From the NCBI GenBank assembly GCA_030374765.1, contig JARGXX010000068.1, forward strand, positions 3,224,001-3,288,000: 64,000 nt of DNA, written 5' to 3'. The notes below the pieces were generated by a model. The model had not been told where the DNA came from and searched no databases. It saw only the letters and a program-made list of their open reading frames with translations. A program made the position numbers and the translations under genes. Positions 1 through 64,000 of the stretch are shown here, one piece after another (the first letter of the stretch is position 1; each line of letters opens with the position of its first letter). This stretch comes from Agarophyton chilense (Eukaryota; Rhodophyta; Florideophyceae; Gracilariales; Gracilariaceae).

Positions 1-126
1 GTCTTATTGTTTGATAAAAGTTGAACACGTTAGTTTGGAAACAAAGAAATCACGTCATCTTGGTTTCGCGCATTCGCAGGTAAAGCTCATGATGCAGACA
101 ATAATTAGCGGCAACCTCTTGACGGT

Positions 127-2022
127 TTAGTCATGCCCATCAAAACGTTTTCGTTCTTCCTCATCCGGGGCATCAATCTCCACTGTTTTTAGACTTTGGG
201 CTACAACGTCATCTCCTCTACCGTGTGCTGCCTCTGTCTGTGGTTTCCTTTGTCTTTGTTTCAGTTTCTTTCGAAACGAGCGATTCCTGCTAAACACCCC
301 GTCAACAACCGTCGTGGCCAAATCAGCTCGACCTTTGATAGTTTCAGCCAAGGGTCTGGCCATTTCACCGTAATAATGATCAGTAGAACCTGTGGCACCT
401 GCTCTGGCTGTGCGCCCTATACGATGTAGGTATGCTACAACATTTGACGCAAATTCAAATTCAATGACTCGAGTCACATTTCCAAGATCCAAACCGCGTG
501 ACCCAAGGTCTGTACAAAAGAGTAAACGTCCTTCTCCGCAACGAAACTTGTCAAGACTCTCAGCTCTATCACCAGCTCTTACGAGTTTGTGCAATTGTAG
601 AGCACAGCCGAACTTGGCTTCCAACTCGTCCTTCCCATATTGATCCTCAACGAGACGCGCAATTCTTTGTGCAGTGTCCGCAGCAGAGGCAAAAACCATT
701 ATCTTGTCAGCAGGTGTTGCTTCGTTCCTGAGGACGTCGAGCAAAAGTTCCAAACGTTTCTCCTCATTAGGTTCGAATATCCACCTCGAGCTTAGCTTGT
801 CACTGTGCTTGTGGATATTCTCCGTTTGAACGGCTTTTATGTCAGGATATCTTCTTTTCATCCATGTGACTATGCTACGGACTTTTTCGCCCGTCCAATG
901 TGGATAAGTGGCGCCAATAAAAACCAAACGGTTCCGATTCATATCTCGAACACTTTTGTTTCTCCTCGTTGCGAATGGCTTCATACCAGGTTGATCCAAG
1001 ATACGTTCTACATCAGCGAGGAAGCCCCCGGAGAGCAGCATGTCAGCCTCGTCAACAATAATCATCTTATCGCTCACGTCTGCCTTTTGGCTGAATCTAA
1101 AATAGTTGAGTAGAGCGCTTGGAGTTGCGATAATCATTTTCACTGCTTTGACATCGCTCACATCAGGTGGCGTTCCACCTGCGAGCACTAGGTAGCGGGG
1201 TACGTCTTCAAAATAAGACGTCAAGAACTTTAATGTCTGCCAACACAGCTCTCTCGAGGGAACCAAAATAATAGCTTTTAGATCGATTGGTGAAGTACGT
1301 AATGCTTCAATGTACGGTAAAAGATACGCAAGTGTCTTTCCACTGCCAGTTTCAGCACCAACCATGAGCACATCATTGACATCATCTTCCGCTGGCTTTG
1401 GGCGTCGTGAGAAGTCATTCAAAGTGTTCTGATTGAAATCCGCAGATAGTTCCAGTTCTGCCGCTTCGTATGCCTCTTTGACCTTCGCGGCGTAACGCAC
1501 CTGTAACGAAAGGCCTTGCAAAAGAAGCGGTATTACAGTGGACTGAACTCTAGTGGGCGTTTGGATTCCACAGCGCTTCAATGCCTGTATTGTACTTTCT
1601 GCCAAGCCGAGTTGCTCAAACGACATATCGGCGGAAAACATGGAAGAAGAGTCATCCTGTTTGGAAAAAGACGCGACGCTGGAATGCGGAGAGGGCGGAT
1701 ATGAAGCAGATGGAGGAGCGGTAGAGGCCATTCTCCATAGCACACGGTTGTGACGGGAGCATGATGATGGCTGAGATGGTGAGCAGTTGTTGGGCTTTGA
1801 AGAAACATTTAGAGAAGACAGGGGTGGGGCAAACGCTATCGTATTAGTGGTTTGTGAATGGTGTGATAGCATCCTGCGCATGGGGTAGTTGAGAGACGTG
1901 AAAGAAAGGTTCTCAAAGGATAAAGAACTTTTGCGTTGCCTTGCACTGAAAACCGGACACTCTTGGCGAAGAAAGGAGAGTGTAGAGTACGAACGAATGA
2001 AGTCGAACAGGTTGCGATTCAT
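127..2022 (-). CDS. DEAD-box ATP-dependent RNA helicase, probably organelle-targeted
   Basis: A 631-residue single-exon ORF with the full DEAD-box helicase motif set. It has a Q motif around residues 135-160, Walker A GAETGSGKT (222-230), Ia PSREL (255-259), DEAD (324-327), motif III as GAT (370-372) rather than SAT, motif V CTDLGSRGLDL (about 503-513) and motif VI HRIGRTARAG (533-542). About 50 extra residues separate the Q motif from Walker A. The first ~130 residues are Ser/Arg-rich, and the first ~45 have few acidic residues, like a mitochondrial or plastid transit peptide; this supports the distal Met as start, although M51 and M99 are alternatives. Such proteins unwind or remodel RNA, often in organellar ribosome biogenesis or splicing. 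The family assignment is firm; the compartment and the substrate are inference. Confidence 0.9.
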   Translation of the reverse strand: MNRNLFDFIRSYSTLSFLRQECPVFSARQRKSSLSFENLSFTSLNYPMRRMLSHHSQTTNTIAFAPPLSSLNVSSKPNNCSPSQPSSCSRHNRVLWRMASTAPPSASYPPSPHSSVASFSKQDDSSSMFSADMSFEQLGLAESTIQALKRCGIQTPTRVQSTVIPLLLQGLSLQVRYAAKVKEAYEAAELELSADFNQNTLNDFSRRPKPAEDDVNDVLMVGAETGSGKTLAYLLPYIEALRTSPIDLKAIILVPSRELCWQTLKFLTSYFEDVPRYLVLAGGTPPDVSDVKAVKMIIATPSALLNYFRFSQKADVSDKMIIVDEADMLLSGGFLADVERILDQPGMKPFATRRNKSVRDMNRNRLVFIGATYPHWTGEKVRSIVTWMKRRYPDIKAVQTENIHKHSDKLSSRWIFEPNEEKRLELLLDVLRNEATPADKIMVFASAADTAQRIARLVEDQYGKDELEAKFGCALQLHKLVRAGDRAESLDKFRCGEGRLLFCTDLGSRGLDLGNVTRVIEFEFASNVVAYLHRIGRTARAGATGSTDHYYGEMARPLAETIKGRADLATTVVDGVFSRNRSFRKKLKQRQRKPQTEAAHGRGDDVVAQSLKTVEIDAPDEEERKRFDGHD

Positions 2023-2582
2023 TCTCTGGAGCGCTTTAAAAATGAGGGCAGAATGTGTTCATTGTTCTGTCGTCAAGTTGATGATGGGGCTGAAGGAAGC
2101 ATGCGCGCTCTCAAGTGTCGTATGTCAGGTGTGGCACATGTCGACCAAGATGAATTCTCAAGATCAACGAGCTCAAAACGTGAAGTTTTCCAAAAAACTC
2201 AACAGATAACTGCATGGTATTGGGTTCCATTCTTGCGCAGAGGGAATGCCAATCTTCTCTGTTATTGTTATCGTTTGATAGGTGAGCCTCCAAGAGGAGA
2301 ACTCCCATGTTGTGAGAAGCAGAGTTGTATTTATACTTAACAGTATAAGCTTCCTGAAATTTGATTATTTACAAGGCCATGGTAAAAAACGGAGGTCCCG
2401 AGTTCGATTCTCACTTGCATAGATCTTGACACCACGGTTGTGCAACGTAGGGCTTGTCGACTCCACGTTTTTCGGCGTACGAGTATCAACTTCTTTCAAG
2501 AGTAGACTCGAGGGAAAGAACCTGGAAAACATTTTCTCTCTTTATAATATGTCTAGTCTACTTGCTCACTGAGCTGTTTACT
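2023..2582. other. Intergenic region, no gene recognised
   Basis: The region lies between the helicase start and the 3' end of the SOD-like gene. It should hold the helicase promoter. Only short unsupported ORFs are present. A tRNA B-box-like string near 2400-2412 has no matching A box or acceptor stem. Confidence 0.5.
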
Positions 2583-3446
2583 TTAGAGTAAATGGGCCTT
2601 CGAGTCTATCGGTCTCAACAAAGTATGATTCCCATACTTGCACGAAAACACGCCATTAGTTTCTCCACTCCGTTCCAATCGTTTTGGATACATATCCCGT
2701 ATCTGTGCACACATCTCAGTCTTCTCGTCAATCACTCCCCAGTACTGCCGATATCCGTAACAGCTTTTCAGGGTACACATCCCATCTTCAGCCGTACCGA
2801 CTACACAATCCGAATATTGCTTGATCTCACAAGGGATAGCTCCAGGTCGCTGGCTGTGCAACCTTGAAGCATAAATAGTTGCACAACTATACGAACTTTC
2901 ATCTGCGCCTTGTTTGATGACAAAAGTCTTTCCAATGATGCTGCGCTTCACGCCTTCATAGAGCGAAAGCTTCTTGTCGTATACAACCTCAGCAAAACGG
3001 TCAGATGTCATCAATCGATGACGCATTCCTAAGTCCCCGACCTCACTTCCATTCACGTTCATCATGGTTTTCAGTGCTTTTGACCCACATCGTTCCTGTC
3101 TAGAATACCAATCGTAGTGCACTGGTTCATCCCAAAGCTGATAGTTCACCGGGAATTTATCATATATCTAAAACCAGAGAAGCGAGTTTATTAGCTTCAG
3201 GAACAAAACTTCTTCCCAAATGCGTCAGTGAAATTGATGGGAACTTACCTTTAGGTTTCGGAACAACATTGAAATCACTACTGGTGATGTCCTTGTCCAT
3301 TGATGAAACACCACTGAGCCCCACGTGCCATCGTCTTCGTGTATAACCGCTGTTGCAGTCACAGGTTCGGCGAAAGTGACATGATTCAAATATTGGGAAA
3401 CTAAGAGAAGAACGAGGAGACCATAAAAACGACTGTATGCATTCAT
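2583..3446 (-). CDS. Secreted Cu/Zn superoxide dismutase-like protein (two exons), metal ligands apparently lost
   Basis: Exon 1 is 3249-3446 and exon 2 is 2583-3167, joined across an 81-bp GT-AG intron in phase 0. Exon 1 encodes a signal peptide (hydrophobic stretch at about residues 9-25) and then a strand pattern (TAVIHEDDGTWGSVVFHQ) like the N-terminus of Cu/Zn SOD. Exon 2 has SOD-like landmarks: VGDLGMRH, and IIGKTFVIKQGADE, which resembles the IIGRT-x-VVHEKADD segment. The His-rich metal site (HVH..., GPHFNP) is not recognisable; the corresponding segment reads EPVHYDW. A Cys-rich tail of about 80 residues follows (CEIKQYSDC, CTLKSC, CAQIRD), suggesting disulphides outside the cytosol. 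I see the fold signature but infer no dismutase activity. The role is unknown. The two pieces alone would look like unrelated small ORFs. Confidence 0.6.
3168..3248 (-). other. 81-bp GT-AG spliceosomal intron
   Basis: On the minus strand the donor is AAAG|GTAAGT and the acceptor is GGTTTTAG|ATATATG. Removing it joins the SOD-like exons in phase 0, giving ...RNLK-IYDKFP... with no stop. It is the only intron I can support in this gene island. Confidence 0.75.
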
Positions 3447-4197
3447 GATAATGACAGAGGAGTGAACAGCAGGCAGGTCGCGAGGTTTAATCGATGCAGC
3501 AGAGTGTGAGAACTATCTTCAGTGAACGGTTGAGAAAGTAAGCACTGATGGAAATGGTTGTCAGTCAAGCAAAGTCATTTCACTGCTCCTTTTGCAGTTG
3601 AGTGCAGAACACTCCTGTTATGATATGCCAAGAAATTATTTGTACGCTTCAAACCCAATACACGCCGATGCGCCGTCTTCACTCGAAAATGTCCATTGCT
3701 GTTCGACGCGGAGCACTCCGTTAATGTTTGGAATTTGAGAACTTTGTAAGCAGATGTACAGATAAACTAGCGATTCATTGTTTCACTATAAAAGTATCAT
3801 TGCCGATATTTCCTAATGACCTGACTGTCGCTTATAATTCAAATTCCGTTTTATGCATAAAAAATGCTTCAGAGTGCGGCTTGGTGCGTAGGGATTGCTT
3901 TGTGCAGGTTCTCTTTTACCTTGTCCCCTTCCCATTCCGGAAGCTCCTCGACAGTCGTCCCGTATTAATTTTGTTTTCGATCAAAGAAACTCATCTTCAT
4001 CATTGGTCTTGCTTACAGTGCCTAACCGCTCCGGAAATGTAAGCTGTAATATTAGAACTGAAGCAACAGGACAAAAATCGGTTCGCAGACGACCTCCCGC
4101 ATCCGATTGACCTTCCAATTGCCGCATTGCCAACCACTAACGTTGGACTACTACCGGAAAGTTGGGAAGTATCTAAGTCGAACACTAAATCTCCAAC
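3447..4197. other. Divergent intergenic region between SOD-like and QCR8-like genes
   Basis: About 750 bp between two divergent starts, presumably holding both promoters. I see no further gene. Short ORFs here have no recognisable content. Confidence 0.5.
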
Positions 4198-4425
4198 ATG
4201 CCGCCGAAAGTTCCTCCTCATATACGGGGACAGATCGAGTATTTTACGTCTCCGTACGAGCAGCGTTTATTCAGCGATATCTTCGATGCCAAGCTCATGA
4301 TGACAAAAATGCGCCGTCACATGAAGCACGTCAGAGATATTGCTCCCGGAGTCGTACTCTTCGCCGCCATTTACACTTGGGGAAATTCTACTCACGAGAA
4401 GCTTTCTCGCGAGCATAGATACTAA
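4198..4425 (+). CDS. Cytochrome bc1 complex subunit 8-like (QCR8)
   Basis: A 75-residue ORF starting MPPKVPPHIRG. The pattern matches small QCR8/UQCRQ subunits of ubiquinol-cytochrome c reductase. It has a basic N-terminal half, an aromatic 'SP(Y/F)EQ' segment (TSPYEQ), one membrane helix around residues 48-64 (APGVVLFAAIYTWGN), and a C-terminal KL-x-HR ending (KLSREHRY) that resembles the plant EKLEHRY end. The length equals that of the plant subunit. It would sit in the mitochondrial inner membrane as an accessory subunit of complex III. Its neighbour bL12m is also mitochondrial, but the two genes are convergent, so no co-transcription is implied. Assignment of so short a protein by pattern remains moderate. 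Confidence 0.6.
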   Translation: MPPKVPPHIRGQIEYFTSPYEQRLFSDIFDAKLMMTKMRRHMKHVRDIAPGVVLFAAIYTWGNSTHEKLSREHRY

Positions 4426-4781
4426 GATGCAGTTGCAGCGCTTTATTAGCTGTACGTGGATCCACAATGCGAGGGGAAGAGGCGGCGTACTGCAGTGCAA
4501 TATACCGAATCGGGGCCGGACGCGATCGAAACTTGCACAATGATGAGCATTTGGGTGGTTTTCGCGGAAAGGAAGCGATTCGGAAATTGGCATAGGATAG
4601 AGAGGGTAAAACCGCACTGTATTGCCTTTAAGGACAGCATTCACTGAAGAGTGCACGGTTTCACCTAGGAGTCAAGAGTTTACCACTTCAGCGAGTAAAC
4701 AGTGAAGGTTGCGAGAGGGTTCCGTCCATGGTAGATCATAATAATCGAGATACACTGCAAATAGACGCATACATGTCATGT
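4426..4781. other. Convergent 3' intergenic region
   Basis: Region between the ends of the QCR8-like and bL12m genes. I see no gene. Confidence 0.5.
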
Positions 4782-5333
4782 TTATTCTAATAGAACTTCG
4801 CCGCCAATGTCCTTAAGCTTGTCTCTGATTTGCTCCGCTTCTTCCTTTGCAACCTCAGTCTTGAAAACCTTAGGTGCATCTTCTACGAGGGCCTTTGCTT
4901 CTTTCAGTCCCAGTCCAGTGATTGCACGAACTTCCTTGATTACAGCAATCTTTTTCGCCGCATCAAACTTATTCAACTTCAGATCGAACGCGGTTTTTTC
5001 TTCGACTTTTTCTTCCGGAGCAGGTGCAGGTGCCGCACCCATGCCTGCAAACATCGCTGGATTCATGGACATGGGCATCACCGCGCTATCGTCAATTCCC
5101 AGTCGATCTTTCAATGCATCAGTTAATTCTTTCACCTCTAGCATATTGAGGGACACTAGATCGTCTAAAAGACCCCGAACTTTTGTAGAAATCACGGGAG
5201 TCATAGAAGGTGGTGGTGGCACACCGTGAGATTCTTGAGCGACTGCTTCGGTGCTTAGATGCCTGGGAAACATCATTGTCCGATTGCTGCTCCGTAACGC
5301 ACGGAAAGTGGATCTGATGATGTAATTTCTCAT
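4782..5333 (-). CDS. Mitochondrial ribosomal protein bL12m (L7/L12)
   Basis: A 183-residue protein. Residues 1-30 form an Arg/Ser-rich mitochondrial presequence (MRNYIIRSTFRALRSSNRT). A dimerisation domain follows around 48-80 (LLDDLVSLNMLEVKELTDALKDRLGI), then an Ala/Pro/Met hinge, then the canonical C-terminal factor-binding domain (about 112-183). That domain contains KTAFDLKLNKFDAAKKIAVI, EVRAITGLGLKEAKALVEDAP and a terminal GGEVLLE. The domain order and spacing are those of bacterial L7/L12, the stalk protein that recruits translation GTPases. Nuclear location plus presequence argues for the mitochondrial rather than the plastid copy, though plastid targeting is not excluded. Confidence 0.92.
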   Translation of the reverse strand: MRNYIIRSTFRALRSSNRTMMFPRHLSTEAVAQESHGVPPPPSMTPVISTKVRGLLDDLVSLNMLEVKELTDALKDRLGIDDSAVMPMSMNPAMFAGMGAAPAPAPEEKVEEKTAFDLKLNKFDAAKKIAVIKEVRAITGLGLKEAKALVEDAPKVFKTEVAKEEAEQIRDKLKDIGGEVLLE

Positions 5334-5436
5334 TTTTGTAGGACTGCAGTCAAAATTGAGTTAGGAATGACCTAGCAAGAGTTGTTAAGAATGGTGCTAT
5401 GTGCCCACTTCAAAGCCTTCGCAACCTTGATGAAGA

Positions 5437-5658
5437 ATGGCTACGGATCAAGAATACAATTCTGCCCAATCCGGTGGGCGTTGCAAGCCTCTCGCAGTGC
5501 AAGAAAAAAAAGATGAAGTTATTTCGAAACTTATGGCACGTGGCGGTACGCAAAATCGTTCGCTGGTATGGCTGCACATGCAGCCGTGTTTGGCTGTTGG
5601 CAGAGCACGCAAGAACTTAGTGATAGAATTCCCCCTTCAAGAAATCATGCTAGAATAG
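5437..5658 (+). CDS. Small hypothetical ORF, doubtful
   Basis: A 73-residue ORF in the gap between bL12m (-) and the WD40 gene (+), starting MATDQEYNSAQSGGRCKPL. The first 40 residues are hydrophilic with a charged patch (VQEKKDEVISK). I recognise no family. A short GT...AG interval inside it could change the reading of the second half, so its 3' end is uncertain. It may be only a shadow in the 452-bp shared upstream region (5334-5785), where I see nothing else. Confidence 0.25.
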   Translation: MATDQEYNSAQSGGRCKPLAVQEKKDEVISKLMARGGTQNRSLVWLHMQPCLAVGRARKNLVIEFPLQEIMLE

Positions 5659-5785
5659 GTCCTTCTGCCAACTTTTTCTTTCTTTCTCATGCTGTCAAGT
5701 GTTGACGGTGCTCTCTAGAGCCTTCTGAGGTTGATTTCAACACAGTTTTTCGGAACTCAGAAGAGCTCTTTCTCTAACACCGGCG

Positions 5786-7297
5786 ATGAGCGATACGACA
5801 CTACGGAATCCGATTGTTGAAGAGGCACCTTCTTCGCCATCTCGGGCAAACGGCGATGTCGCAACGGTTTGGGATTTGCCACCTATTCCTCCTGTAAACT
5901 CATCCAAATCCCCACCTTTCATCGTAGAAGAAGACGCGGTCGAGATTCCAGCCTCGGCTGTCGTAGTTCCTGTGCGCAGTCAGCCTCCTTCTCGGCTTCG
6001 ATCGGCGGATGGCTCGTTGAGTATAGCAATGGATGGACCGAATCCTAGCCCCCATTTCGTTTCTCTGGAAAATGTCGCCCGTCTTTATCTGGAGATGAAA
6101 AACGAGCGCGACTTTCTTGTGAGGGAAAGTGCTTCTATCTTCAACGATCGCGTTGCTGTAGTGAACCAATTACGACAACTAGAGCTACAGCTCAATGATC
6201 TGCTGCAGCAGAAAGGACGCCTTGAAGAAACATTGGATACGCTAGGACTAAGGGATGAGAAAAACAGAGAGAAGATCGCTGCACTGGATGAGAAGGTTGC
6301 AAATATATCAACCGAGTCCTTACGTTTTGAAGCGACTGTTCGTGGCCTTAAAGGTGATTCTTATCCCACGCAAACAAGAGGGGGTCAAGTACGCACGAGA
6401 CCGAAACCCAGTGCTGCATGCCAACGCACTTTATATGGTCATACGGGAAACGTGCTAGGTGTTGACGTTTGTGGTGATACAGGCGTACTTATCACAGCCA
6501 GCTCCGATAGATCGCTTCGAACATGGGATTTCTCGACTGGACGGCGTTTAGATACATTGTACGGGCACGAAGGGTGGGTGCACGCGGTTGCTTTCACAAA
6601 ATCTGGAGAAATTGCCGTGTCAGGATCTGGTGATAAGACTGTGAAGATATGGGACTTTGACGACGCCCGAGGGCGTGGAAGTTGTCGGGCAACTCTTCGA
6701 GGGCATGATGCAGGAGTTACGTGCGTACAGTTAGATGACGAAAATGTTCTCGTCTCTGGCTCTTTAGACAAGACGCTCCGGAGGGTCGACCTGAATGTTG
6801 GACCGGAAGACGTGTCAGTTATTCAAGCACATGATAGTGGCGTGTATTGTCTTCAATTTCTACGATATGGATTAGCGTCTGGGGGAGGTGATAGCCTCAT
6901 TAGGATGCATGATATAAGAACCGGTAGATGCCATCGCACACTTCGGGGTCATTCCGGTGGGGCTGTGCGTGCTCTTCAATTTGACGATAATCATTTAATC
7001 TCTGGAGGTACTGATCAGGACCTGCGGTTTTGGGACTTGAAAACGGCTTCATGTACAGCTACTATCAATGTTGGTGCGCGGATCAATGCCTTGAAATTTG
7101 ATCACAGTCGGGTGTATGTAGGGTGTGCAGATAGAACTTTGAAAGTGTACGATATGCAGACAAAAAGTTTGATGGCCGAGCACGGCGGTCACTTGGGACC
7201 AATTATGAGCCTCGTTGGTCTTGAAGACCAGTTTTTCACGGGGTCAACCGACCAAACAACAAAGATTTGGCTCTTGGGGTCAAGCGAATCGACATGA
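5786..7297 (+). CDS. Coiled-coil WD40 protein, Mdv1/Caf4/Mda1-like
   Basis: A 503-residue protein in three parts: a disordered Pro/Ser-rich N-terminus (1-90), a coiled coil (about 95-185, heptad-rich with LRQLELQLNDLLQQKGRLEETL), and a C-terminal beta-propeller of about seven WD repeats (about 213-500; e.g. GHTGNVLGVDV, GHEGWVHAVAF, SGSGDKTVKIWDF, GGTDQDLRFWDL, TGSTDQTTKIWLL). This order is that of the Mdv1/Caf4 adaptors of yeast and Mda1 of the red alga Cyanidioschyzon, which bridge Fis1 and the dynamin that divides mitochondria. The propeller is certain; the division role is inference from architecture, since many WD40 proteins carry coiled coils. It ends in TGA, showing that TGA is a normal stop in this genome. 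Confidence 0.7.
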   Translation: MSDTTLRNPIVEEAPSSPSRANGDVATVWDLPPIPPVNSSKSPPFIVEEDAVEIPASAVVVPVRSQPPSRLRSADGSLSIAMDGPNPSPHFVSLENVARLYLEMKNERDFLVRESASIFNDRVAVVNQLRQLELQLNDLLQQKGRLEETLDTLGLRDEKNREKIAALDEKVANISTESLRFEATVRGLKGDSYPTQTRGGQVRTRPKPSAACQRTLYGHTGNVLGVDVCGDTGVLITASSDRSLRTWDFSTGRRLDTLYGHEGWVHAVAFTKSGEIAVSGSGDKTVKIWDFDDARGRGSCRATLRGHDAGVTCVQLDDENVLVSGSLDKTLRRVDLNVGPEDVSVIQAHDSGVYCLQFLRYGLASGGGDSLIRMHDIRTGRCHRTLRGHSGGAVRALQFDDNHLISGGTDQDLRFWDLKTASCTATINVGARINALKFDHSRVYVGCADRTLKVYDMQTKSLMAEHGGHLGPIMSLVGLEDQFFTGSTDQTTKIWLLGSSEST

Positions 7298-7452
7298 TAA
7301 AGACAAAAATGTATAGATGAAATGTTTTCTAGCAAAGTACAGGACGGGAATCCTGCGTTCATATCCCTCTCTATTCAAGGTTTCCCGCTTACAAGCTTTT
7401 ATCTTTGACTCCTACCTTTAAGACTAAACACATGTTGTACATGATGCTAATT

Positions 7453-10400
7453 TCACCTTTCACTGACTGCCGCATCAATGAGCCCATCAACCAGAAGACG
7501 AACAGCCGAGTTTGCTTGTACATTGGGTCCAAGTGAAGGTCCTTCTCCTGTTTGGTGAACATCGTAAATATCTGCATTTGTCAATCGCCGTGAAGATATA
7601 CTAACAGGGCTTAACCGTACTCTATTATGCTGCATAGTGGGAAATCTGTCCGAATTATGCTCAGTAGTAGAGCCGTTAGGGACTGATACATACGCAAGAC
7701 GGAAATCCCCCGTTTGGTGGCTAGTTATCGGTGCAACAACTCTCTGAATGGTGTCAGCCCCTTGCACCGGCGGCACCCCAGAGCGAATCCCACCAGGTCG
7801 CAGATCACCGGATCCCATCAACGGTCGCTCTGAATCCGCAGTGAATCTACTACGGACACTTCGATCACTTGAGTTGTGACTTTCTCCCAAATCTCCATCA
7901 GAGTGTCTAGGGTGCCGTACAACCCTTACATCTTCCACAGACCCGGCATTCAGTCCAGCTTCAAACATTTCTACTGGAACAAGATGGGGCTGTGGAGCAG
8001 ATAAAGGTGGTGCATGCTCTACATCTCGGCCATTAGGACCCTCGGCGCGGTTGTACTTGGCAGCAAAATCGTCCGGTGTGATGTGCATAGAGGGTATTGT
8101 GCCCATGGAGACGCTTGTTGGGATTCCGTGACTCATGTGATCAAAGCTCGAAAAGTCTTCTTGTGTACTCGAAACCACAGGACCATCTAGACCAGTAACA
8201 GCCGTAGAATGTTCTGGTGAATCTGTGTCAGATTGCTGTTTTGTTTTCCGGTCCCATTGCTTGATCTCCTCAACTACATCACTGTATCCCCCTTTTCTGG
8301 CTTCATCTAAAGGAGTCGAGCCCCAGCGATCCCGAAGGTGAATATTAGCGCCAGCTTGAAGTAGGATCTGCACCACTTCATGTCTTCCTTCTACACATGC
8401 TAAGTGCAGAGGGGTTCGATGGTCATAATCCCCGAAATTGGGATTCGCACCTTGTTTCAGGTACTGTTTTACGGCGTCTACCCGACCTCTCGCAGCATGT
8501 TCAACGAGATCCATTCCTTTCTGATTAATAGATTCTGGCTGGGCCTCAAGAAGATGAGGAGGTATAGTAGCTCCATACTGTCGCAGCACACAGAGTATCT
8601 TTCTGTGCCCATTTGTCACAGCGTCATCAACGGGGGATCTACCCACACGGTCTCTAACAGAATGTGAGGCGCCATTGACCAGCAGTAGCTCTGCTACCTC
8701 CACATGTCCTTCAGAACAGGCGAGATGCAGTGGAGTGCGCCTGTCATAGTCTTGGAAGGTGGCTTTAGCACCTGCAACAATTCTGTCTCGTACGGCTTCC
8801 AGATCCCCTTTTGCAGCATATTGCATGAGCTCAAAACTTGTCACGTCCATAGAAAACGAAGTGTCCGCACCTTTGTGACTGAGCAAAAGTTCTTGGACGC
8901 CTTTGTGTCCATTCATCTTCGCATCCCAAAGCGGTGTGTGTCCCCATCGATCTTTTGCATTTACATCAGCACCTCGCTCAATCAACAAAGCACATATATT
9001 TGCCTGTCCTTCAGCTGCTGCGATGTGCAATGGAGTTCTCTTATCATAGTCAGCAAACTTCACAGAGGCGAGACCACTGTCAATTTTTTCTAGCACTTCA
9101 TCATACATTCCTCTCGAGCACAAATCGATCAACTTGAGGCATTCTGTATAGTTCTGCTGACCCGCTCCTAAATCTTGGAGATCCATCTCAGGTTTTTGCC
9201 AATGACTGCCCTGAGCACTCCCATTTGAAACTCTGTGTAATGATGGAGAACTCACCCAGGGGGGTGAATCCTCCGACAATGATAACTGAGAGCCAACTAG
9301 GGTGTCCCCATTGGGGAGTACTCGTCCACCTTTCAAAGATGCTGGTATTCGACGTTCCGGGGAAGAGTAGCTATCGACCAACGAATCTCCCTGATCCGAA
9401 CTTCCAGGTGCAGTGCTCAATACAGGATTTTGCGTGCTTGTTTCTTGAACATTGCTTGAACCATTCACCTCACGACGAGGTTTCGCAGATTCATTGTTAA
9501 CGACAACAATTTGAGGTCTAGATCCCGATCGTGGTTCGTTTTGGGAGACTGGTCGTCTATTCTGAGTTTCGGCCTCCCCCTCGGGAAAGGAATGTACTGA
9601 AAAAGCGTACGTCTCAGCTCCAGGTCTAGATAGTACAGCTTGTGACATAGCTTCGGTTTCTGTGCCAGGAACTGTAGAAGGCACTTCATACGGTGACGAT
9701 CTAGATGGGGTTCTGTTTTCCTTATGAAGTCGTTCAATAGATGGGGACTGTGTGCTGAACACATGTTCACGAGGATCGTCTGGAATACACGCAAAATCTA
9801 ATGGCGGTCGAGGTAAGTTTCCATCTGATATAGACTGAGGGATGGATGTAGGGTGAAGCGCCTGCTCGACTGGTGGAGTGCTCACTGGTCTCTCAGATAA
9901 AGTTCTCGGGAATCCATTGGAGCGAGAAGAAGTCCTTTGAGGTGCACGATATGGTCTTTCTACTTCAGGTATGAAAAGCGTGGGTATCGGGTTAGACTCG
10001 GTAGCTATTCGCCTTATCTCGACAGGTCGAACATCATCCTGATTACCACGTTGGGAACCGTATCCAACCTGCTTTTTGACAATGCTCCTCGATACATGCG
10101 ATTCCAAGTTACTTTTATGAGGGCTACTTTTGCATGTGTGGCCACTTCGATCTTCGATTGGAATAGATTGTTTGCCAATTAGGGGGTTCATCAGTTCATC
10201 ACCATCTTCGATAGCCGGAGACAAGCGCGGTGTTGAAGCCATGGTAGCTACTATAGAATTAGATGACAGAGGTCCTGAGCTAGCAAGTAAAGATGCTTGT
10301 GGCAACGGTTGTGATATGCGATCATCAGTTTGTATTGCTATGACGTCTTGCGCAACAATCTCCCGAAGGCTTCCAGCGCCAGGAGCGTCGATACTGGAAT

Positions 10401-12708
10401 CAGGGGTCCCTTTGACTGGTACAAACTGTGCCTGAATGAATGACTTATCTTGTTGATTTGAGAGAGGAACTTCAGGATGCGATACAGTGACTTCCGCGAT
10501 TTGAGTAGCGGAAATGGGAGGAACCTCACCGATAATCTCTTCACCATCGTGAACCCCTAGATCCGATCTTGATGAAAACGATGTCTGTCTAGTTCCTTCG
10601 TATGTAACATTATGTGATGGTGGTAGATCTTGCGAAGCTACAGAATGCTGCACTGAAACAGGAAGATCCTGCCGCCGTACGCGATGCTCCTGAATTGGTC
10701 GCAGGAGAGCAGTTTGAAAAGTCACAACATTCCGTTGTTCAACTTGTTGATGGTTGGCTTGCTGGCCGTGACCGGGGTGGGGATCCAATAGCATTTGGAT
10801 GCTTTTTTGATCAACTTGAGCCGCAGGTGCGAGGTCGCCCTCATTTGATAGTTCAGATGACTTGCGGAATTGCGCAGTGTCATTCGATTGATCGCCGGAA
10901 TACTCAGGAACAGAAGGAGGGAGCGAAAGAGACTTTGGCTTCTCAGGAGGCACAAACAATTTTTGGCTCTCGACTTCTTCTGCAATCGCTGTTTCATTTG
11001 TAGGAAAGATATCCTGTTGACTGGATGTTACAATTCTCTTTTCTTGCCGATGAAGAGGTGCGGAAGAAACATCGAAATGCTGTTCTGTAGCGATATGGTC
11101 ATCTCCCGCTTTGGAAAGGCGGTCAACTGAGCGGCCTTCGTGAGTACTCGCAACAACTTCCACGATGTTATGCTCAGAAGTTCCTGGAACGGACATTTGT
11201 GAAGAACTGTGATGTTGAGATTGTTGTTCCACCGGTTGAGTGATCTGTTGTGGCTGCGAGTTCCGAGTCAGTGCGACGGAAGGTGTAGGTTGCTGAGCTC
11301 GAGGTTGTTGTCTAGACATGCCTGTGTCCTCAAGGATTGTGCCGGCAACATTCGTCGGTTGAATCGAAGTGCTAATGTGCGGCCCTTCAGAACTTCGCGG
11401 CGTAGCTTGAGGTGTGGCATTTCGAGACAGAACTTCACGTTGGTAGCGCTGATCATTAGCCATTTTCACCTGGCGCTCGACCTCTTCTTGAATGACCATC
11501 AGTTGTTCATCCCCCAAGCCGAATTCAGCAACCATTTCCTGCGCAATGTGTTTAGCACTGTCTTCAAAAGGATCAAACGTGAACTCAACTCTTTTAATCG
11601 CATCGCGAATGGGAATCTCGAGACCGATAACAAAACCACCGTTCTGATTAGATGCTCGGACCGATACCTGATTCTCATCTCCGGCGCCGTTCTCACCTTC
11701 TTGCATTCTCACAAGCATATGTCTCTGAAGCGGATCAGACCAGTCGATGAGATCGGTACCTATGGGCATGACTGTCTGGGCAACCTGTTTAGCTTGGGTG
11801 CTTTGTGACAAGCTCTTCACAAGAGAAAGATTGCTGATCCTCCCGGCGTCAGTTTCCCAATCACTAAACAACGGGTGCTTCAACAACTCGAAAGCAGATG
11901 GGCGAAGTGGTTCCCTCTGCAGACAGGCCGCGATGACTTCCTTGACATCACCGTCTACAAGCATCTCGAAAGCACGCGGCTTCTCACCTCCAAAAACCTT
12001 CTTGAAGATTTGAGCCATGTTTGTGCATTCTGAGTAAGGATACTCCATAGAAACTATTTCAAGTAAACACATACCAAAGGCGTAAATGTCAACCTTCTCC
12101 GTGTAGGATTCTTCATAAAGTTCAGGCGCCATGAACTCGGGAGTACCAATTACCGAGTCTGCCTTTTCGCGTTCCTTAACACCTGAAAGACCCAAATCGC
12201 CAATCTTAACTTCGCCCACATGGCCATTGATAAATATATTGTCACATTTGAGATCTCTATGCATGATAGGTGGCGTTTGGGTATGCAAGTACGCAACAGC
12301 ATCGAGAATATTTGAGCACCAGCGTCGGATAACCTTGAGCTTGATTGCCTGCGCTTTGCGTAAATACTCCTTGAGAGTGCCAGACATCATCTGCTCTGTG
12401 ATAAAATTGATCGCCTGATTGCCATTACTGTCCGCACCCCGCCATGAGTCATAAAACTTGATTATGTTCTTGTGAGTAACCTTGCGCAGGAGCGAAACCT
12501 CGTTGGAAACCTTCTCGAGGTCATGCTCAGAAAGACGGTCGACGTGAAGTTTGTTCCACGCGACTTGCAGCGCCTCCTCGGTGTCAAAGGCTTCATAGAC
12601 GGTCTTGTAGGCACCCTTGCCCAGGATAGAGCTATATCGAATGTAGCGTCCATCCGGGCTGGTCTCGACGACTCGCTGGACGTCGGAGGTGGGGCTGCCG
12701 TTGGTCAT
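7453..12708 (-). CDS. WNK-type protein kinase with PF2-like domain and ankyrin repeats
   Basis: A 1751-residue single exon. The N-terminal kinase domain (about 22-284) has the WNK hallmark: the usual strand-3 lysine is Asn (VAWNKL, N52), while a lysine sits in the glycine loop (GKGAYKTVY, K35). HRDLKCDN (150-157), DLG (171-173, not DFG) and GTPEFMAPE (188-196) are intact, so activity is expected. A PF2-like module (about 358-415, VEFTFDPFEDSAKHIAQEMV) follows, as in WNKs and OSR1/SPAK. Residues ~420-1170 are disordered and Gln/Ser/Pro-rich. Residues ~1180-1480 hold ankyrin repeats in three near-duplicate blocks, marked D-Y-D-(K/R/H)-RTPLH and DR(W/V)G-x-(T/S)P. WNKs sense chloride and osmotic stress and phosphorylate downstream kinases or transporters; the ankyrin part would add protein binding. 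The start at 12708 lies directly before the kinase domain. Confidence 0.88.
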   Translation of the reverse strand: MTNGSPTSDVQRVVETSPDGRYIRYSSILGKGAYKTVYEAFDTEEALQVAWNKLHVDRLSEHDLEKVSNEVSLLRKVTHKNIIKFYDSWRGADSNGNQAINFITEQMMSGTLKEYLRKAQAIKLKVIRRWCSNILDAVAYLHTQTPPIMHRDLKCDNIFINGHVGEVKIGDLGLSGVKEREKADSVIGTPEFMAPELYEESYTEKVDIYAFGMCLLEIVSMEYPYSECTNMAQIFKKVFGGEKPRAFEMLVDGDVKEVIAACLQREPLRPSAFELLKHPLFSDWETDAGRISNLSLVKSLSQSTQAKQVAQTVMPIGTDLIDWSDPLQRHMLVRMQEGENGAGDENQVSVRASNQNGGFVIGLEIPIRDAIKRVEFTFDPFEDSAKHIAQEMVAEFGLGDEQLMVIQEEVERQVKMANDQRYQREVLSRNATPQATPRSSEGPHISTSIQPTNVAGTILEDTGMSRQQPRAQQPTPSVALTRNSQPQQITQPVEQQSQHHSSSQMSVPGTSEHNIVEVVASTHEGRSVDRLSKAGDDHIATEQHFDVSSAPLHRQEKRIVTSSQQDIFPTNETAIAEEVESQKLFVPPEKPKSLSLPPSVPEYSGDQSNDTAQFRKSSELSNEGDLAPAAQVDQKSIQMLLDPHPGHGQQANHQQVEQRNVVTFQTALLRPIQEHRVRRQDLPVSVQHSVASQDLPPSHNVTYEGTRQTSFSSRSDLGVHDGEEIIGEVPPISATQIAEVTVSHPEVPLSNQQDKSFIQAQFVPVKGTPDSSIDAPGAGSLREIVAQDVIAIQTDDRISQPLPQASLLASSGPLSSNSIVATMASTPRLSPAIEDGDELMNPLIGKQSIPIEDRSGHTCKSSPHKSNLESHVSRSIVKKQVGYGSQRGNQDDVRPVEIRRIATESNPIPTLFIPEVERPYRAPQRTSSRSNGFPRTLSERPVSTPPVEQALHPTSIPQSISDGNLPRPPLDFACIPDDPREHVFSTQSPSIERLHKENRTPSRSSPYEVPSTVPGTETEAMSQAVLSRPGAETYAFSVHSFPEGEAETQNRRPVSQNEPRSGSRPQIVVVNNESAKPRREVNGSSNVQETSTQNPVLSTAPGSSDQGDSLVDSYSSPERRIPASLKGGRVLPNGDTLVGSQLSLSEDSPPWVSSPSLHRVSNGSAQGSHWQKPEMDLQDLGAGQQNYTECLKLIDLCSRGMYDEVLEKIDSGLASVKFADYDKRTPLHIAAAEGQANICALLIERGADVNAKDRWGHTPLWDAKMNGHKGVQELLLSHKGADTSFSMDVTSFELMQYAAKGDLEAVRDRIVAGAKATFQDYDRRTPLHLACSEGHVEVAELLLVNGASHSVRDRVGRSPVDDAVTNGHRKILCVLRQYGATIPPHLLEAQPESINQKGMDLVEHAARGRVDAVKQYLKQGANPNFGDYDHRTPLHLACVEGRHEVVQILLQAGANIHLRDRWGSTPLDEARKGGYSDVVEEIKQWDRKTKQQSDTDSPEHSTAVTGLDGPVVSSTQEDFSSFDHMSHGIPTSVSMGTIPSMHITPDDFAAKYNRAEGPNGRDVEHAPPLSAPQPHLVPVEMFEAGLNAGSVEDVRVVRHPRHSDGDLGESHNSSDRSVRSRFTADSERPLMGSGDLRPGGIRSGVPPVQGADTIQRVVAPITSHQTGDFRLAYVSVPNGSTTEHNSDRFPTMQHNRVRLSPVSISSRRLTNADIYDVHQTGEGPSLGPNVQANSAVRLLVDGLIDAAVSER

Positions 12709-14047
12709 CTAGCGTTGAAAGCGGAGAAGAGGGGAACCTCTGCGAACGCAAGGGCGACGAGCAAGCGCACCCATGCAGTTGTGGGGAGACAAGGGTAAAG
12801 GCACAGGGCACGGCTGGAGGGTTGTGCGACGGCGAGCGAGAGGAGATACGAAAACGAAAGTGCACTGGGAAGGGCCGAGGTGCGTTTTCAGCAGTGGGAG
12901 GGGGGGTTTGGCGGCGGCGACAGTACGTGCGGAGATTTGACAGTGAGAGGTTATGTGACTCGCGATTGATGAACTGTGGTATAAAGGCTGGCAGAAACGC
13001 GTGAGTTTTTTGGGGCAGGGTGGTGAGTCGGGACGGAAGGCGACACGGCAGCGCGAGAAATTAGGTTAGGGGCGGAGGAGAAAAACGGCGAGCAAGGCCG
13101 CGAGGGAGGTGATGTGGGGGAGGAGAAGGGGTGGTGACGTTGGCGCGGAAGGAAAAACGATGGACGCTGAGTTCTTTGCTTGGCGCGGCACGGAAGGTGG
13201 CGGCTGTGACGACAGGACGGGGGGGAAGAAAAAGGGGAAAAGGGGGGGGGGGTGATGAAGAAGAGGGTCACAGAAATGGGAAAGCTGCCGGGCGCGACGA
13301 AGAGCGAAGAGGGGTGCGTCCGGTGGAAGGCGACGCTTGCGATAGGCACAGAACAGAAGGGCGGGATCCAAAGGCGGCAGGTGCGATGCGAACTGAAGGA
13401 GGCACTCAATCACGCGCCCGCGCTGGCGCTCTGCACCACTCTGCAGGTTGGCGCTGGCATTGCTCTCGCGGTGGGCAACGCCTGGGACGCCTGGCACTTC
13501 CACCAGTCAACACTCGCGCTCGTGGTTTGGTCCGGCTGTAGCCGATTGTTCGCGCCGGGCCGCGCCAGTCGCCCCGGTCGCGCTCTGTGTAATGCGCACG
13601 GCCGCTTTGCGCGCGCCGTGTGGACCGATTCTGTGCGCCTGCCGCCGGCGGTGCCACCGGTAGCCTTGTGTCTGTGAACGCTGAGGGTTACCTTCACTTG
13701 CAGATCGGCTTGCCACGCCGCTCGTCGTTTGCGCCATAAATGCGGAGCACACGATTGATTCAGCCGCTTGTTAATTGGCGCTCTCCATTCAATCATCTTC
13801 GACTATTCGCAGCGCTATTCCCCCCCTCCCCTCCTATCTATGTTCCCCCCTCCCTTCCTCACATCGCATCGTTTGTAAGCCGCGCCGCGCGCCGACGTCC
13901 TCCCTGCACCGACCTCTCGCTTGAAGCATCCGCGCCGCTTTGCTTTTCTTTCACGCCGTAACCGCCCCTTCTTTCGCCTCCATGGTGCTATCCCCCCACT
14001 GCCCAGTCTAACTCAACTCCCTTTCTCTCGTCAGTGCCCTCGCAGCC
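12709..14047. other. GC-rich divergent promoter region between WNK and ERD2 genes
   Basis: About 1.3 kb, GC-rich, with G- and C-homopolymers (for example a G run near 13242-13251) and pyrimidine-rich stretches before the ERD2 start. Several overlapping ORFs occur on both strands, but they are Arg/Pro/Ala-rich, as expected by chance in such sequence. No gene is supported. Confidence 0.5.
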
Positions 14048-14704
14048 ATGAATATCTTTCGCCTCGCGGCAGACATGCTCCATGTTGTCTCCATTCTGTT
14101 GCTGCTTCTCAAGATCAAGACTTCCCACTCGTGCACCGGAATCTCCCTCAAGACTCAATTTCTGTACATGATCGTTTTCAGTACTCGCTATGTTGATCTC
14201 TTCTTCACCAAACCCTGGCACTCAGCTCTCACTTTTTACAACACTATCATGAAGATTCTCTTTCTCGGTTCCTCAGCGTACACCATTTACCTCATTCGCG
14301 ACCGCTACAAGCACACGTACGACAAAGTCCACGATACCTTTCGCATCTATTATCTCATCGGCGGGTCTGCTGTCCTGGCTCTGATCTTTCACCTTCGCCT
14401 CACCGTTTTTGAGATTTTGTGGGCCTTCTCCGTTTTCCTGGAAGCCGTTGCCATTTTGCCCCAGCTCTTTCTTCTGCAAGAAACTGGTGAGGTTGAAAAT
14501 ATTACCTCCCACTATATTTTTTGTCTGGGTGGTTACAGGGCTCTTTACATTTGCAATTGGGTTTGGCGATACTTCATGGAACATAGGCGAAACCAGTGGC
14601 TCGCCTGGGGGTGCGGTACAATCCAGACTCTGCTCTATGCCGATTTCTTTTACTACTACTTCCTCAGTCGGCGGCAAGGGAAGAAACTACGTTTGCCCCC
14701 ATAG
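14048..14704 (+). CDS. ERD2: ER lumen protein-retaining receptor (KDEL receptor, ERD2)
   Basis: A 218-residue polytopic membrane protein matching ERD2 over its full length. It has the N-terminus MNIFRLAADMLHVVSI, the first-loop segment GISLKTQFLYMIVFSTRYVDLF, the FLEAVAILPQLFLLQ helix, a HYIFCLGGYRALYICNW helix and a cytosolic Lys/Arg tail. Seven hydrophobic segments are visible. The protein binds H/KDEL-tagged ER residents in the Golgi at low pH and returns them in COPI vesicles. The tail (SRRQGKKLRLPP) is basic, as needed for retrieval. The start is the only sensible one because the conserved N-terminus begins there. Confidence 0.95.
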   Translation: MNIFRLAADMLHVVSILLLLLKIKTSHSCTGISLKTQFLYMIVFSTRYVDLFFTKPWHSALTFYNTIMKILFLGSSAYTIYLIRDRYKHTYDKVHDTFRIYYLIGGSAVLALIFHLRLTVFEILWAFSVFLEAVAILPQLFLLQETGEVENITSHYIFCLGGYRALYICNWVWRYFMEHRRNQWLAWGCGTIQTLLYADFFYYYFLSRRQGKKLRLPP

Positions 14705-15303
14705 ATGGCATCCGTTTAGCCTACACTTTCGCCACGAAGCTGATGTATAAACATAAAAACGACACATTCACTTTTTTCAGCGACCCTGCTAGCTCGCTTT
14801 CTGTTTCTGTCGAGGCTTGCCACTTTTTTTTGTTATTGGTATTCTCAGACAATGCCGAGCCACTTTTAAATACAGATCTTTTCGATCACTGGCGTGCGAG
14901 AAACCATGCAATTTAAATCCCTTTGCATTTTTTATACGTTCTCTACACTTTCCGTGGCAAGAGATTTTCGCTTCCTTTCTGTGTGCTAGCGGAGTCGCTC
15001 ATGAGCACATGGAAGTCTGTCATCACCATCTAGAGAGAACCGAAGCTTTCTCGGACAATTGCAGTATGTCCGTTCCGACACCGTAACTCTCCTCTTCAGT
15101 GCCAAACCTTTTTTGAGAGCAGCTACGAGACGGCGGCGAAAAACGGCTTTCAGGAGAAGCTTGGATATTGTGAACTTCAACTTGAACTAAAGAGAAACCT
15201 ATCACAAGGCATCGAAAAAGCTCATGCGATGCAGTAGAAAGACATATCCACGTCTCTAATACAGAAACTCCATTCAAGATGTAGCCGCTCTGGAAGCCAT
15301 CGC
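14705..15303. other. Convergent intergenic region
   Basis: Lies between the 3' ends of ERD2 and the glycosyltransferase gene. I see no gene; small ORFs on both strands look random. Confidence 0.5.
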
Positions 15304-16467
15304 TCATAGAGGAATTCTTTTCAGCCACGCTTGAGCAGCCTCATGACAGGTCGAGAAAGAACTCAGTTCAAAGTGCAATGCCTCAGATGGCCCAATGGAG
15401 TCACCATTGCCGGTGTCATTCAATGCCCGTTTTCGGCCCTTCTCTCGTTTCCTCACACACATGTTCTTTTCCTCAACCGCCATATGCCTGTACATAAATG
15501 ATATTTGTCCAAGTAGCCATCTTTGAAGCTGCATGTTCTCCAGACAATATCGATATAATTCTTGGGGTTCCTCCATGACAACTACTTCGTCCCAGCTGCA
15601 ATATGGAAACATCGCAAGCTCATCATAAAACAGAAGATTGAGTAGCGTCTGATCATTGAGGCGGAACGCGGAACGAAAGTTGCATAGAATATCAATACTT
15701 CTCGAAAACAACTCCAGAGTGGAAGGAAGCTTATTCACGTCAACAATAAAATACGCCGTGGCCCCTGATTTGGCACGATCCGGATACCGATTGTGAAGAG
15801 TTCTCATCTGGTCTCTGCTCAAGAATTCTTCCGCAAGCTCATTTTGATGAAAGGATAACTTGTTAAAAGAACGATCGTTTTGTCGCATCAAAATGGCGAC
15901 ATTGTCGGGGAATGCCACCCTAACCATTGGTTCCAAACCCGTCAGAAACCCGTCGGCATCTATATAGATAAGGCGTTCATATGTTCGGAATACTGGGTTG
16001 AGAAAAACTTCCATCTTTCTGAACTTTTTTGGATCCAGGCGACGGTAAGATTTCTGACCTTCGAACTTTTCTGTCACCCATGAGTCAAATATCGGCCGCG
16101 TATTGATAACGAATGCCCCGAGTTCATCAATTTCATCCCGAATTTCCTGGTCGAACTGGTCATATTCGATGGCCAATAGGTAAATTGACTCTTTCCAGCC
16201 AATCTTCCTAGCACTCTGTAGCAGCTGCAACATACAGTCTTGGAACGAAGGATCTGACATTGTTATCAGGGCAGTCGATGGAAGTTCCGGCAACCTTGAT
16301 TTGTGCATCTCCACTAATCTCCCTTTGACAATCAAGTCCCGCTGAATACGAAACATGCTTCGAATGGTAGTGTTGAATATGGCAATTAGAACTGTTAAGA
16401 ACAGGAAAAGGGCTAGACTACTTTTTGCCCGAACCAGATTACCATATTTCTTGCGAGGCTTGAACAT
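15304..16467 (-). CDS. Type II membrane GT8-like glycosyltransferase
   Basis: A 387-residue protein. It has a short basic cytosolic N-terminus (MFKPRKKYGNLVRAK), one signal-anchor helix (about 17-35) and a lumenal domain. The domain has the GT-A layout of family 8. These landmarks are a strand ending TALITMSDPSF (65-75), LLAIEYDQFD (97-106), FRKMEVFLNPVFRTYERLIYIDADG (149-173) with the DxD-type metal motif DAD (170-172), and LNDQTLLNLLFYDE downstream, where GT8 enzymes have a D-Q pair. The residues near KMEVF resemble the glycogenin/galactinol-synthase set. It likely transfers a sugar from a nucleotide donor in the Golgi or ER; the acceptor cannot be told. The C-terminal ~55 residues carry a basic stretch and no recognised domain. 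Confidence 0.72.
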   Translation of the reverse strand: MFKPRKKYGNLVRAKSSLALFLFLTVLIAIFNTTIRSMFRIQRDLIVKGRLVEMHKSRLPELPSTALITMSDPSFQDCMLQLLQSARKIGWKESIYLLAIEYDQFDQEIRDEIDELGAFVINTRPIFDSWVTEKFEGQKSYRRLDPKKFRKMEVFLNPVFRTYERLIYIDADGFLTGLEPMVRVAFPDNVAILMRQNDRSFNKLSFHQNELAEEFLSRDQMRTLHNRYPDRAKSGATAYFIVDVNKLPSTLELFSRSIDILCNFRSAFRLNDQTLLNLLFYDELAMFPYCSWDEVVVMEEPQELYRYCLENMQLQRWLLGQISFMYRHMAVEEKNMCVRKREKGRKRALNDTGNGDSIGPSEALHFELSSFSTCHEAAQAWLKRIPL

Positions 16468-18072
16468 GTTTTTTCTCTGCTTTCCAATGATTTCTTTTTG
16501 TAAAATACTCTCAATCCACCCTGACAGAACGAAGCTTAATCGAAGGTGGAAGTTTTCGAGGGGAAAAAATGTGTCGAGCTTTTCGGTTGGAAGAAGGAAT
16601 TTTCTATCTAACCTTAGAGTCCTTTCATTTTGAAGAGAGGTTAAGGTTCATACTGATTCACGAAGCCCTGTTTCTTTCTACACAGTTGAGGAGGCAGCCG
16701 GAGAAGAATTGCTTCAATGAATCATCAATTCATAAAACTTGCGTTACGACCGACATATCTATTGTTTACAATGCAAGCCGAAACGTCACTCCAAAACAAG
16801 CCGTGGCTCAATTCCATGGCGATTCAAACATCACTCACATATCAAAGAACATTATCTGAACTGCAGAAAAATCATAGTGCCGTGGCCATCATGTAGATAA
16901 CGGAATTTAAAGAGAAAATAGTGAGGTATCTGATCTATCCACGCTTCTTTCAAACTCTTCAGTCCGCAGAAATGCACTTCATATGACAAAGCCCGGAACA
17001 ATAACAAAAAAGGTACCGTTCGACGTAGATGTGAGAGGAAGCGTGGCATGCCGCTGTTTAATCAAGTTTGGCCGTTCCGTTGCCGATGTTAAATCATGCT
17101 GACAAAGATGTTCTCCTAGTACATGAATACCAAGCGACACTCAACCATTAAGTACGACATCAAGTTAGACTGTGATTGACATTAACGAGGCATTAGATAT
17201 GCTGTATCTAAGAGTCGACTCCGACACCAGCGTGGTCACATGTCAGCTTCGGGTGGTTAGGGACTCCCTAAAAATGAGTATAGATGAAACGACGGATGAG
17301 GCCCCCGAATTGAAGCGGATCCGCACAATGTCGCTGTGCGGAGCACGTTGTCCGAAAAGTGAATGACCAAATCATCCGACGAGAAGGGCATACGTCAGAT
17401 CAGGACTTACGCTTTTGTTTGCATCCTTTTTGAAAGCTTTCAAGGATACATCAAGCCTCAAAATCAAAAAGATCTATCAAAACCTTTTCTCAGATTCAGC
17501 GATTATCTACGAAGGTAATGTATATAATGTACGTGTTGCGTAGGGACAGAAACTGGATGGATAGTCTTCAATTTACACAGCTGAGAGTATCAACTTTGTT
17601 ATGTCATGATCGGATGATCATGATGAACCATGTTAATTCAGGTTATCCTAATTCTCTTCATACTATAGAGCTTGTCTGTGTATGAATTAAGCGCTACAAA
17701 GAGCGACCACTCTCTCCCGGCTAACTACATCAGTGCTACTCTTAAAGCGCCTGCAGATTCGACACAAGTTATGCGACGATGCAGTAGTAAGTAGCACATT
17801 CCTTTCACAGAAACAAACCCTACTCGAGAGGCTCTGATGTTTGGATGCTCTTCACTTCCTGACTTCTTCCAATAAACCCGGGTGATTCTAGAGGTGGTCT
17901 GGTCATGCCTCGTGAACCATACTGTTGCTAAATATACAGAATGCGGACAAGATCAATGAATTAGCTGTTACATGGTTAGGCTTCACTATGTATATGTGAG
18001 TGAGTGTAGAGTGAGTGTAGAATAAGTTGAAAAGCAATGTAAGGGAGAACCATCTAGTCCTCTTTAGGATAT
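16468..18072. other. Intergenic region, no gene recognised
   Basis: About 1.6 kb between the glycosyltransferase start and the SEL1L/HRD3-like 3' end. Short ORFs (for example 17172-17366 on the plus strand) show no recognisable content. A small imperfect GTGAGTGTAGA duplication occurs near 17998-18021. Confidence 0.45.
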
Positions 18073-20277
18073 TCAACCTTGTGGATCTCGATCTGTTCGA
18101 ACCGTAGGTTGCCGCGCCAGGCGCTTCCCTCTAAGAACGAGAATCCCACAGAGGGCTAAAAGCAAAGCGCCTACAACAGTAAGGTCTTCCGCAAAGGAAC
18201 CCAGAATGGTTATCGCAGGTTTCTTCGGTGATACAGTTCTTTTCGCATCAGCCTTTTGCACGACTTCGTCTAGGTTCAGTTCTTCCGGAAGCGCCATAAC
18301 ATCGATTGAACCGGTACACCACTTCCCGAATCTTGAGCATATATCAAGCAAAGCCCAATACACACGAAGACCGACAAGCGCTACTGTAGCAGGAGCAACG
18401 GCTTCTGGGCTTGTATCTACAGCAGAAGCGAGATACTGCAGGGCCATCTCACGATCTCTCTGCACTCCAAGCCCTTGTGCATGCATGAGACCGATGGCAA
18501 CCATTCCCTCAGCACTTTGGAGTTCTGCGGCCATCCCGTAAACGCGAGCTGCTTCGAAGTAGTCTCTTCTTTCAGAGTACAGGACGTTTCCGAGGCGTAC
18601 AAGCGAGTCAGCGTGCCCTTGCCTACCAGAATATTGATACAAACGATGTGCTTCCGTCAGTCTTCGTTCCCGATCCCAATGCCTAAGCTCCGTCAACTCG
18701 TCGGATTTGCTTTGCTCCAGCATAAATGCTGTGTTGAACTGTGCGACCTCAATACCAACGTAGGCAGCTTGCATATAACGGTATAAAGCCCCGTACTCAT
18801 CCCCGTCCCCCAAATAGGTGGAAGCGAGATCAAAGAGCGTTTTCCACTCTCCTTGTTCAGCTACTTCCTTAAGCAAAGTGACTCCCTTTCTACAGTCGGC
18901 GGTTTTGGCTGGGGGGCTACCGCTTAGCAGAATAGTTCCTAAATTTAACTTGGCTTGGATGCTTCCGAGTCTTGCAGCGGTTTCAAATTCTGCGTACGCC
19001 GCCTCGAGATTTTTATCCCTCCCACGTCCGTTCCAAAGTAGGCGTCCTAACTGGAACGATGACTCCGCGTGACCTTCTTTAGAAGCAATTTCAAAATGCA
19101 TAGCGGCCTTCACGAAATCCTGCTCTAATCCGAGTAACCCATGTAAGTGAGACATTCCCAACGCGTAATGACCCATCTTGTTCCCATGTGCGGCCGCATA
19201 TCGGATATGCATGATTGCCGAGTTATTTTTCCTATCCCTCATGGCCATGTATCCAAGCATAGCATGTGCTTCGTGTCCCCCGGCTTGAGCCGCTTCCTGA
19301 AGAACAAGTCGAGCATGTCTTTGGTCAGGACCAATACCATACCCTCCGTAGTAATACAACGCACCCAATGCTGTCATGGCAACCTTATCCCCCCTGTTTG
19401 ACGCATGTCGATAATATTGCACGATTTCATTTTCATCTGAACCCTTTGATTGAAGTATACCATCACTCTCCTTTAGACGTTCTCTATCAAGATCTTCGAA
19501 GCCTTCTGGAAGAGGAGGCTTTGAGTTCAGAAAGTTTTCGGGCGTTGGCCAGTGACGCGCATCCGTAGCGATCTCATGCGCCGCCCATCTGTAATATTCT
19601 GAAGCCAATTTGCAACTCTGCCTCAGATTTATGCCATACAAGTGACGAAACCCAAGTGCTGTCATAGAATATACATTTCCAGTACCAGCAGCTATCTTCC
19701 AATGTAGAATGGCCGCCGCTTCTGATTTCGCAATGCCGTATCTGTCAGCAATCCCTGATGCATGCAAGAAGCCGAGGAGGGCATGAGCATCTGGCTGTCC
19801 CGCTCTGGATGCCGTCAGGAGAAGGTGAACGGCGCGAGAAACATCCCGAGTAGTTGAAGCTTCTCCTGAAAGCAAGAGAGCTGCTGCAGTAGACATAGCG
19901 CCAGAGTGGCCCAGCAACCCAGCCAAACGAAATAATCTCTCGGCAGCAGAACCATTCTGGTGGATGGAGATCTTCTGTTCAGCCAATGATATTAGATTTT
20001 CTATTGGTGCTTCCTCCTCCTCATCCTCTTCTTCTTTTTCCTCTTGCTGCGGAGTCGAATTCTCGTGTCTGGTGAATCCGAAGAAATAATCAGGAAGATC
20101 TGACCTCTCCTGCGAGGCGGATGCTAACGTGTCGGAAAGTAGTACAACTTTCCTTACCTTCGCAGTCGGTGCAGAATTAGACGAAACAGTTTGAAAACTT
20201 TGGATGAAAGTTAGGAGAACGAGGAATCCCGTCAAGCAGCGGACAAGCAACAAAGTCATCTCAGATGTGTGTATCAT
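18073..20277 (-). CDS. SEL1L/HRD3-like Sel1-repeat ER membrane protein
   Basis: A 734-residue protein. A signal peptide (about 6-30, hydrophobic LLLVRCLTGFLVLLTF) is followed by an acidic stretch (EEKEEEDEEEE, ~79-89). About eleven Sel1-like repeats then span ~100-640 with the A-x3-LG...YY-x2-AA-x2-G-x3-A pattern (for example ALGALYYYGGYGIGPD, ALGMSHLHGL, QLGRLLWNGRG, AIGLMHAQGLGVQ). A single C-terminal helix (about 694-716) precedes a basic tail. This is the layout of SEL1L/Hrd3, the lumenal partner of the HRD1 ubiquitin ligase that gathers misfolded glycoproteins for ER-associated degradation. The repeats and membrane topology are seen; HRD1 pairing is inferred from the family. It is divergent with ALG8. 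Confidence 0.85.
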   Translation of the reverse strand: MIHTSEMTLLLVRCLTGFLVLLTFIQSFQTVSSNSAPTAKVRKVVLLSDTLASASQERSDLPDYFFGFTRHENSTPQQEEKEEEDEEEEAPIENLISLAEQKISIHQNGSAAERLFRLAGLLGHSGAMSTAAALLLSGEASTTRDVSRAVHLLLTASRAGQPDAHALLGFLHASGIADRYGIAKSEAAAILHWKIAAGTGNVYSMTALGFRHLYGINLRQSCKLASEYYRWAAHEIATDARHWPTPENFLNSKPPLPEGFEDLDRERLKESDGILQSKGSDENEIVQYYRHASNRGDKVAMTALGALYYYGGYGIGPDQRHARLVLQEAAQAGGHEAHAMLGYMAMRDRKNNSAIMHIRYAAAHGNKMGHYALGMSHLHGLLGLEQDFVKAAMHFEIASKEGHAESSFQLGRLLWNGRGRDKNLEAAYAEFETAARLGSIQAKLNLGTILLSGSPPAKTADCRKGVTLLKEVAEQGEWKTLFDLASTYLGDGDEYGALYRYMQAAYVGIEVAQFNTAFMLEQSKSDELTELRHWDRERRLTEAHRLYQYSGRQGHADSLVRLGNVLYSERRDYFEAARVYGMAAELQSAEGMVAIGLMHAQGLGVQRDREMALQYLASAVDTSPEAVAPATVALVGLRVYWALLDICSRFGKWCTGSIDVMALPEELNLDEVVQKADAKRTVSPKKPAITILGSFAEDLTVVGALLLALCGILVLRGKRLARQPTVRTDRDPQG

Positions 20278-21172
20278 GCACCAGTGGCATTCGTTGTGAG
20301 ATTCTTACTTTGGTGGAACGAGGGAAAGCGACTTCTACTAATGCCCGAAGCTTTTAGAAGCACGGTCGAGAATCTGGACTACACCCAACTCATGCCTTGA
20401 AGCATGGCAAACGGTGTCACCAAGTTCCTCTGTGGGGCTACTTCGTGAAGGTCTGGCCAAACCAAGAGACAAAAGCATCTCTAGCTAGATGAAAACAAAA
20501 ATTTGGTTGGGCAACATCGAAACGGGACCCAATGCATCACATGATTGGATAAAATTCATTCGAAACACTACAATCATTCAAAATGCTACAGAGCAGTAAT
20601 CGCTGTAATGCCATCATCATTTGTCTGCCCTCATCAGCTAGCTACAGTAGCTCCCTAACTAGAGAGCTCCAGTGTGAAGTGGACACAGCACTGTAGTCAA
20701 TAAGTTTAATTCACATACATATAGTGGCCTTTCCGTCAGTATCCCTTTCTCTATTTTTCTGTCACCTAGTTCACACAGTTCCGAGTTCACCAGATTGCTC
20801 ACGTCCTTCGTGCAGCGTGAAGATCGGGATTCGTATGCATTTGGATACGAAGGGTTCGAAGTCGTACGGTATACCGTCTGTTATCCAGTTGCCCTTGGTA
20901 GGTTAGCAGCCCATCATCACCGTCACTACAACTACAATTTTTCAGAGAAGTCCCTTCAAGGCTTATTGCCCGCCCTTTGAATTTTGGAGCTGGCTTCATA
21001 CTTAGTTCTGTGAAACTCTGTCAGTCGATGATTACGCTTTTTGCTTGCTCTTCTTGTAGACGCAGCTCGTTTTGCAAAACCTCATCGACAAATCGCCTCT
21101 TTTCAGCTGTCCGGCGATGATCTCATTGCTCCTTGCTTTTTAAGAAGTGACATGTAGAGTAGTTTCTTCCAC
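20278..21172. other. Divergent promoter region between SEL1L/HRD3-like and ALG8 genes
   Basis: About 900 bp separating the two ER genes, likely holding both promoters. No gene is supported. I could not identify a reliable stress element by eye. Confidence 0.45.
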
Positions 21173-22657
21173 ATGAAGACCAACGATGTCTTCTACCGAG
21201 TAATCCACACAGCGGTGATTTCGATATCACTTAAACTTCTTTTACTTCCGACTAACTATAGTACGGACCTGCATGTACATCGCAATTGGAAAGCAATAAC
21301 GTACAACTTACCTCTATCTCAATGGTATACGGACAATACATCACAATGGACACTGGACTACCCCCCGCTATTTGCATTCTTCGAATACATCCTAGCTCAA
21401 GCTCTACATCTCGTTGATGCATCTGTGACTAACCTGACCGAAGAGGATAAAGTATCCGACCTCTCTGTTATCCTTCTCAAAGCTTCCGTGTTGGTTGGGG
21501 AGATTGCTCTCATATTTGCTGTTTCCCATTTACTTTCAACTCTTGTCTCATGCGAGAAACTCTCCAAGTCTCAAATATCTTCAGCTGCATCTCTTCTGCT
21601 GTTTGTGCCAGGTCTTACTCTTGTTGATAATATTCACTTTCAATACAACGCTTTACCTATATCCCTTCTTCTGTTGACGCTATCCTACTTATTCCGTGGG
21701 AGACCGCACCTGGCTTGTGTTGCTTTCTGTGTGGGATTGAATCTGAAGCAAACCCTTCTTCCCCTAGTACCGACGATATCAGTGTACTTTTTGGCCACAC
21801 TTCCACGTCGTTTGTCTTCTGCGATTCGAACGCTTTTCTCTCTTTTCTTCGTCACGATGGTAACGCTGTTTGTACCTTGGGTTCCGTTATATTTCGTTGG
21901 TGGGGCATCTTATACCAAGGCTGCAATCTCCCGTCTATTCCCGTTCGGTCGAGGTCTTCTACATGCAAATTGGGCACCGAACTTTTGGGCGTTATACGCA
22001 GTTGCGGATCGCATACTGTTACAAATCCTCCCTGTGCCAAATGCGCCCACAACAACATCAGGAAAAATCGGTGAGAACGCCCCATTCGTGCATCTGCCAA
22101 ACCCAACTCCATTTATTTGCACTGCTTTGGTAGTCATATCAATAACGCTGGTGTTACGTCGCTTATACGAAAATCCAAGCGTTGATAATCTTATCTTATC
22201 GACTTCGGTCAACCTTCACTCATCTTTTCTATTCGGCTGGCATGTGCACGAAAAAGCCGCTCTGCTAACGCTCTACCCCTTAATTCTAGGATCACTAGTC
22301 AGCAAGGAAATGCACGGCCTGTTTTTACTGTTCTCGTTAGCCTCGCAATTTGCGATGTTTGAGCTTGTGAGACGACCTGCAGAAGAGATTTTCGTTGTCC
22401 TCCATTTCGTGGCATATCACATGCTAGTCGTTTCTCAATTATCTCTGAGTGGTTTGAAGGGGCTTATGTTGACTGCGTATGCGATTGGGTTGCTCACCAT
22501 CGAGGCTTACGCAGGGGTATTTGGTGTCCACCACATGATCTTTTCCGACCGTTTGCAATTTTTGCCTATTTTGCTTGTCTCCGTTTACTCTGCTGCAGGT
22601 ATAGTGGTATCGTTTCTTGACTTGTTGCACCGGACATTGCACTGGTCACTGGCTTGA
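21173..22657 (+). CDS. ALG8: ALG8: dolichyl-P-Glc alpha-1,3-glucosyltransferase
   Basis: A 494-residue polytopic membrane enzyme of the GT57 family. It carries ALG8-type landmarks: STDLHVHRNWKAITYNLPLS near residues 28-47, WTLDYPPLFAFFEYILAQ, LTLVDNIHFQYNALP, and FLFGWHVHEKAALLTLYP near the C-terminal third. 'YPPLFAFFEY' and HRNW favour ALG8 over ALG6. ALG8 adds the second glucose to the Glc1Man9GlcNAc2-PP-dolichol precursor from Dol-P-Glc in the ER lumen, completing the donor for N-glycosylation and later calnexin-cycle reading. Length is near the family norm and the frame is intact with no intron. Confidence 0.92.
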   Translation: MKTNDVFYRVIHTAVISISLKLLLLPTNYSTDLHVHRNWKAITYNLPLSQWYTDNTSQWTLDYPPLFAFFEYILAQALHLVDASVTNLTEEDKVSDLSVILLKASVLVGEIALIFAVSHLLSTLVSCEKLSKSQISSAASLLLFVPGLTLVDNIHFQYNALPISLLLLTLSYLFRGRPHLACVAFCVGLNLKQTLLPLVPTISVYFLATLPRRLSSAIRTLFSLFFVTMVTLFVPWVPLYFVGGASYTKAAISRLFPFGRGLLHANWAPNFWALYAVADRILLQILPVPNAPTTTSGKIGENAPFVHLPNPTPFICTALVVISITLVLRRLYENPSVDNLILSTSVNLHSSFLFGWHVHEKAALLTLYPLILGSLVSKEMHGLFLLFSLASQFAMFELVRRPAEEIFVVLHFVAYHMLVVSQLSLSGLKGLMLTAYAIGLLTIEAYAGVFGVHHMIFSDRLQFLPILLVSVYSAAGIVVSFLDLLHRTLHWSLA

Positions 22658-23936
22658 ACAGTCGATCGCTGACCACTTTTGAAATCTTCCAAACGGAATG
22701 CAAATGCAGCTTTACAAAGAGAATACATTAGGAAATTGATGAGAGGTTTCGAAGGGCAATCAATCCAGAACAGAAAGATTGCGGCTTAAAACGTGCTCCT
22801 GAGGTTTTGTCGAGGGCCTGACGATTGTCGATGCTGTATATATGGCCGCTAGAAAGCATGGTTAATTATTACTATTAACAGCTTGTGAAAAGTCAACGCA
22901 GCCGATGGCCAGAAGGAAACGCGGACGAACGAGTAGAGCGAAAATCGTTGAGGAAGATGTCGAGTTTATCATTTCGGTAAAACGCCTCTTGGTTTCCTTT
23001 GGGAGTAGGGCCTCAAAAACAATAACCACAAATAAATTACTTTTCTTCCTCCTTGACTGCAATGATACGTGTTTTGGGATTGCACATATAGAAAAGCAAG
23101 GCGCGGATATATCAAGATATGATGGTAGGATCAAATTTTGATCATACCATCACACCTTCGTGAATTTAAAATGGCTCACAGAGGTTTTCGGGGAGCTATC
23201 AGGGAGCTTTCTTACAAGAGACCCACGAAATGTGCAAATAAACCAAACCCCTTCTAAGTTTTCCACCAAACTTTCTTCCGGCCTCCCCAATCGGCAGACT
23301 GCAATAAAGGTAAAACTCCTGATATTCTCGCGTGTGGCGTATGGAGTCCGATAATCTTGAGAACTCGCTGAGTGTTTGGAGTGGAAAGAAATAATGTCCT
23401 TCAGTGCACAATCGTTGCCACATGAAACGGTTGGATTCTTAAACTCTGGAATCTTGTTGCAGAGTGAGCGGCGGGTTCTCGCGTTGCTTCTGATGGTGGT
23501 GTAGGGATTGGGAAGATGACAATTGAGCTAAAGAGAGATACCCCGGCCAGGGCATTGAAGGAGCGGAGGCGACTATAATTGTAGTGGGTTCCCACAGAGA
23601 AGGAGACCGTCTCAGGTTTGAGAACCAATCTGCCGGAAACTGGTTGAGTACACAGCCATGTCGATAGGATGGCGATCGCTAAAATCACTTTGTGCCTATT
23701 TCCCTCAGGCAGAGGTCCCCAAGTACAGATTTTGAAAATTGGCTTAAATTTCTCGACATATTTTGGTGTCTCGAGGTAAAAATGGGAGCACGTGAATGCG
23801 AGCCCAGAAAGAGCGTCATCCTCCAAAGGGGAGTGCGAGGTGACGAGCTGACAGTTGAGGTTCACGCGAGCAAATGTGTTGGTTACAAGTTTCTCAAACG
23901 CAACCTCGAGTATGAAGCAAAATGCGAATAAGAACT
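22658..23936. other. Convergent intergenic region, doubtful ORFs only
   Basis: Between ALG8 (+) and PP2C (-). A 185-codon minus-strand ORF (23401-23958) overlaps the PP2C 3' end by 22 bp, and a 78-codon plus-strand ORF lies at 22905-23141 (starts MARRKRGRTSRAK). Neither matches anything I recognise and both may be chance frames. Confidence 0.4.
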
Positions 23937-24983
23937 CTACCAGGATTGCCTTGGCCAACGGAGGCGCACGACAATGGCCGATATATCATCAATCGTTTCG
24001 CCGCCGTTGGCAAACCACTGAGCAGCGGCACGTCTGACAAGTGCTTCCGAGATGCGTTGAGCGCTCTTTTCTCCGTGAGCAGCAATGAACTGCACCACGT
24101 CTTGATTAGACATGACGTTCCATATGCCGTCGGTGGCAACAATGATGAATTGATCCTGCTCTGTGAGTTTGTACGAAGTTATCTCAGGTTCGCTTGAGAC
24201 TATGCCAGAGAGAATAGTGTCTCCGATTACGCGAGACACAGACAAACCAGGAAGGCGCTTGTCTTTGAGCCAGATGCGAGCTGGTCCAGTGTCAAGATTG
24301 GCGGGGGTCCATCGCTCAACACGACCGCCTGCGCTCTCAATACGCTTCCGCTCCCGGGGCACTTCCGGGATGTGGTCCTCAGTGAGGGAGATGGGAACAA
24401 TAATGCCATTTCGCACAGTTGCTACAACAACCCTGGAATCACCAAGATTGGCACATGTGATGGAGCCTTTGTGCACGATAGCGGCGGCTAGAGTAGTGCC
24501 AGTCATAAACGACTCCAATGCGCTTGCTTTGACAGAAGCGGCGGTTTGCCTACAGGAATATTGCAGCGCCTTTGAGATAGAAGTAGACTTGTGCGACAAG
24601 GCAGCTTGGAACTGACGGGTAAAATGCTGAGCGACAAAGGCGGACATACGATGGCCGTTCTTGCCATGTGCGTCGAAGACGGCAAAGAGCGATACGGATT
24701 GATGCGGATCCGGTAGCGGCAGGATGACGGCGAGCGAATCCTGGTTGAGAGGAGAAGAAGCCAAGAGCTGCCAGCCTGTGCGCGACCTGAAGCCGACCTC
24801 TAGTCGGATGGAGGCTTCTTGGCGACGGATGCAAACGAGACGACGCTTGGAGGCCGAGAGATCCTCGTTGGGGAGGGCAGCATTGTGAGAGCGCGCCCGG
24901 CGGGAGCGCTTTGGGGCGGAGGGAGTGGAATGAGAAGGAATGAGACGTGAGGGGAGGTAGACGCGGAGATCGAAGCACGACAT
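23937..24983 (-). CDS. PP2C-family (PPM) protein serine/threonine phosphatase
   Basis: A 348-residue protein with the PPM motifs in order: NQDSL (80-84), FAVFDAHGKNGH (100-111, DGHG variant with metal-binding Asp104), the CANLGDSRVV strand, LTEDHIPEVPRERKRIESAGG, LSVSRVIGD, a central ATDGIWNVM Asp, and a C-terminal DDISAIVVRL in place of the common DNxT-xIVV. Metal-site acids appear present, so activity is expected. The N-terminal ~60 residues are basic and low-complexity. These Mg/Mn-dependent phosphatases often counteract stress or MAP kinases; the target is unknown. Its start codon lies close to a GC-rich upstream region. Confidence 0.9.
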   Translation of the reverse strand: MSCFDLRVYLPSRLIPSHSTPSAPKRSRRARSHNAALPNEDLSASKRRLVCIRRQEASIRLEVGFRSRTGWQLLASSPLNQDSLAVILPLPDPHQSVSLFAVFDAHGKNGHRMSAFVAQHFTRQFQAALSHKSTSISKALQYSCRQTAASVKASALESFMTGTTLAAAIVHKGSITCANLGDSRVVVATVRNGIIVPISLTEDHIPEVPRERKRIESAGGRVERWTPANLDTGPARIWLKDKRLPGLSVSRVIGDTILSGIVSSEPEITSYKLTEQDQFIIVATDGIWNVMSNQDVVQFIAAHGEKSAQRISEALVRRAAAQWFANGGETIDDISAIVVRLRWPRQSW

Positions 24984-27900
24984 TGCGCGACGCGACGTAA
25001 ACCAAAGAGGCGGTCGGCGACGCGCGCGGAAGATATGGAGTGTATATCAGATGGATGAGGCAACGCGGAGGAGGAGATGTTCGCGCGTCGAACAGGCGTG
25101 AAAGGGAGGGAAAAATGGGGGCAGGCGAAACGTTGGCAGATTGCACGAGACGGGCGACGTGCGCACGAGGATTGGTGGCACTCACAGCACGTCGAGTCGC
25201 ACACATCGCCCGCGGCGCGCCAGTGCTTTCGACGCAGCTGAGGCGGACACGTTTTCAGAGCGCGTCGCGTTGCTGAGCCGCAACTACTGACGCGCGCGTC
25301 GCACGTGAGCGCGCCACCGGCGTGCGCGCCGCATCCGCCGCGCGCGCGCTCTGCATTGCGCGTCTGCGCGAGGGCGTTGCGTCATCATTGCCGCTGTGTG
25401 CGCGCCGTTCCACCGCTGTATCGCCATCCAGTCGAGGGGGTCTCTTTCCTGGCGCCGCCGTCTTGCGTGCTTCACAATAGGCCGGAGACAAAGACGGAGA
25501 CGGAGATGGAGACGGAGCAACTCGCGCCGTCTCCAAGTGCAAGCGACGTCATGCCCGACGAAAGGGGCATGCAACCCGTCTAAAGCGGCTGCGGCGCCAC
25601 ACGTGCTTGCGTTGATGGTGTTCCCATGAACTACTGTCTAGCATTTTGAAGCCCATCGCGAGCTGCAAAGTTGCGTGTTGTTGCTCTTGCGCGTAAGAAG
25701 CCACGTCTCGGGATCATGTTGCATGCGACAAACTCGTCTTGATGCTTGTTTTCGAATATGTGTCAGATCTTCTGCCTGTTTTCACTCGTTGTGTCCTTCG
25801 GCACTCGCCTGACAGCTCTGAAAACGATAGGATGCGACGCACTCATGATCATAGTCATTAGCCTCCATCTACGCTTCTTTCCGCAGCGCTGGTATCTGGA
25901 GGACGCACCACCTGGGACGACGACGAGTGTAACTTGGTCAAACAGCCGATCACAAGCGTCAGCCGCAACACTCACGTGATCCTCTCGATGATACAAACGG
26001 ATCACGAGTGTAATCTTCTATTCCACGTTTGTAGTGCGTCCAAGGCAGTTTTTCTATCAAGGTTAACTCTCGTCCTTTTTGGACAGGTTTGCCCTTTTTA
26101 AGCTCGAGATGAAGTTCCAGCGGAAATTTGTCTTTGGTTCTGAATGCCCTTGTTCCCTCGTTTCCAACCTGTTCTACCTGCCCTATCACTTTGGCGTTTG
26201 CCATAGTTTCCCGTGCTGTTCTATATTGTATGCAACATACTTGAGTTTGCCTACACATTGTCCAACGGGCATGGCCCTCTAGCATCCCGAGCCATTGGTG
26301 GGCAAGCATTTGTTGTTGATTGGTCAAGAGCAGCATATTGTACTCTGCAAATCATAGCAGCAAGGAGAAACAAGGGAAACAAGAAGTTTCTTCCCTGAAC
26401 CGCGGCTATCTGGTCAGTGCCAACAATATGCGGGCTACTCAAACAACCATGAGAGCGATTCACAGAAGTTAAATTGGGCAAAACATCAAAAATGCATGGA
26501 TCAGGGTCATGTTGTGGTCAAGCGAGCGTTTCAAGCTGCAGTTGTGATGAGACAGTGGGGCAGAACTGAATCAACAGCGGTTGATTGCAGTCCTGAGAGG
26601 CGTCCACAGGAAGGGACAGCTTTCATACCGGTGGTGCGATTATTCATATTGGACCTTCAACGGCACATAAATGCAGAGATCAGTGCGGTTGCGGTTTTGG
26701 TGGTTGGAGGCGCATGTTTCAAAGTTTGTGGGCGCTATAAAAGTGGTGACAACGTGTTAGGTGGCAAACGTTGGGAGATACAGAGAGAAGTAGTATGACT
26801 TACATTGATAGTAAGGACAACAGCTTCGCGCTGTGACGTTGAAGTGAGGACGAAAAAGTTACAGTACGCACGGTTGTGGGCGACAAAAAGTCATGTGTGA
26901 ACGAGAAGGGCGGCTGGATTAAATGGGAAGAGCGGTGTAATGCGAAACAAGCGAAAGTACGTGCTGGCACAGAGAAAACGCGGGCCATGCGTGGCAGTGC
27001 GTTTGCGGCAAGGATGAATTTTTGGTAAACTGGAACCGAATGGCTTGTTTAGTGTAGCGAAAATTTTTGGTGAGGATGCGGTCAGTGGAGATGGTACGGT
27101 GCAGTAGTGAACAGTAAGTGAATGGTATGAAGTGCTTTCTGAGAAAGTTATTCAATTCAATGGAAGGATGTACCATGCGTAATGAAGAAGCAATGCACCA
27201 ACGCATGGCTGTAATGCTGGGTTTGCATGAGGGTGAAACGGAATTGCAGAGGCTAGCTACCTTGATAGTTGCATGCATGTATGTAACTTAACTTGTGGTT
27301 GAGGGCAGTTGGACAGAAGCAAGAAAGGCGGGATAGGCGCAATGGCGTGACAACAAAAGCTTTTAGAGTTTGCACAACCTGAACGGCCGAATGGCTCACG
27401 AGAGACAGCGGGTAAGATACGAGCAGGCGGAGATTTGTGTGAGGAGCGGATGATGCAACGGCGAGTATCCTCGACGGTGGACGGTCGTTGGACAAGAGCT
27501 GGCGGATGAGTATCGAATACGAGGTGTGCAACGAAGGGCACATATGTACAGAAGAGCTCCATCGAAGACGACGGCGCCACGTCAGAGGAGGCAAGACGCA
27601 CGGCGAGAGGCAGGTTATTTTGAGCATTTTACGCATCTGGCAGCGTGTGCAAGCGTTGCACGCCGCGCGTAAAACGTTTTTTGAAATATACGAGCGCGCG
27701 ATGCCTGCGTCGCCGCCACTTGTTTGGCCGAGCAGTGGAAAGAGCGCAGCGCCAAGCACGCCGCTGCAACGCACCAACGCAAGTCGAAACGAAGGCGTGA
27801 GCGCAAGCTTGAATGAAAAGCAACACGAGGCGCAGCGTCGAAGCGAAAAGTCAAAGCAAAGCCACCACGCCAGTGCGTTGGCTGCCTACACTTGCATGCG

Positions 27901-28920
27901 CAGCCAGCCAGATACGAGACACGCGCCGCGCACGTGAGGCAGTTTGGTGGCTGCGTGCCAACGCCATTGGTCCGTGCCACCATGCGCCGCACTTTGCTCC
28001 CTCACGCCACACACGTGCCATTGGTCCTCATATTTAGCCGCCTGTGTAAACGCTTCTTGTCGCGCGTCGCGCACGCGCTGTCCCACCATTACCCCCCAAA
28101 CTAGTTGACATGCGCGCTGCTGAGAAGCGCGGGCGCTCGACGCCAACGACGCCACCGCCGCCGCCGCCGCCGCCGCTTCCGCCGCTTCCGTATATTACCC
28201 CCCCCCCCCGCTATTCACCGCTTCCGGTGAGTTGCGCCGCGCATCTTTGTGCGCTACACTCCGCCTGCCTGCGCTTCTTTCGCTCCTTCTTGCCACCAGC
28301 CACAGCCCCCAACCAGCACCCACGCCGCACGTACTACCAAATCCCTCCATCCTTCCCTTCGTCACTCTTTTACATCTAACTGCTTCGTTCCTCCCCAGTA
28401 CACATCCGCCGCCTCATAACCCCAACCCCAGTCCGCCTGCGCATTTCGTAGCTCCCTTTGTATTTCTTACGAACGGTGGCCTTGCCACGCGCTACATTCT
28501 CGCTCTCTCACGTGTCTTCATTCGATCCCCCCCCCCCTCTTGATTCGCGCACCGCCTCTAAGCTATTGCTCTCGCGACTTGTTCGCTCATTCCGCCCCAA
28601 CATCACACCCCACCATTTGTCTCACACTGCCCAATTTGAGTCACCGCCACCCTTGCGCTCGCACTTGCACTTCCGTCTCCCGACCAGCAAACATCCTCCT
28701 CCACCCCCAACAGCCGTCCCTCTAATTTGTTTCTCGCCACTGCCGCTCTCGTATTTCTCATTCCGTGCGTACGCCTTGCTGGCCAATTTTACCTCGTACC
28801 ATCCCGCTGGGTGCTTTGCTCCTTCCACCAGCCTCCCGCGTTTGAAGCCCCACCCCACCATTTTTCCCGCTCCCCTCCCTCCTTCTTCCCTCTCCTTTTC
28901 CCCTTTCCCCGCGCCCTCTC
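24984..28920. other. Long divergent intergenic region, no gene recognised
   Basis: About 3.9 kb between PP2C and the PH-kinase gene. The outer parts are GC-rich (24.9-25.6 kb and 27.5-28.9 kb) with many overlapping Arg/Ala/Pro-rich chance ORFs; the middle is more AT-balanced. GGAGAC-type repeats occur near 25490-25520 and C-homopolymers near 28198-28209 and 28527-28538. The last ~350 bp before the kinase start are very pyrimidine-rich, like the region upstream of ERD2. No conserved protein or RNA gene is evident. Confidence 0.45.
28147..28192 (+). repeat. CCG trinucleotide microsatellite
   Basis: An uninterrupted run of GCC/CCG units followed by imperfect CTTCCG units, in the leader region upstream of the PH-kinase gene. 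Confidence 0.8.
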
Positions 28921-30822
28921 ATGGATTCCCCTTCTTTTTCGTACGACCGTCGCTACAGTGGCACTACTGAGGGCCTTGGCTCTGATCGCCCCATTCAAGA
29001 GGAACGCTTCTCAAGCTATCATGAATCGCTCCCATTCTCTTCTACATCCTTCAATCCATCTTCCTCCGCCGTAACCAAGGTACTTCCCAAGTCTCCAGTT
29101 GCCGTGCTCTCCGGCCCAATCCGCTCCTTTGCCGGCTGGGCCCTTGTCAAGTCTGGTAAACTGTCGCGCTCTTCTCGTCGCTGGGTTCTCCTACACTCTT
29201 GTGTACTGTCTGTATCGTCCTCTCAGGTCGCTCGCCATTCTTCTTCAGCTCAGCTTTCCATTAAACTCGTCGATGCCAGTGCAACGCTAGTGCCATCGCG
29301 AATGGAATGTCAGGTTCGCACAAAGACCCATCGCCTCAGTTTTCTGTTTGGTTCCGAGAGCGACATGCGCTGCTTCAAGGCTGCTTTCGAATATGCCAAC
29401 AGATCCATCGACCGCTTCTACAAGCTACTTCCTCACAAACAGCTTGGTACGGGCCGTGCCTCTGAAGTCATTTTCGCGTTCGACACCTGCACCGGTGAAC
29501 ATGCAGCCGTCAAAGTCATCAACAAAGAAAACGCTCGTCTCACGGACCGCGAATTTGCAGAGCGCGAGATCATGATGCGCATGTCGGTCCGTCACCCGTG
29601 CATAGTGCAAACTCTTGATATTTTCGAATCGCCACTTGACCTCTTTGTCGTCATGGAGCTCATGCCTGGAGGCACGGTCGACAGACGGATGAATCAGTTC
29701 AACATGTCCATCTCGGAGCCAAATGCCTGTATTCTTATGCATCGCCTCTTCACTGCCCTGGCGTTTCTACACTCCCGAGATATTGTACATAGAAATGTTA
29801 AGCCTGCAAATCTGTTCCTGGACCTTACGAATGAGTATGAGTGGGCGCATACCGCAAAGCTCTCCGATTTCGGCTTGGCATGCTTTTTGGACGATCCAGA
29901 CTCTGGCATGCAGGTTGTTGGCACTCCAGAGTTTCTCGCGCCTGAGGCCTCTCTTATGGCGTTCACCGCAGACGGAGAACGTCGAGTTGTCTTTGGCACT
30001 GAAGTGGACATGTGGGCTGCCGGTGTGACCCTGTACAACCTACTTGTACGGGAGCTTCCTTTTGAGGGCGAATATCCCCCAGATGTCTTTAAGAAAGCTC
30101 GCAGTGGAACCGTTCAGTTTCCGATGAACGCATCCGATATCATATCACCTCAAGCCATTTCCCTTATAAGAGCCCTGTTAAACGTTGATCGGCGGAAGCG
30201 CCCAACTGCAACAACTGTGCTCATGCACCCGTGGTTTGAAATGCATCTCAGTGATGAGAGTGCCCTGGGCAGACGCCTTTCTTCTGTGTTGAAGAAGGAG
30301 ATGTACGGCAGCGATCTCATATCCAAATTCCGAAGTGTTTCTCAGGCATTCATTTTTTGCCGTCGACTAGTTAGATGCACTCCGGGTACTTCAGTATCAC
30401 GAGCGCCGAGGAGCACAATGCGGTTCGAATTCAACGTGTCATCAGTCAGTATTGCCCCAGAGCGCCCTCGACTACCCAATTTACATTCAGAAGAGAGGCC
30501 AGGTGGAACACTGAATCTTGACAAAACTGGTACTGTGATATCCAGACTAAGCTCTGCGTCGACTGTGAAAACGGGTAGTAGCAGCGTTGAAACTGACTCT
30601 GCTTCATCCCGAACTGCGCCCCGGAAAGATAAAGCACGCTTCAAAGCGACTGGGAACGCAAACGAACATGTATTCCCAGAGGAAGATCGCGACCCAGTCA
30701 GTTTTGAATTTCGAAGCGTGATTGGGATGCACCGCCTTATGAAGGATACTGCAGATATGGCAGAGCGAGAAAGAGCGGAGGGTTTCTCAAATTCGTGGTT
30801 TTGGAGTAACAGGAAGAGATGA
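28921..30822 (+). CDS. PH-domain protein kinase with HRN catalytic loop (possible pseudokinase)
   Basis: A 633-residue protein. A PH-like domain lies at ~70-160 (GWALVKSGKLSRSSRRWVLL as first strands, FKAAFEYA as the C-terminal helix). A CAMK/AGC-like kinase domain follows (~169-435). It has a glycine loop LGTGRASEV (175-183), AAVKVI with K198, VHRNVKPANLFL (289-300), DFG (316-318) and GTPEFLAPE (334-342). The catalytic aspartate of HRD is Asn292 (codon AAT at 29794-29796); the other catalytic residues are present. Activity is therefore doubtful, although ATP and Mg binding could persist. The tail (~440-633) is Ser/Thr-rich and disordered. The PH domain suggests phosphoinositide-dependent membrane recruitment. 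The domain calls are firm; the function is not known. Confidence 0.82.
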   Translation: MDSPSFSYDRRYSGTTEGLGSDRPIQEERFSSYHESLPFSSTSFNPSSSAVTKVLPKSPVAVLSGPIRSFAGWALVKSGKLSRSSRRWVLLHSCVLSVSSSQVARHSSSAQLSIKLVDASATLVPSRMECQVRTKTHRLSFLFGSESDMRCFKAAFEYANRSIDRFYKLLPHKQLGTGRASEVIFAFDTCTGEHAAVKVINKENARLTDREFAEREIMMRMSVRHPCIVQTLDIFESPLDLFVVMELMPGGTVDRRMNQFNMSISEPNACILMHRLFTALAFLHSRDIVHRNVKPANLFLDLTNEYEWAHTAKLSDFGLACFLDDPDSGMQVVGTPEFLAPEASLMAFTADGERRVVFGTEVDMWAAGVTLYNLLVRELPFEGEYPPDVFKKARSGTVQFPMNASDIISPQAISLIRALLNVDRRKRPTATTVLMHPWFEMHLSDESALGRRLSSVLKKEMYGSDLISKFRSVSQAFIFCRRLVRCTPGTSVSRAPRSTMRFEFNVSSVSIAPERPRLPNLHSEERPGGTLNLDKTGTVISRLSSASTVKTGSSSVETDSASSRTAPRKDKARFKATGNANEHVFPEEDRDPVSFEFRSVIGMHRLMKDTADMAERERAEGFSNSWFWSNRKR

Positions 30823-31180
30823 TCAACATGAACCTTTTCGTGTCCCTTGAAAAAGAACAGTACCTCTATTTATGTTCAATGTCTAATGAAGCTCCTTTTT
30901 TCTTACACTCATTCACTGGCGTAATATATGAGAGAAAAGACTTTGGCTTGCGCAAGTTGGTTCAGGATAATGCTGTAGCATTAGCTTCGAAGTGTTTATT
31001 AAAGCAATCGTTGGCACATACAGGAGTTGGATTGTACTCCCTCGTTCGTGCGGAAATTTGGCCGAAAACTCTCATGGGGACTTTCTGGGACTGTACAGAT
31101 CCGCCAACAATTTTGTCCATAGGGCAGCACGTGTTCCTTTGCTGATGTAAACCTTTCTGTTGCGAAGTTGGAGCATCTCT
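30823..31180. other. 3' flank of the PH-kinase gene
   Basis: AT-richer than the gene. A plus-strand ORF (30819-31145) overlaps the kinase stop and shows no recognisable content. It marks the edge of the gene island. Confidence 0.45.
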
Positions 31181-31548
31181 AGTGTCTATACGACCGCTGG
31201 CCTCATGTGAGGCCAAACTGTAAATTTCTGTGCTAATGTTTCGTAATTTTGACCGGATTTTTTTCATGTTTTGACCTCGAAGCAGTAAAGTCTTTATATC
31301 ACCTTTTTATAAAAATCTCCGCTTCATGGAATTTCTTTCACGCGTAAGAAAAAATCTAAAAGAACCAAGTAATATAGAATTTATATTTAAATGACGAGCA
31401 GGCTAATTACTATGTTAGCATATAAGGCTTTTTTGTATGCAAAAACAGTGATTGCACTCTAAGAAATCGTTCTGGAGCTGTGTATGAAATAGAACTAACC
31501 TTTAAAAACCAATCATTTTCGAACAATTGCCCCGGTCGTATAGACACT
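31181..31548 (+). mobile_element. MITE-like unit 1 (368 bp) with 15-bp terminal inverted repeats
   Basis: Begins AGTGTCTATACGACC and ends with its exact reverse complement. An internal near-palindrome GGCCTCATGTGAGGCC lies just inside the left end. The body is AT-rich and non-coding. It is directly abutted by unit 2 with no spacer. Confidence 0.65.
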
Positions 31549-31918
31549 AGTGTCTATACGACCGCTGGCCTCATATGAGGCCAAACTATAAAGTTAGGTG
31601 CTGATTTTTAGTTATTTTGACCAGATTTTTTCCTGTTTTGACCTCCAAACGGTAAAGACTTGGTATGAACTACTCAAAGGAATATGCGCTTCACGAAAAT
31701 GCTTCCATATGAAAGAATGAAATTTAAGGAATAAAACAGTATGGAATATATGTTAGCTGATAAACAACCTCATTTCTACCTTAAAATATAAAACAGGTAT
31801 TTGTAGATGATATAACGGCGGTTGTACTATAAAAAATTGTTTCGGAGCTGTGAATGAAACAAAACTGCTACTCAAAAAATTACCAATTTCTAACTGACCC
31901 TCCAGTCGTATAGACACT
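31549..31918 (+). mobile_element. MITE-like unit 2 (370 bp), head-to-tail with unit 1
   Basis: Same left end (AGTGTCTATACGACC, then GGCCTCATATGAGGCC, here a perfect palindrome). Its right end is GTCGTATAGACACT. Body similarity to unit 1 runs along the length (for example GAGCTGTG-x-ATGAAA near the right end). Unit junctions form perfect palindromes at 31534-31563 and 31905-31932. Confidence 0.65.
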
Positions 31919-32200
31919 AGTGTCTATACGACCACTTGCCTCATTTGAGGCCAAAATTCGAACATCGATGATTGTTGTATGCTTTGTCAATTTCCTTAAA
32001 GTTTTGTGCCTAGACGTTTTCACCACTCTCCTTTTCACTTTAGTCAACCTCAAAGATCACAAAACATCTTCCGCAGCCTGTAAACAACATCACCTTCACT
32101 AAAGTTTTTCATAATTTATCAAATATGTCTCCATCTATTTATTTCCAATGTTTAGTGGAAAATAGAGTAAAAATAGGCGCACGTCTTGTTAGATCCAATT
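31919..32200 (+). repeat. MITE-like unit 3, decayed or truncated
   Basis: Starts with the same AGTGTCTATACGACC end and GCCTCATTTGAGGCC, but no right-end inverted repeat is visible and the body diverges. Its distal part (about 32040-32160) resembles 43210-43330 on the other side of element A. The end coordinate is approximate. AT-rich sequence without a gene continues to 32682. Confidence 0.5.
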
Positions 32201-32682
32201 GCGACTATCTACTCTTCTTCGACACAAAAAATTCAAACAAAAGATGAAATAGAAAACAAATATATTGTTGGTACCGGCTTTCATTTAATAGAAACCAATC
32301 ATAAAAGAAGAACATTAGATGGTTTGTTAACGTCTCAAACATATCAAGGAAGATAAAGAGTCTGCAAAACAACTTACAAGTCTGAATTTGTTGGTTAAAA
32401 ATGCAAGAATTACGATGATATGGATGTTTATATATGTCACATTTGAACCAGTCGTGAGTTTTTATGATACCATCTGCGTAAAATTCATCACATTAAGAAC
32501 ATTAATGTTCATGTGTCGAGATGCATTTTAAACTTTTGTATAGATACATTTTAAAAGGGTAAAACAAAATTTCAAATTGCAAGAAGCCTCCTTTTACTTT
32601 ACTCAGCGTCATCAAATTTGCTAGAGGTATTATGGTCTCTGACGAAAATACCTCTTGAGCAGATGTCACTTTATTCTGTGTG

Positions 32683-32687
32683 CTGTT
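32683..32687. repeat. Target site duplication of element A, left copy
   Basis: CTGTT, identical to 42798-42802 at the other end. Confidence 0.9.
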
Positions 32688-33550
32688 TGTAGGACAATGC
32701 CCCCAAGGGGGAAAACCTACGAAGACGTCCAGATCTTCCTCTCTCGAGGTAACCGGCGCGGTAGAGCCCTCCCAGGGATCGGCGCGCAATGCCGGGTGTA
32801 AGCCGGAGCCGAACCGTCGCGACGGCGCAGGGAGGCTGAAAGAAGCCGAGAATATCCGCAGAGGCGGTGCTTGCGTATCCTCTGAGGAGGCAAAACCCAC
32901 GAGAGTGGCGAGCACGACAGGTGTCAGTGCGAGCCGCAAGAGCGGGAATTGCCCAATGAAGGGGAGGAAAAGGGAAGGAAAATGGGAACGGAGGCAAGAG
33001 GGCGAGGTTGACCACGAGTCGCAAGAGGGGACTCGGGAATAGCCGGCACTGCCGGGTGTAGCAAACCGTATACACGGGCGGAACCACGAAGTGGGAATAG
33101 ATACCCAACGCGCGAAGGCTGTTTGAACGTCCAAGGGGGTTGGGAAGCCGTGCACCACGGGAAATCCCTCCGTAAGGAGTTGTATATCCGCGCAGGCGGA
33201 TCGACCCAGAGCCAAGATCTGGAAGACCAAGATCACCCTTGTTGGGGAGACTTTACTGGACCGGCGGCCGCGAGGCCGGCGGCCTAAGTACTGTAGTCAC
33301 CGTAGAATACAATAAATAAAGTCTATCCTAAATAGCTAAATGCCGGTCTAACAAAAGGGGCCAATCTGGCGGCCACGTGTTGCGCGGGCGCTGCGGCCAC
33401 GTGTATGGCACCCGGTCCCGCCGGTGCATCATCGGCGTTCCGGGTGTCGCCGTGAAAGCGGATTACTCCTACTCATAACGAGGTTGCACGCCGGAGGCTC
33501 CGGAAAAAACTTAAGTCCCCAAAAACCTCCCTGGAGGACGTTGCTCTTCA
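32688..33550 (-). repeat. 3' LTR of element A (863 bp)
   Basis: In sense orientation it starts TGAAGAGCAACG and ends ATTGTCCTACA. It pairs with 41935-42797. A GC-rich hairpin (33261-33282) lies within it. ORFs inside it are LTR sequence read through and are not annotated as genes. Confidence 0.93.
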
Positions 33551-33563
33551 TATCCCCCCTCTT
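33551..33563 (-). promoter_or_regulatory. Polypurine tract of element A
   Basis: The sense strand reads AAGAGGGGGGATA immediately before the 3' LTR, the expected plus-strand primer for reverse transcription. Element B has AGGAGGGGGATA at the same place. Confidence 0.85.
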
Positions 33564-33597
33564 AAGACAGGGCGAACACCTCGAAGAGGAAGTCGGC

Positions 33598-35373
33598 ATG
33601 GCAGCTCGTCATGATAAGAGCGCGTCCGACACCGGGTCTCCGGAAACCAACACACCTTCACCAAGGATCCCACGCACGCTCTCCGCATCCGATTCCAACA
33701 ACAGCACACCAACACGCACCATGTCCAACCCCGACCGTCATAACACATCCGCGACTCCCGCCCTTGGCGGTTCCACCGGCTTCCGGTCCGCGCCCCACCC
33801 TGGGGATATTACCAACCTCGCGTACGAAGACCGCCGTATTGGCGCCCGCTTTCGCGGACAGGCGGACCCACCGCAGTTGTCGACCTACGACGCCCTTGTG
33901 GGTGCGAATCCGAGAACTCGGCATGGCTCCGCGAGGTTGCGGTATGCGCCTTGGTTTCACCCATTGGCTGTCCGCGACGAGGATTTGATTCAATCCTACA
34001 CCGATAACTCGGAGATGCTCCCGGGCGACCTGCCCGGCGTGGTGACCCTGTCCTGGGATTGGAGTAATCGTATCGCCATCCTGGTACACCACATACTCCG
34101 CCGACGCGGTGAATCCTCTGCGGAGGCTCAAGCCGCGCTTGTGCGGATCGCTTATCTCAGGCACCATCGGGCGCCTTTCGAGTTCCCGATACCGCCAGAG
34201 GTCGAATTCGACGTCCACCTTTACCGCACTCGCGGGGAAATGTCGTACTGTGACCGTCTTAACGGATTGGAAACCCTCGCTTGGAGGGGCACACCGATCG
34301 CTCGGCAAGATGCCCTTTGCTGGGTACGACCGATTCTTCGGGCAGAGTTCCGCTATCAACCGCGGCAGTCGCGCTCGAACTTCCTTCAGAACTTCATCCG
34401 CGATGAGCGGCGTTGGCGGGCCCGGACCGGGTATTTCGTACCGTACCAGAACACGGAGATTGAGCGCATCGCGCCTGCTCACCGACGTGGTCGGTACGTC
34501 AGTCTCCCAGACTGGTGGTCCTCCTTGGAGGCGTGCCGGGGTTGCTTCGTTGAGCTGCCCCCAGTATTCACCTATGTAGGGTCGTCGTTCTTGAACGATC
34601 CCCAGTCGGGGTGGTGGTCCGTCGTGGTAAGCGAATGGGCCGTCCGCACTGCGGCTTTTATCCTCGCTGAGGCGTACGACCAATACCGATTGTGGTACGT
34701 GCCACCGCGTGTGCGGGCTGCGATCCGTCGTTTGGACATGCGCATCCCCCTCGGGGGCGAGGCGAACGAAGAAGAGATGCTGGGCCTCCTCGACTTTGTG
34801 GAGGGGGTCCAGTGGGATGAGGTCCCGCTGGAGAACTCCCAACGCATTCAACCGCGTCGCGGGTCTGGCCCCGGACTCGGGAGGAATACCGCGCTAGCGG
34901 GGGATTTCGTCTACTTCGACCCCTGGGAGTACCACGAGATCAGCCGCGAGGAAGCGGAAGCCAACCGGCATGCGCCGCGTGAAGTCCCGGCCGACCACCC
35001 GCGAGGGTATGTCGACTCGAGCGACTATTACCGCGACTATGCGGATGGTGACCCGATGGTCGACAACGAACCGGAGGATCCGGGTTACGCTCCGATGGAG
35101 GATGACGGGTCCGGCGAGGCCGGTGAGGAGTCCGTTGAATACGGTGGTGCGGCTCCATCCGGGGCTGCTGATGCCGTGCGAACGGATTCCTATCCGACTC
35201 CATCGGTGGCGGGCCCGCCCGCAACCGTCGCTGGCGCGGAGTGGGGCGAGGTCATCGCGCGCTTCCTTCGGGAGGTGGGGCTTCGCCCTTCCGAGATCTC
35301 GGGTGATGAGGCCGCCATGCGGGATGCCTTAGCCAACCGCCTGGGCGGGGGTCCACCTCGTGCGGAGGAATGA
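33598..35373 (+). CDS. Antisense ORF of element A, conserved unknown protein
   Basis: An intact ORF opposite in strand to gag-pol, between the pol stop and the 3' LTR. From the Met at 33598 (MAARHDKSAS) it encodes 591 residues; the frame stays open from 33424 inside the LTR, giving 649. The internal Met is preferred because the homologue in element B also begins at about this point (MNKSATSS). Residues 1-80 are Ser/Thr/Pro-rich. A folded-looking core follows (about 90-390), rich in aromatic and charged residues: RYAPWFHPLAV, MLPGDLPGV, PFEFPIP, GLETLAWRGTPIARQ, LEACRGC, AYDQYRLWYVP and IPLGGE. A D/E-rich segment (about 450-515) and a C-terminal helix (VIARFLREVGL) complete it. No membrane helix or catalytic motif is seen. 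I recognise no family. Transcription would have to start in or near the 3' LTR on the opposite strand. Confidence 0.75.
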   Translation: MAARHDKSASDTGSPETNTPSPRIPRTLSASDSNNSTPTRTMSNPDRHNTSATPALGGSTGFRSAPHPGDITNLAYEDRRIGARFRGQADPPQLSTYDALVGANPRTRHGSARLRYAPWFHPLAVRDEDLIQSYTDNSEMLPGDLPGVVTLSWDWSNRIAILVHHILRRRGESSAEAQAALVRIAYLRHHRAPFEFPIPPEVEFDVHLYRTRGEMSYCDRLNGLETLAWRGTPIARQDALCWVRPILRAEFRYQPRQSRSNFLQNFIRDERRWRARTGYFVPYQNTEIERIAPAHRRGRYVSLPDWWSSLEACRGCFVELPPVFTYVGSSFLNDPQSGWWSVVVSEWAVRTAAFILAEAYDQYRLWYVPPRVRAAIRRLDMRIPLGGEANEEEMLGLLDFVEGVQWDEVPLENSQRIQPRRGSGPGLGRNTALAGDFVYFDPWEYHEISREEAEANRHAPREVPADHPRGYVDSSDYYRDYADGDPMVDNEPEDPGYAPMEDDGSGEAGEESVEYGGAAPSGAADAVRTDSYPTPSVAGPPATVAGAEWGEVIARFLREVGLRPSEISGDEAAMRDALANRLGGGPPRAEE

Positions 35374-35705
35374 CCGGAGCTTCCGGTAGAATGTAGGGCG
35401 GCGCCACTAGGGTGCCCTTGCCAGTAGTGAGAATTAAAAGAAGAGGGTCGCCTTTCCGACGCCCTTTCCCAAGTCCACTTCTTTCTTTCCGGGGTACCGG
35501 CCTTCAACCGGGGTTCCAGCGTTGCAGGGAACCAGCCTAGCTGGGAGTTCCGTGTTTAACGGTGGGCGCTTCGCGCGCGGACCAGGTAACTGGCACGACC
35601 ACCAACGACGTTGGGATAGCGTGAGCGGTTGCTTCCTTCCCCGCGTTGGGGCATGGACGGAGATGGCGCGTTGCGCCATCAGCCATTCCATTCCGTGTTC
35701 ACGGT
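35374..35705. other. Convergent junction between antisense ORF and pol in element A
   Basis: 333 bp between the antisense ORF stop and the pol stop. No ORF of interest. It would hold the 3' end of the antisense transcript. Confidence 0.5.
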
Positions 35706-38700
35706 TTATCTCTCTTGGGCGTTTACCAGCGTGGCTGGGAGTGCGGTCCCCGCAAGGCGGTGGTATCGCACTACCGCAGAGCGCGGGAGGTGCTCGATGG
35801 GCTCCGGAGTGTCCCACTCCGGCCCGTATCCGTACCAGCGGGTCCGGTACTGGAGCACCCCGTGCTCATCGTAGCTATGTCCGACGATTCGGTCGAGGAC
35901 GTACTCCTGCACGTAAACTTGCCGGCCTTGCCGGGTGGTGGTGGCCCGAGCCTCAGCGCCGCGCGGTGCTGGGCTCGTCGTCGCCTGTTCCGGGTCACCC
36001 GGTTTGTCATTCCGCTCTGCGGTTGTTGCCGGGTTGCCGGGGCTGCCGTACCGCTTCGCGGAAGTTCCCGGCGCGGCCGGGTTGTGTTTCCGCTGGGCGG
36101 TAGGGGCTTCCCTGAAGTCCGCCCTTACCGCGAGTTTGCGGGGGTCCTTCCGTCTTGGTGACGGTTCGCCGGAGGCCTCCGCTTGATTTGCGGCATGCGG
36201 CGTTCCCATTGGTGGGCAGTTTCCGCTGTGCGGTGCGCCGTGGGCGGTGAGTGGTTCACCGTCCCGGCGATCCGCCTCCGCGGGGTGGCTGTCAGCCAAT
36301 GACCGGGATGCCGGGTGCCCATTGGTCCGGTCTCCCGCCCGGGTCACGTGACCTTGACGACGGGTGTTCGGGCCGTCGCGGACGGTTGGCTCCGATTGTT
36401 CGGCAAGGGAGGCGGTTTTCGACTTGTCGTCGCGCCCCTTTTCCCCCATGGGGTTCGTACCGGTCTCAACGGAGTGGCTCGCTAGACCTGCTTGCGCAGC
36501 GCCCGCCGGAGTACCGGTATCGACCGAAACGCTCGGTGTGCGACCGCGAATGTGCAGGGAGCCCTTAGTTGCTTCCACGCGATGCGGGGCGTCCGTAGGG
36601 TCTCGCTTCCCGGCTTCGGGTCTTCGAGCGCCTCGGTTCCCCTTGCGGGCTTGCGTGGCGGTCGGATTGACCGCCGCGTCCCGCGGGAGCGGAGTAACGT
36701 CCGGCGACGATGCCGGTTGCCCGCTCGGCGGCCTTGCCCGGGGTGTCCGGTTAAACTTCCGTTGCGACGGCGATGCTTCCGCGATTGAGCGGGTCCCCTC
36801 CCCCTCCTTAGACGGAGCGACGGGTGATGATGGGCTAACCGCATGGCGGGTATAAATACCGCTGCACGGCGCCCGTAAAGGTAGCTGGCCGCGAGGGCCA
36901 GGTGTTTCCGGCATTGCCGGTGGTTCCGATAAAGTCGGTATATCGGAGAGACCCCGTGAGGGGTGCGGTACCACGGCGGGGCTTCTAAGCCATGGTGCCA
37001 CGGGTACGGGTGTTTCATTCTCGCGCGCTGCGAGTAGCTCATCCATTTCCATGGTGTCTTTCCCGGTTTCGGGCCAATCGGACTCCGTCGGTGTTTCCCC
37101 TTCCAAGGTAAAGCACGGGATCTCGTCGACCTCCGGCTCGGCAAGTGCTTCACCTGTCGTAGGTAACCGAGAGAGGGCGTCTGCTTCGGTGTTCTGGACA
37201 CCCTTTTTGTAGATGACCTCGAAGTCGAATTCCGCTATGCGGAGGCGCCACCGCATTAAGCGGCCAGAAGGATCTGCGATGTTCAGCAGCCACCTCAACG
37301 AGGCATGGTCCGTGTATACGGTGAAATGAATGCCCATGAGGTATGGGCGCAGACTGGATAGCGCCCAGACCACTGCGAGGCACTCCTTCTCGGAGACCGA
37401 GTAGTTGCGCTCGTGGACGTTCAGCGTGCGGGACCAATAGCCAATTGGTTTGCGTTCCCCCTCGGGGGTGGTTTGGAACAGTGCGCAGCCCACCTGGTGG
37501 TCGCTGGCGTCGGTGTCGATGGAGTAGGGAAGCCCAGCTTTGGGCAAGGATAGGATGGGAGCTGTCGTAACTGCCTTAATAAAGGAGCGAAAAGATTCCG
37601 ACTGATCGGTGGTAAATGGCGCAAGCTTTGGTGGCTGGCCCTTCCGCAGTAGCGCGTTTAGCGGAGCGGCGATATCCGAGAAACTCGGTATAAACCGTCG
37701 ATAGACGTTGACCAGACCTAAAAAGGATCGGAGCTCCGTTTGAGTACGGGGCTCCTTCGCCTCGCAGAGGGACTTGATACGAACTTGTTCGATCATTAAC
37801 CGTCCTGGACGGATGACGTGCCCGAGATACTTCACCGTGTCGGTGAAGAACTCGCACTTCCTCAACTTGAGGGTTATTCCTGCGTCTCGCAGTACGGTCA
37901 TCACGTCCCGCACGTGGGTCAGGTGATCGTCCAGGTTTCTGGAAAAGACAATGATGTCGTCCAAGTAGACAAGGCACGTGCGCCACTTGAAACGCGACAC
38001 CAGTATGTCTATTGCCCTTTGAAAGGTGGCCGGTGCATTGGTTAAACCAAACGGCATCCGCTTGAAGCGGTAGGAACCCGAGTGGCAAACAAACGCGGTT
38101 TTGTCTCGGTCCTCTTCCCGGACTGGGACTTGCCAGTAGCCCCAGTTAGCATCCAGAGCCGTAAACACGGTAGCGTCCCCGAGCGAGTCTATACACTCGT
38201 CGATGCGCGGAATCGGGTAGGTGTCCCTCACGGTGACGGCATTGAGGCGGCGGTAGTCAACGCAAAACCGCCACGTGCCGTCAGCCTTGAGGGCCAGCAC
38301 CACCGGTGAAGCCCAAGGAGATTGGGCGGGCTCGATGACTCCAGCACGGAGCATCTTGTCCACCTGAAATTCTTCCTCCTCCCGAGCTTTCGGTCCCGCC
38401 CTGTAAGGGGGTTGTGCAACCGGACGTGCGTCCGGTAGCAAGTCTATCCGATGTTCGGTTGTATTGATCTCACCCAGTGAGCCGTCCCACATTGTGGTAA
38501 ACTCGCGTAGCATTCCGCGTAAGCGGCCCCGGTGTGAGACCGGTACATGACTCAGGTCCAGGTCCTCGAGGGCCTTGATCGGGTCTATCTTATCGTAGCT
38601 CGTAGGCTGTGCCCTGGTGTCAGGTGTGGGAACCGACGAGGTCGGAAATGCATCCGTCTTGACTGTTTTATCGAGCGCCAACTGCTGTGCCTCCCCGGAG

Positions 38701-39665
38701 GTTTCTGCACCGGATACCGGGAGACCATCCTCAGTAGAGGGAGTTATCCCGAGAACTTCGGCAGCCGTCACCTTTGTAGGGAGCATCGCGAGCGGGTGCG
38801 GCGTCACAGACCCAATGACTTGGTTCTTTGCCAGCGTCTGGGGAGCCTTTCCCAGATTGGCAACCAACACCCGGAAAGGGGAATTCGGCGTGACTTGCAC
38901 GATTCCGTTCGCAACGGTTAACTGAAATTTCCCGTACAGCGAGGGCAAGGTCTGAACAACCCGAAGACCGTGTTGACGGGAAATGACTGAAACCATAACC
39001 TGGCTCTCCGGGGGTATGGTTACTGACGAGGCAACGCGTAGCTTCGTAGAATCCCGGTTCGCTGGTGTGGGTTCCTGCGCAGCAGGTAGAGGAACGTGTT
39101 TCCTGGATGCCCGCTTCAGCGGTTGACGAACAATGGGGACGGTCGATCCGTCCTCAAGTTCCACCTGCTTAAGGCGTGGGCGGATGGCGTCGACAAACCT
39201 GTTGCAGTAGTCACATCCCAGTATAACTGGCGCGGCCAGCGAGCGGCACACAATAAAAGTTAGTTTAACCACCATCTGCCCTAGCCTGACGACCAGGTCG
39301 ATCACACCAACCGTTTTCAACGGGTTGTTATTGGCGTCTGAGACGTCGGGTACCGTTTCAGAACGGATGAGTGACCGCAATGGCGGGGGTAAAACCGATT
39401 CCACAATAAAGTTCGGCCCAGCACCTGTATCCAGGACAGTGAGATGTCTCACCATAAACTGCGTGTGCAGACCAAGGTCAGCGTAAACCTTGTAGTTACG
39501 CTTGGCCATTACCAAGACTCTATCAGGGATCCGGTTATTTCTAATCCGTATCCACGGTCGACGCAACACACCGAGGTGTTTAGAGTCCGCGTCTGCGGTG
39601 TCCTTCCTTGTCAGTATTTTCACCGGGGAGCGAGGCATCGGCGCCTCGGGCGTCGTCAGCCTCAA
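35706..39665 (-). CDS. pol: Pol of element A: protease-RT-RNase H-linker-chromodomain, integrase absent
   Basis: A 1319-residue open frame. The aspartic protease motif LDTGAG is at 78-83. RT has YLDD (567-570) with FRFCVDYRRLNAVT-like and MPFGLTNAPATFQ-like motifs. RNase H has DTDASDHQVGCALF and YTDHASLRWLL. After the RNase H end (DALSRLPTTGEAL) the frame passes directly into a low-complexity Pro/Arg/Thr-rich linker of about 400 residues, then a chromodomain (about 1245-1300; YRTRWYGYGPEWDTPEPIEHL). The zinc HHCC, DDE and GPY/F parts of integrase that element B has at this point are missing, yet the frame is kept. Gag and pol are in different frames. RT and RNase H look functional by motif; integration would need help in trans. 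Confidence 0.92.
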   Translation of the reverse strand: MRLTTPEAPMPRSPVKILTRKDTADADSKHLGVLRRPWIRIRNNRIPDRVLVMAKRNYKVYADLGLHTQFMVRHLTVLDTGAGPNFIVESVLPPPLRSLIRSETVPDVSDANNNPLKTVGVIDLVVRLGQMVVKLTFIVCRSLAAPVILGCDYCNRFVDAIRPRLKQVELEDGSTVPIVRQPLKRASRKHVPLPAAQEPTPANRDSTKLRVASSVTIPPESQVMVSVISRQHGLRVVQTLPSLYGKFQLTVANGIVQVTPNSPFRVLVANLGKAPQTLAKNQVIGSVTPHPLAMLPTKVTAAEVLGITPSTEDGLPVSGAETSGEAQQLALDKTVKTDAFPTSSVPTPDTRAQPTSYDKIDPIKALEDLDLSHVPVSHRGRLRGMLREFTTMWDGSLGEINTTEHRIDLLPDARPVAQPPYRAGPKAREEEEFQVDKMLRAGVIEPAQSPWASPVVLALKADGTWRFCVDYRRLNAVTVRDTYPIPRIDECIDSLGDATVFTALDANWGYWQVPVREEDRDKTAFVCHSGSYRFKRMPFGLTNAPATFQRAIDILVSRFKWRTCLVYLDDIIVFSRNLDDHLTHVRDVMTVLRDAGITLKLRKCEFFTDTVKYLGHVIRPGRLMIEQVRIKSLCEAKEPRTQTELRSFLGLVNVYRRFIPSFSDIAAPLNALLRKGQPPKLAPFTTDQSESFRSFIKAVTTAPILSLPKAGLPYSIDTDASDHQVGCALFQTTPEGERKPIGYWSRTLNVHERNYSVSEKECLAVVWALSSLRPYLMGIHFTVYTDHASLRWLLNIADPSGRLMRWRLRIAEFDFEVIYKKGVQNTEADALSRLPTTGEALAEPEVDEIPCFTLEGETPTESDWPETGKDTMEMDELLAARENETPVPVAPWLRSPAVVPHPSRGLSDIPTLSEPPAMPETPGPRGQLPLRAPCSGIYTRHAVSPSSPVAPSKEGEGTRSIAEASPSQRKFNRTPRARPPSGQPASSPDVTPLPRDAAVNPTATQARKGNRGARRPEAGKRDPTDAPHRVEATKGSLHIRGRTPSVSVDTGTPAGAAQAGLASHSVETGTNPMGEKGRDDKSKTASLAEQSEPTVRDGPNTRRQGHVTRAGDRTNGHPASRSLADSHPAEADRRDGEPLTAHGAPHSGNCPPMGTPHAANQAEASGEPSPRRKDPRKLAVRADFREAPTAQRKHNPAAPGTSAKRYGSPGNPATTAERNDKPGDPEQATTSPAPRGAEARATTTRQGRQVYVQEYVLDRIVGHSYDEHGVLQYRTRWYGYGPEWDTPEPIEHLPRSAVVRYHRLAGTALPATLVNAQER

Positions 39666-39700
39666 CTCTGAGGACGCCTCTCCCGAAGGGGAGACTCCCT

Positions 39701-40700
39701 CTATTCTTTTCCCTGTACAGGGTCCTGGTCAGGCGAAGGCCCGACTTCCTCGGCAACGAGTGCATGATTCCGTTGCACGGTAGCTACCGCAGGAGCGGGT
39801 TGAGATCCACCAGCGTGGTTTGGCGCTGGTGCGGCGCGTGCCGGCTGAGCCGGTTTGTACCGAGAATTCGGAGTGTGAGCCAATGCGTTGGGGAAGTCCG
39901 TCTTCGCGCGGAGATATGACGTGAGTGGCACGGAGCCCTTCTCCTGCGGGGAGAGGCCTTCGTAATTATCCACCACTCGCGCCATATCGCGTAGCGATAA
40001 AAGGCATTGCGGGGAGGTGTGCCCGCGCTCGTAGCACAAGTGGCACACCAACGTCACTCCCGCGTTTCGCGGTACGGCATTCCGAGCATCGGTGTATCTT
40101 CCGGGTTCCCGGTTTTCAACCCATCCAGGGCGCTGACTTCGTGTCATTCCGTTCGAGTACGGCATACGGGGGGCCGGAGTGCGGCGGTCATTTAGATAGA
40201 AGACCTGCCCGTTCTCCGTGTCCCTTGCGGTTGAGTCAACCGAGCCATCCGTCGTAGACGGTAATTCCGTTGTCGGAATAGATAAACCATCGTGATGGAT
40301 GACATTCATATTGTCATAACCCTGTTTGGGGATGCCATCCGTCGCAAATGACGGTGGAGAAGAGTCCGACTCAAGCAGAAATGCCTTAGCGGCCTTCGAC
40401 CGGGTTCCCGGATTGCGTGCACGTAGTGCATCTCCCTCTGCGCGGGCAAACTGTACGAGTTCAAGGTAGGTCACCTTCGGTTCTTGTTCCCTGTAACGGG
40501 CGACAAGAGTCTTGATGGCTGGATCCAAGCCATCAATGAACATCATACAGCGTTCCCCAGCGGGGTATACATTACCACAACGGTGGAAAGCCTTATTCAG
40601 GCGTACCGAGTAATCGGTCTCGAGCTCGCCGGAGCGTTGTCGAGTGTCTCGCAAAGCGAGTATCGCCGCTTGTATCGCGGTGTTGGTTGCGTAGGAACGC
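39701..40700 (-). pseudogene. gag: Gag of element A, 3' part (capsid C-terminus, zinc knuckle)
   Basis: Continues gag after a one-base loss at about 40699-40702. It carries the capsid C-terminal region (RDTRQRSGE, FIDGLDPAI, ELVQFARAEGDALRAR) and a zinc knuckle CHLCYERGHTSPQC (C-x2-C-x4-H-x4-C). The open frame with Met begins at 40654. It ends just upstream of pol, which is in another frame. Confidence 0.85.
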
Positions 40701-41820
40701 AGAGGTACTGCACGGCCTCGGGCCAGCAGGTCACACCTCCTTCAGAGGCTCGCGACGAGCCCCGAACCGACAAAAACTGATCTTCAGCGACACCCCGTAG
40801 AAAGTAGGGTAGCGCCACGTAGGCTTGTCCTTCGTTCATTCCGAGTATATCGGCTTCCGCTACAAAGCGGTGTAGGAAATCCAAGACCAGAATTGGATCA
40901 TCCCCAGTAAACGACTGGTTACGAAGTGAAAGCTGCATCCGCTTGATGCAGTCTTTCACTTTACCCGTGTCACGCGGTGTCCGACCTAAAGAGGAATCTT
41001 CTAGCCGGTAATACCGGTAGGACAGGAGTGTCCTGTACAGAGGGTTGGTGGGCTTCAAGGGTTTGAGGCCCGGATGTCGCCGACCCTTGGGGCGCAACCG
41101 GATGGCCCCGTAGGTGGCAGAGGACAGCTTTGAGCGGGAAGAGCGCCCATAACGATCCTGTGGGTCATCGCTCACCGACGAATCGGAACTCTCCGAGTCA
41201 CTCGGTTTACCGTCCGACTCAGATGATGAGTCGGACGGGTGTCCGTGCTTACGGTTAGAATCCCGGTTCTTCCGGCTCTTCCGGTTCTGCGACTGGGTCT
41301 CTCTATGAGAGACAACCGGTCTAGCCACGTTTGCGGGCGGGGTTAACGTCCTCTCGACCGACTCAAGTCGGCTTCGGAGACGCTCGAAGCGATTCTCCAT
41401 ACCTTCTGCGAAGGAAGACGGAGCGCCAAAACAGTCGAGTAGTGTATTGACGTCCGACCGCAATACGCGGATATCCTCGGCTAACTCACTTGGAGGGGGG
41501 TTAGCGAGGCTTCCTCGTAAAGTGGTGAACTCCCTCGAGAGGGTATTGTGAGCAGCCCGCAGGGAGCGGAGCTGCTCTTCCAAGCGTACAACCCGCGCTT
41601 GGTCGACCAACCGCGGAGGCGGAGAAACCACCGTTGCGACGGTCGTTAACCCGGAATCGGGCTGCGGGTCTTCAGTGCCGGTGACCGGTATCTCCCGGGA
41701 ATGGGGTGTTGGAGCCAGGGCCTGTGGAACATCAGTGCCCCTGGCATCACCGCTTTGGCGGGAACGGCTGCGTGTTGCAGGACGCTCCATACTAGGCGGT
41801 TTCCTTGGCATTGGCCACAC
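40701..41820 (-). pseudogene. gag: Gag of element A, 5' part (N-terminus and capsid N-terminal region)
   Basis: Begins MWPMPRKPPSMERPATRSRSRQ; the inner Met of MERPATRS is a plausible start. It has a short coiled coil, an Arg/Ser/Asp-rich middle (SDSSSESDGKPSDSESSDSS) and a capsid region (KGRRHPGLKPLKPTNPLYRTLLSYRYYRLEDSSL). Homology to element B gag stops at EAVQYL because one base is missing relative to B (CTCTGCG against CTCTTGAGG). The original frame then runs on with unrelated residues to a stop at 40597. This is a frameshift break; it does not look like a domain boundary. Confidence 0.85.
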
Positions 41821-41913
41821 CGTCTCGACGGAAGAATAGAAAGCAAACCGGTGAGACCGGAGAAAACCCGTTAAACGGAAAAAAACCTCAGAGAGGACAC
41901 AAGCGGTCTTGAC

Positions 41914-41931
41914 TTCTAAGTCGGGAGACCA
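41914..41931 (-). promoter_or_regulatory. Primer-binding site of element A
   Basis: The sense strand reads TGGTCTCCCGACTTAGAA three bases after the 5' LTR. It begins TGG, pairing with a tRNA 3' CCA. The implied tRNA end has C at position 61 and is compatible with a T-arm. Element B has the same 18 bases. Confidence 0.8.
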
Positions 41932-41934
41932 ATT

Positions 41935-42797
41935 TGTAGGACAATGCCCCCAAGGGGGAAAACCTACGAAGACGTCCGGATCTTCCTCTCACGAGGTAAC
42001 CGGCGCGGTAGAGCCCTCCCAGGGATCTGCGCGCAATGCCGGGTGTAAGCCGGAGCCGAACCGTCGCGACGGCGCAGGGAGGCTGAAAGAAGCCGAGAAT
42101 ATCCGCAGAGGCGGTGCTTGCGTATCCTCTGAGGAGGCAAAACCCACGAGAGTGGCGAGCACGACAGGTGTCAGTGCGATCCGCAAGGGCGGGAATTGCC
42201 CAATGAAGGGGAGGAAAAGGGAAGGAAAATGGGAACGGAGGCAAGAGGGCGAGGTTGACCACGAGTCGCAAGAGGGGACTCGGGAATAGCCGGCACTGCC
42301 GGGTGTAGCAAACCGTATACACGGGCGGAACCACGAAGTGGGAATAGATACCCAACGCGCGAAGGCTGTTTGAACGTCCAAGGGGGTTGGGAAGCCGTGC
42401 ACCACGGGAAATCCCTCCGTAAGGAGTTGTATATCCGCGCAGGCGGATCGACCCAGAGCCAAGATCTGGAAGACCAAGATCACCCTTGTTGGGGAGACTT
42501 TACTGGACCGGCGGCCGCGAGGCCGGCGGCCTAAGTACTGTAGTCACCGTAGAATACAATAAATAAAGTCTATCCTAAATAGCTAAATGCCGGTCTAACA
42601 AAAGGGGCCAATCTGGCGGCCACGTGTTGCGCGGGCGCTGCGGCCACGTGTATGGCACCCGGTCCCGCCGGTGCATCATCGGCGTTCCGGGTGTCGCCGT
42701 GAAAGCGGATTACTCCTACTCATAACGAGGTTGCACGCCGGAGGCTCCGGAAAAAACTTAAGTCCCCAAAAACCTCCCTGGAGGACGTTGCTCTTCA
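41935..42797 (-). repeat. 5' LTR of element A (863 bp)
   Basis: Sense start TGAAGAGCAACG, end ATTGTCCTACA. About five differences from the 3' LTR by hand count. The GC hairpin is at 42508-42529. Three of its variant bases match the nearby solo LTR better than they match its own partner. Confidence 0.93.
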
Positions 42798-42802
42798 CTG
42801 TT
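42798..42802. repeat. Target site duplication of element A, right copy
   Basis: CTGTT, identical to 32683-32687. Confidence 0.9.
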
Positions 42803-44110
42803 CAGAAAGACGCAAATGCGATCTCAGACCATTCTAATTTTTAAAATTAGTCGAGCTTTTGTATGAGTGTTGAAGTTATAATTAGTTATTTGTAACTCGG
42901 AAAATGCAGCGAGGTTTGAACCCTATGTTGATCAGTTTTCGAGCGATCATGAATCCATTGAGCTGTTGTTACTGCAAAGAACTTTTGAAGTAATTCACTT
43001 TACATCAGGTGGAACATGATTTAAAAAAATAATTTTTTACTTAAAAATATAGAATACGCCGCTGCATTATAAGAATTAACGTTTATTATAAAAACTTTCA
43101 GAAAATAGAACTGCTTTCATCTCAAACCAAGCTAGCTTCATATGAGGCCATTTCATCGGATGTGTAGACACTAAGTGTTTTGAAAACTTTTTTTCTCCCT
43201 GGCGTTTATCTCTTTCACAACAAAGATTGTTCACACCTCTTAAACAACCATATCTTTACTCGGCTCCTACACAAATTATCTACAATGTCACTGACCACAT
43301 ATCTCCGATTTATGGTCGAGAAAAGAGTCAACTTCAGTTCACAACCGGTTGCTTCAGACACCGACAAGAAACTCTTTTTGACACACAATTAAAGACAGAA
43401 CTCAATAGCGAAAGTGTGATAAAAGTAAAAGTTGTTTTCAATAATAATCGTCGAAAGACATTTGGCATGGTAAACTTCAAGCTACCTTATGAATGAGTGA
43501 TCTTTCGCCTCTGTAGGTATGGTTTTCTGAAAATCGACAACCATTGTATCAAAAACTCAAATTTGCTTTTTTCATTCATTTATGCAAAATTTATGATAAA
43601 GCTGTGCTACTATGGTTTCTGTATTTCCTGCACGGGAGATAAAAGGTCAATTGCGGAGGGAAAACAGAAACCTCGACACCTGAACTAGGTCGTTCTTTGC
43701 TTTCATAATGCCGTAGACTTTTTATCTTGACTACAATTTCTGCATTTGACCATTCAATTTACGATTATACCACGGAATTGTATTGCCACTCTGCGATAAG
43801 CATGAAATTTCAGTTTTCTTTTATTCCATCAATGACTTCAACGTCCCTCGTTCTTTCTTCTGCGCAATTTTCATTCTAGATTCATACACCCCCTAGAGCT
43901 CTTCCTCCAGTTCCTGTTCGTCAACCTTGCCAATTTTTATGTGTGTAGTTTCTTTCGCTCATCATCCTTTACAGTATTTAGACATCCAAAGAAAGATTTT
44001 CCCATAACTGAAGTCTCAAAGTCTATTGTCACGCAAACAGGGCTCATTGAAGGTGTACCACGCCAGGTTAGGAGCCTAAAAGCTTCTGAGATGTTCTAAA
44101 AAGTTCCAAT
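42803..44110. other. AT-rich region with a decayed MITE-like relic, no gene
   Basis: About 1.3 kb, clearly AT-richer than the elements. Around 43125-43340 it resembles MITE-like unit 3 (CTTCATATGAGGCC, GTGTAGACACTAAGTG, then AAACAACCATATCTTTACT). Short ORFs here are not supported. Confidence 0.5.
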
Positions 44111-44973
44111 TGAAGAGCAACGTCCTCCAGGGAGGTTTTTGGGGACTTAAGTTTTTTCCGGAGCCTCCGGCGTGCAACCTCGTTATGAGTAGGAGTAATC
44201 CGCTTTCACGGCGACACCCGGAACGCCGGTGATGCACCGGCGGGACTGGGTGCCATACACGTGGCCGCAGCGGCCGCGCAACACGTGGCCGCCAGATTGG
44301 CCCCTTTTGTTAGACCGACATTTAGCTATTTAGGATAGACTTTATTTATTGTATTCTACGGTGACTACAGTACTTAGGCCGCCGGCCTGGCGGCCGCCGG
44401 TCCAGTAAAGTCTCCCCAACAAGGGTGATCTTGGTCTTCCGGATCTTGGCTCTGGGTCGAACCACCTGCGCGGATATACAACTCCTTACGGAGGGATTTC
44501 CCGTGGTGCACGGCTTCCCAACCCCCTTGGACGTTCAAGCAGCCTTCGCGCGTTGGGTATCTATTCCCACTTCGTGGTTCCGCCCGTGTATACGGTTTGC
44601 TACACCCGGCAGTGCCGGCTATTCCCGAGTCCCCTCTTGCGACTCGTGGTCAACCTCGCCCTCTTGCCTCCGTTCCCATTTTCCTTCCCTTTTCCTCCCC
44701 TTCATTGGGCAATTCCCGCTCTTGCGGATCGCACTGACACCTGTCGTGCTCGCCACTCTCGTGGGTTTTGCCTCCTCAGAGGATACGCAAGCACCGCCTC
44801 TGCGGATATTCTCGGCTTCTTTCAGCCTCCCTGCGCCGTCGCGACGGTTCGGCTCCGGCTTACACCCGGCATTGCGCGCAGATCCCTGGGAGGGCTCTAC
44901 CGCGCCGGTTACCTCGTGAGAGGAAGATCCGGACGTCTTCGTAGGTTTTCCCCCTTGGGGGCATTGTCCTACT
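44111..44973 (+). repeat. Solo LTR of the element A family (863 bp)
   Basis: Plus-strand sense orientation, starting TGAAGAGCAACG and ending ATTGTCCTACT (final A changed). The same length as the element A LTRs and nearly identical to them. Flanks are CCAAT (44106-44110) and CTAAT (44974-44978), a target duplication with one mismatch. It is the product of recombination between the LTRs of a former full element. Confidence 0.9.
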
Positions 44974-44978
44974 CTAAT

Positions 44979-45602
44979 ACTGCTTTTAAAAAGGTTACCA
45001 TTCATGAACGTTCTTTCTTTCGTATTTTTTTCGTTGCGCTTTTGGTAAAGGTTCTTATTCAGCGTCAATCGCGGCTTTTATAAGTCAATTAACGCCGGAA
45101 TTGGTTCAAATAGTAGTGAAATTGTAGATATATAGTTGTAGCTTATGTAATAGTGTTATTTTGCTTTTCATAATGCGCTGAAAGAGGCTTGGCAGCGGAA
45201 GATGAACAGGAACGACCCCATTACAAGTTGGATCGTGTCGCCTACTTTTTACAGGCTTTAACGTTGCACAGTACACGTCACGACCAAACACTTTATCAAT
45301 TGTTTTAATGAAAATGGTGTGCTTTGTTCAAACTGCAGCAAGGAAAATTGGATATCGACTTCAGTTGACTTGCACCTTGGGTAGAGAAAAGGGACAGTAT
45401 TCAAGGAGGGGCTGAAAACCTTCCTTTCGATGTATAGTTTCCCTGCTTAATGATTCGTCGTTTTGAAAGTGGCATGAACGTTGGAGAGCCATATTGGCGT
45501 ATGAAGCTTCTTCCAGCTGGGAAGAGAAATGGATTCAGGACTCCTGTAAATTCCATCATCACAGAGGGAGAGCTATCGCTTGCTCCTTCTCCTGGGTCAT
45601 TC
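44979..45602. other. Spacer between solo LTR and element B, no gene
   Basis: About 620 bp, moderately AT-rich. I see no coding or repeat structure in it. Confidence 0.5.
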
Positions 45603-45607
45603 CAATT
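45603..45607. repeat. Target site duplication of element B, left copy
   Basis: CAATT, identical to 57643-57647. Confidence 0.88.
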
Positions 45608-46529
45608 TGAAGTGCAACCCTCGTGAGGGCCGTTTTCCAGGACTTGGTTGTTTTTCCGCCTCGGGCGATACTTGTGAGATCTATGAGTAATACCGCTACT
45701 AGTGGGCTGGCGTAGCCAGGTGTATACGCGTTGTACGCGAAGTGCACCGGCGGCCGTGCGCCGTGGCCCCGATTCGGGTGTGACTTACCCACGTGTACCA
45801 CGGGTGGCCCAGGACAGGTTGGCACAACATAGCTGGATATTTCTCTATTTATTTGGCTTTATTACACTAGGTTAGGGAGCTCTTTACAGTATTCTACACT
45901 ATATAGTGCCAGGGCGATCTCGCCCTGACACTCAGTAAACCTCCCCAACCAGGGTTCTTGGCTCTAAGTCTCTTTCCGCTTTCGCGAGTCTTCCACACTC
46001 TACGGAGGTGAAGCCGCGTTACTAACGGTAGACTTATCCACCCTGCGTCAACAGGAGACTCACCGCTGTTAGCGTGTATATCTTTCATACCACTGCCGTG
46101 TTCTCGCCCCAGTATTGGGTTTGCTACATATTTCTTTTGGCTCTCGTGGCCCATGCCCCCGATCGCCCCCACTGGGTGGTCCCCCCTTTATCGCTTACCA
46201 ACTCTCGTGGTAGCTCCCCCTTTTGCTTTGTGGTTGGTTATTCGTGCCGCTCGCGCGTGTGCCGCGCGCCAGCTTACCGTGTTTACCGCCACTCCTGTGG
46301 GTGCATTACTCGATCTCGAGACTTGCCCACTCCCGTGGAATACAGCTCATACCTGGTCTGCTCCCTTTTAGCATCCGGCACTCTCCCCGCTTGGCGTGCC
46401 GGTGAACCTCGGCCTTACACCCCGACCTAGTCGTGTTCACTCCAGAGAGGCTCCATCGCCGTGCTACTCTCCTTGGAGGAAGATTCGGACATCTTCGTGT
46501 GTTTCCGCCACCCTTGGCGTTGCACTACA
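45608..46529 (+). repeat. 5' LTR of element B (922 bp)
   Basis: Starts TGAAGTGCAAC and ends GTTGCACTACA, so the two ends are inverted repeats matching at 10 of 11 bases. The hairpin at 45906-45931 (stem CAGGGCGA / TCGCCCTG with a 2-base apex) corresponds in position to the GC hairpin of element A. Confidence 0.93.
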
Positions 46530-46532
46530 AAC

Positions 46533-46550
46533 TGGTCTCCCGACTTAGAA
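46533..46550 (+). promoter_or_regulatory. Primer-binding site of element B
   Basis: TGGTCTCCCGACTTAGAA, three bases after the LTR, identical to that of element A. Confidence 0.82.
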
Positions 46551-46689
46551 GGCTAGGGGGACCTGGTTTGGTTGTTTTTCACATTGCTGTGCTGTCTTCT
46601 CTCGTCGAGATCTGCTTTTCAATTTCTTGGTTTGGACCCACTTGGTGGAAGCTTTTGTTGTCCTATTCTTAGTGGTCAACGCTACAACC

Positions 46690-48819
46690 ATGTCACGACT
46701 ACCGTCGGAAGCGGAACCCGCGATCACGCCGAGCCGTTCCGTCAATGACGTGGTGCCTGCGGACTCTGGAAGGGTTCCCCCGCCGTTACCTCAAGCCGCT
46801 CCGAAAGGCAAGAGTAAGGGGTCGAACTCCTCCAAGAACAACAAGCTACCGCCTAAGGCATCGAAGAATGGACCCAATTCTGGTGCTGGACCGGCCCCTG
46901 CCGTGGATGACCCGGCTCCTGCCGACGAAAAGGCCCAGAAAAACGAGTTCCACATCGACACCAACTCAAGTGTGAGGCAGCAGATCCGCGTAATGCGGGA
47001 AGCGCACAATGCCTTCGTGGAAGAGTTCGAAGCCCTGCGTTCCAGGTGTGATGGCTCTTCTATGAAGGAAGTGGTTGACGACCTGCGCTTGTTGCAGGCG
47101 GACGTCAACACCCTGTTGGAATGTTTTGGTGGTCCCGCCTCTTACGTGGAAGGTGTCGAGACCCAATTCAATCGTGTTAGCGCCCGTCTCCAGACGTTAG
47201 AGCAAACTATCTTGATGGAAGACGTCCCGGAGAAGCCGGTTGCTGTGTCGCACCAAGCGAAACACGAGAGGAAAAGGGACGATAATCGCCGTCGGCGTGG
47301 AAAGCGTGACAGCGATGACTCGGACTCGGCGAACTCCTCACGGTCGTCGCATGGCTCTCACCATTTAAATGGGTCGGACTCGTCAGATTCGTCTTCTGAC
47401 GATGGCCATCGCATGCGTTCATCCCGTTCTAAACGGTCGTCTGCCACCCAAGGTGTGATCCGCGCCCGCGAGAAGGGAAGGAAACACTCCGGGTTGAAGG
47501 AGCTGAAATGCACCAACCCCCTGTACAAAAAGTTGGTTTCTTACCGATACTATCGGCTAGAGAACTCCTCTTTGGATCGCACGCCCCGTGGCACGGGTAG
47601 AGTGAAGGATTGCATAAAGCGTATGCAACTGTCCCTCAGGAACCAGAACTTTTCTGGAGAAGACCCTAATTTGGTGTTGGATTTCCTTGCGAGTTTCGTC
47701 GCCGAAGCGGATATTCTCGGTATGACCGAAGGACAGGCGTTTATTGCACTCCCGTACTTTATGAAAGGCCTCGCCGAGGATCAATACAACTCTGTAAGAG
47801 GTTCGTCTAAAGCCTCCGAAGGAGGGGTAACCTGCTGCCCAGAAGCAGTACAATACCTCTTGAGGTCCTACGCCACTAATCACGCGATTCAGTCGGCCAG
47901 TCTCGCTCTTCGCGATACGCGCCAGAAGTCTGGAGAAACGGAAACCGAATTCTCGGTGCGCCTGAACAAGGCTTTCCACCATAGTGGGAACGTACACTCC
48001 GCCGGAGAGCGCTGCACCATGTTCATCGATGGACTGGACCCCGCTATCCGAACACTCGTGGCCCGTTACCGGGAAGACCGAAGGACGACCACGTATCTGG
48101 ATTTTTTTCAACACGTGCAAGCGGAAGGTGACGCTTTAAGAGCTCGTGCCCCCGGACACAGGTCGCGAACCGCCAAGGCGTTGGTGATGGAAACGAAGTC
48201 GCCATCCCTATCGCTGGTTGCGATTGAGCGCCCCCAACAGGAGTACGACAACGTACACTTCGCCCGAAGCGATATCCATTCGGTCCCGACAACCGAACTA
48301 CCGTCTACGACGGACGACTCATATGACACGGCCCAGGATGGACCCCAGCTGTACGCAGACTCTCCCCGTGTTCACGGACCTCGCATCCCGTATTCAAACG
48401 GTGCGCTCTGAAAGTGTCACCCTGGATGGAAGGATACCCGCCAAGCGGTGAAGTTCACGGATGCTCTCTCTGGTTTGCAGCCCTCACGCCCGGGACTCAT
48501 ATGCCACATATGCTACGAACACGGTCACATTTCACCGGACTGTATCCTCACCATGAGGGAAGTAGCCCGAGTAGTCGGTAATTATGAGGCGTTGACCCCA
48601 GTGGAAAAGCGGATTGTTCTGATGACGTCGTATCTTCGAGCGAAGATCGATTTTTCACGGAGTATTCCGGAGGCGAAACCGCGCAATGCGTTGCTTTACC
48701 CTGCCGAGCAGGCTCCCGACCACCGCCCCGTTCCTTCAAACCCCGCCGCTGGCGCCCCATTGCTAGTGGTTCACGATTCTGAGGCCCCGTCTCAGGCGGA
48801 TGGGACTCAGGAAAACTGA
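46690..48819 (+). pseudogene. gag: Gag of element B, one in-frame TGA
   Basis: From MSRLPSEAE (46690) the frame has a Lys/Pro-rich N-terminus and a helical region with the motif DDLRLLQADVNTLLECFG. A Ser/Asp/Arg-rich middle follows, then the capsid (KGRKHSGLKELKCTNPLYKKLVSYRYYRLE; EGGVTCCPEAVQYLLRSYA). A TGA at 48409-48411 interrupts it just before the zinc knuckle CHICYEHGHISPDC, and the same frame then continues to 48819. In element A the aligned position is within SNGMTRSQ, so a lost Arg codon (CGA to TGA) is a simple explanation. Readthrough is the alternative. Confidence 0.85.
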
Positions 48820-48867
48820 TTTCGGGAGTCTCCCCTTCGGGAGAGGGAGGCGTCCCCAACAGGGAGG

Positions 48868-51800
48868 TTGACGAGGCCCGAGGCGTCTCCGCCTCGCTCC
48901 CCGGTCACAATCCTCACGAGGAAACAGGCCGTCTCAGACGTGGACTCTGAACACTTTGGTGTTCTACGTCGACCGTGGAAACGTGTTCTTAACCGCCGGT
49001 TCCCGGATAGAGTCTTAGTAATGGCCAAGCGCAATTACAAGGTGTATGCCGACCTTGGCCTTTCTACCCAGTTTATGGTTCGAGTCCTTACTGTTTTGGA
49101 CACAGGTGCTGGTCCGAATTTCATCGTGGAGTCGCTGCTGCCCCCGCCCTTGCGGTCTCAGATCCACCTTGGCGTGGCGCCCGACGTCGCGGACGCGAAT
49201 AACAACCCGTTGTCAACGGTTGGAACCGTCGCTCTCGTCGTTCGCTTGGGCTCCTTCGTGGTGAAACTCGACTTGATTGTATGCCGGAAATTGGCTGCCC
49301 CCATCACCTTGGGATGTGACTTCTGTGACAGATTCGTTGACGCCATAAGGCCCCGCTTAAAGCGTGTTGAAATGGAAGACGGCTCGTCGGTCCCGATTGT
49401 CCGTCGTCCGCTGCGGCGTGCCTCCAAGAAGCACGTACCGCTCCCTGCCGCGCAGGAACCTCCACCCGCTTCTCGGGAGTCTACCAAGCTCCGCGTGGCT
49501 GCGTCTGTCCGAATCCCGCCAGAGTCCCAAGTATGGGTGCGTGTCACTTCCCGTCAACACGGTTTACGAGTCATTCAGCCTCTCTCATCTCTGTACGATG
49601 GATATCAACTCGCCGTGGCAAATGGAGTCGCGCAGATTGTCCCAGACAAGCCGTTCACCGTTCTCGTTGCCAATATGGGCTCTACCCCCCGGTCACTGGT
49701 GAAAAACCAAGTTATTGGATCGTTAATGCCTCACCCCACCGCGATGGTCCCCACTAGGCTGACCGCTGCCGAAGTCCTCGGTCTCGTTCACACTAAGGAG
49801 GGGGAGGAAGCTGCCGTCCAATCACCGAATGATTCGGAATTGCAACCTGCCGAAACAGAAAAGAAGCCCGTTCCGACGAGTTGCGACCGGGTAGACCCCG
49901 TGAAAGAACTCGAGGAACTCGACCTCGGTCATGTAATGGAGTCACACCGTGAAAGTCTGCGTGAGATGTTACGGGAGTTTACCACAATGTGGGATGGCTC
50001 TCTTGGTGAGATAAATACAACGGAACACCGGATAGATTTATTTCCGAACACCCGACCGGTGGCTCAACACCCTTACAGGGCAGGCCCCAAGGCTCGAGAA
50101 GAGGAACAGTTCCAAGTGGACAAAATGCTCCGAGGTGGAGTGATCGAACCGACTCAGTCGCCGTGGGCATCCCCAGTGGTACTGGCTCCGAAACCCGATG
50201 GGTCCTGGCGCTTTTGCATCGACTACCTTCGCTTGAATGATGTTACCGTCAAGGACGTGTATCGGATCCCACGAATGGATGAGTACATCGACTCTCTCGG
50301 CACTGCTACCGTGTTCACGGCTTTGGACGCCAATTCGGGATATTGGCAGGTTCCCGTTAGGGAGGAGGACCAAGATAAGAATGCGTTTGTCTGTCACTCG
50401 GGACTCTACCGTTTCAAACGGATGCCTTTTGGTCTAACCAATGCTCCCGCTACCTTTCAGCGTGCTATCGACATTTTGTTGGACCGCTTTAAGTGGCGTA
50501 CTTGCCTCGTCTATTTGGACGATATCATTGTATTCTCAGACAATCTGGATGACCATCTCACCCATGTCAGGGACATAATGACCACGATACGTGATGCTGG
50601 AATAACCCTCAAACTGAGGAAATGTGAGTTCTTTACCGATACTGTGAAGTATCTCGGGAACATTATCCATCCTCGACGTGCAATGATCGAGGAAGCTCGA
50701 GTGAGGTCCCTTTGCAAGGCGAAAGAACCCGCTACCCAGACGGAACTGCGCTCCTTTCTAGGATTGGTCAACGTCTACCGACGGTTTATCCCTAACTTCG
50801 CTGACATCGCGACCCCCTTGAACGCGCTTCTGCGGAAAGGTCAACCACCTAAACTGGACCCCTTTACGTCCGCCCAGACGGATGCTTTTATCTCCCTTAG
50901 GGAGGCTGTCACATCAGCACCGATTCTATCGTTACCGAAACCCGGACTACCGTTTTCCGTGGACACGGACTCTAGGGACTACCAGGTAGGCTGTGCGCTC
51001 TTTCAAACTACTCCCGAAGGAGAACTCAAACCCATTGGGTACTGGTCACGCTCGCTCAATGTCCACGAGCGGAACTACTCCGTGTCGGAGAAGGAGTGCT
51101 TCGCAGTTGTGTGGGCCCTCTCTACACTCCGCCCCTACCTCAGGGGTGTGCACTTTACCGTTTACACGGATCACTCGTCCCTACGATGGCTCATGACCAT
51201 CTCGGAGCCGTCAGGCCGCTTAATGCGTTGGAGACTCCGCCTCGCGGAATATGACTTTGAAATGATCTACAAGAAGGGCACTCAGAACGCGCAAGCGGAC
51301 GCGCTCTCGCGTTTACCCACGAATGGGGAAGCTCTAGCCGTCGATGACGAGGATATACATTGCTTCGTCGTAGACGATGGAACACCGGGGGACCCGGATT
51401 GGTTACACGATAAATGGAACGAAAGCCCGGAATCAGATGATGATATTGACGCATTGCTCGTCTCGGACGATTCAGAGAAACCCCCGCCGGGTAATTTTGT
51501 GCCGATACCCCCGGAGGAGATGGTCAGAGACCAGCAGGGTGACCCCTTCTGTACGAAGATTCGCGCCTGGCTTAATGGCGGTGCACAACTCCCTTTCGAG
51601 GTGAACGATCTTGGATACCTCGTCAGGACGGTTCAGTCATCCCCACGAGTCGTGGTGCCGCATACTCTACAGTCTAGAGTTTTGCATCTATCGCACTATG
51701 CGAAACTTGGTGGACACGCCGGTGGACCGAAGCTCTACCTTACTTTGCGAAGGAATTTCTACTGGCCCGCCATGGCGGTGGATTGCTACGCAACGGTGCG

Positions 51801-52695
51801 GTTTTGTACCGAATGTGCTAAGAATCGGGTGAAACTTCGCAAGTACTCAACGAAGTTGAAACTATTCCCGGCACGGGCTCCTCTCGAGTTTGTCGCCATT
51901 GACATCCTCGGTAAGCTCCTCACCACACGACGTGGACATAAGTTTTTACTCGTTATCACGGATCGTTTCTCAAAACTGGTTCGGACCGTACCTCTACGGA
52001 AGATATCCACTTTCACGGTTGCACAAGCATTTGTAACCCATTGGGTATTCGTCTACGGCCCGACGGTTAGTCTTCCATCCGATAACGGAAAACAGTTCGC
52101 ATCGCGATTCTTCGAGGACGTGTGCAGGATTCTTAACATCAAGAACCTGTTCACAACGACCTATCACCCCCAGTGTAATGGGCAAGTGGAGCGGTTTAAC
52201 CGAACGCTATTAGCGTCTCTCCGTTCTTACGGGGCCGACCACCCAAAGACATGGGATTTATATACCGACGCCTTGACGTTCGCGTACAATACGCAGGTAC
52301 ACCGTACTACGGGCTTGACTTCATTCGAGCTGGTCTTGTCCCGCCCTCCGCCCGCTGTCGCGTTAGAACCCCAGCCCACGCTGGATGCGTTCCCTTCCGT
52401 GAAGGATTATCGCCACAGGTGGAAAGAGTGGCTTACGAAGCTGATCCCGGTCGCCCGAAGCTCGATGGCTCGTGCCCAAGCCGCTTACAAGCGTGATTTC
52501 GACTCTCGCGTACGCGGTAAGGCCCCGCCAATCAAAGCCGGTGACTTCGTCTTCGTCCGTAAGGAGTACTGAAACCCTGAAAAGGAAAAGAAGCACAAGC
52601 TTTCGTCCGTCGCGGACGGTCCTTACAAGGTCATTTCGGTGAAAGACGACACCATCGTGGTGGAAATTGTCGACGCTCATGAGCGGATCTCCCGC
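48868..52695 (+). pseudogene. pol: Pol of element B: protease, RT, RNase H, integrase (in-frame TGA near the end)
   Basis: 1234 codons to the TGA at 52570-52572; the same frame continues with a GPY/F-type module (VADGPYKVISV, about 52606-52638). Landmarks are protease LDTGAG near residue 79, RT YLDD (549-552), RNase H VDTDSRDYQVG and YTDHSSLRWL, an integrase HHCC zinc region (HLSHYAKLGGHAG...CTEC), and the catalytic triad D1012 (FVAIDILG), D1072 (SDNGKQF) and E1108 (NGQVERFN), with 35 residues between the last two. All catalytic residues are intact. Only the TGA after KEY is clearly damaging. The start Met aligns with that of element A pol. Confidence 0.9.
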
Positions 52696-54568
52696 GACCG
52701 CGTTGTACTCGCCCCGCCACCGACGTTGGAAGTAACCGAAATGGGCCAACAATCCCTCTCTGAGGATGATGTTGCTCGGCACACAACAGTGGCTCAGCCC
52801 ACTGCCGTGGTTTCCAGACCTTCTGCGTTACCACACCCTACCCGGGGACTCTCTGACTTGCCGATCTTATCGGACAAAGGCCAGAATGGCCTCTCTTCTC
52901 TCACGCCACGGCGCGGTGTCTACCCCCGCCCATTTGGCGTTTCAATCACTCCCCATGCCGCTCCGTCTCAGGAGGGGGAGGAGGCTCATAACTCTCGTGG
53001 AGAGACGGAAACCGCTTTTTCGCGTCATGACAACCATGGTGCACGGACTCCTGGACACACCAGCAAGAACAACGGTGATCCGGACGTCCCGTCTACCGAC
53101 GTGCCATCTCCGCCGTTGCCCACTACAGCCGTTGCTGAACCCTCTATGGGAAGCGCCACCGCATCTGCGTCTGATCGCACCCCCCACGGGGACTCTACTC
53201 GACAGGACGCACCACGTAGTGGAAACCCTCTCGCCGAAGCGAAACCGAAATCGTCGCAGGATGCTGTTCGCCCTCGCGATACTGGACCGGCTATGCCGTC
53301 GAGCGTTGACCCGCAGCCCGTGGGTCACAATTCGTCGACACCAGCTACGCTGGAAAACTTAGAGCACGCCCTCGCAGGCCCCTCTAGGCCAAATCGATCG
53401 GAAGTGGTCCCTCGTACTGTACGGCAGGACAAACCGGCTAAGTCGGGCAAGCACACCGTAGCAGACAGGAGATTCACACCCAGCACGCTTGATGCTGGTT
53501 CAGAACCCGCGCGCAGTGGCGGACGCACTCCGAGTGTCTCGGTTGACCCCGACAGCGTTGTCGAAGGCGCACCCGTCACCCCGGAGAATGTGCCCGTCAA
53601 GGACGGAAGCACCTCGTCGCCGAGTGAAGTTCAACCCTCGAAAGTGATAGTTGAGAACGAACTCGCTCCCCGCAGGGGTTCTTCGCCGCGCGCTTTCGCC
53701 GCCCGTTGGTGAGGAAGGCACGGTTAACCCGGAGTTGCACGCCCGTCGCGGTACTTTGTCGCCCAAGCGAGCAGACATACCGGCAGCGCCGTCGCACACG
53801 CCCTCACGTGAGGAGGCGGAACGCAGCACGGCGCGGAGTACTCCCAGCCATCAGCCGGACGTGTCACGTGACCAGACTACACCCGGCTCGGGAGATACGC
53901 CAATCAACGCCCAAGGCGGCTCACCCGGCAAGGAACGACGCCCCGTGATGAAACCGCCTTCCGCGTCAAGTCCAGCACCGTCGCGACGGATTTCACCCCG
54001 ACGACTCGCGGAACGCGACCTCGAAACCCAGCCTTGGGATGAGTCCGCATTCCCCCGAAGGGTGGCCTCTGCACGAGAACTCTCGGAAAGCATTCCGACC
54101 CAAAAACTGGGAGAATTGCCCCACGGGAAGGCCTCCGGCCGAAGCCGTCGAACTGACGCTCTCCGTCATGACGCCTTGGCGGAAGCAACCCGCCAAGCGG
54201 CCAAGGCAACCCGGAACCCGGTTCGTTCCCCTACCAAGGGCATGGAAAGGCAACGCCAACCCATGGACCCCTCGGGGGAAGGTCACAGTAGCCCACACGC
54301 ACCTGCGGACGTACACCGGTTTGGTCCGGTGACGCGTACACCGCAAGGGCGAGAAGTCTACGAGAAGGAGTTCGTGTTCGACCACATAGTGGAGCACTCA
54401 TACCATCCGGATGGTTATATTCAATACCTCGTCCGTTGGTACGGTTTAAGGCCCGAATGGGATTCGGATGAGCCGATGGAACATCTCCCACGTTCGAAGG
54501 TGGTGTCATATCACCGCAGAACGTGGACTGGAATACCGGCATCGGTTCTTAAAGCCCAGGTGGGATAA
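52696..54568 (+). pseudogene. pol: Pol C-terminal linker and chromodomain of element B (frameshifted)
   Basis: After the GPY/F module comes a Pro/Ser/Thr/Arg-rich linker of about 540 residues, without recognisable fold. Its start (SALPHPTRGLSDLPILSD) matches the linker of element A. The frame shifts by one between 53651 and 53712. The second frame ends with a chromodomain (about 54355-54520; YLVRWYGLRPEWDSDEPMEHL), which in other chromoviruses guides integration to modified chromatin. In element A the linker and chromodomain are in one frame, so the shift here is a mutation. Confidence 0.82.
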
Positions 54569-54747
54569 CACCCACCTCGGTGCAAGAGAAAAGAGAAGTA
54601 GGTTTGCTTGAGAACAGTCTAGTGAAGGAAGGTTTTGGGTTACACAAGTCACTTGGTTTTTATTCGAAGCTATCGATGGAATACCGAGCACTCGGGATAC
54701 TACTCTGAGTCACAAGGGAAAACTCCCCATCGGGATCGCGTGCCCCG

Positions 54748-56661
54748 TCACGGGTTTGGCTCACCGCCCCCGGGTTGGTTACCTCCCTGGAGACGGGTGA
54801 TCAAGGCCTCGCGCATCGCGGCAACATCGCCACTCACTGCGTTGGTCCCCAGCCCCACCTGTCGCAGGAACTGGGAGATCACGGCCGCTTGACCCGCCGG
54901 AGCGGAGCTCGCATCGCCTGGGGCGAACGCCCCACCACTTGGGAGATTCACCGGTGGAAACGGAGGTGGTCCAGCTACCGCTTACTCCGACCCAGCCCCC
55001 GCGGGGTTATCGAAATCCTTGTAAGGCGTGGCTGGCGTCCCCGCGTTATAGGGACCTTCCGCTTCGGATCCCTCGACCTCCGCCTCGGCGTACGCTTCCC
55101 CGTCGTCGGGTTCGTTGTCCACCATTGGATCGTCGCCGTCGTAGACGTGGTAATATCCATCCGCGTCCACGAAACCGATCGGATGCCCCTCGGGGATATG
55201 GCGTGGTGCAAACCGGAGTTCGTTCGCTTCCTCCGCGCGGATTTCGTGCCTTTCCCAAGGGTCAAGGTATACAAAATCACCTCCCAAGGGAGTACGCCTT
55301 CCTGTTGACAGGTCCTGACCCCGGCTACCCACTGTGCGCCCGCTTTTTTCAATCGGAACGGTGGTCCAGTCCAACTGGTCGATGTAATCGAGAAGACCCG
55401 CCGCTTCTTCGGCGTTGGTTACTCCACCAAGTGGGATGCCCAGGTCCAGGCTGCGAATCGCGGACCTCAACCGGAACGGGAGGAACCACAGTCTGTACTG
55501 GTCATACACCTCCCAGAGGATGAACACCCCCGCGCGGACTGCCCATTCGGTAATCACCACGGACCACAGTCAGGACTCGGGATCCTCGATGAGGTACGAA
55601 CCGTAATACGTGATGGCTGGTGGCAGCTCGATGTAACAGCCCCGGCAGGCCTCGAGGTTCGACCACCACGGTGGAAAGAGGACATAGCGACCCCGTCGGT
55701 CGGCCACGCGAAGGCGTTCGATCTCCACGTTCTGATACGGGAAAAAATACCCGAATCGGGATCGGGCTCAACGCTCGAAGCGGATCAGGGCAAGGAAGTT
55801 GGCCCGCGCAAGTCGACGCATGTAGGGGAATTCTGCCCGGATAATCGGTTGCGTCCAGCACATGGCCTCTTGCCGTGCTATCGGGATGCCCCTCCACGAG
55901 AGTGTTTCCAAACCCGCCAGGCGGTCGACGTAACCAATCTCACCTTGAGTGCTGTAAAGCCGAATGTCGGTGCCGAGACCATCGGGGATGGGATATTCGA
56001 AAGGAGCCCGGCGAAGCCGTTTATGGCCAAGAAGGACGAAGGCCGCATGAGCGGAAGCCGAGGTTTCACTACCCCGGCGCGCCACAGCGTGGACCGGAAC
56101 CGCTACGCGGCGTCGCCAATCCAACGAAGTTGTCGCCACGGCCGGAATATCGCCCGGAAGCATCCCGTTTCCATCGGTGCACATCGCTATGAGCGCTTCG
56201 TTTAACACCGCAATCAGGTGGAACCACGGCGCAAGCCGGAGAACGGACGCATGATGCCCAGGATGGCGCCCGACAAGCATGTCGTATGGCGGTCACCCTC
56301 TCGGGGGGAATATTCCGTACGGAGCAGCAGCCAGGTTCGCGATTGGAATCTGCGGCGCAGCCGATGACGCGCTTTGCGGAAGCGGAGCGGACCGGAAGCC
56401 GGAGAAGTACCCCGCAGGGAGACGGTTGGGTTGATTGTTTTCGTTGCTCATCGGTGAGCGAAGAGGCCGGATGACCGGAAGAGGAGACCGGCGAAGCGAA
56501 AGACAATGCCGAGGAATCGGAGGACTGGCACGCAAGGATGCGGATTGGGTTGAGATGGAACGTTGAGAACGGTTGTTGCCAGGAGACTGGCGTTTTGCCG
56601 CACTGCGTTTTTTGGCATCGGATGAAGTGGATCCCAGCGAGCTGGTTGCACTCTTATTCAT
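54748..56661 (-). pseudogene. Antisense ORF of element B, same frame throughout, four stops
   Basis: Homologue of the antisense ORF of element A (33598-35373), from MNKSATSS to the C-terminal VISQFLRQVGL...AAMREALITRL. All pieces lie in one frame with no indel that breaks it. The stops are TGA at 56293-56295, 55768-55770 and 55570-55572, and TAA at 54982-54984. Matching segments include RLAPWFHLIAV, MLPGDIPAV, PFEYPIP, GLETLSWRGIPIARQ, LEACRGC, VYDQYRLWFLP and IPLGGV. Substitutions are spread along the protein while frame and motifs hold. That pattern suggests coding constraint followed by recent decay. Function unknown. Confidence 0.75.
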
Positions 56662-56708
56662 TCGTCTCGGCGCTTCGCCCACCATCGCAAATGTCGTACT
56701 AGCGCCTC

Positions 56709-56720
56709 AGGAGGGGGATA
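56709..56720 (+). promoter_or_regulatory. Polypurine tract of element B
   Basis: AGGAGGGGGATA immediately before the 3' LTR. Confidence 0.85.
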
Positions 56721-57642
56721 TGAAGTGTAACCCTCGTGAGGGCCGTTTTCCAGGACTTGGTTGTTTTTCCGCCTCGGGCGATACTTGTGAGATCTATGAG
56801 TAATACCGCTACTAGCGGGCTGGCGTAGCCAGGTGTATACGCGTTGTACGCGAAGTGCACCGGCGGCCGTGGGCCGTGGCCCCGATGCGGGTGTGACTTA
56901 CCCACGTGTACCACGGGTGGCCCAGGACAGGTTGGCACAGCATAGCTGGATATTTCTCTATTTATTTAGCTTTATTACACTAGGTTAGGGAGCTCTTTAC
57001 AGTATTCTACACTATATAGTGCCAGGGCGATCTCGCCCTGACACTCAGTAAACCTCCCCAACCAGGGTTCTTGGCTCTAAGTCTTTTTCCGCTTTCGCGA
57101 GTCTTCCACACTCTACGGAGGTGAAGCCGCGTTACTAACGGTAGACTTATCCACTCTGCGTCAACAGGAGACTCACCGCTGTAAGCGTGTATATCTTTCA
57201 TACCACTGCCGTGTTCTCGCCCCAGTATTGGGTTTGCTACATATTTCTTTTGGCTCTCGTGGCCCATGCCCCCGATCGCCCCCACTGGGTGGTCCCCCCT
57301 TTATCGGTTACCCACTCTCGTGGTAGCTCCCCCTTTTGCTTTGTGGTTGGTTATTCGTGCCGCTCGTGCGTGTGCCGCGCGCCGGCTTACCGTGTTTACC
57401 GCCACTCCTGTGGGTGCATTACTCGATCTCGAGACTTGCCCACTCCCGTGGAATACAGCTCATACCTGGTCTGCTCCCTTTTAGCATCCCGCACTCTCCC
57501 CGCTTGGCGTGCCGGTGAACCTCGGCCTTACACCCCGACTTAGTCGTGTTCACTCCGGAGAGGCTCCGTCGCCGTGCTACCCTCCTTGGAGGAAGACTCG
57601 GACATCTTCGTGTGATTCCGCCGCCCTTGGCGTTGCACTGCA
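56721..57642 (+). repeat. 3' LTR of element B (922 bp)
   Basis: Starts TGAAGTGTAAC and ends GTTGCACTGCA. It has the same length as the 5' LTR, about 22 differences by hand count, mostly transitions. Hairpin at 57019-57044. Confidence 0.93.
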
Positions 57643-57647
57643 CAATT
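57643..57647. repeat. Target site duplication of element B, right copy
   Basis: CAATT, identical to 45603-45607. Confidence 0.88.
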
Positions 57648-57748
57648 TAGGAATAAGCAATTTCTACTTTCTAGGGAGCACTGGAAATCTAAATCTAGCA
57701 GACATCAGTCCATATAAATACCTCTAGTGTAGCAGAGAGTAACATCCG

Positions 57749-58530
57749 TGTAGTGCAAAGCCCTCGGCGATATTCTGGTCTTGGATACTCATAAGTTAGT
57801 ATTGATACTTTTGTGGGGGATGCTCTACTTATGAGAGGAAAGTTGTAGAATTTTGGCGCTATGGTACCGTGGTATATTTAGAAGGCAGGGATCCCCGCTA
57901 TAAGGGGTCCCCACATGAGAAGAACATTAATAACAAATGTAGTAGTCTAATAAGGGGCACTACATTAGTTTATTTAATGAAATTAATTAGACTAGTGGTC
58001 ACAGTAGAACAGTACTTGGGCTCCGGCGATCTCGCCGTCACCATCACCAAGTAACTGGGTACCGTGTGTTCGGCTCTAATTATGACTGCCTTTGCAGGAT
58101 TACAACTCCCTTCGGAGGGTATCCGCATTGCCATCGGTTCAGTTATCTCACTGGCATCTCTTAAGGAGTGATTCCTACTACACTTTGTGTATTTTCCGTT
58201 TTCTTTTATTCCTATATTTTACTGTGTGTTACAGGTTTCTTCTCCGCCCCAGTATTGGGTTGTTTCTTGGTTTCTTGTTATTTCTACTACTTCGTTGGAG
58301 TTTCCCCCTTTATTTATCCCTTTATTTCCCCTGTTCCAAGGGTTATCGGCACTACTATCGTACCCCTCATACTCGTTTCTATCCCCACTTCCGTGGTATA
58401 TCCTGAAGTCTCCGTGGAGTTACGCCCACTGCTGGGAGATACGGAAGTCTCTACGCTGAGTTCCCCTAAGAAGGGAGCAAGGTTTCGAACACCTTGAGTT
58501 TCTTTTACCCTTGCGGGGTGTTGCACTACA
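57749..58530 (+). repeat. 5' LTR of element C (about 782 bp)
   Basis: The end GTTGCACTACA is certain because it precedes the primer-binding site. The start TGTAGTGCAAAG is chosen because it is the near-exact inverted repeat of that end and resembles the element B start. A hairpin with the same apex as element B (GGCGATCTCGCC) is at 58024-58037. Confidence 0.7.
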
Positions 58531-58532
58531 AG

Positions 58533-58550
58533 TGTTCCCCCGACTTAGAA
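58533..58550 (+). promoter_or_regulatory. Primer-binding site of element C, diverged
   Basis: TGTTCCCCCGACTTAGAA, sharing the CCCGACTTAGAA core with A and B but with TGT for the leading TGG. Confidence 0.65.
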
Positions 58551-58707
58551 CGGGTTAGCCCATTTTGATATTGGGTTTTATTTGTGTCCTCTTGTTTGTA
58601 CACAATCCCTCTTTGGAGTTTTTTTTTTCGTTTCTCATCCTTTGGGTTGGATTAATTTGGCTCTATTGTCTTTACAGAGAATCTCGTGACTGAGTTGGAA
58701 AATCCCC

Positions 58708-60778
58708 GTGCCGGGAACTCTAATGGTTCGCTCACGTGGCTCCGCTCGCTCAAAAAATGATCCCGCAATGGCGGTATCTCCTGTAAAGACTACCGTTGGA
58801 AAGGGTGCCCAGGCTGTTGGACACACGAGCACTACTCCGGTGGTGGAGGTACCTTCTACTGTACCACCAGTTCAAGCCGGTACCCCCATTGGGGATACCC
58901 AGATACTGGAAGCCCAAGTTCGCGTGATGCAAATCGCGCAGAGCTCCACTCTGGAGTTAATAGAAAACCTTCAACGGAAGTTCGAGGAGGTCCTTTTAAA
59001 CATCGCGTCGAGCGATACCCGCATTTTGCGTAGGGATGTCAAATCCATCTTAAAGAGCCTCGGCAGACCGCACGAGCATGTACAGAACGTTTCTGAACGA
59101 ATTCTCAAATTGAGTGGTCGATTAGAGACAGTTGAAGAAACTATACGAATGGATCAAGACAAGAAAACAGACCATCCGGAAGTCGAAGTTGTTTCGAATC
59201 ATTCAGCTCGTAAGTCGAGGAATCGAGTATCTCGGAAATCTAAGAAAGTTGATATCCAATCATCGGATTCGTCTGGTTCAGATTCCAGTCACCGCTGAGC
59301 GGACAGTTCGTCTAACTTGTCAGACGGCGACGAGGGTCGTCATCGTTCTCGTGTGACACGGTCGAAGTCTACTTATCACTCCAAAGGAACTATTCGCTCT
59401 CGCGAGAAAGGTAGGAAGCAACGTGGACTGAAGGAATTGAAACCTACTAATCCTCTTCACAGGAAGCTTTTATCATATCGATACTATCTCTTAGATGATT
59501 CTTCGTCATATCGAACGCCCCGTGGCACGGGTAAGGTCAAGGATGCCATCAAACGGATGAATCTCATACTCAGAGCGAACTACTTTTCTAGAGAAGGCCC
59601 AATTCTGCTGTTAGATTTTCTTGCTCGCTTCGTTGCGGAATCCGTTATCCTGGATCTAAGTGAAGCGCAGGCATATATTGCGTTACCCCATTTTTTTAAA
59701 GGGTATGTCCGAAAATCAGTATAGTTCTGTACGAGTTTCCTCGTTAGCCTCTGAAGGAGGTGTGACTTGTTGGCCCGAAGCCGTACAATATTTATTGCGC
59801 ACCTATGCGACAGAAAACGCAATTCAGTATGCGATACTTGCCCGGCGTGATACTAAGCAGAAGCTCGATGAAAAGGAGACCGTCTATTTGACGAGATTGA
59901 ACAAAGCGTTCCACCGCTGTGGAATATTTTTTCCCGCCCAGGAGCGGTGTACCATATTTATAGATGGAATGGATTCTACTATATGAGCACTCGTTACCCG
60001 TCGCCGGGAAGAAAAGCGCAAGATGAATTATCTCGAGTTAGTACAGTACGCTCAGGCGGAAGGTGATGTACTGCGTACGAGACAACGCCCCAAGGCGAAA
60101 TCTCGAACCCCTCGAGCTCTCCGTTTAGAAGCTGGATCACCTTCGCTCTCTATGGGAGTGCACCGTGTCGATACGGATTATGATAACGTGCACCTTGCTG
60201 GAAGCGACGTTGGATCCTCTCTTCTGACATCCGAGTACCCGACTACATCAGTTGAGACAGAAGGAGACCCTGCTATCTATGCCGAAGCTACTCGCGTTTC
60301 CGCACCGCACGTTCCCCATGCAACTCGAATGACCAACAATAATCGTCCTGGTGGGAGGTATCCGCTTCCACAGCGTCGTTTTGACTACCGCCCGTCCCAC
60401 AGAACAGGCAGATTGATGATATACCACCTGTGCTACAAACCGGGACACATTTCACCTGACTGTATGCTCACATTGAACGAGTTTGCCCGAGTAATCGGTA
60501 ACTACGAACTGTTAACTCCTGAGGAGAAATCCCGAGTGCCGGATGTTTCATATCTTCGAGCAAAGTCTGTGTTTGCCTCAGCAACTGTGGGAATCACACC
60601 GTCTATGGTGGAAGAAGCACGTGGATTATCTGGCCCGTCTCTTAACGTTCACCCGAATGCGGGAGGTGTTGCTGCTAATTTAGCACCTCTTAGAGGGAGT
60701 AAGACCGCCATTGCGGAACCTGCTCCGAAGAACAAATCAAGGGCGTCTCCATTGCGAGAGGAATGCTCCCAGAGATGA
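58708..60778 (+). pseudogene. gag: Gag pseudogene of element C
   Basis: Recognisable capsid (KGRKQRGLKELKPTNPLHRKLLSYRYYLLDDSS; EGGVTCWPEAVQYLLRTYA). TGA stops at 59296-59298 and 59984-59986, and a frameshift at the T run 59691-59697, break it. The first Cys of the zinc knuckle is Tyr (YHLCYKPGHISPDC). Gag could not function. Confidence 0.85.
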
Positions 60779-63700
60779 GGTCTAGGACGCTCGAGGCGTC
60801 AAAGCCTTGCTCCCCAGTTGTCAGGATTATTTCAAGATCCTCAATAACTACTGACGTAGATTCTGAACAACTCAGTACTTTGCGTCGCCCGTGGATACGG
60901 TCTCGTAATTTACGTGTCCGGGTATTGGTCATGGCTAAGCGCAATTACAAGTTATATGCGGACCTTGGCCTTTATACCCAATTTATGTTTCAACAACTTT
61001 CTGTCCTCGATACAGGAGCTGGCCCAAACTTTTTGGTTAAGTCACTTTTACCGCGTCGATGCGGTCGTTAATACGTCAAAGTCCAATTATAGATATCGCG
61101 GAGGCTAACAACAATCCGTTGGGTACAGAAGGAATCATTGACCTCGTCGTGAGGTTGGGAAATTATATCGTCCGACTAAAATTTGTCGTTTGCGAAACAC
61201 TCGCTGCCCTAGTAATACTTGGGTGTGACTTCTGCGACCGTTTCGTCGAATCGATAAAACCTCAAACGAGGATTGTAGAGATGGCGAATGGATCAACTAT
61301 ACCGATCGTTCGGAAACCGCTGAGGTCTGCGTTTAAAGAGCAAGCGCCTTTACCTGCTGCGCAGTTATCCCGAGAGCCGAGCCGATTATCAACTCATTTC
61401 CGAGTAGCGAATTCAATTTCCATACCATCGGAATCACAAGTCTGGGTTAGCGTCGTATCACCACAACATCGATTACGGTTAGTTCAACCAGTATACTCAT
61501 TATATGAGACACGCCAAGTAGCTCTGGCGAATGGGATATCCCAAATTGATCCCCATCACCCATTCAAGGTGTTCGTCGCCAATTTTGGGAAGTCCACACA
61601 GTAGTTAGTGATACACCAAATCATTGGGACAGTTCTACCTCACCCTACAAAAGTGGTACGGACGCCGATGAGCGCTCCCGATATTCTCGGTATCCCTCAT
61701 TCTAAGGAGGGGGAGAAGAACGTCGTTGCGACGATACCGGACGTCGAGTGTCCGAAAACCTCAGAAGTCGAGAATGAAGTCAATGGTACAACACCGAGCG
61801 ATGAAACAAGGAATCCTCTTGAATAGTTGAAGATCTAGACCTGGATCATGTCCCCGTTATTCATCGTCAGAGTTTACGAAAGATTCTGCGTGAATTTACA
61901 CCCATGTGGGATGGCTCTCTTGGCAAGATTGTGATTACAGAACACAGAATTAATCTGATACCCGGTACACGGCCGATAGCACAGCACCCATACAGGGCTG
62001 GTCCGACTGCTAGGGAGGAAGAAAAAACTCAGATTGAGAAGATGCTGGATGCCGAAGTGATCGAACCTACCCAATCTCCTTGGGATTCACCAGTGGCGTT
62101 AGCTTCGAAATCGGATGGAACATGGAGATTCTGGGTCGACTACCGTCGTTTAAATGCCGCTACCATCGAGAACGTATACCCTATTCCAAGGATGGATGAA
62201 TGCATAGATTCCCTTGGGGGGGGCAAACATATTTATTACGCTGGATGTGAATTGGGGATATTGGCAAGTTCCTGTGAAAAAGGAAGACCGCGATAAAACC
62301 GCGTTTGTTTGTCATCAGGGACTCTACCGACTCAATCGGTTGCCATTTGGCTTGACTAACGCGCCAGCGACGTTACAACGTGCCGTTGATATTTTACTTG
62401 CTCACTTCAAATGGAGGACTTGTTTCGTTCATCTCGATGATATAATCGTTTCCTCGAATAACCTCGACGACCACATGAGGCATGTGTCAGAAGTCATGTC
62501 AGTACTGCTTAATGCAGGTATCATTTCGAAGCTTAAGAAGTGTAAGTTTTTCACTGATTCAGTGAAATACTTAGGACATATCATTCGCCCCGTAAGGTTA
62601 TTGGTGGACAACGTTCGAGTCAGATTCCTCAAGGAGGCACTTCATTCGACGACACAGACAGACTTAAGATCCTTCTTCTGATTGTGTAATGTCTACAGTC
62701 GCTTTGTACCAAAGTACGCGGATATATTGGCTCCTCTTAACGAGTTACTACGTAAAGGGCAGCCAGTGAAGATGGAACCTCTTGATGAGGCACAAGCTAC
62801 AGCATTTCAAATGCTTGTAAAGGCTGTAACATCTCCGCCCATTCTGGCGTTACCCACCCTGGGACTTCCGTACTCTATCGATACAGATGCGAGTTCCCAG
62901 CAGATTGGGTGTGCGTTGTTCCAAAGCACGCCTAGTGGAGACAGAAAGCCGATAGGCTACTGGTTGCGTGCACTGAATTTGCATGAGGGCAATTACTCAG
63001 TATCTGAAAAGGTATGTCTCGCTGTGGTCTGGTCGTTAGCAACACTACGCCCCTATCTGATGGGTAATCCCTTCATAGGGCATACAGACCATTCCGCGAT
63101 CCGATGGCTGATGGAGATTGCGGAGCCTCAATTCGCCTTATGCCTTGGCGTCTCCGCCTTGCGGAATTCGACTTTGACCTCGAGTACAAAAAGGCATCCT
63201 GAACTGCCAGGCTGGTGCTCTCTCCCGGCTGGGAACAAACGCCGAAGCGGCACCAGTGGATGATCTGGAGATACCATGCTTTATGGTGAACCCTACATAG
63301 AGGGAAACCGAGTAAGTTTCGAATGACGTTTGTGATGATCTACTGGCTACCGAACCGTCGGAGCCCCTTTCGGGTTTCTTTATCCCGATAACTCCCGAGG
63401 AGATGATAAGAGAACAACAGATGGACCCGTTTTGTACCCAGATCCGATCTCGGTTAAAGGGAGGACATCAATTACCCTTTGAGGTCAACGAGCAAGGATA
63501 CCTAAATAGGGTGGTGGAATCTAACTCACAGGTGGTGGTACCTCACTCCCTACAACAACGGATTTTACAAATATCTCACTACCTGGAAATAGGTTCCCAC
63601 CCAGGTGGAAGGAAGTTATATCTAACTCTTCGCAGAGATTTCTACTGGACAGGAATGGCATTTGACTGCTATGCAGTTTTCCGAGGATGTACGGGTTGCG

Positions 63701-64000
63701 CTAAGAACAGCGTGAAGTTACGAAAGGATTCAAAGAAACTTAATTCGTTTCCGGCACGGGCCCCTTTAGAGTTTGTCGCCATCGACATATTGGGTCCTCT
63801 TCTACATACCGCCCGTGGTAATCGGGTTTTTCTGGTCATTACGGACCGCTTTTCGAAATTAGTTCGTACCGTACCTCTTAAGAGGATCACTGGCACTGCG
63901 GTTGCATAAGTTTTCGTAACCCATTGGGTGTTCGTTTATGGCCCACCGATACAACTCTTCTCGGATAACGGCTTACAAATCGCCGCCAAGTTCTTTCAGA
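60763..64000 (+). pseudogene. pol: Pol pseudogene of element C, cut by the window end
   Basis: Protease (LDTGAGPNF), RT (active site HLDD instead of YLDD), RNase H (IDTDASSQQIG) and the integrase zinc and core regions (FVAIDILG, SDNGLQ) can be followed. Lesions are frameshifts near 61050, 61820, the G run 62216-62223 and about 63130. Stops are TAG at 61602-61604, TGA at 62679-62681 and 63200-63202, and TAA at 63907-63909, which replaces a conserved Gln codon. Integrase is present up to the end of the window. Confidence 0.85.

Follow-up and report, generated by a model that had tools for sequence, protein, structure and literature searches.

The window analysed here, a 64,000-nucleotide stretch of DNA from Agarophyton chilense, contains a long open reading frame that lies between pol and the 3' LTR of a retroelement on the strand opposite to gag and pol. 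The question that this locus raises is whether the frame is a gene of the element and, if so, what its product might do. A sequence-only reading had placed an intact antisense ORF of about 590 codons in this interval, and that placement proved exact, as the frame opens with ATG at 33598, closes with TGA at 35373 on the plus strand and encodes 591 amino acids. Based on the comparisons described below, the interval 33598-35373 is very probably a protein-coding accessory gene. The substitution patterns in its copies show that this putative antisense gene has been kept under purifying selection while the chromodomain Gypsy-type elements that carry it diverged.

Elements A and B and the copies of the antisense frame

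The window holds two LTR elements, referred to here as A and B, with the following features.

Element A
32688-33550, minus strand: 3' LTR, with the 5-bp duplication CTGTT outside it
33374-33403, no strand assigned: a pair of CACGTG palindromes within the LTR, on the upstream side of the accessory ATG; candidate promoter motif
33551-33563, minus strand: purine-rich stretch adjoining the 3' LTR, between it and the accessory ATG, likely the polypurine tract
33598-35373, plus strand: antisense accessory ORF
33658-34851, minus (sense) strand: competing frame of 397 amino acids with a TTG start, judged to be a shadow
35706-39665, minus strand: pol, with reverse transcriptase, RNase H, linker and a weak chromodomain match
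39701-41820, minus strand: gag, as two overlapping ORFs (39701-40654 and 40597-41820)
41913-41931, minus strand: likely primer binding site, with 19 bases identical in B (46533-46551, plus strand)
41935-42797, minus strand: 5' LTR, with the CTGTT duplication outside it

Element B
45608-46529, plus strand: 5' LTR, with a CAATT duplication outside it
46627-48411, plus strand: gag ORF
48868-54568, plus strand: pol region in three ORFs, with reverse transcriptase, RNase H, integrase and, at its end, a weak chromodomain match
54748-56685, minus strand: homologue of the accessory ORF
56721-57642, plus strand: 3' LTR, with the CAATT duplication outside it

The two LTRs of A differ by 5 mismatches over an 865-bp alignment, and those of B by 22 mismatches over 922 bp. 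All of the Gypsy-type features tested (LTRs, 5-bp duplication, primer site, reverse transcriptase with RNase H, and an integrase after RNase H) are present in B. Element A has every one of them except integrase, which a domain search did not find in its pol, a point that the sequence-only reading had missed. The chromodomain matches of both elements fall below the Pfam cut-off. Between A and B, the pol proteins share 72% identity over 895 aligned positions and the gag pieces share 49-60%, with gag split into two overlapping ORFs in A and forming a single ORF in B. The accessory ATG is 47 bp away from the 3' LTR in element A and 35 bp away in element B, and the LTR of B carries one CACGTG palindrome. 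Elsewhere in the window there is a lone A-type LTR in the opposite orientation (44111-44972; 98.5% identity over 862 bases), and beside element A are two 161-bp direct repeats whose starts are 370 bp apart and which are 74% identical (31425-31955). Host-type genes identified with Pfam occupy 127-30819, and these encode a DEAD helicase, a WD40 protein, a Sel1 protein, ALG6/8, PP2C, a kinase and a 1751-residue kinase with ankyrin repeats.

The homologue in B had been described as full-length in a single frame. The frame is indeed single, with 645 codons and no indel, but the copy in the window is not intact, as it contains four in-frame stops; intact copies of B occur elsewhere in the genome. 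One of these (L040, 645 amino acids) is 92% identical to the window copy. The A protein is 48% identical to the window copy over 597 aligned positions and 50% identical to L040. Full-length ORFs are found in four families, A (591 amino acids), B (645), C (575) and D (608), which share 31-50% amino acid identity in pairwise comparisons. Families C and D are each represented by one intact copy, taken from the groups of matches to the Gracilariopsis chorda protein P0005 and the 'ena' protein P0007, and a second D-type copy (560 amino acids) was used for structure alignments.

Copy numbers in the genome are lower bounds, and intact copies are over-represented in them since the best matches come first. 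With that bias, the 80-Mb genome contains at least 74 A-type matches at 93-100% amino acid identity, 47 of the 74 without a stop in the match. A 192-residue C-terminal piece of B used as the query gave at least 150 scored matches covering B, B-like and A-type copies, and P0005 and P0007 gave at least 77 and 68, respectively. Three A-type copies are spaced exactly 9197 bp apart (G000, contig C68, 3138181-3158347) and two on contig C77 are 9249 bp apart. The LTRs in the window have a similar spacing (9247 bp), and the distances possibly reflect tandem elements that share LTRs.

That the ORF sits between pol and the 3' LTR and runs against gag-pol was established in full for A and B, and further copies were examined for the strand relation. 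For A, the pairing used 54 integrase matches at 75-80% identity (of 121) and the 33 matches (of 41) that span the whole RNase H-linker junction; for B, it used 50 of the 150 matches to the C-terminal query and 67 integrase matches at 92-100% identity. The accessory ORF was opposite to the paired pol match in all 42 A copies for which a pair was found (of 74) and in all 41 such B copies (of 50). The 42 A pairs comprise 17 integrase matches and 25 junction matches without integrase, located no more than 6 kb downstream. The other 32 A copies, 20 of them without stops, lacked a paired match, probably because the searches score the best candidates only. At one C locus and one D locus, a chromodomain above the Pfam cut-off was found on the strand opposite to the ORF.

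Selection on the frame and its apparent persistence without integrase

Comparison of A with B in the ORF frame gave a dN of 0.46 and a dS of 2.23, a ratio of 0.21 over 578 codons, where dS between families is near saturation (three of the six family pairs have an infinite value) and the protein-guided alignment leans toward the ORF frame. The other five frames gave 1.29, 1.51, 1.26 (the sense frame of 397 amino acids), 0.42 and 1.65. The value of 0.42 belongs to minus-strand frame 1, which has 21 and 19 stops, and is attributed to codon register. An unguided blastn comparison of A and B placed three of three HSPs in register, with mismatch frequencies of 0.247, 0.167 and 0.468 at codon positions 1, 2 and 3.

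Constraint within families is milder, with dN/dS of 0.53 among 30 unique A copies (from 38 loci, duplicates removed) and 0.73 among 25 unique B copies (from 30 loci, after removal of duplicates or alignments shorter than 1850 bases). Most other frames are near 1 within families. Minus-strand frame 1 has a ratio of 0.63 in A and 0.74 in B, the latter equal to that of the ORF frame, so in the B copies by themselves the ORF frame does not stand out. Frames are best discriminated by the core of the A protein (0.47); discrimination is poor in the N-terminal (0.62) and C-terminal (0.63) parts, where other frames go down to 0.67. Changes shared by at least two of the 30 A copies number 64 nonsynonymous and 46 synonymous (per-site ratio 0.46) and include no stop, compared with 261 and 134 among singletons (0.64), which include 10 stops, a difference that is not significant alone (chi-square of about 2.3). 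The ATG is kept in 29 of the 30 copies and the TGA in all 30. In the same copies, the C-terminal part of pol has N/S ratios in its own frame of 0.94 for singletons and 0.70 for shared changes. The ORF has a nucleotide diversity of 0.014-0.040 per 100-bp bin; bins of the distal LTR (32700-33100) have 0.09-0.10 and those of the pol part 0.031-0.096. The substitution pattern fits selection in active lineages followed by decay after insertion. A dN/dS near 1 and equal conservation of all frames, which the sequence-only reading had named as signs against a gene, were not what was found: the ratio in the ORF frame is well below 1 between A and B and, less markedly, below it within families, and frames are conserved unequally both between A and B and among the A copies. 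The frame-specific constraint supports the proposal of an extra antisense protein gene common to this group of elements.

A 1001-bp stretch spanning the RNase H-linker junction of A has 41 genomic matches, 33 of which are essentially whole-length at 95-100% identity, while seven cover about half of the stretch and one covers 648 bases. Since the junction is spanned whole in those 33 matches, element A belongs to an amplified subfamily that lacks integrase; A-type copies with integrase are also present in the genome. Among the 30 fetched A copies, 13 were labelled integrase-less, five integrase-bearing and 12 neither. Shared changes in the accessory ORF were 30 nonsynonymous and 19 synonymous in the integrase-less copies (per-site ratio 0.52), 2 and 6 in the integrase-bearing copies (0.11), and 23 and 23 in those labelled neither (0.33), with no stop in any of the three groups; the corresponding ratios for singletons were 0.74, 0.73 and 0.52. 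The C-terminal pol part of the integrase-less copies has a similar ratio for shared changes (0.49). Constraint on the accessory ORF thus seems to be retained in copies that lack integrase; the numbers are small, and the pattern is not specific to this ORF. A stop-free ORF was found in 18 of the 25 integrase-less and nine of the 17 integrase-bearing A copies, numbers that are small and subject to the best-match bias.

The predicted protein and its possible roles

Relatives of the accessory protein were found among uncharacterised proteins of G. chorda, Gracilaria domingensis and A. chilense, and none outside red algae and taxon-unlabelled assemblies among the roughly 8,000 word-sharing candidates scored per protein search. 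The remark in the sequence-only reading that the protein belongs to no recognisable family holds across family, PDB-sequence and fold searches, as Pfam, NCBIfam, PHROGs, PDB-sequence and Foldseek searches gave no significant match. TRP28 (PF04195) had no match at E≤1 in seven members, nor at E≤0.1 in the intact B, C and D ORFs. The protein is predicted to be soluble, with a disordered N-terminal tail rich in Ser, Thr and Pro that leads into a mainly helical core (about residues 91-468). Beyond the core come an acidic linker and a short C-terminal part, also predicted to be helical, and the predicted fold gives no hint of function. The four family proteins lack a strong transmembrane-like stretch (maximum 19-residue Kyte-Doolittle mean of 0.93-1.57) and the CCHC motif, and profile comparison put the probability of similarity to the elements' own gag at about 0.1%, with a gag profile that is shallow (two sequences). 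An envelope-like ORF is ruled against by this hydropathy together with the antisense orientation, and Gag or nucleocapsid by the missing Gag similarity and CCHC knuckle.

The explanation that accounts best for these observations, and which we consider likely as a whole, is a coding antisense accessory gene with an antisense promoter in the LTR and a regulatory or cofactor role for its product. The U3 region of the 3' LTR would hold the promoter from which antisense transcription begins. The message would most simply start inside the LTR given how close the ATG lies to it in both A and B, and on these distances it is somewhat probable that an LTR antisense promoter drives the gene. For the protein, the favoured mechanism would be a nuclear regulatory or cofactor function that serves the life cycle of the element itself, at the level of LTR transcription or of the pre-integration step. 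Such a role is favoured by the lack of a strong transmembrane stretch, a CCHC knuckle and a resemblance to gag. A regulatory role remains tentative, its closest working analogues being the antisense accessory proteins of plants and the antisense regulators of retroviruses. The sequence-only reading had suggested a regulator, a structural factor or an anti-silencing factor as candidates.

Other explanations deserve consideration. Long antisense frames are common in GC-rich sequence, and in an element of such composition the ORF could be a chance shadow of a genuine gene on the sense strand. The sequence-only reading had seen no competing ORF on the sense strand, which was wrong as stated, as the TTG-started frame of 397 amino acids overlaps the accessory ORF. 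That sense frame, however, contains 3 and 4 stops across the aligned A and B codons, its dN/dS is 1.26 versus 0.21 for the ORF, and its per-site N/S among the 30 A copies is 1.01 for singletons and 0.84 for shared changes; it is judged to behave as a shadow itself. As the plus-strand frame is also kept in four families despite their divergence, a chance origin is extremely improbable. It is very unlikely that the functional product is the antisense RNA, through silencing or control of double-stranded RNA, with the protein secondary. Antisense transcripts have been proposed to act in this way in plants (review PMC7264820), but such a role leaves the codon-position bias and the amino acid constraint unexplained.

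A structural particle protein, such as a second Gag, a coat or an envelope-like protein, would be compatible with the size, the tail-core-tail layout and the occurrence in the four families examined, and one of 15 members had a weak PHROGs match to a virion protein (E of 0.064). The hydropathy, the absence of a zinc knuckle and the gag profile comparison speak against this assignment; there is no capsid among the few, insignificant fold matches and the elements already possess a sense gag, making a structural role rather unlikely. Alternatively, the ORF could be a captured host gene, or a gene of a nested mobile element or virus, that hitch-hikes with the retroelement and contributes little to it. 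In favour of this reading, certain relatives in G. chorda carry annotations as ordinary hypothetical genes. Four families carry the gene with constraint, however, and relatives among the candidates scored come only from red algae and unlabelled assemblies, so that hitch-hiking is quite unlikely. Returning to an accessory gene that serves the element, an undescribed protein family, perhaps of a new fold, could have originated in the chromodomain retrotransposons of red algae, or been captured by them, independently of the plant cases. Each element copy would then need the protein for itself instead of receiving it freely in trans. The need by the copy itself is suggested by the multicopy integrase-lacking subfamily, which still keeps the gene, though the proposal as a whole is speculative and we regard it as doubtful.

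Antisense ORFs in other LTR elements

In LTR retrotransposons of flowering plants, namely Grande (gene23), RIRE2, Retand and PvRetro13, antisense additional ORFs (aORF-3R) are known from the interval between pol and the 3' LTR (PMC7264820); they are present in most copies with function unproven (PMC7264820; PMC11963269). The sequence-only reading had not mentioned this precedent. Our partial survey of the literature found no report of the present gene, nor any of antisense ORFs in LTR elements of red algae. A selected and apparently unrelated gene in the high-copy elements of a distant lineage would suggest that the arrangement itself solves a recurring problem of LTR elements. Frame-specific selection across families makes this question testable, and copies with and without integrase coexist in one 80-Mb genome.

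The plant ORFs share both the place and the antisense orientation of the red-algal ORF, with hosts that here appear to be red algae. According to PMC11963269, 97% of Retand clusters encode a TRP28 domain, for which the red-algal ORF has no match. Retand is described as a non-chromovirus lineage, whereas the red-algal elements carry a chromodomain (above the cut-off at one C and one D locus, below it in A and B). Amplified defective elements are also reported for Retand, including a cluster without RNase H and integrase (same source), and tandem repeats are common there. Given the same arrangement, the lack of a TRP28 match and the presence of chromodomains, the red-algal ORFs would constitute a new variety within a known arrangement, apparently an unrelated protein family residing here in chromodomain Gypsy elements. 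Outside plants, Boty of Botrytis cinerea is given as an antisense-ORF example of the same arrangement (PMC7264820). HTLV, in which an antisense promoter lies inside the 3' LTR (same review), likewise has an antisense gene near the 3' LTR, a likeness of arrangement in which the red-algal counterpart of the promoter is a putative one.
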